DNA of 26,070 nt from a virus. Below the pieces are notes generated by a model. That model was given only the letters and a program-made list of their open reading frames with translations. It was not told the origin of the DNA and did not search any database. Below are positions 1 to 26,070 of this stretch, piece after piece. Positions within the stretch are counted from its first letter, which is position 1, and each line of letters begins with the position of its first letter. The DNA is taken from the IMG/VR virus record IMGVR_UViG_3300037809_000515, positions 1-26,070 of that record; one strand, 5' to 3'. The position numbers were made by a program, and so were the translations under genes.

Positions 1-425
1 TACCAGGAAAGAAATTTGGTCGTCGTACAATGCACCGAGCAAGCATCGCAATCAGCATTGACCAATCAGGATCGGTTAGCGATGAACTATTAGGAAAAGT
101 ATTTGATTGGCTTGGGGAACTAGCAAAGTTTTCAAGCTTCACAGTAATACCATTTGACCATGAGGTCTTCGAGGAAAAGATTTATGTTTGGAAGAAAGGC
201 GAGAAACGTGCAAGAGAGCGCGTCTTACATGGCGGGACATGCTTTGATGCTCCTACAAAGTTTGTCAATAAGGGAAAGTTTGACGGTCACATTATCATTA
301 CTGACATGATGGCTCCTGCTCCTGTTCATTCAAAGTGCCAACGAATGTGGATCACTGATAAATATGGCGCTAATCGCTCTTATGGCGGACACAAGCCAAA
401 GAGTGAAAGGGTGTTGGTGTTATAA
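1..425 (+). CDS. VWA-like (MIDAS) domain protein, C-terminal part
   Basis: The frame is open to the left edge of the window (it reads PGKKFGRRT before the first internal Met at 30), so this is the C-terminal part of a larger protein. It carries the metal-ion-dependent adhesion site motif IDQSGSVSDE (D-x-S-x-S), then HGGTCFDAP (the T of the MIDAS) and the strand GHIIITDMM (the acidic third MIDAS element). This order is that of the VWA-like domain found at the C-terminus of DUF2201-type predicted metallopeptidases. In phages and bacteria such proteins are often paired with MoxR-like AAA ATPases; that partner would lie upstream, outside the window. The stop overlaps the next start by one base (TAATG), so the two genes are coupled. 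Family assignment is good; the function in the phage is unknown. Confidence 0.75.
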   Translation, partial: PGKKFGRRTMHRASIAISIDQSGSVSDELLGKVFDWLGELAKFSSFTVIPFDHEVFEEKIYVWKKGEKRARERVLHGGTCFDAPTKFVNKGKFDGHIIITDMMAPAPVHSKCQRMWITDKYGANRSYGGHKPKSERVLVL

Positions 426-712
426 TGAAAGATGTCGCGGCTATAAAAATAAAAAGAGAAAAAGCACTCGGTATGGTCACAGCATCAATGGCTGTGATTC
501 TACAGATCTATGACTTAACCTTGAGTGCTGAGATCATCGCGGAGGCAAAGAAAATATATGGCACACCACTGATAGAAACTTTAATGAACGAACTAATATC
601 ATCGGGTTATGCTACAGATTTAAAAACATTACCAGAAGATATCTTACAACAACGTGCGATGCTTAATATGATTAAGCCTTTGCCCCTAACATGGATGAAG
701 ACCAGGAATTAA
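425..712 (+). CDS. hypothetical protein, 95 aa
   Basis: The ATG overlaps the stop of the VWA gene (TAATG), which fixes the start. The protein is mostly helical by appearance, with Ala/Ile/Leu-rich segments and a basic N-terminus (KIKREK). There is no signal peptide and no family I recognise. It ends just before the next small gene and is probably co-transcribed with the VWA gene. Confidence 0.6.
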   Translation: MKDVAAIKIKREKALGMVTASMAVILQIYDLTLSAEIIAEAKKIYGTPLIETLMNELISSGYATDLKTLPEDILQQRAMLNMIKPLPLTWMKTRN

Positions 713-717
713 AAAAG

Positions 718-1026
718 ATGAATGAAACCAATAACATGAATACAGAACCAACAATCATTGTGGACCTAGAAGTTCTCGCAAGAGAAGTTGCGCAACCTGT
801 ATTGCTAACGCAACCAGCGCAGCCAAAGAAACGTGGACGACCAGAGAAGATAAGCAAGGAGATGTTTACTGAAGCGTGGAACAATTGCAACAGCCTGAAA
901 GAAGTGTCTGAACTGTTGGGTGTGCCAGCGTTGAGCGCAAGCGTGAAAGCTTCCAACCTGCGGAAGACTGGACGCAATTTAAAAATGTATAAGCGAGGAG
1001 CAAAGCGCAAGACAGCTTGCGTGTAG
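718..1026 (+). CDS. small DNA-binding-like protein with AT-hook-like motif
   Basis: About 102 aa. The middle contains KKRGRPEKIS, which resembles an AT-hook (core RGRP). It is followed by a helix-turn-helix-like stretch (EAWNNCNSLKEVSELLGV, then ASVKASNLRKTGRNLKMYKRG) of the type seen in many phage small proteins where 'SLxEVAxxLG' precedes a basic recognition helix. A DNA-binding role is inferred. Start: an in-frame ATG at 691 would overlap the previous gene by 22 nt and has no ribosome site; the ATG at 718 has AGGA about 10 nt upstream and lies just after the previous stop, so I prefer 718. Confidence 0.6.
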   Translation: MNETNNMNTEPTIIVDLEVLAREVAQPVLLTQPAQPKKRGRPEKISKEMFTEAWNNCNSLKEVSELLGVPALSASVKASNLRKTGRNLKMYKRGAKRKTACV

Positions 1027-1042
1027 CAACCTAGATTGACAG

Positions 1043-1110
1043 CGCAACCGGGGTTGCGGGTTACGGGGCACCGACCCCAGCCCCCTCCCCGGAATGTATG
1101 TCCGGGGGGA
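1043..1110. repeat. GC-rich run of hairpins between gene blocks
   Basis: In an otherwise AT-rich window this intergenic stretch is strongly GC-rich and made of successive inverted repeats: CGCAAC/GTTGCG (1043-1048 with 1053-1058), GGGG/CCCC (1065-1078) and a 7-9 bp stem CCCCGGA/TCCGGGG (1087-1093 with 1101-1107), followed by a CGGGCCCG palindrome. No T-run follows, so it is not a standard intrinsic terminator. It could be a structured leader for the small-gene array, an RNA-processing site or an imported element; the sequence does not decide. Confidence 0.5.
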
Positions 1111-1179
1111 TGACGGGCCCGGCAAAAAGTGCGCTAGGTACGTTCACTATGCGGCTGGAAATTTTGGAGATATGAGAGC

Positions 1180-1431
1180 ATGATCAAAGAAGAATTCAAG
1201 AAACTTAAAGTTGGCGACCTACTAGAATGGAACAATACAGTCACAACTAATACAAACCCTTTCGGCGTCGTAACACAATCCAATCATAGTTTTCAAAGCG
1301 CAAACACGCAAATCATGAAGTTTCACCAAGTCTTAATCAAATGGAGTAATCACGATGATATTTGCATATATCACGAATTTGATTCTCACACCTTGCAACT
1401 TCTCACACTAATCGCGGAGGCAAAAAAATGA
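1180..1431 (+). CDS. GDLV-family small protein (array copy 1)
   Basis: 83 aa; motif KVGDLL at residues 10-15, strand GVVTQS, then VLIKWSN and the terminal strand LLTLIAEAKK. GGAG at 1166-1169 lies 10 nt before the ATG. The codons for the last residues, AEAKK, read GCGGAGGCAAAAAAA and therefore provide the ribosome site for the next gene, whose ATG overlaps this stop (ATGA). First gene after the GC-rich hairpins. Function unknown. Confidence 0.7.
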   Translation: MIKEEFKKLKVGDLLEWNNTVTTNTNPFGVVTQSNHSFQSANTQIMKFHQVLIKWSNHDDICIYHEFDSHTLQLLTLIAEAKK

Positions 1432-1712
1432 GCGAAAATATATTTGACAGATTTGACATTGGCGATTTGGTAAAGCATACGAATTGGGGCGGCATAAAAG
1501 ACGGTAAGCGTAACGCTCTCATAACCTATGGCGTGGTGTCTGCAATAAGAACACACGAAACACCAATCCTCCCAGAACGAAAAGTAGAAGTTACAATTCA
1601 ATACATTAACGATTATCTGTCAAAGGTACATTACGGCAATCGCAATTCAGATCACTTGACCAAATTAATAATTATCGCAAAAGGCAAAACCAATGCTAAG
1701 AAAAACAGATAA
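1428..1712 (+). CDS. GDLV-family small protein (array copy 2)
   Basis: 94 aa; FDIGDLV at residues 9-15, then YGVVSAI, VEVTIQYIND and LTKLIIIAKGK. The start overlaps the previous stop by 4 nt (ATGA), with GGAGG 8 nt upstream inside the previous gene. The tail AKGKTNAKKNR is very basic. It shares the N-terminal block DRFDIGDLV with the next gene, so copies 2 and 3 look like the closest relatives in the array. Confidence 0.7.
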   Translation: MSENIFDRFDIGDLVKHTNWGGIKDGKRNALITYGVVSAIRTHETPILPERKVEVTIQYINDYLSKVHYGNRNSDHLTKLIIIAKGKTNAKKNR

Positions 1713-1962
1713 TAAATCACTCCTTGACAGATTCGATATTGGTGATCTTGTTAGCAGCGGAATCAGAATTAAACCAATTCACGGGATCGTGATAAAACTT
1801 AAAAAACATAATTATCCAATATCCGGCTTGCACAATACCGGAGTTAAAATCAAGTGGCTCAAACACACCGGGGAAATCCGTGAAATGTGGTATTTGTTGG
1901 ACGAAAAAAATTGGTGGATCAAAAAAATTGTGATTTTAGCCAAAGCCCGTCGAAATTCGTAA
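1693..1962 (+). CDS. GDLV-family small protein (array copy 3)
   Basis: 89 aa; DRFDIGDLV at residues 12-20, HGIVIKL, VKIKWLKHTG, IVILAKARR. The start lies 20 nt inside the previous gene, after AAAGG in 'gcaaaaggcaaaacca'. It is the last gene of the first coupled group: a 98-nt gap with a promoter follows. Confidence 0.7.
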   Translation: MLRKTDNKSLLDRFDIGDLVSSGIRIKPIHGIVIKLKKHNYPISGLHNTGVKIKWLKHTGEIREMWYLLDEKNWWIKKIVILAKARRNS

Positions 1963-2013
1963 GGGTATCCACAGAAAAGATCAATAAATCGACATAATGT
2001 AGGGTTTACCTGC

Positions 2014-2043
2014 TTGACCGACATAATAAATTAATGCTATATT
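2014..2043 (+). promoter_or_regulatory. sigma70-like promoter
   Basis: TTGACC (2014-2019), an 18-nt spacer, and TATATT (2038-2043), in the 98-nt gap before the gene at 2061. It would start transcription near 2050, just before that gene's ribosome site, and feed the rest of the small-gene array. Confidence 0.55.
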
Positions 2044-2060
2044 ATAGGTGAAGGTAAGGG

Positions 2061-2222
2061 ATGAAAGAAAAAATAAAAGCAATTCTAATCGCGGTCTTGA
2101 CGGTCTTGACAATCGGGTCGGCAATCGCGTTAGTCGATAACCCCAAACCAAACAACCTCAGTGCGAGCATTACTCGCGAGATTAACTTAACAAAGTGGCT
2201 GAATAAGCCAAGGAAAAAATAA
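2061..2222 (+). CDS. small single-pass membrane or exported peptide, 53 aa
   Basis: ATG at 2061, preceded by AAGGTAAGGG, and stop TAA at 2220-2222. A basic N-terminus (MKEKIK) is followed by a hydrophobic helix (AILIAVLTVLTIGSAIALV) and a polar, basic C-terminus, which fits a single membrane anchor or an uncleaved signal peptide. It is the first gene after the promoter at 2014-2043 and unrelated to the GDLV proteins around it. No family recognised. Confidence 0.6.
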   Translation: MKEKIKAILIAVLTVLTIGSAIALVDNPKPNNLSASITREINLTKWLNKPRKK

Positions 2223-2223
2223 C

Positions 2224-2451
2224 ATGCTAAACGAAAAAAAACAAAACGAAATTCGAGTTCTCGCAAAATACTTGCGTTTAGAGATCAGCAGCCTAGAAGA
2301 TCTGGATTTCGTCGTCAAAGAATTATTCAAGGGTAGGGCTGAAGTTTTGCCGGACAATCAAGGTCAATTAAACATTTATACCGGGCATACTTTTGGTATG
2401 CATACAGGCGATATTACTTGCTTGGAAACCAAAGAATTTTTGGACTCTTAA
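2224..2451 (+). CDS. hypothetical protein, 75 aa
   Basis: Starts 1 nt after the previous stop. The ribosome site AAGGA (2210-2214) follows a small hairpin (GGCT-gaata-AGCC, 2197-2209). N-terminal half is charged and helical (NEIRVLAKYLRLEISSLEDLDFVVKELF), and the C-terminal half contains HTFGMHTGDITCLETKEFL. It lacks the GDLV motif and I do not recognise it. Confidence 0.6.
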   Translation: MLNEKKQNEIRVLAKYLRLEISSLEDLDFVVKELFKGRAEVLPDNQGQLNIYTGHTFGMHTGDITCLETKEFLDS

Positions 2452-2493
2452 TCTTAACCCTTTAACCGGCTGGACAAGCCAAGGAATTAAACA

Positions 2494-2712
2494 ATGTTTG
2501 GAATTCTAGAAAAAATGGACAAGTTCTCAAGTGAGACAATGACAAGCGAGGAAAAAATCTCGTTTATGCAAGAGATCATTAATAATGGAATGGTTTGGGA
2601 TATGCACCAAAAGTATATCGCTCAAGCTTCTCAATATTTGAGTGATGGTCAATGCCATTATGCCTTTATGGAAAACATGGTCAATCCTGTTAAAAGCGAG
2701 ACTGTAAAATAA
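2494..2712 (+). CDS. hypothetical small phage protein, 72 aa
   Basis: A helical protein: SEEKISFMQEIINNGMVWDM, then HQKYIAQASQYLSDGQC. The pattern 'FxQxxIxxGxVWxxxxxYxxxAxxLxxxG' is like small uncharacterised phage proteins in which a short helical hairpin is conserved; that similarity is from memory. The ribosome site AAGGA at 2481-2485 follows a GGCT-N5-AGCC hairpin (2468-2480), the same arrangement as at the gene before. Stop overlaps the next ATG by one base (TAATG). Confidence 0.6.
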   Translation: MFGILEKMDKFSSETMTSEEKISFMQEIINNGMVWDMHQKYIAQASQYLSDGQCHYAFMENMVNPVKSETVK

Positions 2713-2981
2713 TGTCTCAATTTTCAACAAAAAACAAAAGTTGCGTTTGGTTCTTCCTTGGACACGATCTAAGTGCGGACGATCCAAAACTTTTAGAATT
2801 GTTGAAAAAATACAAAGTCAAAGCCGACTTCCGCGTCTATCGTGGTCGCTCGGCTGTCTTTGTCAATAGCCCTTATCGAATTGGTTCAATTCGAAAACGA
2901 TTATGGGGAGATCCTTGGGCAATCCATTCCGATTGGCTGGCAGAAGACACGCGATACCGTGAGGAAAAAAATAATGATTAA
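2712..2981 (+). CDS. hypothetical protein, 89 aa
   Basis: Coupled to the previous gene through TAATG. Contains a mixed alpha/beta pattern (SCVWFFLGHDLSAD, LLKKYKVKADFRVYRGRSAVFV) and many aromatic residues near its end (LWGDPWAIHSDWL). No GDLV motif and no recognised family. The next gene begins 8 nt before its stop. Confidence 0.55.
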   Translation: MSQFSTKNKSCVWFFLGHDLSADDPKLLELLKKYKVKADFRVYRGRSAVFVNSPYRIGSIRKRLWGDPWAIHSDWLAEDTRYREEKNND

Positions 2982-3228
2982 ATCAAATGTTAAAGATGGA
3001 AGTTTTGTAAAGCATACAATTGGCGAAACGCTTGAGGCGGGATGGCTGGTTCAAATTAAGCGTCCTGGTGAGTTTACTACAAGTGAACTTGGTTTTGGTG
3101 ATGGTCCTTATCTGGGAATTGTGCTTAAGCGCGATGATAATGGTGCGTCCAAATATTGGCGGATACTTTTGCCAAATGGAAAAAAGCCAATCGTGAAACC
3201 TGATGAAGTTGAGTTGATCGCGGGGTAA
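2974..3228 (+). CDS. GDLV-like small protein, divergent copy
   Basis: 84 aa from the ATG at 2974, chosen over an earlier in-frame ATG at 2842 because GAGG lies about 10 nt upstream and the 8-nt overlap with the previous stop (ATGATTAA) is the junction type used repeatedly in this array. The N-terminal motif has diverged to EAGWLVQIKR, but the later strands LGIVLKRD, YWRILLPNGK and PDEVELIAG match the family layout. Confidence 0.65.
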   Translation: MIKSNVKDGSFVKHTIGETLEAGWLVQIKRPGEFTTSELGFGDGPYLGIVLKRDDNGASKYWRILLPNGKKPIVKPDEVELIAG

Positions 3229-3458
3229 TGCGAATGTCTGTGGAAGAAAAAAATAAACCAACAATGTACAAACCTGGTGACTTGGTTAGAAATAGAACTT
3301 TAAATGTTGCGGGCGACGACTGGGAGCATCACATGTGCATTGTCGTGAAAGCAAGAAAGGCTGTTATAACTGGCGAAATAATTTATTCTGTACGATTTCC
3401 TAATGGAAACATTGGTGGTACGTGGGCTTGTGATATGGAGTTGATAGCAAGTGCATGA
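3228..3458 (+). CDS. GDLV-family small protein
   Basis: 76 aa; motif KPGDLVRN at residues 15-22, strand CIVVKARK, then YSVRFPNG and MELIASA. The start overlaps the previous stop (TAATG); an in-frame ATG two codons later (3234) is an alternative. The last codons GTGCATGA overlap the next gene's start. Confidence 0.65.
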   Translation: MRMSVEEKNKPTMYKPGDLVRNRTLNVAGDDWEHHMCIVVKARKAVITGEIIYSVRFPNGNIGGTWACDMELIASA

Positions 3459-3699
3459 TTGGGACGCTGAAAGAATCCGCACTTATAAATGTGGGACGCA
3501 TCCAAAAAAAGGAGATCTTGTTGTTCGACAGATCCTCAAACAAGGATCATTCACCAAAGAATATCGTTATGGAATTGTTACGGGGAAACTTAAATTACCA
3601 ACGGGTTTGGTAATGCCCGTAATTTTGTGGTGTGGTCACGGTAAGCCAAAACGATGTATATCGAAGAATGTGGAATTGGTGGTGAGAAATGAAAAATAA
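3451..3699 (+). CDS. GDLV-family small protein
   Basis: 82 aa; KKGDLVVRQ near residues 19-27, YGIVTGK, VILWCGHGK, VELVVRN. GTG start in an 8-nt overlap with the previous stop (GTGCATGA). Contains two Cys residues (C14 and one in LWCGHG), unusual for the family. Confidence 0.65.
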   Translation: MHDWDAERIRTYKCGTHPKKGDLVVRQILKQGSFTKEYRYGIVTGKLKLPTGLVMPVILWCGHGKPKRCISKNVELVVRNEK

Positions 3700-3922
3700 A
3701 AATTATAGATTCCAACGAGGCGATTTAGTCAAAAATAAAAAGTCTATTACTTGGCGCAATCAAGATGCGCTTGGCATTATTATAGAAGACGTGGGAATGT
3801 TTAGTGGTCGGCAACTTGTTCGAATAAAGTGGATTAAGTCAAACTCGCCCGAATTAACTAAAAACTTGCGGAAGCATTATTATGCCAAGAGTCTTGAATT
3901 AGTTGCGAGTGTGTCCAAGTGA
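3689..3922 (+). CDS. GDLV-family small protein
   Basis: 77 aa; RGDLVKNKK near residues 10-18, LGIIIED, LVRIKWIK, LELVASVSK. ATG start 11 nt inside the previous gene, preceded by GGTGAG. Strongly basic in its first half. Confidence 0.65.
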   Translation: MKNKNYRFQRGDLVKNKKSITWRNQDALGIIIEDVGMFSGRQLVRIKWIKSNSPELTKNLRKHYYAKSLELVASVSK

Positions 3923-4137
3923 AAAAATTTCCGTCAAGCTTTATTATCGGTGAATTGGTTGAGGTTATCGATTCTCTGGATGGTCCTATTGAGGGTCGGG
4001 ATATACTTGCGGGAACTTTGGGGATTGTTGTTGAACAAGTTGGTATGTCAAAAGATTATTATGTGGTTCACTTGCCTTGTGGAGAAAATCAAATTATGTC
4101 CTATAAATGGATAAGGAAGGTGTCTCGTGAATCCTGA
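3919..4137 (+). CDS. GDLV-family small protein (GELV variant)
   Basis: 72 aa with a GTG start in a 4-nt overlap (GTGA) with the previous stop. Motif FIIGELVEVID, strand LGIVVEQVG, then YYVVHLPCG. The GDLV motif is changed to GELV. It has a longer loop after the motif (DGPIEGRDILAG). Confidence 0.6.
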   Translation: MKKFPSSFIIGELVEVIDSLDGPIEGRDILAGTLGIVVEQVGMSKDYYVVHLPCGENQIMSYKWIRKVSRES

Positions 4138-4366
4138 AGAATTTTGTATTGGTGATCTTGTGGAAGATATTCAAGCTCCTGGTTCACAAGGTGTTTTCAC
4201 TGGATGGGGCTATAATGGCTTTGAGCAAGTCTGTGGAGGCGTTGAGACTAAGATCGCAATCGTTACGTGGCTCAAGCATGAAGAATGTGAGGGGCATCCT
4301 GGCTCAAGCTGGCGCATCTGGACGAATGAATTAAATTTGCTTGCGAAAGGAAAATCAAATGCATGA
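4127..4366 (+). CDS. GDLV-family small protein
   Basis: 79 aa, GTG start 11 nt inside the previous gene, after AAGGAAGG. FCIGDLVEDI at residues 6-15, then IAIVTWLKHEE and LNLLAKGKSNA. The tail codons contain AAAGGA, the likely ribosome site of the next gene. A 61-codon ATG frame overlapping it (4149) is a shadow. Confidence 0.65.
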   Translation: MNPEEFCIGDLVEDIQAPGSQGVFTGWGYNGFEQVCGGVETKIAIVTWLKHEECEGHPGSSWRIWTNELNLLAKGKSNA

Positions 4367-4559
4367 TTGGTTAGGTATTAAAGTTTTTGATGTGGGCGAC
4401 ATGGTTAAAGTAAAAACGCGCACTAATGGAGAGGATGATTATGGCGTTGTCACAAGCACTTCTCAAACTGGTGGTCAATGGTCCTACTTTCTTCGTTGCT
4501 TGGACGGAGTCGATTCGTGGTATCTGGGTTGGGAATTGGAGGAATTTGTAAATGTTTAA
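4359..4559 (+). CDS. GDLV-family small protein (GDMV variant)
   Basis: 66 aa from ATG 4359. An upstream in-frame TTG exists at 4341, but AAAGGA sits 8 nt before the ATG and the 8-nt overlap ATGCATGA is the array's standard junction. FDVGDMVKVK, YGVVTST, YFLRCLDG, LEEFVNV. Aromatic-rich in the middle (WSYF, WYLGW). Confidence 0.65.
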   Translation: MHDWLGIKVFDVGDMVKVKTRTNGEDDYGVVTSTSQTGGQWSYFLRCLDGVDSWYLGWELEEFVNV

Positions 4560-4740
4560 ATCTGGCGATTTAGTAAAGATACTTAATGTTTATATGGAAA
4601 GCGATTTAGGCATTATTATTAGACAAGGCAAGAATCCCTGTGAAGGCGAACAAATGGCTATTACCACGGCAGAATGGCTTGTGCATTTACCGGACGGCCG
4701 AAGGGTTTGGCTTTGGGCGAATGAGATAAGAAATGTTTAA
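4552..4740 (+). CDS. GDLV-family small protein (minimal copy)
   Basis: 62 aa, one of the shortest members. GDLV begins at residue 5 (MFKSGDLVKI), then LGIIIRQGK, WLVHLPDGR and VWLWANEIRNV. 8-nt overlap ATGTTTAA with the previous stop, and the same ATGTTTAA at its own end. GGAGG (4538-4542) lies upstream of the start. It probably shows the minimal domain: motif, three strands and a closing strand. Confidence 0.65.
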   Translation: MFKSGDLVKILNVYMESDLGIIIRQGKNPCEGEQMAITTAEWLVHLPDGRRVWLWANEIRNV

Positions 4741-4963
4741 TATTGGCGATTTAGTTTCTCAAAAAAGAGCAGAGATTTCGTTCGGGCTTGGGATTGTGGT
4801 GGGAATATCTGATCGCACTGCTGGACCGGATAACCCGAAGGTGTTTGCGTATCAAGTTCATTTTGCTAAAGGCAAAAAACACGGCTATAACGATTCAATT
4901 TCCAAACGATGGTTTTTGGAACAAGACATACAATTAGTTAGTGAGGCAAAAACAAATGTATAA
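4733..4963 (+). CDS. GDLV-family small protein
   Basis: 76 aa; MFNIGDLVSQ, LGIVVGISD, AYQVHFAKGK, IQLVSEAKTNV. 8-nt overlaps at both ends (ATGTTTAA and ATGTATAA). GTGAGG in its last codons serves the next start. Confidence 0.65.
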   Translation: MFNIGDLVSQKRAEISFGLGIVVGISDRTAGPDNPKVFAYQVHFAKGKKHGYNDSISKRWFLEQDIQLVSEAKTNV

Positions 4964-5183
4964 ATTTAAGATTGGAGATCTTGTTAAAGGTAATGTTAAA
5001 GTTGAGTCGTTTGGAGTTGCGTCTTTTAGTGGATATGGCATTGTTATGAAAACTCTTAGTGGAGGTTCCCACCGAAAAAATCAAAGTGTTTTTGTTTATT
5101 GGCAAGATCATCCTATAGGTATTTGGGTGGTCGCACCAAAATTAATAATAGTTGCGGAGGCAAAAAATGATAAAACAACTTAA
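4956..5183 (+). CDS. GDLV-family small protein
   Basis: 75 aa from ATG 4956 (an upstream in-frame GTG at 4941 is itself part of the GTGAGG ribosome site, so I reject it). FKIGDLVKGN, YGIVMKTL, VFVYWQDHP, LIIVAEAKND. Its AEAKN codons read GCGGAGGCAAAAAAT and place GGAGG about 7 nt before the next ATG. Confidence 0.65.
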   Translation: MYKFKIGDLVKGNVKVESFGVASFSGYGIVMKTLSGGSHRKNQSVFVYWQDHPIGIWVVAPKLIIVAEAKNDKTT

Positions 5184-5370
5184 TGTTGGCGATTTGGTTG
5201 AGGGCGGTTTTGGTCTATTACATCACGATTATGGTTTGGGAATCATAATTCAAAAAAAACGCTTTGCACCCCAAGTATATGCTTATCAAATTCATTGGTC
5301 CAATCATAATACGACATGGGAACCAGTAAAACAATTAACCTTGGTGGCAAAAAATGAGTTACAACAATGA
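5167..5370 (+). CDS. GDLV-family small protein
   Basis: 67 aa from ATG 5167 (CGGAGG at 5155-5160), 17 nt inside the previous gene. LNVGDLVEGG, LGIIIQKKR, YQIHWSN, LTLVAKNELQQ. The region matching the tail of copy 1 (GCGGAGGCAAAAAA) lies just upstream, an almost identical junction 3.7 kb away. Confidence 0.65.
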   Translation: MIKQLNVGDLVEGGFGLLHHDYGLGIIIQKKRFAPQVYAYQIHWSNHNTTWEPVKQLTLVAKNELQQ

Positions 5371-5584
5371 TGTTTATAAATTAGAAATTGGTGATCTTGT
5401 GGAGCGCATTACATGGGATTCATTCGCTAAAAAACTCGGTGTCGTGGTAGCAATTGGTGAAGACGTACCAAGCCCCGGTGCTGGTGGTCATATGATAAAA
5501 GTGTGTTGGGCGGATAATTATGGAACCTTCTGGGCTCAACCTAGTAAACTTAAATTAATAGCAAAGGCAAAGAAAAATGTTTAA
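5354..5584 (+). CDS. GDLV-family small protein
   Basis: 76 aa; LEIGDLVERI at residues 10-19, LGVVVAIGED, IKVCWADN, LKLIAKAKKNV. Starts 17 nt inside the previous gene after GGTGGC. It ends with ATGTTTAA, the 8-nt junction to the next gene. Confidence 0.65.
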   Translation: MSYNNDVYKLEIGDLVERITWDSFAKKLGVVVAIGEDVPSPGAGGHMIKVCWADNYGTFWAQPSKLKLIAKAKKNV

Positions 5585-5786
5585 GAAAAACGAAATAGCA
5601 AAATTGCGTATGGGCTTGCATAATCGCCCCTGCCGTGTTAGAATTGTGGATGTGGTTGGTGACGATGCGATGGTTGAACAAAATAATGGAACCATTTCTA
5701 TTGTGGATGTTAATGAATTGCTTCCTATCCTTGAAGGCAACGAGAAAAATTTGCGACGACGAAGGAAAAGTGAAAGACGTGCATAA
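5577..5786 (+). CDS. small SH3-like protein lacking GDLV
   Basis: 69 aa. It lacks GDLV but keeps a short-strand pattern (CRVRIVDVVGDDAMVEQ, NGTISIVDVNELLPIL) that looks like a KOW/SH3-type barrel, followed by an extremely basic tail (RRRRKSERRA). Coupled on both sides by 8-nt overlaps (ATGTTTAA, GTGCATAA). Possibly a nucleic-acid-binding member; inferred from charge only. Confidence 0.6.
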   Translation: MFKKNEIAKLRMGLHNRPCRVRIVDVVGDDAMVEQNNGTISIVDVNELLPILEGNEKNLRRRRKSERRA

Positions 5787-5952
5787 AGAATTTAAAGTTG
5801 GAAATCTGGTGCGAATAAAAACTCAGAATGAATACTTTAAAATGCGAAGGGGTATTGTCTTCGGATTTACAGATCAAGGTGCTTTAAAGGTTCGGTGGTC
5901 CAACGGCACGTCCGATATTCATAGTGGGATTGGATTAATAAAGGTGGCGTGA
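5779..5952 (+). CDS. GDLV-family small protein (GNLV variant)
   Basis: 57 aa from GTG 5779, chosen because the 8-nt overlap GTGCATAA matches the other junctions; GTG 5770 is an alternative. No ATG start fits, since the in-frame ATG at 5635 lies inside the previous gene. FKVGNLVRIK, RGIVFGFTD, LKVRWSNG, GLIKVA. Motif changed to GNLV. Confidence 0.6.
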   Translation: MHKEFKVGNLVRIKTQNEYFKMRRGIVFGFTDQGALKVRWSNGTSDIHSGIGLIKVA

Positions 5953-6170
5953 TGGACGCAACAGATTTTAATATTGGAGATTTGGTGACGGTAAGAACGA
6001 CACGCGAATTGGGCGTCATCGTGAAGCTTGGCAGAGAGTATCCCGACAACGGTAGATATCGTTCGCAGTTCGCAGATATTAAATGGCACGATATGGAAAA
6101 GCCTTGTCGGATTTATAAGTGTTATGGAAACTGGGATTGTGTAAAGGTGGTGGTTCGTGCGAAAACATAG
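5952..6170 (+). CDS. GDLV-family small protein
   Basis: 72 aa; FNIGDLVTVR, LGVIVKLGR, ADIKWHDM, VKVVVRAKT. ATG 5952 preceded by AAGGTGG; a GTG directly before it (5949) would overlap the previous stop as GTGA. Ends with TAG. A 50-codon basic gene starts 14 nt before its stop. Confidence 0.65.
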   Translation: MDATDFNIGDLVTVRTTRELGVIVKLGREYPDNGRYRSQFADIKWHDMEKPCRIYKCYGNWDCVKVVVRAKT

Positions 6171-6309
6171 AAGAAAAATATGGGACAGCGGTCAGGACGC
6201 AAATGCTTTTTATAAACGGAAAGCGGGTGCTCACGATCATAAATTAACGAAGCGCAACAAGACGCGACAAAAGATTAGAAAGATTAAAAAAATCTTGGAG
6301 GAATACTGA
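6157..6309 (+). CDS. very basic 50-aa protein
   Basis: GTG start at 6157 with AAGGTGG about 8-13 nt upstream; stop TGA 6307-6309 overlaps the next ATG (TGATG). This fills an otherwise empty 138-nt gap exactly. About 40% of residues are Lys, Arg or His (RKHRRKIWDSG, KLTKRNKTRQKIRKIKK), suggesting RNA or DNA binding or a ribosome-associated peptide. GGAGG in its last codons is the ribosome site of the next gene. Unrelated to the GDLV family. The coupling at both ends makes it likely real despite its length. Confidence 0.6.
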   Translation: MRKHRRKIWDSGQDANAFYKRKAGAHDHKLTKRNKTRQKIRKIKKILEEY

Positions 6310-6518
6310 TGTTTTTTGAAAAGGGTGATCTTGTATGTGAAACCAAACACCCTAATAGACGAGGGTATATTTGCGAAGTCTTAACGGGTAAAAACAGTGA
6401 TCGTGACTATCTTGAAGTACGGTGGCTAAACTTTCCGTGGGGCAATCCACATACGCGGACGATTGAGGTTCCAAAACATATGACTATACTCTCGAAAGGA
6501 AATAAAAATGAGAAATAA
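6309..6518 (+). CDS. GDLV-family small protein
   Basis: 69 aa; FEKGDLVCET at residues 3-12, GYICEVL, LEVRWLN, MTILSKGNKNEK. The second strand lacks the usual GIV (GYI instead). Start coupled by TGATG. AAAGGA in its tail codons precedes the next ATG. Confidence 0.65.
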   Translation: MFFEKGDLVCETKHPNRRGYICEVLTGKNSDRDYLEVRWLNFPWGNPHTRTIEVPKHMTILSKGNKNEK

Positions 6519-6705
6519 ATTTGAAATCGGCGATCTGGTTAGCCACACACTCCGACCCTATACCGGAGTTATTGTCGAAATAATATACCAAGAACACTTA
6601 TCGTACAAGAGAGCACCGATGTATAAAGTTGCTTGGGAGTATGGCGAGTGGATGTATGAAGTGGAAGAACAATTAAAAATAGAAGCCAGGGCGAAGTGTG
6701 CATGA
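6508..6705 (+). CDS. GDLV-family small protein
   Basis: 65 aa; FEIGDLVSHT, TGVIVEII, YKVAWEYGEW, LKIEARAKCA. Starts 11 nt inside the previous gene with AAAGGA 9 nt upstream; its stop overlaps the next ATG (ATGA). Confidence 0.65.
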   Translation: MRNKFEIGDLVSHTLRPYTGVIVEIIYQEHLSYKRAPMYKVAWEYGEWMYEVEEQLKIEARAKCA

Positions 6706-6917
6706 TGGAATTTGATAAAGGCGATTTGATAAAATCTAATCTAAGCAGTACCGTCTTTGATGAAAAAGATTGGTACGGAATTATTCTTGATGTTTGTAAA
6801 GATGCTCCTCACAAACATCCTGTTCTCGCGAACAAGTATAAGATAAGATGGTGCGGTGGTGCAACCTCGTGGCTGTTTGGGCACTCCATTGATTTAGTTT
6901 CTCGGGGCAAGAAGTAG
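6702..6917 (+). CDS. GDLV-family small protein (GDLI variant)
   Basis: 71 aa from ATG 6702 (4-nt overlap ATGA); an in-frame GTG at 6696 and a second ATG at 6705 are alternatives. FDKGDLIKSN, YGIILDVCK, YKIRWCGG, IDLVSRGKK. Ends in TAG, followed by an 8-nt gap: the tight coupling of the array loosens from here. Confidence 0.65.
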   Translation: MMEFDKGDLIKSNLSSTVFDEKDWYGIILDVCKDAPHKHPVLANKYKIRWCGGATSWLFGHSIDLVSRGKK

Positions 6918-6925
6918 TTATATGT

Positions 6926-7126
6926 ATGAAGCGACTTTCAAAGTTTGCCATTGGAGATCTTGTTCGAAGACGTTCTATCTTAGCAACAAAAAACCAAGGA
7001 TATGGGATCATTATAGGGCTAGATCTAAATAAGGCTGAGTGCCTGTGGAGTGATGAAGAAACAAAGTGGCTCAAGATATCCCAAATTTATTTAATTGCTC
7101 GGGGGCAAAATGGAGACATGTCATAG
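6926..7126 (+). CDS. GDLV-family small protein
   Basis: 66 aa; FAIGDLVRRR at residues 7-16, YGIIIGLD, AECLWSDEE, IYLIARGQNG. No clear Shine-Dalgarno (only AAGAAG). The stop is a TAG that lies in the same frame as the next gene, so read-through would fuse the two proteins. Confidence 0.65.
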   Translation: MKRLSKFAIGDLVRRRSILATKNQGYGIIIGLDLNKAECLWSDEETKWLKISQIYLIARGQNGDMS

Positions 7127-7150
7127 CTATGCTGCCGCCTATTTACTGAT

Positions 7151-7363
7151 GTGGGCGAGCACACAGAATTCAACATTGGAGATCTAGTAACTTACCGTGA
7201 AGATTTGCTTGGAGTTAAGGGGCACACAGGAGTTGTTATTAATGTTTTTACTGATGGCGATGATATATGTTATATGATGGTAAGGTGGCATGACGGCGAA
7301 GTTTATCCCGAACTTGGGAAACATATTGTTTTGTTAGCAAGAGCAAAAAATGATAAACGATAA
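7151..7363 (+). CDS. GDLV-family small protein, weak start
   Basis: 70 aa from GTG 7151; FNIGDLVTYR, TGVVINVF, MMVRWHDG, IVLLARAKNDKR. There is no ribosome site before this GTG and no ATG in frame after the upstream TAG at 7124-7126. The segment between (reading LCCRLFTD) is not family-like. It may be translated by re-initiation, by leaky TAG read-through from the previous gene, or poorly. Confidence 0.6.
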   Translation: MGEHTEFNIGDLVTYREDLLGVKGHTGVVINVFTDGDDICYMMVRWHDGEVYPELGKHIVLLARAKNDKR

Positions 7364-7586
7364 AGCAAATATGGGTGATTTAGTAATGTTTCGAAAACCG
7401 AATGTTCGGTGGACCGACAAGGAAGATCCATATATCTACGGAATGATTAAAAAAATAATTCCCCCCGGTAGTGGATGGAACAACGGCCGTCGATTAAAAT
7501 ATAATGTTCTTTCCTCCGCAGGAAGACTTTATCATGAAGTAAATCACGAAAAAATTATTATTTTATCTAAAGTAAAAAAAGCTTGA
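7350..7586 (+). CDS. GDLV-family small protein (last of array)
   Basis: 78 aa; NMGDLVMFR at residues 7-15, YGMIKKII, LKYNVLSSAG, IIILSKVKKA. Starts 14 nt inside the previous gene, whose tail GCAAGAGCAAAAA precedes the ATG. The array ends here: a promoter for a different gene follows immediately. Confidence 0.65.
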   Translation: MINDKANMGDLVMFRKPNVRWTDKEDPYIYGMIKKIIPPGSGWNNGRRLKYNVLSSAGRLYHEVNHEKIIILSKVKKA

Positions 7587-7611
7587 TCTTTCTATTTTCC
7601 TCTGGTATAAT
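7583..7611 (+). promoter_or_regulatory. sigma70-like promoter for the KTSC gene
   Basis: TTGATC (7583-7588), a 17-nt spacer and a perfect TATAAT (7606-7611). The -35 overlaps the stop of the last array gene. Transcription would start near 7618, about 33 nt before the ATG at 7651. Confidence 0.75.
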
Positions 7612-7650
7612 ACTTGTAATCAATAGGTGAGTGATCACCAAGGAAAAAAT

Positions 7651-7866
7651 ATGCAAGAAGTTAAATCAAGTTTAGTCAAATCAATTGGCTATAATCCACT
7701 AACCGAACAACTGTCCGTTGTTCTTCACACAGCACCCACTACTGTTTTCAATTATGATGGCGTATCACGCGCAACGTTGAATAACTTTAAGAGTTCCGAC
7801 TCCAAGGGTCAGTTTTTCAACTCCAAGATTCGAGGACGTTTCCCCACGTCTAAGTCTGTAATCTGA
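7651..7866 (+). CDS. KTSC-domain protein
   Basis: 71 aa. The layout SSLVKSIGYNPLTEQLSVVL, TVFNYDGV, LNNFKSSDSKGQFFNSKIRGRF matches the KTSC domain (short beta domain named for its association with lysyl-tRNA synthetase; also common as a stand-alone phage protein). Its molecular role is unknown. ATG 7651 is chosen because AAGGA lies at 7640-7644; an in-frame GTG at 7627 lies before that site. It is a single-gene unit, with a promoter at 7583-7611 and a terminator at 7894-7924. Confidence 0.8.
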   Translation: MQEVKSSLVKSIGYNPLTEQLSVVLHTAPTTVFNYDGVSRATLNNFKSSDSKGQFFNSKIRGRFPTSKSVI

Positions 7867-7893
7867 CTCGCAAAAAAAACTCTAATGTTTTTG

Positions 7894-7924
7894 GGCACTC
7901 CTCTTTCGGTGGAGTGCCTTTTTT
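7894..7924 (+). terminator. intrinsic terminator after the KTSC gene
   Basis: Perfect 8-bp stem GGCACTCC (7894-7901) / GGAGTGCC (7911-7918), 9-nt loop, then six T. Confidence 0.9.
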
Positions 7925-7948
7925 CTTTAAGAATAACAAGTGGTGTGT

Positions 7949-7954
7949 TATAAT
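7949..7954 (+). promoter_or_regulatory. -10 box TATAAT, near-leaderless
   Basis: Perfect TATAAT ending 8 nt before the ATG at 7963, so the transcript would begin at or within a few bases of the start codon. The -35 is weak (TTTAAG at 7926-7931, 17-nt spacer). It follows the terminator directly and would drive the operon with aceB and aceA. Confidence 0.55.
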
Positions 7955-7962
7955 TATAGTAA

Positions 7963-8388
7963 ATGAGCAATCTAAAAGATATTGATGGTCTTTATGAAAA
8001 GTATCCCAAATTATTGCTCAAGAATTGTATTGACTGTAACGTGGGGTGGTACAGGATTATTGATCACATGTGCTCTGCAATCCAGACATATGTTGACGGA
8101 GAAATTGCAGAACATGATATATATCCTAAATTTTTGCGTATACAAGAAAAGTTTGGGGTATTAAATATAGAAGTTGATGATGGAGATGAAATAACAGAAC
8201 TAGTTTCGCGAAGCTGCGAAATATTAAGTTATCACACTTGTGAATATTGTGGGGAACATGGGGAACTTTATTGTTCTTCCAAGTGGAGAAGCTGGTGTCA
8301 CTATAAAACGCTATGTCTAGATCACGCAATTGAGTTTTATTATTATCGCTTATATCGCGATTCTGAATTTAAAAAGGATAATGAATGA
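7963..8388 (+). CDS. small zinc-binding-like phage protein, 141 aa
   Basis: The C-terminal third holds a likely zinc site (CEYCGEHGELYC, then WCHYKTLCLDHA: C-x2-C ... C-x2-H), and the middle has the phage-typical 'IQEKFGVLNIEV' strand. Similar proteins, with a 'GWxxIIDxxCxxIQ' N-terminus and a C-terminal Cys/His cluster, occur as uncharacterised genes in large phages; this is from memory. No Shine-Dalgarno precedes the ATG, consistent with a leaderless mRNA. The stop overlaps the aceB start by 4 nt (ATGA), so it is the first gene of the glyoxylate operon, whether or not it has a related function. Confidence 0.65.
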   Translation: MSNLKDIDGLYEKYPKLLLKNCIDCNVGWYRIIDHMCSAIQTYVDGEIAEHDIYPKFLRIQEKFGVLNIEVDDGDEITELVSRSCEILSYHTCEYCGEHGELYCSSKWRSWCHYKTLCLDHAIEFYYYRLYRDSEFKKDNE

Positions 8389-9884
8389 CAACAAATATTT
8401 TGCCTCTAAAGGCAAAGCTGTTTCTGGATACACTCCAAGGTATCTTCGAACCAAAAATTATACAACTATTATCAGAACGAAACAATAGAAAAGGCTTGCT
8501 ACCAAAACAAATCTTAACCGCAGCATCAAATGATGACCCTAATTGGAAAGTGCTTCCCCCTCCTAAAGATATTTTAGATCGACGAGTAGAAATCACAGGA
8601 CCACCAGTTAGAAAAATGATCATCAATGCCCTAAACTCAGGGGCAAATGTTTTCATGGCTGACTTTGAGGATTCCAATTCTCCTACTTGGGAAAACTGTA
8701 CAGATGGACAACAAAATCTTTATGATGCGGTAAGAAAAAAAATAGATTTTGTTGATCCCCAAACACAAAAGGAATATAAACTAAATAAAAAAGTTGCGAC
8801 TCTGTTTGTTCGTCCTCGTGGATTACACTTGGTAGAAAAAAATTATAATAATATCCCGGCAAGTCTCTTTGATTTTGGATTATACTTTTTTCATAATCAC
8901 AAACAACTTCTAAAAAACGGAACTCGACCATATTTTTATTTACCTAAAATAGAACACTATAGAGAAGCTAGGTTGTGGAATGAAATATTTTCTTTTGCAG
9001 AAAGCTCTTTTGATCTTCCTGTAGGGACAATAAGAGCCACAGTGCTTATAGAGACACTGCCCGCTGCCTTTCAGATGGACAAGATTCTATATGAACTCCG
9101 GGCTCACTCTGTAGGACTAAATTGTGGACGATGGGATTATATATTTAGTTTCATCAAGTCTTTATCTCTTTCCAGGGATGCAGTGCTTCCAGATCGCGAT
9201 GAAGTAGGAATGACTCAGCACTTTATGCGATCTTATACACAACTACTAATACAAACTTGTCATAAGCGCGGCGCTCACGCAATCGGGGGAATGGCTGCAC
9301 AGATTCCAATCAAAAATGATCCCGAAGCAAATCATGTGGCTATGAACAAAGTTCGCGCCGATAAACTTCGAGAGGTTCAAGATGGTCACGACGGAACTTG
9401 GGTGGCGCATCCTGTTTTAGTGGATGTGGCTAAAGAAATTTTTGATGAACACCTAAAAGCACCAAACCAAATTGATAAACAAATTTGTTTAAATTATTCT
9501 ATTGAGTCGGCTGATCTCTTATGCACTCCAAAGGGTCAATGCACCGAGGCTGCCTTAAGAAAAAATATAGGTATTGCCTTTCAGTATATAAATTCTTGGA
9601 TAAATGGTAATGGATGTGTACCAATTGATAATCTTATGGAAGATGCTGCCACCGCAGAAATCTCTAGAGCCCAAATTTGGCAGTGGCGAAAACACAAAAT
9701 ATATTTATCTAATGGAAAACAAGTTACGAACAAATATCTTGGATTGGTGATAAACTCTGAAATAAAAAAATTTGAACACTACAAAAAGTTTGAAGAAACA
9801 AGTATAATTCTAAATAAGTTATGCTTTAGTGAGGAAATAATTGACTTTCTGACTTTAGAGTGTTACGATAATTTATGTGAATAA
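8385..9884 (+). CDS. aceB: malate synthase A
   Basis: 499 aa; condenses glyoxylate and acetyl-CoA to malate, the second step of the glyoxylate bypass. Visible family signatures: [15 protein letters not shown] (89-102), [13 protein letters not shown] (141-153) with the substrate-binding Arg, [19 protein letters not shown] (221-239), [13 protein letters not shown] (243-255), and [17 protein letters not shown] (418-434) with the catalytic Asp near 420. The protein is full length, slightly shorter than the ~530-residue bacterial enzymes, and no key motif is damaged, so it should be active. It is translationally coupled to the gene before (ATGA) and followed 20 nt later by aceA. A phage-carried auxiliary metabolic gene; codon use is AT-rich like its neighbours, so not a very recent acquisition. 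Confidence 0.95.
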
Positions 9885-9904
9885 TTAAGGGGAAATATTT
9901 ATCA

Positions 9905-11134
9905 ATGATAAACAGATGGAATGGAATTAAGAAATCTTATAATAAACAGGATGTGCTTGATCTTAGAGGAAGCAAGAAAATTGAATACACTCTTGCTAAA
10001 GATGGAGCCGAAAAGTTATGGGACTTACTAAATAAAAAAGATGCTGTTCGAGCCCTAGGAGCCCTTACAGGAAACCAAGCGGTACAACAGGTCAAAGCTG
10101 GATTGAAAGCAATTTATCTTAGTGGCTGGCAAGTTGCGGCTGACGCAAACCTTGCTGGTGACATGTATCCTGATCAAAGTCTTTATCCAGCGAACAGTGT
10201 TCCACAAGTTGTTAAAAAAATTAATAAAGCATTTCAGAGAGCCGACCAAATCGAAAGTGTTGAAGGAAATAATCAAATTGATTATTATGCGCCAATCGTT
10301 GCGGACGCTGAAGCTGGCTTTGGTGGACCGCTGAACGCTTATGAGTTGATGAAGGGAATGATTGAGGCTGGTGCTGCGGGCGTACACTTCGAAGATCAGT
10401 TGGCTTCTGAAAAAAAATGCGGGCATATGGGCGGAAAAGTTCTTGTTCCAACAAGCCAATTTATTCGTACCCTGACTGCGGCAAGATTGGCGGCTGATGT
10501 GTGCGACACTCCAACTGTATTGATTGCTCGCACTGATGCCAATAGCGCGAAGCTTATTACCTCTGATGTGGACGAGCGAGATCATAAATTTATGACTGGC
10601 GAAAGAACACCGGAGGGATTTTATAAAATCACAGGTGGTTTAGAAATGGGGATCGCTCGTGGTTTAGCTTATGCTCCTTATGCAGACTTGCTATGGCTTG
10701 AGACTTCAACACCATGTCTTGAGGAGGCAAAGAAATTTGCTGATGCGATTCATTCGAAATTTCCAGATAAATTATTAGCTTATAACTGTTCCCCATCTTT
10801 TAACTGGGAAAAGCATTTGGACAAATATACGATTGCTATGTTTCAAAACTCTTTAGAGAAAATGGGATACAAATTCCAGTTTGTAACTTTAGCTGGATTC
10901 CATTCATTAAATTATAGTATGTTTTCTTTGGCTAGGGATTATAAAGATTTAGGAATGACTGCTTATTCTGAATTGCAACAAAAAGAATTTGATCAAGTTC
11001 ATAATGGATTTACTGCTGTAAAGCATCAAAGAGAAGTTGGCACAGGCTATTTTGACAGGGTTTCCGAGGTTATTAGCGGGGGCGAGTCTTCAACCCTAGC
11101 ATTAATAAATTCTACTGAAGAAGAACAGTTCTAA
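9905..11134 (+). CDS. aceA: isocitrate lyase
   Basis: 409 aa; cleaves isocitrate to glyoxylate and succinate, the first step of the glyoxylate bypass. Landmarks: [14 protein letters not shown] (71-84), [13 protein letters not shown] (88-100), [10 protein letters not shown] (132-141), catalytic loop [13 protein letters not shown] (170-182, Cys172), NCSPSFNW (294-301), FVTLAGFH (326-333) and the typical C-terminus STEEEQF. Length and motifs resemble the bacterial AceA type; the N-terminus is shorter by about 20 residues, as in many bacteria. AAGGGG lies about 12 nt before the ATG. With aceB it forms a complete glyoxylate shunt. It would let an infected cell bypass the CO2-releasing TCA steps and keep carbon from acetate or fatty acids for biosynthesis (role inferred). 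Confidence 0.96.
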
Positions 11135-11146
11135 ATATTTTTTTTC

Positions 11147-11175
11147 TTGACACGCACATCCTCATAGTTTAGAAT
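11147..11175 (+). promoter_or_regulatory. sigma70-like promoter
   Basis: TTGACA (11147-11152), a 17-nt spacer, TAGAAT (11170-11175). Same -35, spacing and -10 as the ncRNA promoter at 20444-20472. Drives the unit that ends at the terminator 12468-12491. Confidence 0.8.
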
Positions 11176-11211
11176 AGTATTCATAAGGTCGCAACTCGAC
11201 TCAAGGAAACT

Positions 11212-11415
11212 ATGAGGGGAACACTAGCATTTATTATTTTAATAAACGTCTTCCAATGCGAAGAACGTCCGCAAATAACGTGCAATAACAAGTTTTTTAA
11301 ATGTGCTGAAGACTGTGGTGATATATGCGAGAGATCAATAAATTTTGCTCATGAGTTTGGAAAGTGTTTTACTATTTGTAACACGCCTTGTCGAAAAGAG
11401 TATTGTAAAAAATAA
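11212..11415 (+). CDS. Cys-rich exported peptide, 67 aa
   Basis: A hydrophobic N-terminus (MRGTLAFIILINVFQ) acts as a probable signal sequence. The rest has nine Cys (16, 24, 31, 35, 39, 52, 56, 60, 65), seven of them in C-x3-C-x3-C and C-x3-C-x3-C-x4-C clusters, as expected of a disulfide-stapled helical hairpin. Cys16 at the end of the hydrophobic stretch might be lipidated, but VFQC is a poor lipobox. AAGGAA precedes the ATG. It is first in a unit that also codes tiny membrane peptides and an outer-membrane protein, which suggests an envelope role. No family recognised. Confidence 0.65.
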   Translation: MRGTLAFIILINVFQCEERPQITCNNKFFKCAEDCGDICERSINFAHEFGKCFTICNTPCRKEYCKK

Positions 11416-11418
11416 GCT

Positions 11419-11631
11419 ATGATGAATAAGAATAGATTCGAGATTGGAGATATGATAGTTTCCATTTGTGGTGATTATGGGCTAGTGTTAAAGACAGGAC
11501 TTAGAACAGATGATGCCGGAAATGGTAAAGCGGGCGTCTATGCACGTTGGGCGAAGGAAAAACTTTCGTTTTGGATGGATATGGATGAGCCCGCAATTGA
11601 GCTTTTTTGCTCAAAAGGAGAAGAAGAATGA
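11419..11631 (+). CDS. GDLV-family small protein, detached copy
   Basis: 70 aa; FEIGDMIVSI near residues 7-16, YGLVLKTG, VYARWAKEK, AIELFCSK. Clearly the same layout as the array genes, although 3.8 kb away and inside an envelope-gene unit. ATG 11419 or the second ATG at 11422 could be the start; no strong ribosome site, since it begins 3 nt after the previous stop. Its own tail codons (AAAGGAGAAGAAGA) give the ribosome site for the next gene, as in the array. Confidence 0.65.
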   Translation: MMNKNRFEIGDMIVSICGDYGLVLKTGLRTDDAGNGKAGVYARWAKEKLSFWMDMDEPAIELFCSKGEEE

Positions 11632-11708
11632 GTGTTGAAGTCATTGGTGCCCTTGTAGTCGTTGGACTAGTAGGGGCATTTTTTTATTTGCGTTCTCGCA
11701 ATAAATAA
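11628..11708 (+). CDS. 26-aa single-pass membrane peptide
   Basis: ATG 11628 overlaps the previous stop (ATGA) and has AAGGAG 7-12 nt upstream. The peptide is almost entirely one hydrophobic helix (VIGALVVVGLVGAFFYL) with a basic end (RSRNK), giving an N-out/C-in orientation. Followed 9 nt later by a second tiny membrane peptide. Too short for family assignment; coupling and ribosome site support translation. Confidence 0.5.
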   Translation: MSVEVIGALVVVGLVGAFFYLRSRNK

Positions 11709-11717
11709 GAGGTAATA

Positions 11718-11804
11718 ATGCCAAAACAATTAGAGATAGCCGATTATATCGGCCTAGCGACCATGGTCGCGACTTTTGGGCTAATGTTAGCCTTTTTGTT
11801 ATAA
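11718..11804 (+). CDS. 28-aa membrane peptide
   Basis: ATG 11718 with AGAGG about 6 nt upstream; stop TAA 11802-11804 followed at once by the AAGGAG of the outer-membrane gene. A short polar start (MPKQLEIADY) precedes one hydrophobic helix (IGLATMVATFGLMLAFLL). It could be a holin-like, regulatory or small membrane-binding peptide; nothing in the sequence decides. Confidence 0.5.
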   Translation: MPKQLEIADYIGLATMVATFGLMLAFLL

Positions 11805-11816
11805 GGAGAAAAATAA

Positions 11817-12437
11817 ATGAAATTTAACAAAAAAACAATGCAAAAAATTGGACTTGGTGCCCTCGTTATGGGTACGATGTTGTTGATCGGTAATGTGGCG
11901 ATGGCTTCAGAAACCGGAGTGTGGACCACTCTTAGTGTGTCCGGTAATCTAACCAAAAACCTAACCCTAAATGTTGGGGAAGAATTGCGGTTTGGAGATA
12001 TTGCTGGTCCAACGTTGTCTAGACAACATACCGACATTGGTGTCACTAGTCAAGTTAGTGATATTGTTAATGTTGGTGTTGGGTATCGCAACGTAAGCAC
12101 TGGTGAGCAGCGCGTTTCGGTTTCACTTGGGTTGCGACTTTTGACGGGAACTATTAATTTAGATAGTTTGTCAAAGTTGGAATTGCGAGATGGAGATACC
12201 ATTCGTGGGCGAACTTCGCTTTCGGCAGTCGCATCAGTTGCGGGTGTTGCACCTTTTGTATCAGACGAAGTGTTCGTTGATGATTCCGGTGTGACCGGCA
12301 ATCGTGCTACAATTGGCGTAAGCAAATCGCTTACCAATTCGGTTGGAGTTAACGCATTTTATATGCTCAATTCCGCCATCGGAGATACTACGACCAGTGC
12401 TCATATTTTGGGTCTTGGACTTAGCGTATCACTATAA
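11817..12437 (+). CDS. outer-membrane beta-barrel protein (DUF2490-like)
   Basis: 206 aa. Basic N-terminus, hydrophobic core and a signal-peptidase I site (VAMA before SETGVW, about residue 30) show export. The mature part alternates hydrophobic and polar residues in repeated strands (WTTLSVSGNLTKNLTLNVGEELRFG, VNVGVGYRNV, RVSVSLGLRL, ATIGVSKSLTNSVGVNAFYML) and ends LGLGLSVSL, an outer-membrane barrel pattern; the start resembles DUF2490 proteins. AAGGAG precedes the ATG. A phage gene for a host outer-membrane protein suggests altered surface properties or superinfection exclusion (inferred). It points to a Gram-negative host. Confidence 0.75.
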   Translation: MKFNKKTMQKIGLGALVMGTMLLIGNVAMASETGVWTTLSVSGNLTKNLTLNVGEELRFGDIAGPTLSRQHTDIGVTSQVSDIVNVGVGYRNVSTGEQRVSVSLGLRLLTGTINLDSLSKLELRDGDTIRGRTSLSAVASVAGVAPFVSDEVFVDDSGVTGNRATIGVSKSLTNSVGVNAFYMLNSAIGDTTTSAHILGLGLSVSL

Positions 12438-12467
12438 TAAAAATTAGGTAAAAAAAGATATTTTTTT

Positions 12468-12491
12468 GGGGGCAATAGCCCCCTTTTTTTT
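12468..12491 (+). terminator. intrinsic terminator
   Basis: GGGGGC (12468-12473), loop AATA, GCCCCC (12478-12483), then eight T. Ends the envelope unit that began at the promoter 11147-11175. Confidence 0.92.
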
Positions 12492-12493
12492 GC

Positions 12494-12522
12494 TTACTTT
12501 TTAAGTCCAAGTGTGTTAATAT
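12494..12522 (+). promoter_or_regulatory. probable promoter, near-leaderless
   Basis: TTACTT (12494-12499), 17-nt spacer, TAATAT (12517-12522), only 6 nt before the methyltransferase ATG at 12529. There is no ribosome site between, so the mRNA would be leaderless if this promoter is used. Confidence 0.45.
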
Positions 12523-12528
12523 ACTCTT

Positions 12529-13584
12529 ATGAAAAACGCACTTATAAATGGAGATTCTTTGGACATTCTAAAGAAATTACCAAACAACTCTTTCGACTCG
12601 ATGGTAACTGACCCGCCCGCAGGAATTGCATTTATGGGTAAAAAATGGGATAAAGATAAGGGTGGGCGCAAGTTATGGATTGCTTGGCTAGAATCTATTA
12701 TGACCGAAGCCTTACGCACTCTCAAACCAGGAGCGCACATTTTAGTTTGGGCAATTCCCAGAACAAGTCATTGGACTGCTACCGCAATTGAAAATGCCGA
12801 ATTTGAAATCAGGGATGTTGTTACGCATATTTTTGGAAGTGGATTTCCCAAGTCTCATAACATAGGTAAAAAAATAAAAGAGTTTGATGGTTGGGGCACC
12901 GCTTTAAAACCTGCCAGTGAACATTGGATTTTAGCAAGGAAACCTTTATCAGAAAAGACTATTGCTGCTAATGTTTTAGAACACGGCACAGGTGGAATCA
13001 ACATTGATGCGAGTAGAATAAAAGCAGGACAAAATGATGGGCGTTTTCCTGCTAATCTTATTCTATCTCACAAACCAGGTTGTAAACAAGTGGGAAGCAA
13101 GGAAGGAAAAGGTTATACCATCAATAGATTTACCGATGGAGCCAAACCTTTTGGTAATGGCGCGGGTCATCCTTATAAAGTAGAAGATCAAGGACCAGAA
13201 ACAATTGCAGTATGGGATTGCAATGATGATTGCGCGGTAAAACAATTAGGTGAAGAAAATCGCTTCTTTTATTGTGCTAAGGCTTCAAAAAAAGAGAAAA
13301 CATTAAATAAAACAATTGATAACAAGCATCCTACTGTAAAATCTCTTAAATTAATGAAATACTTAATAAATCTTGTAACACCTCCTGGTGGGGTTGTGCT
13401 GGACCCATTTATGGGGAGTGGTACAACCGGACAAGCAGCATTAGAAGACGATTTCGGCTTTGTGGGGGTCGAATTGGAGGCTGATAGCTTTGAGATCTGT
13501 AAGGCTAGGTGCTCAAACATAGAAACCCTAATTGTTAATAAAAAGATAGAGGAAAAAAGTATTGATCAAGTCGTTTTAGTGTGA
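12529..13584 (+). CDS. DNA methyltransferase (amino-MTase, beta-type order)
   Basis: 351 aa. S-adenosylmethionine-dependent methyltransferase acting on an exocyclic amino group of DNA (N6-adenine or N4-cytosine). The catalytic motif comes first (TDPPA, 27-31) and the AdoMet motif last (DPFMGSGTTG, 292-301, then FVGVEL), i.e. the beta-type order; HPTVKSLKLMKYLI precedes it as usual. The catalytic motif has Ala where DPPY is typical. Phage orphan enzymes with 'DPPAGIxFMGKxWD' are common in my recollection, so this is likely a subfamily feature. No restriction partner adjoins, so the role is probably protection of phage DNA or regulation. Confidence 0.9.
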   Translation: MKNALINGDSLDILKKLPNNSFDSMVTDPPAGIAFMGKKWDKDKGGRKLWIAWLESIMTEALRTLKPGAHILVWAIPRTSHWTATAIENAEFEIRDVVTHIFGSGFPKSHNIGKKIKEFDGWGTALKPASEHWILARKPLSEKTIAANVLEHGTGGINIDASRIKAGQNDGRFPANLILSHKPGCKQVGSKEGKGYTINRFTDGAKPFGNGAGHPYKVEDQGPETIAVWDCNDDCAVKQLGEENRFFYCAKASKKEKTLNKTIDNKHPTVKSLKLMKYLINLVTPPGGVVLDPFMGSGTTGQAALEDDFGFVGVELEADSFEICKARCSNIETLIVNKKIEEKSIDQVVLV

Positions 13585-13596
13585 TACCATAGAGGT

Positions 13597-14169
13597 ATGA
13601 AAAATAAAAAATATTTGGTGATAGATACCGAAACAGGTGGTCTAGATCCAGAAAAAAACAGTATTTTAAGCATCGCGGGTGTCTTATGGGAACCAGGAAA
13701 GACAGTTGAGCCTGTTTTTGACCTATATGTCAAAGAACACTTCATAAATGTTGAAGAAGCAGCACTAAAAGTTAATAAAATCAATATGAATGAAGTGCAT
13801 TTGGCTGATGAACCGTATATCGTTGTAAAAAAGATTCAAAATGCCTTAAATGAGCGTCTTGGCCAAGACAGAAAAGCAATTCAACTTGTTGGTCACAATG
13901 TTGCCTTTGATATTGCGTTTACAAAACGACTTTATCGTCATGCGGGCTTAGAAAAAGAATATAGCAACGACTTTCGCGATAGAGCGATGGATACTTGCTC
14001 TATTTTGGAATTTTTGATGCTTTCTGGGAAAGTGGAAGGCTATAGAGCCTCCGGTGATGTTTTATTTAAAGCAGCGGGTGTTGAAATCGAAGAAAAAGAC
14101 CGTCACACGGCTTTAGGTGATGCTGTCGCCACAGCTTATGCTTTAGAGTCATTAATTACGAAATTTTAG
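13597..14169 (+). CDS. DnaQ-like DEDDh 3'-5' exonuclease
   Basis: 190 aa. Catalytic motifs are intact: VIDTETGG (Exo I, Asp10 and Glu12), VGHNVAFDIAF (Exo II, Asp105) and DRHTALGDA (Exo III, His170 and Asp175). It resembles the proofreading epsilon-type fold or a stand-alone exonuclease of the RNase T/DnaQ superfamily; no polymerase domain is attached. AGAGG just before the ATG, 12 nt after the methyltransferase stop, so the two are probably one operon. Likely acts in phage DNA repair, processing or nucleotide recycling. Confidence 0.9.
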   Translation: MKNKKYLVIDTETGGLDPEKNSILSIAGVLWEPGKTVEPVFDLYVKEHFINVEEAALKVNKINMNEVHLADEPYIVVKKIQNALNERLGQDRKAIQLVGHNVAFDIAFTKRLYRHAGLEKEYSNDFRDRAMDTCSILEFLMLSGKVEGYRASGDVLFKAAGVEIEEKDRHTALGDAVATAYALESLITKF

Positions 14170-14178
14170 GAGAAAATT

Positions 14179-14487
14179 ATGTCAAAAGATAAAAAGAAAG
14201 CATGGGGAACCTTGTTAAGCGAAAAACCAACATTAAAAGAGATTGCCGCTTACTATAAGGGCAAAGGTGGTGGTCCAGAAGGCGAATCGCACGTTATTGA
14301 TGCAAATGCCGACAAGAAAGAAGGCTTTGTTTGGGTTTATAGCACAAAAGCCGACGCAACCAAGATTATTGAACGTTGTGGAGACGCAATTTTGGATTAT
14401 AGCTTTTTAGATGCACAGGGTGTTCAATTAAAAATTGATCGCAAAGCTTTTCGCGGAATACATTGTGCATTTAGAAATGTAAAGTAA
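14179..14487 (+). CDS. hypothetical protein, 102 aa
   Basis: AGGAG just upstream of the ATG, 9 nt after the exonuclease stop, so it is probably co-transcribed. A basic start (MSKDKKKAWGTLL) leads into KEIAAYYKGKGGGPEGESHVID, then a mixed alpha/beta part (EGFVWVYSTKADATKIIERCG, VQLKIDRKAFRGI). No family recognised. Confidence 0.65.
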   Translation: MSKDKKKAWGTLLSEKPTLKEIAAYYKGKGGGPEGESHVIDANADKKEGFVWVYSTKADATKIIERCGDAILDYSFLDAQGVQLKIDRKAFRGIHCAFRNVK

Positions 14488-14511
14488 AATTTATCCTACT
14501 ATTTATTGTAT

Positions 14512-14709
14512 ATGTCATATTCATCCGACTATATAATAACTACCTTATCGAGTTCTATAGAACAACGAACATTTATGAATGGGGCAACTCGTGCTCCTTT
14601 TTCTATCGCATTAAAAGGACGAATCGGTCTGCGCGGTGGGTGTGTTCCATATATTGTTTTTCCAGGTGGTTCAATCCCATCTTATCCCCCGGTAGCAGGT
14701 TGTAATTGA
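14512..14709 (+). CDS. doubtful small ORF, 65 aa
   Basis: The only sizeable forward frame in the 350-nt gap 14488-14837. It starts at ATG 14512, with TACTAT at 14496-14501 as a possible -10 and no ribosome site. The product has a polar Ser/Thr-rich start and a Gly/Pro-rich end (GGCVPYIVFPGGSIPSYPPV). It could be a leaderless small gene or chance. The remaining stretch 14710-14783 is AT-rich with nothing recognisable. Confidence 0.3.
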   Translation: MSYSSDYIITTLSSSIEQRTFMNGATRAPFSIALKGRIGLRGGCVPYIVFPGGSIPSYPPVAGCN

Positions 14710-14783
14710 TAATGAATGGAATATTATAATAATATTCCTTTATTAATCTTAATAAACTAAAAATTCCTAATAAATGATTATCC

Positions 14784-14812
14784 TTGACCTCAAGGGGATT
14801 CTCTGTCATAAT
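14784..14812 (+). promoter_or_regulatory. sigma70-like promoter
   Basis: TTGACC (14784-14789), 17-nt spacer, CATAAT (14807-14812). Transcription would start about 18 nt before the ATG at 14838, leaving room for the AGGAGGGG ribosome site. Confidence 0.65.
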
Positions 14813-14837
14813 AGTATTACCCAAATTAGGAGGGGTG

Positions 14838-15299
14838 ATGACTATATTAGACAAGGACTTAGAAAAGAAACTATTTGAAGCCGGTATGGGCGAGCTTACG
14901 TTGTGGCTTATTAAAAAAGGGTGGACACTTGATCTAGATTATCTTAATCAAGACGAAATGTTACCATCTAGCAAGCTTATAAACATAAGCACACGCCAAG
15001 GAATAGAAAAACAATTTTATTCTTTATTACATGAATGTGGTCACTTGCTTATTCAATCAAACTGGGAAAACTACGAGAAAGCATATCCAGCCACAGCAAG
15101 GATGTATGCTTATGCCACCACTAATAAACAATTAGCGCGTAGCCCCAAATATAAAGTGGATTGCATATCGGAAGAACTCGAAGCATGGCGACGAGGAAAG
15201 AAACTAGCAGATCGCTTATCATTATATTATAGTGAGGAGAGGTATAATGACTTAACAGCCAAGTGTGTTTATACCTATATTCAATGGGCAAACAAGTAG
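14838..15299 (+). CDS. HExGH zinc metallopeptidase-like protein
   Basis: 153 aa from ATG 14838, preceded by AGGAGGGG; an earlier in-frame ATG (14784) lies upstream of the promoter's -10 and is rejected. Motif LLHECGHLL (HECGH, residues 65-69) is the zinc-binding/catalytic HExxH of ImmA/IrrE-like and related peptidases. ISEELEAWRRGKK about 45-50 residues later can supply the third ligand (Glu). No transmembrane segment. Cellular target unknown. The next gene starts inside its 3' end. Confidence 0.75.
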   Translation: MTILDKDLEKKLFEAGMGELTLWLIKKGWTLDLDYLNQDEMLPSSKLINISTRQGIEKQFYSLLHECGHLLIQSNWENYEKAYPATARMYAYATTNKQLARSPKYKVDCISEELEAWRRGKKLADRLSLYYSEERYNDLTAKCVYTYIQWANK

Positions 15300-15517
15300 A
15301 AGATGGCGATGCCTTTGGTAGCCGATATTTAGATATTTTTAAGGTTGGTGATTTAGTTTCGTGGGCTCACCTAGGGAATACCAAAGAATATGGTTATATA
15401 ATAAAAATTTATAATGAAAAGATGAGGGCAAATCGTTGTTTTGTATTTGCTCGCATTCGTAAAACAGATGGTTCAACCGAGAACTTTATGTTATCGGAAA
15501 TACAAAAAGAATCATAA
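15284..15517 (+). CDS. GDLV-family small protein, detached copy
   Basis: 77 aa from ATG 15284, inside the end of the previous gene; FKVGDLVSWA at residues 18-27, YGYIIKIYN, FVFARIRKTDG, FMLSEIQK. It belongs to the same layout as the 1180-7586 array and lies about 7.7 kb downstream. An in-frame GTG at 15263 is an alternative. Confidence 0.6.
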   Translation: MGKQVEDGDAFGSRYLDIFKVGDLVSWAHLGNTKEYGYIIKIYNEKMRANRCFVFARIRKTDGSTENFMLSEIQKES

Positions 15518-15532
15518 AAAAAGGGTTGTTGT

Positions 15533-15757
15533 ATGTTTTGGGATATAGTTACAAATGTGGGCGATGAGAAAAAACCTTGGGAAGATGTTCCAATCGAAGT
15601 TTTGATCGAGGAGGAGCGCAAAGAAAAAGAAGCACTTAGAGATAGGCGCGAACGTTTGTATGCTCCTTCGCCGACACCACCAGAGCCTAGATCTGAAGAT
15701 CCCGAGACTGATCTAAATGAGAACGAGGATGACTTTAAGATTGTCATCAAATTATAG
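15533..15757 (+). CDS. acidic, disordered-looking protein, 74 aa
   Basis: ATG 15533 after AAAGGG. A helix rich in Glu, Lys and Arg (VLIEEERKEKEALRDRRERL) is followed by a Pro/Glu/Asp-rich linker (APSPTPPEPRSEDPE) and a short hydrophobic end (FKIVIKL). Stop TAG overlaps the next GTG. No family recognised. Confidence 0.55.
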   Translation: MFWDIVTNVGDEKKPWEDVPIEVLIEEERKEKEALRDRRERLYAPSPTPPEPRSEDPETDLNENEDDFKIVIKL

Positions 15758-16071
15758 TGCTAATTTCCAAAAAAATGCGATTGCCGATTGCGTTGATGCT
15801 TCTCACAGTCTTCAACGCCATTGACGCATTTTTTACGCTAAAATACATAAAATTTGGTGCTCTATGCGAAGCCAACCCCTTAATGGATTCGCTATTGCAA
15901 AGCAATCACTACCTTTTCATTTTTTATAAACTCGTTGTTGTAAATTTTTGTGTTTGGGCTCTTTACAAAAACAATAAGACCAAAATAGTTCCTTTTATTC
16001 TGTATTTGCTTACTTTTATCTATAGTTTGCTAATGATGTGGTGGGGATATATGATTTTCCTTCTTTACTGA
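15757..16071 (+). CDS. small integral membrane protein (DUF5658-like)
   Basis: 104 aa with three hydrophobic helices (about 9-27, 50-69, 78-103). The stretch VFNAIDAFFTLKYIKFGALCEANPLM is the pattern of the DUF5658 membrane family ('NxxDxxxTxxxL..G..EANPLM'). GTG start overlaps the previous stop by one base; ATG 15775 is an alternative. Function unknown. Confidence 0.65.
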   Translation: MLISKKMRLPIALMLLTVFNAIDAFFTLKYIKFGALCEANPLMDSLLQSNHYLFIFYKLVVVNFCVWALYKNNKTKIVPFILYLLTFIYSLLMMWWGYMIFLLY

Positions 16072-16084
16072 ACTATTTATAGTG

Positions 16085-16930
16085 ATGAAGAATGAATTCG
16101 ACCGGCTTTCGGCAGTACAACCTTTAATAAAGAGTCTATACGAAGCTTCTAAAGAAACATTGGGATTTGATCCTGATGCCAAAATTGTTATTCTAACAAA
16201 CGAAGAAAATTCGAATAATCCTCTTGGCAAAACAGCCTATTATGATCCGGGAAGTCACAAAATTGGATTGTATACTCAAGGTCGTCATGTAAAAGATATT
16301 ATGCGCTCATTGTCGCATGAATTGGTTCATCATTCCCAAAATTGTCGCGGAGACTTCAATGAAGGCTTAGCCACCGTAGAAGGATACGCGCAAGAAGATG
16401 GTCACTTGCGAGAAATGGAACGAGAAGCCTATGAAACAGGCAATCTAATCTTTCGTGACTGGGAAGATAATTATAAACGTAATGATAATACGAAACTATT
16501 TACTGATACTTCAATTATGGGAGAAAAACTAATGGAAGACAAAGAAACAAAACTACGCGAGGTAATTCGCGGACTGGTAAAAGAAATGTTGGTCACGGTA
16601 AAAGAAGGTGATGATGGGATTAATTCATCCAAAGCCAATGCAGAAGAAGAACAAGCAGAGGCATCTGAGCAACGAGCGGGGGCTTCAGTGGAAGCTGCCG
16701 AAGCGGGCGAGGAAGAAATTCAAGCTGAGAATGCAACTCCCGGTGGTGGCGACAAAGCCGATGAACGCGAAGAAAAAGAAGATCCCGAACGTGAAGAAGG
16801 CGAAAAAGAAGAACTGGGAATGAATGAATCTACATTTTTTCCAAAAACTCATGACATTCGCGAAAAGGCAAGACATCAAACCCACGAAGCTCTAATGAAG
16901 CGATGGGGCTATACTAAAAAAAATGATTAA
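16085..16930 (+). CDS. HExxH metalloprotease with long charged tail
   Basis: 281 aa. An N-terminal domain carries SLSHELVHHSQNCRGDF (HELVH, residues 78-82), then HLREMEREAYETGN, which supplies the probable third zinc ligand (Glu near 112-116), so it is a zincin-type peptidase. A segment METKLREVIRGLVKEML-like amphipathic helix follows, then a low-complexity Glu/Ala-rich tail (about 180-250). T4-like marine phages carry very similar proteins in my recollection; a structural or virion-maturation role is possible. ATG 16085 follows a GTG (16082); no ribosome site, with TATTTATAG just upstream. Ends overlapping the next ATG. Confidence 0.75.
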   Translation: MKNEFDRLSAVQPLIKSLYEASKETLGFDPDAKIVILTNEENSNNPLGKTAYYDPGSHKIGLYTQGRHVKDIMRSLSHELVHHSQNCRGDFNEGLATVEGYAQEDGHLREMEREAYETGNLIFRDWEDNYKRNDNTKLFTDTSIMGEKLMEDKETKLREVIRGLVKEMLVTVKEGDDGINSSKANAEEEQAEASEQRAGASVEAAEAGEEEIQAENATPGGGDKADEREEKEDPEREEGEKEELGMNESTFFPKTHDIREKARHQTHEALMKRWGYTKKND

Positions 16931-17183
16931 TGATCTCAATAGTCGGTGGAAAGAGTTTATACTTAATGAAGGCGTCACGCCGGATATTAGTGTATGGGTT
17001 CAGTCTCTTAAAGAAAGCCTGGGAATGATTAAACCCAGATCTATGAGAGAGAGTAAGCGCATTGAGCTTATGAAACATCAATTGAACGAAATTAGAAAAG
17101 CGTCTAATCGCTTACAGCGAGAAAACCAAATTCTTCAAGAAGAAAATCAACTACTACAAGAACAGGACACGTCCAAGGAATAG
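16923..17183 (+). CDS. coiled-coil phage protein, 86 aa
   Basis: Starts 8 nt before the previous stop. The C-terminal half is a heptad-like coiled coil (MKHQLNEIRKASNRLQRENQILQEENQLLQEQ). The N-terminal half has 'LNSRWKEFILNEGVTPDISVWVQSLKESLGMIKPRSMRESKRI'-type order with conserved-looking Trp residues; small T4-like phage proteins with this 'LNRW...VQ..L..I.PRTxRE' layout are known to me but uncharacterised. Sits directly before the 876-aa gene, 2 nt apart. Confidence 0.65.
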   Translation: MINDLNSRWKEFILNEGVTPDISVWVQSLKESLGMIKPRSMRESKRIELMKHQLNEIRKASNRLQRENQILQEENQLLQEQDTSKE

Positions 17184-17185
17184 AA

Positions 17186-19816
17186 ATGTCATCGCTATTA
17201 CTAGAGGGTGGATTATACGGTCATCTCAATCACCTATATGATAATCCAGATTTATCCTTTGGTGAAATAAAAAAAATATTTGATACCGCATCAAGTGGAG
17301 AACTCAAAGGAACAGAAAAGACCGATGGTCAAAACCTTTTTATTTCTTATTCCGTAAAAGATGGCAAAGCGAAAGCTGCGCGGAACAAAGGAAACATAAA
17401 AACAGGTGGAATGGACGCTATGCAACTTGCGAGTAAGTTTGCTGATCGTGGAGCGTTAGAAAAAGCGTTTGTTGATTCTTTTGATGCCTTTGAAAAGGTA
17501 ATAAGCCAGTTATCCCCCGAAGAACAAAGAGAAATCTTTGGAGAAGACGCCAATATTTTTTATAATGCTGAAATTATGGACCCGGCGAATCCAAACGTCA
17601 TCAACTATGACACTCGGTCTTTGGTCATACATCAGAAAGGTCATTCTGAATTTGATCGTGAAACTGGAAACATAAAAGATACTGATGTGTCCAATAATGT
17701 GGCTATTTTGCAGAACGCACTAGAGGGTGTTCAACAGTCCGAAGCGGCTGAAGACTTTACAGTACAAATGAACGCCATCAAGAACCTACAGAGCCTTGAG
17801 AACGATGCAGCCTTAAAGAAAGCAGATCAGAGAATCAATAAAATAATCTCTAGTGTTGGCCTGTCAGACGGAAGCACTATTGGTGATTTTGTCAATGCAC
17901 GATTGTCACCTATAATCGCTAATAAGTTTCCCATGCTCGATGATGCTCGTAAAGATATGTTGATACGAAGAATCGCTGGTGAAAAAGGAATCAAAGTTAC
18001 TGCCATTACCAAGGGACTTGATAAAGAAGCAAAAGCAGAAATAAATTCCTTTGTGAAAGGTGGAAAGAAAATCATGGGAGAAGTGATTGGTCCACTAGAG
18101 AAAACAATTCATGACTTCTCTGTAGAAATGTTGCGAGGTTTAGAAAGTGCATTTATTTTAGATAATGATTCCGAAGTAAAGCGTTTGGCTGGTGAAGTTG
18201 GAATCGCAATAGATGCAATCAATGGTTCTAATCGTGATGATGTAATGGATGTGGTTCGTAAGCATTTAGAAAAGATTGGTAAAGCAGAAAACATTAGTAC
18301 AGCCACCGAGGGATTTGTATTTGATTGGGATGGTGTGACTTATAAATTTACCGGAAACTTTGCGCCAGCAAATCAAATCTTAGGAATATTCAAATATGGT
18401 CGTGGAAAGATCCCAGCCCTACAAAAAGAAGTTATGCTAGAACAAGAATCTGGAAAGACGATAGGTATTCATCCTGGTGGCTTTAAACCACCACATGCTG
18501 GTCATTTTTTGGGAGCCAAACATTTATTGGACAGCGGAGCAGATGAAGTCATCGTAATAATATCTCCTAAGCCCCGTGAGGGATATTCTACAGATAAAAA
18601 GAAGACAATAGAAATAAATGCCGATCAATCTTTAAAGTTATGGCAACTTTATATAAAGGCTAATGGAATTGGAAATAAGATGTCGGTAATGATATCCGAT
18701 AAAAACTCTCCTGTGGCTTCAGTATATGATTATTTAGAAACTCTTGATAACGAAGAAACTGTTTTTCTTGGAAAGGGCGAAAAAGACCAGACTGATACTA
18801 GATTTGATAGAGCCCAAGCATTTGCAGATAAAAGAGACTTGGGATTATCTGTAGAAATGATTAATACTCCTATGTTTGGTGGTGGAATATCAGGAACTCA
18901 AATGCGAGAGATTATCGCTAATAACGATTTTAAGTCTTTTGCTAAATATATACCCTTAAAGAATCTTAAAGATAAGAAAAAGGCTTGGAGCATTATGACT
19001 AAAAAAATTAAAGAACACTATATCGATAGGAATACTTTTATGAAAGAGACAATTCTAAGAGAAGCAATCCGCAAAATCATCGCCAAAGCAGATAAAAAAG
19101 TAAAGGTGGAAGAAGACGTTTTGCGAGGAGTTATTCAAAAACTTATTCTAGAAAACGAAGCAGACCGAGTGCCACACGCATCCACTGCTATTAATTTTCT
19201 GGAAGACTTATTGAAAAGTATCCTTCCTGGGATTGAGCAAGATTATAAATCATTGACCACAAAACAAGAACAGCGGGATGCTTTTCGTTCTCAATTAGTT
19301 TCTTCTGTCAATACTGCTTTAGAAACCGCGAACATAAATAGTCAAGCCACTGAAATGAGTACCGATGGAACATCCAGTGAAGAATTTATTGAGATTGATG
19401 AAGAAATTGAAATTGATATAACAGATGACGATAAATTTATTGATATTGACCCAGGTATCGAGAGCGATGATGAAGAAGAAGACAAGGAAAAACAAGATGA
19501 AGAAGCAAACGCAACCGGAGCAAAGCTCGCCGCACAATCGTTTGACTCCATAGAAAAACAAATCCTAGAATCATACAACACCCTAAGTGATGACGAGGAT
19601 CAAAAAACTTTCCAAGATTATTTGATTACGAATCTAAAACTTTATTTTGATAAGTGGGAAAAAGAACTTGGTGAAGTTATTGAACCGACAACTGATGAAT
19701 ATGAAGAAGAGAAAGTAGAATCTGATGAGGAAGAAATTGATGCAGAAGCTAGTGAAGAAGAAGATCTTGGAACTGAAGAAGAAGGTGATGAAGAAGAACT
19801 TGACTTCGATCTATAA
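17186..19816 (+). CDS. large protein: ligase-like KxDG region plus HxGH nucleotidyltransferase
   Basis: 876 aa. Residues ~1-410 carry a series that resembles covalent nucleotidyltransferases (RNA/DNA ligase fold): EKTDGQNLF (K45-T-D-G48, like motif I KxDG), AARNKG (R66, like motif Ia), YNAEIMD (like motif III), TEGFVFDWDG (374-383, like motif IV) and TYKFTG (K387, like motif V). Residues ~425-600 are an HxGH adenylyl/cytidylyltransferase-like domain: GIHPGGFKPPHAGH (H437-x-G-H440), VIVIISPKPR, and GGISGTQMRE (566-575, like the ISxTxxR motif of NMN adenylyltransferases). The C-terminus (~680-876) is very acidic. Related long proteins exist in marine T4-like phages (DUF6267 type). The ligase-like reading is my inference; RNA repair, capping or cofactor chemistry are possible. 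Confidence 0.7.
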   Translation: MSSLLLEGGLYGHLNHLYDNPDLSFGEIKKIFDTASSGELKGTEKTDGQNLFISYSVKDGKAKAARNKGNIKTGGMDAMQLASKFADRGALEKAFVDSFDAFEKVISQLSPEEQREIFGEDANIFYNAEIMDPANPNVINYDTRSLVIHQKGHSEFDRETGNIKDTDVSNNVAILQNALEGVQQSEAAEDFTVQMNAIKNLQSLENDAALKKADQRINKIISSVGLSDGSTIGDFVNARLSPIIANKFPMLDDARKDMLIRRIAGEKGIKVTAITKGLDKEAKAEINSFVKGGKKIMGEVIGPLEKTIHDFSVEMLRGLESAFILDNDSEVKRLAGEVGIAIDAINGSNRDDVMDVVRKHLEKIGKAENISTATEGFVFDWDGVTYKFTGNFAPANQILGIFKYGRGKIPALQKEVMLEQESGKTIGIHPGGFKPPHAGHFLGAKHLLDSGADEVIVIISPKPREGYSTDKKKTIEINADQSLKLWQLYIKANGIGNKMSVMISDKNSPVASVYDYLETLDNEETVFLGKGEKDQTDTRFDRAQAFADKRDLGLSVEMINTPMFGGGISGTQMREIIANNDFKSFAKYIPLKNLKDKKKAWSIMTKKIKEHYIDRNTFMKETILREAIRKIIAKADKKVKVEEDVLRGVIQKLILENEADRVPHASTAINFLEDLLKSILPGIEQDYKSLTTKQEQRDAFRSQLVSSVNTALETANINSQATEMSTDGTSSEEFIEIDEEIEIDITDDDKFIDIDPGIESDDEEEDKEKQDEEANATGAKLAAQSFDSIEKQILESYNTLSDDEDQKTFQDYLITNLKLYFDKWEKELGEVIEPTTDEYEEEKVESDEEEIDAEASEEEDLGTEEEGDEEELDFDL

Positions 19817-19835
19817 TAATAGTATCCTTAACTTC

Positions 19836-20114
19836 ATGAAGTTCGAAAAAATTGCTACTGAAATTGGTAAACTTGTTGATGAAAAAGATGCTGCTTATGG
19901 AAGTTCTTTCCTGAAGTCAGAAAAAATTTTAAAGATTCTATATCCAAATGGAATTGAGCCAGAACAATATAAAGATATGCTGGCTATTACTCGCATCATT
20001 GATAAGCTGTTTAGAATTGCAACTAAAAAAGATGCGTTTGGAGAAAATCCATTCAAAGATATAGCGGGTTATGGTATACTGGGTGTAGCTAATGGCGAAT
20101 CTGAAAAGAAATGA
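19836..20114 (+). CDS. DUF1599-like small protein, 92 aa
   Basis: From ATG 19836; the longer in-frame version starting at 19725 would lie inside the previous gene. The pattern LVDEKDAAYGSSFLKS, MLAITRIIDKLFRIATKK, NPFKDIAGYGILG matches DUF1599 / all-alpha nucleotide-modification-associated proteins ('KNxxYG ... RxxDKxxRI ... DxxGYxxL'), which are common next to phage nucleotide metabolism genes. No Shine-Dalgarno; a possible TTGACT-N17-TATCCT promoter ends 7 nt before the ATG. Overlaps the next gene by 23 nt. Confidence 0.65.
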   Translation: MKFEKIATEIGKLVDEKDAAYGSSFLKSEKILKILYPNGIEPEQYKDMLAITRIIDKLFRIATKKDAFGENPFKDIAGYGILGVANGESEKK

Positions 20115-20469
20115 CGGACGGAATAAAGATTATTCTATCTCTAATAGATTAAGGAAGCAAGGAAAATCTAGTGAGGAGTTTGAGATCATCTTTAACGCCC
20201 TTTCCCTTGAAGAAGTTATTGGTCTAAAATTGGAATTGACTGCGAAGTCATCTTTTAATAAAAAATTATATGGATTGCCACTTTGGTATTCTATCCCAAA
20301 CATTGTAAAAGACGCGGTATTGAAATATGCCCTATCCGCAACACGTTCGAAGCGAGAGGCTGCACGGTTTCTTGGTCTGAACGAATTAGGTATGAAGAAA
20401 ACTATAAATAGGTATAAGATTGATGATTATTTTGAACAAACACTTGACAAAGGGGTCAAGGACAGTTAG
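20092..20469 (+). CDS. HTH-containing phage protein, 125 aa
   Basis: Middle: SLEEVIGLKLELTAKSSFNKKLYGLPLWYSIPNIVKDAVLKYAL. The C-terminal third, SATRSKREAARFLGLNELGMKKTINRYKI, has the Fis-type HTH form (AAxxLGxxxxxxxxxxxRY), so a DNA-binding or transcriptional role is likely. Similar proteins occur in marine T4-like phages (from memory). Its last codons contain the promoter of the downstream ncRNA, whose -10 covers the stop codon, and a TATAAATA box (20403-20410) of T4 late-promoter type lies inside it. Confidence 0.65.
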   Translation: MANLKRNDGRNKDYSISNRLRKQGKSSEEFEIIFNALSLEEVIGLKLELTAKSSFNKKLYGLPLWYSIPNIVKDAVLKYALSATRSKREAARFLGLNELGMKKTINRYKIDDYFEQTLDKGVKDS

Positions 20470-20472
20470 AAT
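20444..20472 (+). promoter_or_regulatory. strong sigma70-like promoter of the ncRNA
   Basis: Perfect TTGACA (20444-20449), 17-nt spacer, TAGAAT (20467-20472), embedded in the 3' end of the upstream gene. Transcription should begin near 20480-20485, right before the closing stem of the predicted RNA. Confidence 0.8.
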
Positions 20473-20481
20473 ATAAATTAG

Positions 20482-20629
20482 TTTATGGGCAACAAGATAA
20501 AGCAGTTTTTTTATATAATTTTAAGGTGCTTCAATGGCTCTGTTGAAGCTAGCCAAACTAACTCATGTTAGTATTGAAACGAGCCTAGCTTTGTTGCTGT
20601 GAATAAGTAACAATCTTGTTGTTTTTTTT
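20482..20629 (+). ncRNA. structured ncRNA with terminator, ~145 nt
   Basis: Bounded by a strong promoter and by a 3' arm plus eight T (20622-20629). The ends pair perfectly over 9 bp, CAACAAGAT (20490-20498) with ATCTTGTTG (20613-20621), closing a ~114-nt interior. Inside are GCTTCAA/TTGAAGC (20528-20534 with 20543-20549), CTAAC/GTTAG (20558-20571) and competing pairings AAGCTAG/CTAGCTT (20546-20552 with 20585-20591), GGCTC/GAGCC and TTCAAT/ATTGAA, which allow a pseudoknot or a switch between folds. No start codon with a ribosome site lies in it. It does not match an RNA family I recognise; a 6S-like or phage sRNA role is possible. The exact 5' end is inferred. Confidence 0.65.
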
Positions 20630-20702
20630 GCGAATGTAGCTCAACTGGCAGAGTGTCAGCCTTCCAAGCTGAAAGTTGCGGGTTCGAACCCCGCCATTCG
20701 CT
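20630..20702 (+). tRNA. tRNA-Gly (anticodon TCC)
   Basis: 73 nt, complete cloverleaf: acceptor GCGAATG/CATTCGC, D-arm GCTC...GAGT, anticodon arm TCAGC-CTTCCAA-GCTGA with anticodon TCC (reads GGA), T-arm GCGGG-TTCGAAC-CCCGC, discriminator T. No encoded CCA. It begins right after the T-run of the ncRNA, so it is either read through that terminator or made from another start. GGA glycine codons are frequent in this AT-rich phage. Confidence 0.95.
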
Positions 20703-20731
20703 TTTCATTACAAAAAAAAAATTTAATCTGC

Positions 20732-20737
20732 TATAAT
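20732..20737 (+). promoter_or_regulatory. -10 box upstream of the tmRNA
   Basis: Perfect TATAAT, 12 nt before the first G of the tmRNA acceptor strand. The -35 region (about 20708-20713, TTACAA) is weak. Suggests the tmRNA can be transcribed on its own. Confidence 0.5.
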
Positions 20738-20835
20738 ACTTATTACTACGGGGGTGAACTGGATTCGACAGAGTGTCGAGATAGATTTGTGCAAGGGTGT
20801 ATAAGCAAACACTAAAAGGCTTAAAATAAATAACT

Positions 20836-20871
20836 GCTAACGATAATGTTGCATTAACTTTGGCTGCGTAA
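20836..20871 (+). other. tmRNA proteolysis-tag reading frame
   Basis: GCT resume codon then ten codons and TAA: ANDNVALTLAA. The AND start and the ALxAA-like hydrophobic end match bacterial SsrA degradation tags recognised by ClpXP-type proteases. The stop lies in the GTAA loop of helix 5, as in other tmRNAs. The resume codon is preceded by AATAACT, close to the usual alignment sequence. Confidence 0.9.
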
Positions 20872-20952
20872 GCAATCAAAGCGGGGTTTACGGCTTCCTT
20901 GTTACCCAAAACCGTGTTTTAACACACACACACACAAAGGAGGACATTTATT

Positions 20953-21162
20953 ATGTCAGAAAATAAAAATAAAAATGGTTATGAAATTCGAGAAGGATTG
21001 CTTGGGATGGCGCAAGGTATTCTAGGTGATAAATGCAATCGCGACTTTGAGAATGAAATGATCAAACCCGATGGAGCGCGAAATGCTGTTCCTTCTTATA
21101 CAACTGAAGAAATAATTGCTGAAGCTGAAAAGCTTTACGCATTTGTTCAGAAGAAAGATTAA
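20953..21162 (+). CDS. small phage protein encoded inside the tmRNA gene
   Basis: 69 aa with one of the best ribosome sites in the window (AAAGGAGGA, 20936-20944, 8 nt before ATG), preceded by a (CA)n stretch (20922-20935). Sequence: hydrophilic start (MSENKNKNGYEIREGLLGMA), then DFENEMIKPDGARNAVPSY and TTEEIIAEAEKLYAFVQKKD. Small proteins with 'GYEIRxxLLxMA ... YTTEEVIAEAEKLYxFV' order occur in T4-like phages in my recollection, without known function. The stop TAA (21160-21162) lies 7 nt before the 3' helix-2 strand of the tmRNA. Translation and tmRNA folding may therefore compete unless the RNA is processed. Confidence 0.75.
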   Translation: MSENKNKNGYEIREGLLGMAQGILGDKCNRDFENEMIKPDGARNAVPSYTTEEIIAEAEKLYAFVQKKD

Positions 21163-21244
21163 GATATAACCTTGTATATCGCAAATTTATTTAAGCATTG
21201 TGGACTGCGGTTCGATACCGCACACCTCCAATTCCATTTTTCTA

Positions 21245-21340
21245 TTGACAAATAATCTTCTAAACCGACTGGACGGCAAAACCAGTGGCGGATACATTGA
21301 GAACTATGAAGACCTTCTTTCAGAAATGAAGGCGATTTAA
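21245..21340 (+). CDS. doubtful short ORF or gene remnant, 31 aa
   Basis: A TTG-started frame (reading from LTNNLLNRLDGK to YIENYEDLLSEMKAI) ends with TAA 21338-21340 just at the AAGGAG of the next gene. The end looks protein-like, and the placement of its stop against the next ribosome site is what a coupled gene would show. There is no ribosome site or ATG, so it could be the 3' remnant of a gene cut by the tmRNA insertion. The same TTGACA (21245-21250) could be a -35 box, but no -10 follows. Confidence 0.25.
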   Translation: MTNNLLNRLDGKTSGGYIENYEDLLSEMKAI

Positions 21341-21351
21341 GGAGAATGAGA

Positions 21352-21630
21352 ATGAGCGATAACCGCCCAAAGACCTATAAAGGAAAGCAGGTAGAATACA
21401 GAGGTGAGATCTCCGATAGAGACTCTTTCGAAGGTAAGGAAAAGGGAATTTATTATATGATTTCCACTGGTTCTTTTTATTGTTATTATGATGGCGATGG
21501 ATCGCTTGATGCGCAGTTTATACCCAACCCGCATGATCCGGATCATGCGCATATGGAACCTTGTTGGTATAGTGAGTTGCGGGAGAGAAATGAAAATAAA
21601 CAATCCTTTCCTAACAACAAAACAAAATAA
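21352..21630 (+). CDS. hypothetical protein, 92 aa
   Basis: ATG 21352 with AAGGAG 7 nt upstream (21339-21344); the in-frame ATG at 21346 is too close to that site. Charged and aromatic: KTYKGKQVEYRGEISD, GIYYMISTGSFYCYYDGDG, then an acidic/His-rich part (NPHDPDHAHMEPCWY). The repeated Asp/His residues suggest possible metal binding. No family recognised. Its 3' end forms one arm of a hairpin (21601-21637). Confidence 0.6.
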   Translation: MSDNRPKTYKGKQVEYRGEISDRDSFEGKEKGIYYMISTGSFYCYYDGDGSLDAQFIPNPHDPDHAHMEPCWYSELRERNENKQSFPNNKTK

Positions 21631-21645
21631 AGGATTGTTTATTTT
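21601..21645 (+). terminator. probable terminator hairpin
   Basis: Perfect 9-bp stem CAATCCTTT (21601-21609) / AAAGGATTG (21629-21637) with a 19-nt loop, followed by TTTATTTT. The stop codon of the gene at 21352 lies in it. AT-rich stem, so moderate strength. Confidence 0.5.
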
Positions 21646-21687
21646 GGAACAAAAGGTAATCACTTGGACCCAAGTGGGGTAAATTTG

Positions 21688-21707
21688 TGACTCCCGCCAC
21701 CTCCATT
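21688..21707 (+). repeat. degenerate tmRNA 3'-end-like sequence
   Basis: TGACTCCCGCCACCTCCATT has the form of the T-loop/T-stem/acceptor end of a bacterial ssrA gene, and its CACCTCC would pair with the same 5' strand as the true tmRNA end 470 nt upstream. The 5' half of the T-stem is missing, so it cannot make a T-arm. A hairpin CACTTG-GACC-CAAGTG (21661-21676) lies just before it and a T-rich run after it. It may be the scar of an earlier ssrA recombination (att-like) or a chance match. Confidence 0.4.
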
Positions 21708-21758
21708 ATTTTTTTTCTTTTTCTTGATCTTAGATCCTATTTATGGTAAGGTATTATT

Positions 21759-21968
21759 ATGAACATCGGAGATAAAGTTTTTTTACTATATACGCATCGC
21801 AACACAAAGGAAACTTTTTGTGAAGGCCCATCGGAAATAACTAATTATCAAGTTAATCCTCATAACGATGAGGGTGTTATAGTTATCAAAGATATTAATG
21901 GAAAATCAAGAGCTGTTGATCTAGAAGGTACATCCAGTCACGACGTTGACGTTCACATCGTATATTAG
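21759..21968 (+). CDS. GDLV-like small protein, detached copy
   Basis: 69 aa; MNIGDKVFLLYTH, with IGDKV at the position of the family motif, then EGVIVIKDINGKSRAVDL and VHIVY. A short SH3-like layout, more distant than the array genes. Preceded by GGTAAGG; a TTGATC lies 36 nt upstream but without a good -10. Its end overlaps the end of the convergent minus-strand gene by 4 nt, with no terminator between. Confidence 0.55.
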   Translation: MNIGDKVFLLYTHRNTKETFCEGPSEITNYQVNPHNDEGVIVIKDINGKSRAVDLEGTSSHDVDVHIVY

Positions 21969-22522
21969 TTATTCTTTTTCCATTCTAAAAAAGAATTTTC
22001 ATCTAGATCTAGAGTTTGATATACTATTTTTTTTAATTTATCTTTATCCTCTTTAGAAGTTGCCCACACCCAAGCCAATGATGTTTTTTTTTGACTTATT
22101 CGCTTTTGTGCCTGTATAATCTCTTTTTCTATGTCCAAAAAATCTTCGCTACATAAATCTGGCAAAATAATATCATAATCATTTGAAATGGAAATTAAGC
22201 CAATCAAGTTATTGTTTTCATAATATTTTGATAGTCTTTTGAATACTTCATGAGCATCAGACTTCTTAGATACGTCGGGGTGTACCTTTTTTGCCAAATT
22301 GCGATAAATTTTTTGCGCTAATGGAGATGATGGTATACTATCATCCAAGGAAGCCTTTGGTTCTTTTTTTTGTTTATTTTTAGAAGAATTCAAATAGGAT
22401 ATTTCACCAGAAAAATCATTTGCAAATTTTTTATTATATCTAGACAAGATCTCATCTGTTTCTTCGTTCTCTAGATTGATCCATTCAACTTTAAGAAATA
22501 TTTTCTTTAATTTACGAGACAC
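21965..22522 (-). CDS. J-domain-like protein
   Basis: 185 aa. SPLAQKIYRNLAKKVHPDVSKKSDAHEVFKRLSKYYENNN has the helix II - HPD loop - helix III order of a DnaJ J-domain (HPD at 81-83), which stimulates Hsp70 (DnaK) ATPase. Here the J-domain is central, not N-terminal, flanked by a basic N-terminal part and a C-terminal helical part (LDIEKEIIQAQKRISQKKTSLAWVW). It may recruit host DnaK for phage assembly or take-over. GTG start at 22522. A TATAAATA late-promoter-like box sits about 12 nt upstream (22541-22534). Confidence 0.8.
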   Translation of the reverse strand: MSRKLKKIFLKVEWINLENEETDEILSRYNKKFANDFSGEISYLNSSKNKQKKEPKASLDDSIPSSPLAQKIYRNLAKKVHPDVSKKSDAHEVFKRLSKYYENNNLIGLISISNDYDIILPDLCSEDFLDIEKEIIQAQKRISQKKTSLAWVWATSKEDKDKLKKIVYQTLDLDENSFLEWKKNN

Positions 22523-22528
22523 AATACT

Positions 22529-23389
22529 CTAAATATTTATAATGTCGATGATAAGTTTATATTTATTATAATCTTTTAGTAGTTTTCTCATAGACTTGCG
22601 ATAAATCATATAAATTTCTTTATTTGTGGTAGCCATACACAAATTTTCAAACCCTCTATAAGCAGAATGTAATGCTCCAACAACTTCACCACGACTATTC
22701 AGTATTGGGGAGCCTGAAGATCCACCCTTGGCAGGAATAGAAAAAACATACGAAGTTTTTCGGTTACTACGAACCTTCTTACTACCCAAATAAAATCCTT
22801 CAAATAACGGGATCATTTTAGAAGACCACAATCCCATAGGGGCGGCTATGTTATAATACTTCTCTCCAATTATTGGCTTAGAATTGGAAATTTTCAATGC
22901 TGGACGCGATATCTTGGCTGAACCCAGTATACATATATCGGCTTCAAAATCAAAAGCAATTGGAATTGCCGCATATGTTTTGCCTTTATAATCGTTTAGG
23001 ATATATAAAGCCCTTTCAGTCATTTTCCACGCAGGGTTCTTAGGTGAGTAGTCCTGCACAAAATAATTTATTTGATTTCCGTAAAGAATGCTACAAACGT
23101 GTGCTGAAGTTCCTACGAGTGTAATCTCTCTATCGTGTCCAACAATAAAACCGGAAGCTGATGAGCGCAAATCAATTTCATATTCTTCTAAATTTGCTTC
23201 GGCTACCGCAGAGGAGGTTTTTGTTAGGTAGATGTTTTTATAAATATCAATCTTGATGAAGGAACGTCTTTTATCTCTGAATAAATCTCCTGGCCCAAAT
23301 AGGGCTGTGCTTGACGCACATGATGCACATCCCATAAAAGTAATGAACATCATAAATACTATAACTAATTTTGCAACCGCATTTTTCAA
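22529..23389 (-). CDS. trypsin-fold serine protease, lipoprotein-like
   Basis: 286 aa. An N-terminal hydrophobic segment ends in FMGC (Cys21), a plausible lipobox for signal peptidase II. The catalytic triad of the trypsin/HtrA fold is visible: TSAHVC (His97), EADICIL (Asp151) and KGGSSGSPIL (Ser225 in GxSG), with VVGALHSA after it. It should be a secreted or periplasmic lipid-anchored protease. Start is a TTG at 23389 (no ATG fits; Met13/Met14 would lose the signal's basic part), with GGGA far upstream, so the start is uncertain. It stands 6 nt before the J-domain gene, which may be co-transcribed. Confidence 0.8.
   Translation of the reverse strand: MKNAVAKLVIVFMMFITFMGCASCASSTALFGPGDLFRDKRRSFIKIDIYKNIYLTKTSSAVAEANLEEYEIDLRSSASGFIVGHDREITLVGTSAHVCSILYGNQINYFVQDYSPKNPAWKMTERALYILNDYKGKTYAAIPIAFDFEADICILGSAKISRPALKISNSKPIIGEKYYNIAAPMGLWSSKMIPLFEGFYLGSKKVRSNRKTSYVFSIPAKGGSSGSPILNSRGEVVGALHSAYRGFENLCMATTNKEIYMIYRKSMRKLLKDYNKYKLIIDIINI
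22534..22541 (-). promoter_or_regulatory. T4-type late promoter box TATAAATA
   Basis: Exact TATAAATA on the minus strand, about 12 nt upstream of the GTG of the J-domain gene and overlapping the last codons of the protease gene. This is the octamer of T4-like late promoters, which need no -35. Implies late expression of the J-domain gene if this phage uses the T4 late system. Confidence 0.5.
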
Positions 23390-23493
23390 GATTATTTTTT
23401 TTTCCCTACAAAGTAACTATAAAGAAAATTCTCAAACGACCACCCTATTTAGGATAGGACTTTGAATATACTTACTGAAAACGGAAAATTTAT

Positions 23494-24816
23494 ATGACAA
23501 AAAAATACTATGTAATTGATACTAGTGTATATCTTACTGATTATCGAGCAATATATTCTTACAACAATGACAATATTATTGTTCCATTGATTGTGCTTGA
23601 AGAATTAGATAATTGTAAAAAAAGACCGAATGGGGTTGGCGCAAATGCGAGGGGCATTATTAGAGTTCTAGATGAGTTACGAACTCATGGAAGTTTTCAA
23701 AAAGGGATAAGAATTAAAAAGGGTTCAGGTTTGATATTGACAATGTCTCCAAACCTAAATGAATTACCAAAAGGTTATGATCCTATGGTCGCGGATCATC
23801 AAATTATAGCCACCGCACTCACAGCGCAAAAGTCTTTTCCCACTAGAAAAATAATTGTCGTCTCAAACGACATTAATTTGAGAATCAAATGTGATGCGAT
23901 TGGAGTACCCGCAGAAAGCTATAAAACGGAAAAAGTCATAGAAACGCAAAATGAACTTTATAGTGGGTTTAAGAAAATATTAGTTGATGATCAGTTTATT
24001 GATCATTTTTATTCAGGTGAAAAAATATTTCTAAATGATATTAACGATAAATTATCACTTTACCCAAATCAATTTGTGTTGTTATCTTCTTCGTCTAACG
24101 AAAAAAAGACAGCAATTGCTAGATTCATAAACGAACAAACAGAGTTTAAAAAAATTATCGATAGAAAAGAAGAAGATATGTGGGGAATCGCACCAAAAAA
24201 TAAAGAACAAAATTTTGCTTTAGATTTACTTTTAGATCCTGATGTTCCGGTTGTATCTTTGATTGGAAAAGCAGGAAGCGGAAAGACGTTATGTGCTCTC
24301 GCCGCCGGCCTTCAACAAGTAATGGGATCAAGTCCTACATATAATCGCCTTATTGTTTCTAGACCAGTAATGCCTATGGGGAAAGATCTTGGATATTTGC
24401 CTGGAACAATGGAAGAAAAAATGACTCCGTGGCTGGCACCAATTCAAGATAATCTGAGGTTTTTATTCGGGGATGACAATTTGATGTTGGGTGAGTATAT
24501 GAATAAAAAAATTATTGAATTAGAAGCATTAACCTATATTCGTGGTCGATCAATTCAAAAGGCATTTATTGTAATTGATGAATGTCAAAATTTATCTAGA
24601 CACGAAATCAAAACCATTCTAACTAGAGTTGGAGATGGTACTAAAATTATCTTGACAGGCGATATCGAACAGATAGATAATGTCAATATTGATGAGACTA
24701 CAAATGGACTAACTTATGTAATTGAAAAACTTAAGCCTTATGACCTAACGGGGCATATCACTTTCATAAAAGGTGAAAGAAGTAAAGTTGCAACTTTGTG
24801 CGCCAACACTCTTTAA
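23494..24816 (+). CDS. phoH: PIN domain - PhoH ATPase (PhoH2-like)
   Basis: 440 aa. N-terminal PIN ribonuclease domain (~1-140): VIDTSVYL with the first Asp, IVLEELDNCK with acidic ligands, VSNDINLR with the distal Asp. C-terminal PhoH P-loop domain (~225-440): Walker A GKAGSGKT (258-265), Walker B FIVIDECQN (358-366), ILTGDIEQID as sensor region, and the typical SRPVMPMGKDLGYLPG block. PIN-PhoH proteins (PhoH2) couple an RNA helicase-like ATPase to RNA cleavage. PhoH genes are common in marine phages, where their benefit is still uncertain. Weak ribosome site; ATG 23494 is in an AT-rich leader. Divergent from the protease gene. Confidence 0.93.
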   Translation: MTKKYYVIDTSVYLTDYRAIYSYNNDNIIVPLIVLEELDNCKKRPNGVGANARGIIRVLDELRTHGSFQKGIRIKKGSGLILTMSPNLNELPKGYDPMVADHQIIATALTAQKSFPTRKIIVVSNDINLRIKCDAIGVPAESYKTEKVIETQNELYSGFKKILVDDQFIDHFYSGEKIFLNDINDKLSLYPNQFVLLSSSSNEKKTAIARFINEQTEFKKIIDRKEEDMWGIAPKNKEQNFALDLLLDPDVPVVSLIGKAGSGKTLCALAAGLQQVMGSSPTYNRLIVSRPVMPMGKDLGYLPGTMEEKMTPWLAPIQDNLRFLFGDDNLMLGEYMNKKIIELEALTYIRGRSIQKAFIVIDECQNLSRHEIKTILTRVGDGTKIILTGDIEQIDNVNIDETTNGLTYVIEKLKPYDLTGHITFIKGERSKVATLCANTL

Positions 24817-24834
24817 CTTTTTTTAACTTTTAAC

Positions 24835-24863
24835 TTGACAGACTTTGCGAAGCATGATATTAA
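24835..24863 (+). promoter_or_regulatory. sigma70-like promoter with extended -10
   Basis: TTGACA (24835-24840), 17-nt spacer ending in TGA, TATTAA (24858-24863). About 22 nt before the ATG at 24886. Confidence 0.65.
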
Positions 24864-24885
24864 TTAAAATACATTATTTAAATAT

Positions 24886-25578
24886 ATGAAAGATTACATA
24901 AAAAGCAGTTCTTCTCACACATTAAAAAACAGAAATGAATTTTCTCTTTTAAAAGGCCTTGTGCCTGTCGTTGTTATAAACAAGCTTCCAAATGATATTG
25001 ACTTCAATAACATTATTAAGAATTTAGAGAAAAATATTCCTTCACAAATCTTAAATCTTATAGATGGAATCTATATAGGTGATTTTAAAGAGTTAGAAGA
25101 AAGAAATATTGAGGCTATGTTTAAAGATGGAGTTATTTATTTATCTTCTTTTAAAAATATAGATTATGCTTCTGAAGAATTGATTGCTAGAAATATCTGT
25201 CATGAATTGGCACATGCCTTAGAAGAAAAGATGGGCTATGAAATTTATGGTGATAAATTAATTCAAAATGAGTTTAAAGCCAAAAAAGATAAGCTAATTT
25301 CTTTACTAAATCATGAAGGCTTTTATTTTTCTAGAAATATCTTTTTTGATCCTGATCTCACTGATGAATTAGATGATTTATTATATAATGAGATAGGTTA
25401 TGATCGTCTTTCATTAATAATTCCAAATTTATTTATTTCTCCTTATTCGGTTACATCAATTCGTGAATATTTTGCAAACGGTGTTGAAGAATATTTATTT
25501 GGAGATCCTGATTTATTAAAGAATGTAAATCCTGTGCTTTACTCCAAGATTAATAAAATATATAATGAAATTAGTTAA
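24886..25578 (+). CDS. HExxH metallopeptidase-like protein
   Basis: 230 aa. NICHELAHALEEKMGY (HELAH, residues 106-110) gives two zinc ligands and the catalytic Glu. SIREYFANGVEEYLFGD (191-207) is the 'xxExFA...' helix that supplies the third ligand, as in anthrax lethal-factor-like (ATLF) and related toxin-type zincins found in phages. No signal peptide. The N-terminal ~100 residues look like a separate alpha/beta lead-in. Own promoter upstream; no ribosome site visible before the ATG. The next gene starts 73 nt later with its own promoter. Confidence 0.75.
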   Translation: MKDYIKSSSSHTLKNRNEFSLLKGLVPVVVINKLPNDIDFNNIIKNLEKNIPSQILNLIDGIYIGDFKELEERNIEAMFKDGVIYLSSFKNIDYASEELIARNICHELAHALEEKMGYEIYGDKLIQNEFKAKKDKLISLLNHEGFYFSRNIFFDPDLTDELDDLLYNEIGYDRLSLIIPNLFISPYSVTSIREYFANGVEEYLFGDPDLLKNVNPVLYSKINKIYNEIS

Positions 25579-25585
25579 ATACTCT

Positions 25586-25614
25586 TTGACTTCTTCTCTT
25601 TTACATGATAGACT
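25586..25614 (+). promoter_or_regulatory. sigma70-like promoter
   Basis: TTGACT (25586-25591), 17-nt spacer, TAGACT (25609-25614). The leader that follows holds a small TGGC-TTAT-GCCA hairpin and then AAGGAG before the ATG at 25652. Confidence 0.6.
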
Positions 25615-25651
25615 ATTACTCTAACGTTGGCTTATGCCACAAGGAGTTAAT

Positions 25652-26070
25652 ATGCCTCATGTATCTTTTAGCGCACTCAAAAACTGGGATTTTTGCCCCT
25701 TTTATCATAAATTAACTTACATAGATAAGTTAAAGGGATTCACAGGAAATGTATATACTGCATTTGGTTCTGCGCTTCATGAAGCCTGTGAAAAACTAGT
25801 TTTAAATAACACAGAAGATTATGATAAGATTTTCAGTGATTCATTTGATGAAGAACTAGGAAAGTTAGAAGAAATAACAGCCAAAGAACAAAAAATGATT
25901 GGTGATATGAAAGTGCATGGTGTTGAACTGGCTGCGTTAGTTCTAAAAGCACTGAAACTAAAGTTTCCACAATATACAGTCATCTCGGCAGAAGAACAAA
26001 TCTTTGAACCTATTGTAGATAGTCCCGGAGACTATGACTATAAAGGCTTTCTAGATCTTGTGATAAAGAC
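25652..26070 (+). CDS. PD-(D/E)XK nuclease, Cas4/RecB-like (N-terminal part)
   Basis: Begins at ATG 25652 with AAGGAG 8 nt upstream and runs off the window after 139 codons. SFSALKNWDFCPFYHKL is the N-terminal helix with Cys typical of Cas4/RecB-type nucleases (one ligand of the possible Fe-S cluster). FGSALHEACE gives the His of motif I, ISAEEQIFEP and KGFLDLVIK the Glu and Asp of the catalytic core. The remaining Asp-x-Lys and Cys cluster lie outside. T4-like marine phages carry such a gene, probably for DNA end processing in recombination or replication. Confidence 0.85.
   Translation, partial: MPHVSFSALKNWDFCPFYHKLTYIDKLKGFTGNVYTAFGSALHEACEKLVLNNTEDYDKIFSDSFDEELGKLEEITAKEQKMIGDMKVHGVELAALVLKALKLKFPQYTVISAEEQIFEPIVDSPGDYDYKGFLDLVIK

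Follow-up and report, generated by a model that had tools for sequence, protein, structure and literature searches.

What is the function of more than 20 small genes of a single family, arranged in tandem in a phage genome? The question is raised by a 26,070-base IMG/VR record, the whole of which was analysed and is referred to here as the window. A sequence-only reading had noticed more than 20 tandem genes with a GDLV motif at 1180-7586. This is confirmed by a hidden Markov model built solely from arrays of other phage lineages (35 rows, termed the independent HMM), which finds 22 out of 22 clear members with E-values from 4e-11 to 0.07, 18 of the 22 being below 0.001. In a control with shuffled ORFs, 0 out of 4120 fell below 1e-3 with the same model. 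All array members are located on the plus strand and encode single-domain proteins of 57-94 aa, and the start and stop codons of neighbouring window genes mostly overlap, by 1-20 nt. The genes had been described as consecutive. They are in tandem, but small non-GDLV genes break the run at 2061-2981, 5577-5786 and 6157-6309.

Ahead of the array lies the C-terminal part of a vWA (DUF2201) protein (30..425, plus strand, 98% identical to L002). Cassettes 1 (1180..1431, E=1.4e-7), 2 (1428..1712, E=9e-5) and 3 (1693..1962, E=5e-4) follow, all E-values being those of the independent HMM unless stated otherwise. A sigma70-type promoter-like site, TTGACC-18-TATATT, is found within the array on the plus strand (2014..2043); it has 10 out of 12 consensus matches and alone is weak evidence. 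A 23rd, weak GDLV-like cassette with the sequence GETLEAGWLV (2974..3228, plus strand, E=0.002) precedes cassette 4 (3228..3458), which scores 0.05 with the independent and 5e-15 with the own-lineage profile. The same holds for cassette 8 (4127..4366; 0.05 and 7e-17) and cassette 22 (7350..7586; 0.07 and 8e-12). Cassettes 7 (GELV, 3919..4137, E=0.002), 11 (4733..4963, E=3e-9) and 14 (5354..5584, E=4e-11) are recognised as well. Also matched by the independent HMM are cassettes 5 (3451..3699), 6 (3689..3922), 9 (GDMV, 4359..4559), 10 (4552..4740), 12 (4956..5183), 13 (5167..5370), 15 (GNLV, 5779..5952), 16 (5949..6170), 17 (6309..6518), 18 (6508..6705), 19 (GDLI, 6705..6917, with GTG at 6696 as an alternative start), 20 (6926..7126) and 21 (7151..7363).

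Three further copies had been proposed outside the array, of which two stand. The copy at 11419..11631 (plus strand, independent profile E=0.03) has orthologues in the relatives G001 and G002, and its orthologues in L005 and L008 are recognised by the lineage profile. The copy at 15284..15517 (plus strand, E=1e-4) is identical in G001 and 52% identical in G002. The third candidate, at 21759, was rejected (independent profile E=2.7). Both dispersed copies are located far from the MoxR/vWA gene pair described below.

The common barrel suspected in the sequence-only reading is borne out by structure prediction. Two AlphaFold models, one of them of cassette 14 (pLDDT 81 and 92, the former for cassette 14), are predicted SH3-like barrels with SH3 topology, comprising five strands and a short turn before the last one. 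The top Foldseek matches are overwhelmingly SH3-like barrels (best E 0.006). In the alignments the hydrophobic core is conserved while the loops are hypervariable, and column statistics reveal no conserved polar residue outside GDLV that would suggest catalysis. No match in Pfam, PHROG, PDB or the literature names the family. Among PHROG families, the best one reaches 6 of the 61 members tested (lowest E 0.006), and Pfam gives scattered matches, with no family common to most of the 61. DUF1918 and DUF4314 show weak local similarity at the start (GD..V) and in the V.W.DG strand; their best matches (0.008 and 0.0079) are not significant, and DUF1918 stays under its Pfam cut-off. The Lon specificity-enhancing factor HspQ/YccV shares the SH3-like barrel. 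HspQ (5ycq) is at Foldseek rank 2 for the better model, a likeness at fold level only (E=0.02), and the YccV-like family PF08755 matches 1 of 61 members (E=1.6e-4), which does not make the GDLV proteins members of it. HspQ is a single cellular gene without an array, whereas the GDLV genes form arrays.

The closing LxLIAKAK strand of the sequence-only reading has to be divided. LxLI or LEVI is the last barrel strand in the predicted fold, but the AKAK-type tail is a separate thing, which often holds the Shine-Dalgarno sequence and the start region of the next gene; the tail of cassette 1, gcGGAGGcaaaaaaATG, sits before the next gene. In arrays other than that of the window, neighbouring genes are usually joined by an overlap of exactly 14 nt (307 out of 469 pairs), one frame of which reads LEVISESR-stop and the other MKVGDL. 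It contains GGAGGT, so that the Shine-Dalgarno sequence of the next gene lies within the preceding one. A C-terminal [SNG]R is found in 86% of the genes with a 14-nt junction downstream, compared to 13% of the others. For the most part, the C-terminal tail is the ribosome site of the next gene. Viral multigene families and gene-cassette arrays likewise consist of tandem, copy-number-variable paralogues or cassettes. The GDLV arrays differ from them by the dual-coding junction, and we know of no viral multigene family or cassette array whose members are linked through a conserved dual-coding overlap that contains the ribosome site of the following one. Such a junction offers a concrete, testable route to an operon that can be reshuffled, each cassette bringing along the ribosome site of its successor.

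Copy-number variation had been named as a check, and it is strong: close relatives differ by whole cassettes that are gained, lost or replaced. G001 lacks cassettes 12 and 13 together, the gap lying between two GGCAAAAA junctions, and carries one extra cassette after cassette 5. Compared to the G001 alleles, the cores of cassettes 5 and 11 have diverged and cassette 20 is replaced (protein 61% identical). In G002, 1 of the 22 window array copies is at least 50% identical, while the identity is about 75% for isocitrate lyase and for the C-terminal end of vWA. Breakpoints may coincide with the conserved cassette ends, but this is suggestive only, because conserved ends align well regardless of the true breakpoint. 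Within the same phage, 7 of 4432 pairs (0.16%) are at least 50% identical, which is five times the between-phage rate and still rare; a purely local recent expansion is weakened by this figure. Recent duplicates do occur, with pairs of 98.6% and 86.8% identity. Positive selection, the other expected sign of a repertoire of variable binders, failed to appear. Orthologous GDLV copies have dN/dS values of 0.18-0.23, compared to 0.14 in flanking genes, and are under purifying selection. The repertoire idea loses this argument and retains the predicted barrel, the turnover and the extreme divergence, which fits a repertoire.

The genomic context gives a first hint at function. GDLV arrays lie on either side of two neighbouring genes, one for a MoxR AAA+ protein and one for a vWA protein with HExxH and MIDAS motifs, which were identified by AAA_5 and DUF2201 matches. 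The full vWA gene in G001 encodes 422 aa, including the motifs HELYH and DQSGS (Pfam DUF2201_N and DUF2201), and HExxH and DxSxS are present in 79 out of 79 vWA proteins of relatives. MoxR is located upstream of vWA in relatives, a position that lies outside the window in the analysed record. Among the array records, 17 of 19 carry MoxR and 16 of 19 carry vWA. Conversely, 78 of 80 MoxR loci fetched blind have GDLV genes, the 80 being those most closely related to the query (at least 60% identity) and not independent. At these loci 844 of 845 GDLV genes are on the MoxR strand, and they are densest on either side of the pair. The window-lineage relative L237 (MoxR 73%) has just 2 GDLV genes in 20 kb. 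In the Vibrio phage phiKT1024, a MoxR gene of 31% identity has no GDLV genes nearby, and a search with this MoxR found no relatives in IMG/VR. The linkage may reflect inherited gene order in one phage lineage.

RavA-ViaA, NorQ-NorD, CbbQ-CbbO and the peptidase-vWA pair of group 2.2 jumbo phages are pairs of the same type; the parts of the literature on them available to us mention no SH3-like gene arrays. For NorQD, the vWA component has been described as a substrate adaptor (PMC9976466). The MoxR-vWA-VMAP ternary conflict systems resemble our loci in that a third, variable component accompanies a MoxR-vWA core; they are cellular, and their variable part consists of fused effector domains (PMC7159879) rather than separate barrels.

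Our preferred explanation, tentative and of less than even probability, is that the arrays encode a modular repertoire of small SH3-like binding proteins, with the barrels serving as specificity adaptors for the MoxR/vWA machine. The GDLV genes would be made early, and each barrel would bind a different, mostly host, protein. As the preferred but least certain step, the barrels would hand these targets to the MoxR/vWA-peptidase machine to be remodelled or cleaved, and through cassette turnover the set of targets would then differ between phages. As far as sequence data go, one predicted fold, overlapping genes, whole-cassette turnover and tight MoxR/vWA linkage speak for it, and for an HspQ-like adaptor function, which the GDLV proteins perhaps have, it is the genomic linkage. 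With dual-frame junctions, whole-gene gain and loss and a machine gene pair in their midst, the arrays have the look of an interchangeable set of binding proteins, and of a hitherto undescribed kind. It is rather unlikely that a phage-encoded MoxR machine and its metallopeptidase-vWA partner use a replaceable library of SH3-like specificity adaptors, up to about 30 in number and encoded in overlapping dual-coding cassettes, to cleave or remodel selected host proteins, with junction recombination reshuffling the library between phages.

A real, though less than even, possibility is an independent host-takeover or anti-defence repertoire, in which each barrel binds a host factor of its own and blocks it directly, and MoxR/vWA is just a neighbour in the early, variable region. 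The rapid cassette turnover seen in G002 and the variable charge of the members point in this direction, as do early-type, sigma70-like promoters directly upstream of GDLV genes in the array region of G023, which are in favour of the adaptor explanation as well; around the array, the T4 late-promoter motif (TATAAATA) gave nothing notable. T4-like phages are known for large nonessential early regions (PMC7827196). However, arrays on both sides of the same gene pair in nearly every locus are left unexplained, and no known family was matched in Pfam or PHROGs.

A different explanation, nucleic-acid binders of KOW type that modulate transcription, ribosomes or phage mRNA, is suggested by matches to Spt5/NusG KOW, PWWP and uL24 in Foldseek and profile searches; the models would be NusG/Spt5 KOW domains or T4 MotB, an early nonessential protein in which a KOW domain is predicted (PMC7827196). 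MotB resembles the GDLV proteins as a small predicted SH3/KOW-like domain protein made early by a T4-like phage, but it is a two-domain protein with nonspecific DNA binding, conserved among T-evens (PMC7827196), whereas the GDLV genes are single-domain, multi-copy and often acidic; no GDLV match occurs anywhere in T4. KOW membership finds no support either (KOWx_SPT5 best 0.067, 3 of 61 members). Across 288 members the median pI is 6.6, with 41% below 6, and column statistics show no conserved basic patch. Within the window array alone the pI spans 4.3 to 10.4, by which a common basic charge is rejected and RNA or ribosome modulation as a shared property, also raised in the sequence-only reading, is weakened; this spread argues for different partners. 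We regard the KOW-like explanation as improbable.

It is similarly doubtful that MoxR/vWA acts as a chaperone in tail or capsid assembly, with GDLV proteins as its clients or decorations. For the MoxR/peptidase-vWA pair found in group 2.2 jumbo phages, Iyer et al. suggested a role in virion assembly (PMC7824862). The arrays and the Gp20 and Gp23 genes are about 50-100 kb apart in G011 and G023, where both occur on a single contig; GDLV copy number changes freely, and the promoters in the G023 array region are sigma70-like. A selfish or nearly neutral duplication array maintained by junction recombination would account for the constant junction and the recent duplicates, but is very improbable given the purifying selection on orthologues and the strong divergence of most same-phage copies.

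The linkage to a conserved AAA+/metallopeptidase-vWA pair is the first testable handle on GDLV function, and it may help to explain the role of MoxR/vWA pairs in phages. No convincing GDLV copy was found in 12 reference phages, tblastn searches of cultured phages yielded nothing of use, and an array pattern scan of 84,980 genomes returned 14 bacterial stretches, 0 of them with a GDLV gene by profile. In IMG/VR more than 90 loci carry GDLV genes, with 7-32 copies per well-covered locus, and the carriers are uncultured T4-like phages of bacteria in every testable case. This unnamed family, with hundreds of distinct members filling large parts of such genomes, represents a considerable portion of viral dark matter; one sample alone yielded 917 unique GDLV proteins.

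Between positions 1180 and 7586, the window, a 26,070-base IMG/VR record, carries 22 small plus-strand genes of the xxxGDLV-motif family (57-94 codons; here GDLV genes, or cassettes 1-22 in order along the array) and a weaker GDLV-like gene at 2974-3228 (profile E=0.002). Non-GDLV genes break up the run in three places (2061-2981, 5577-5786 and 6157-6309). A profile built solely from arrays of other phage lineages recovers 22 out of 22 array genes (E 4e-11 to 0.07; 18 below 0.001) and none of 4120 shuffled ORFs below 1e-3, which confirms the tandem array described in the sequence-only reading. Three distant copies had also been claimed; those at 11419 and 15284 are supported by this profile, and the one at 21759 was rejected (E=2.7).

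Sequence library searches gave the family no name. The SH3/KOW-like fold proposed earlier agrees with the AlphaFold models of one window protein (pLDDT 81) and one protein of a different lineage (pLDDT 92); in both, the strands follow the order typical of an SH3-like barrel. The top Foldseek matches of both models, at E-values of 0.006 or worse, are overwhelmingly SH3-like barrels, including Spt5/NusG KOW, PWWP, tudor, PsaE and HspQ. Across 454 aligned stretches, the only conserved elements are GDLV, the GIV strand, V.W, another W further on, and the final LEVI strand together with its tail; positions beyond these are near background, and no conserved polar residue hinting at catalysis was found outside GDLV. 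The isoelectric points within the window array range from 4.3 to 10.4, which argues against a single shared nucleic-acid-binding role.

In most other arrays, the junction between successive genes is an exact 14-nt overlap. It was observed in 82 cases in a first set; in a second set, whose 917 unique proteins were not chosen by the motif, 307 out of 469 adjacent pairs have it. The junction sequence, T-GGAGGT-nATCA-GTG-AAA-GTC-GGT-GAT-TTG-GT, encodes LEVISESR plus a stop in one frame and MKVGDLV in the other, and a Shine-Dalgarno sequence is embedded in the first frame. An [SNG]R C-terminus is found in 86% of the genes preceding a 14-nt overlap versus 13% of the others, and thus the tail belongs to the junction and not to the barrel. 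The GDLV motif itself is conserved even in a set with 4-nt overlaps, where the 14-nt overlap is absent, and is therefore a protein feature. One junction position can hold C or A without changing the protein in either frame; there, C occurs 242 times and A 48 times, compared to 17 and 111 in a neighbouring valine codon. This bias suggests conservation at the DNA level, but could instead stem from codon or initiation context. Overlaps in the window lineage are looser (1-20 nt), and its AKAK-type tails usually have GGAGG, GAGG or AAAGG right before the next start.

The closest relative of the window, the IMG/VR record G001 (approximately 95% nucleotide identity across the array), has one additional cassette beside cassette 5 and is without cassettes 12 and 13, the gap lying between two GGCAAAAA junctions. 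A single cassette was gained or lost at the array start, cassettes 1, 5, 11 and 20 carry diverged alleles, and the changed tracts start and stop near cassette ends. In a further relative, G002, isocitrate lyase and the vWA C-terminus are approximately 75% identical to the window, and just one of the 22 array copies is found at 50% identity or above. Orthologous GDLV copies are under purifying selection (pooled dN/dS 0.18-0.23 versus 0.14 for the flanks); the positive selection that had been predicted is not seen at this distance. In another locus (L069:18586-19163), two GDLV genes 98.6% identical enclose a different one, indicating recent duplication.

GDLV arrays occur in many uncultured viral contigs, with 451 copies from 26 records and 7-32 per record among the well-covered ones. 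These are T4-like phages wherever hallmark genes are visible (Gp20 portal and Gp23 in 7 out of 13 records each), the closest cultured portals, at about 40% identity, being those of Flavobacterium phage Immuto and Microcystis phage Mel-JY01. Neither of these phages has a GDLV match, nor have T4, KVP40, HTVC008M, P-SSM2, S-PM2, Syn9, S-SKS1, Caulobacter phage Seuss and one uncultured phage; a single weak match in S-SM2, within a 4159-codon ORF, was taken as spurious. When 84,980 bacterial and archaeal genomes were scanned for the array pattern, no locus was positive with the profile, and no paper with the string KVGDLV was found in the open-access literature. We know of no counterpart of this organisation, on which, as judged from open-access papers, the novelty rests; the fold and the neighbouring MoxR/vWA gene pair are already known.

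The left end of the window truncates a vWA protein, of which the C-terminal part lies at 30-425. In relatives, a MoxR-type AAA+ gene adjoins the vWA gene. Among 19 array records, 17 have MoxR and 16 vWA, side by side in every record having both; the pair, MoxR then the DUF2201 metallopeptidase-vWA gene, lies inside the arrays at G003:13973-16382, G023:1697-4228 and in further array records. It is absent from Immuto and Mel-JY01. In a reverse test, 80 related MoxR loci (MoxR identity at least 60%) were retrieved irrespective of arrays: 78 have at least one GDLV gene and 70 at least three (median 10.5), with 844 of 845 genes on the MoxR strand. Their density is approximately 1.1 per kb on either side of the pair and about zero across it. 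vWA was found at 79 of these loci; all 79 proteins contain HExxH and DxSxS, and vWA proteins match DUF2201_N and DUF2201. L237, a relative in the window lineage, has only two GDLV genes next to a 73% identical MoxR, and the MoxR gene of Vibrio phage phiKT1024 has no GDLV genes nearby. Such pairs were already noted in group 2.2 jumbo phages, with virion assembly proposed (PMC7824862); the consulted part of that paper does not mention GDLV arrays. A GroEL-like chaperonin gene (PF00118) is present in 13 of the 19 array records (G003, G006, G007, G010, G011, G017, G019-G024, G026), often about 20 kb or less from the array, and also in Immuto. At 65 of the 80 MoxR loci (L156-L235), an ORF near MoxR/vWA encodes CCHC zinc knuckles (CxxCxxxGHxxxxC).

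The 171-kb contig G023 has 15 strong matches to an extended sigma70-type promoter; 11 fall within the first 30 kb, the array region, and for four strong matches a GDLV gene is the next gene. This placement suggests early transcription by the host polymerase. The pattern is not present in every record; G001 has few sigma70-type sites. The minus strand of G023 (locus L126) carries four near-identical promoter-like units, TTGAC-N17-TGGTAT[TG]CTA, three of which immediately precede ATG starts in the array region.

The sequences show a single predicted fold, genes that overlap and have ribosome sites embedded in them, turnover of cassettes, and linkage to MoxR/vWA. We infer that the GDLV products may bind different partners early in infection. 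In the most uncertain step, the barrels would serve the MoxR/vWA machine as specificity adaptors. That an SH3-like fold can do this is shown by HspQ, an SH3-like specificity factor for the AAA+ protease Lon. In NorQD, the vWA protein is described as a substrate adaptor (PMC9976466). In the chief alternative, the barrels would be a repertoire for direct host takeover or anti-defence and would only be neighbours of MoxR/vWA.

Elsewhere in the window, a malate synthase-like gene (8385-9884) and an isocitrate lyase-like gene (9905-11134; KKCGH motif), both named by reading, would form a viral glyoxylate shunt. Isocitrate lyase relatives of 61-98% identity occur at 25 IMG/VR loci, and the literature on viruses includes papers naming both enzymes. 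PHROG matches identify a DNA methyltransferase (12529-13584) and a DNA polymerase exonuclease subunit (13597-14169), and a tRNA-Gly (tcc) lies at 20630-20702. An 876-aa protein (17186-19816) matches a phage NMN adenylyltransferase in its middle part (34%) and a Microcystis phage cytidylyltransferase-like protein in its N-terminal part (30%).

Follow-up and report, generated by a model that had tools for sequence, protein, structure and literature searches.

Can a tmRNA gene hold a complete protein gene between its two halves, with the halves still belonging to one RNA? The question is raised by a virus record of 26,070 bases (IMG/VR IMGVR_UViG_3300037809_000515; the whole of this stretch is called the window below), in which the initial annotation described a tmRNA interrupted by a 69-codon gene. 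A 2025 survey of 97,179 unique tmRNA sequences from bacterial genomes and RefSeq viruses distinguishes three gene forms: standard, interrupted by a group I intron in the T-loop, and permuted (PMC11915505). In the literature searched, consisting mostly of papers available without subscription, no report of a protein gene nested in a tmRNA was found. Judged by its sequence, the arrangement would be a fourth gene form.

A tmRNA gene with a protein gene in its PK2-helix 2 connector

A covariance search of the window with the Rfam tmRNA model RF00023 returned a full-length match on the + strand at 20750-21233, covering model positions 1-374 (88.9 bits, E 1.5e-33; gathering score 47). It spans the 5' and 3' parts end to end and does not reject the 3' part, and the extra ~250 bases are placed by the alignment as an insertion in the region leading from PK2 to helix 2. 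No uninterrupted second 3' half and no other tmRNA was detected by the Rfam scan of the window. ARAGORN missed the tmRNA, its sole call being a tRNA-Gly at 20630-20702, and the permuted tmRNA model produced only a weak shadow (50.5 bits) over this tRNA-Gly and the 5' part. The RNA is laid out as follows.

20750-21230, + strand: tmRNA gene with nested protein gene, 481 nt (RF00023); architecture common to 19 further contigs
20750-20756, + strand: acceptor stem (H1) 5' strand GGGGGTG, including G3 of the G3-U pair; paired in 15/15 sequences
20770-20796, + strand: helix 2 (H2) 5' strand; pairs with 21170-21201 in every nested allele
20797-20823, + strand: PK1 (GTGT/ACAC, TAAGC/GCTTA); intact in 15/15 aligned alleles
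20836-20871, + strand: tag frame ANDNVALTLAA with stop; same tag or variants in relatives
20858-20881, + strand: helix 5 (H5) around the tag stop codon; from sequence and Rfam alignment
20883-20916, + strand: PK2, the last pseudoknot, without PK3/PK4; from sequence and a compensatory change in L006
21170-21201, + strand: helix 2 3' strand (CCTTG, CGCAAATTTAT, GCATTGT); covariation across the insert
21206-21222, + strand: T-arm TGCGG-TTCGATA-CCGCA; 3 pairs changed on both sides among alleles
21223-21230, + strand: acceptor stem 3' strand CACCTCC and discriminator A, CCA not encoded; from sequence

The 5' half (20750-20916) thus runs from GGGGGTG through a D-region (GGATTCGAC), the helix 2 5' strand, PK1, the resume codon, the tag and helix 5 to PK2, and is followed by a short spacer, a (CA)n run, AGGAGG and the 69-codon ORF, after which come the 3' strand of helix 2, the T-arm and CACCTCC-A. 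The tRNA-like domain is represented by the G3-U pair, a D-loop remnant and the T-arm. Assignment to RF00023 is backed by the score over the full model, this domain, covariation in helix 2, and the presence of PK1, tag and H5. All parts named in the initial annotation (acceptor strands, helix 2, PK1, tag, H5, PK2) were found, and its first reading, which puts a protein gene into the PK2-helix 2 interval of a tmRNA, is supported by the comparative data below.

Each known gene form resembles the window in part. Standard one-piece tmRNAs (RF00023; about 340 nt in the distant relatives L035, L037 and L048) have the tRNA-like domain, H2, PK1, tag, H5 and PK2 in the same order, whereas the window lacks PK3/PK4 and carries a protein gene in the PK2-H2 connector. 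In permuted two-piece tmRNAs (RF04321; alpha- and beta-proteobacteria, cyanobacteria, and marine phages such as Melnitz) the halves are joined only by H1 and H2, as here, and these RNAs also share with the window the site of discontinuity, reduced pseudoknots and an occurrence in marine phages (PMC3985003, PMC9004378). In the window, however, the order is normal and the spacer is an internal protein gene, not an excised acceptor-end spacer. The 5' half precedes the 3' half in the window and in the relatives read, and a circularly permuted form, which had already been discounted in the initial annotation, is rejected by this gene order.

Known group I introns of tmRNA genes sit in the T-loop, splice, and sometimes carry a homing endonuclease gene (PMC11915505). 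As in the window, extra DNA interrupts the gene and can encode a protein; the insert described here differs in lying between PK2 and H2 and in encoding a 69-aa two-helix protein. No Rfam intron match occurs in the insert or elsewhere in the window, and the T-loop is continuous. Searches of the ORF against Pfam and PHROG detected no homing endonuclease domain (LAGLIDADG, GIY-YIG or HNH), and its two-helix model has no PDB match. A group I intron or homing endonuclease was rejected on the lack of any Rfam, Pfam or PHROG match, in agreement with the annotation's argument from position.

Coevolution of the two halves across the gene

Fifteen alleles were joined at the gap and aligned with MAFFT. 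In the named helices 98.0% of cells are paired, and 8 pairs, located in H1, H2 and the T-arm, show double changes; the alleles are close relatives, so that this covariation rests on few independent events. The observed pairing values were reached in 0/500 shuffles, and slid-partner controls were 38-52% paired. MAFFT misplaces the gap of L006 in the helix 2 3' strand, which makes the 15-allele count too low for the pairs of this contig. When the nested alleles only were paired explicitly, helix 2b was complete in window-type alleles (11/11) and also in L006, where 11/11 pairs form through different bases (U-A for A-U, A-U for U-A); alleles with the other 3'-half type form 9-10/10 pairs around a single bulged A, and helix 2c has 6-7/7 pairs in all nested alleles. 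Further compensatory changes in L006 affect H1 (U-A to C-G) and PK2 (ACGG/CCGT to CTCGG/CCGGG). The G3-U acceptor pair, the alanine identity element, is invariant in the 15 alleles, and the tag varies little (ANNDVALPLAA in L006, ANDNVALSLAA in L069 and L058). Predicted full-length folds that include the insert retain H1 (0.92-1.0) and H2a, the inner helix 2 (0.79-0.97). By their substitution pattern, the two halves evolve as one RNA across the gene, as the initial annotation had proposed for the acceptor strands and helix 2.

The motif CCTTG occurs twice in all alleles examined, in the PK2 loop (20898-20902) and where the helix 2 3' strand begins (21170-21174), so that CAAGG has two possible partners.

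The nested gene, its leader and its protein

The gene and the ribosome site preceding it were confirmed at the positions below.

20922-20943, + strand: (CA)n leader followed by an AGGAGG ribosome-binding site; similar leader in free-standing relatives
20953-21162, + strand: nested protein gene, type A, 69 codons; 57 loci with relatives, dN/dS, predicted helices

Nested alleles that align without gaps give pairwise dN/dS values of 0-0.23, with an excess of silent changes over neutrality (binomial P 7e-4 to 3e-8, the share of non-silent sites being approximated at 0.79), and nested genes differ in length by multiples of three. These coding patterns place the nested gene under purifying selection. 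The predicted protein consists of two helices, residues 5-36 and 51-67 (pLDDT 87). It has no match in Pfam, PHROG or the PDB (PDB cut-off E<=0.001), structure comparison yielded only weak matches to uncharacterised phage proteins, and in an annotated phage collection neither the ORF nor, by blastn, the 5' tmRNA half was matched.

A CA-rich run lies directly 5' of the ribosome site in nearly all of the 39 free-standing relatives listed. In a scan of 14 contigs of 49-252 kb, the pattern (CA)4...GGAG...ATG occurred at one place each in nine, always at a gene of the nested family, and it was absent from the backwards control. The CA-repeat leader thus stays with one gene family across very diverged phages (L008 and nearly all free-standing relatives). 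ACA motifs 5' of a ribosome site enhance translation and occur in ligands of S1 (PMC3879156), whose contacts on tmRNA are mainly at PK2 (PMC3968760); since it adjoins PK2, the (CA)n run could help to load ribosomes. Most alleles have a 5-bp hairpin (GACAT/ATGTC) at the start codon, and in the alleles read the stop lies 7 nt from CCTTG, the beginning of the helix 2 3' strand. This spacing and the hairpin suggest that translation of the gene and folding of the tmRNA may interfere with each other.

Recurrence of the nested gene and its empty sites

Searches of IMG/VR retrieved 57 loci with the ORF as query, 23 with the 5' half and 11 with the type B ORF. The same split was found in 19 contigs besides the window, coming from many separate metagenomes: a gene of the same family lies at the identical point, between PK2 and the helix 2 3' strand, and belongs to one of two divergent types, type A (MSENKNKNGYEIREGLL...) in 8 of them and type B (MSENNNTSGYEIRQGLLQQAQRIVEQNAHM...) in 11. 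A strict pattern recognises 14 complete nested alleles, L090 is a further one, and the alleles of L084 and L085 are partial, ending at the contig end. The nested gene is single-copy in each nested contig.

An assembly artefact, a pseudogene or a chance ORF would account for the lack of matches to the ORF and the 5' tmRNA half in the annotated phage collection, and is hardly credible given that 20 contigs (window included) come from many separate metagenomes and comprise at least 14 distinct alleles, with double compensatory changes, a dN/dS far below 1 and length differences in threes. We rejected it on the independent contigs, the covariation and the selection.

A compact, uninterrupted tmRNA occurs in 8 contigs (L058, L061, L066, L067, L069, L071, L081, L082), in which PK2 is followed by a linker of 12-19 nt (alleles measured) and then by helix 2, with no PK3/PK4; six of these contigs were searched for a copy of the gene elsewhere, and none was found. 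Nested and compact contigs can be compared through an upstream gene.

20092-20469, + strand: HTH-like gene, synteny anchor; weak PHROG HTH match

The nested and compact relatives that were tested have a homologue of this gene in front of the tmRNA (scores 368-628), the exceptions being L006, which has none, and L009, with a weak match at the end of the contig stretch. Because the same HTH-like gene stands upstream, the nested and compact loci are filled and empty versions of one locus. Continuous tmRNAs, which the initial annotation had named as evidence against its reading if present in related phages, do exist, most of them at the orthologous locus, where they serve as empty-site controls and not as a refutation. 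The annotation had also described PK3/PK4 as replaced by the gene; their absence stands and the description is correct as to position, but displacement by the gene is rejected, since compact relatives without the ORF equally lack them.

Free-standing members of the family occur in T4-like phages and share the protein family and the type of leader with the nested gene. Unlike the nested copies, they lie beside a tmRNA (about 110 nt past it in L048, about 100 nt past a tmRNA-like 3' end in L095), after the gp23 capsid gene (L050 and L052, with a gap of about 160 nt in L052) or after a tRNA gene, never inside a tmRNA. The last position is that of gp335 of Synechococcus phage B23, a 35%-identical homologue with a (CA)n leader just after a tRNA-Pro gene. 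The presence of T4-like gp23 in two compact relatives, L066 and L069, assigns the group to the T4-like phages. For prokaryotic genomes, the matches listed include two contigs that encode the family, one from a MAG of Peribacter and one from a MAG of Halobacteriovorax.

As a separate observation, the gp23 match in the L048 contig (G020, 33764-35455) contains TAG and TAA inside, possibly an intron-like interruption.

Exchange of the gap content

The nested genes read share a leader, an MSE/MSK start and a QKKD-stop ending, and the body between is of either type A or type B. Free-standing copies nearly all end at KK, whereas nested ones have an extra Asp (KKD); from this comparison of endings, the Asp-stop belongs to the nested state. 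On a tree of 5' halves, gap content (none, A or B) needs at least 8 changes, and nested L006 groups with compact L081/L082 with full support. Both 3'-half types are found with and without genes. The changes on the tree and the mixing of 3'-half types indicate that gap content has repeatedly been gained, lost or exchanged by recombination, in a process that presumably started from a single insertion. The initial annotation had named two marks of a genuine split gene, and both are present: the halves are conserved and show compensatory changes, and the gene between them varies or is replaced by another.

Promoters and the fate of the transcript

We consider it probable that, as a whole, these observations are explained by one transcript acting as messenger and pre-tmRNA, in which the gene would be looped out, in a marine phage group that uses the PK2-helix 2 connector as a socket for a small gene cassette. 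Transcription would start just upstream of the tmRNA.

20729-20737, + strand: extended -10 promoter TGCTATAAT of the tmRNA; motif kept in most relatives

In most nested and compact relatives the tmRNA 5' end is preceded, at a distance of 12-13 nt, by TGnTATAAT or a close variant, while the DNA further upstream differs among them; the motif was not found in L058/L071. In L001 (1922-1969; also L002, L060 and L076) an inverted repeat with TTGACA-18 nt-TATAAT stands between PK2 and the (CA)n leader, resembling the promoter/stem-loop cassettes of T4-type phages. Through this extra sigma-70-like promoter the ORF can be transcribed alone in L001/L002, which would suit a pair of independent genes that merely overlap, the ORF being expressed from its own promoter and the tmRNA transcript being irrelevant to it. 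That account seems improbable: the exact promoter pattern was found only in the L001/L002 allele, the others have few bases between PK2 and the leader, and any full tmRNA transcript necessarily contains the ORF anyway.

In the shared-transcript explanation, which we prefer, a single transcript from the extended -10 promoter would yield the small protein (ORF of 63-69 codons) through the ribosome site, and H1 and helix 2 would join the halves, leaving the ORF looped out from the free end of helix 2, at the point where two-piece tmRNAs in nature have their break. Tagging does not require PK2-PK4, and a two-piece tmRNA comprises a coding piece with PK1-PK2 and an acceptor piece (PMC3985003, PMC3968760); the ORF therefore sits where a gap is tolerated. 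Translation would come first, after which the loop would be nicked or trimmed to give a two-piece tmRNA. The RNA ends would be matured as in tmRNA, charged with alanine and used with SmpB of the host; no SmpB is encoded in the 15 related contigs searched, so that activity would depend on the host protein.

The transcript might instead stay in one piece, as a true dual-function tmRNA with a translated messenger of about 250 nt looped out. This is a possible but rather unlikely outcome. The insert has no Rfam intron match, H1 and H2 are predicted to be stable in its presence, and single-stranded RNA can replace PK2-4 with tagging retained in E. coli (Nameki 2000, as described in PMC3985003). Yet a ribosome terminating on the ORF would reach into helix 2, an unprotected loop of about 250 nt would be an easy target for RNases, and natural tmRNAs gapped at the PK2-helix 2 site are cut ones (PMC3985003). 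Because of that ribosome and the long exposed loop, we infer that the RNA is somewhat more likely to be nicked after translation than to stay intact permanently.

A sublineage raises a different possibility. L059, L085 and L090, all nested with type B, are the only contigs with a non-canonical T-loop (AGTCGGTG instead of TTCGATT), although their T-stem is still paired (GAGGG/CCCTC or GCGGG/CCCGC); the tRNA-like function of this sublineage may be altered or lost. Ribosome rescue could on this basis have been given up more generally, the tRNA-like ends and helix 2 then serving as a stabilising frame, or as a decoy for SmpB or host tmRNA, around a small messenger. A phage RNA of the DS6A type, limited to the tRNA-like domain, inhibits host tmRNA (PMC4131195, PMC11915505), and the finding of SmpB in 0/15 contigs would fit. 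The nested alleles, however, keep the tag frame with its LAA end, H5 and PK1, for which a frame or a decoy would have no need, and the acceptor G-U pair is invariant, which leaves loss of rescue an unlikely reading of the group as a whole.

Significance

On balance we lean towards the view that one phage RNA is at once a tmRNA and the messenger of a separate conserved protein, with the connector as an exchangeable cassette socket. tmRNA is among the best surveyed bacterial RNAs, and a conserved protein gene inside it would be new as a gene form and, if true, one of few cases in which an independent ordinary gene resides in a structured non-coding RNA. It would mark the PK2-H2 connector as little constrained, offer a plausible non-permuted path to split tmRNAs, and provide a natural system for testing whether ribosomes can translate through a tmRNA and leave it undamaged. 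Further cases may wait in viral data, as gene finders can miss the form, which ARAGORN did here.

Other features of the window and its relatives

Recurrent intergenic hairpins (CCGCAGGGAGGCA(C/T)GGG...TGCCTCA) stand at gene ends in L012, L020, L034, L045 and L096. The window itself contains, at 1180-7586, a tandem array of about 20 short ORFs that share the motif (F)xxGDLV...GIV...W and apparently belong to one expanded family; two of them were compared with Pfam, and neither had a match. At 8385-11134, adjacent genes for malate synthase (PF01274, E 9e-105) and isocitrate lyase (PF00463, E 4e-107) represent the glyoxylate shunt in a phage contig.
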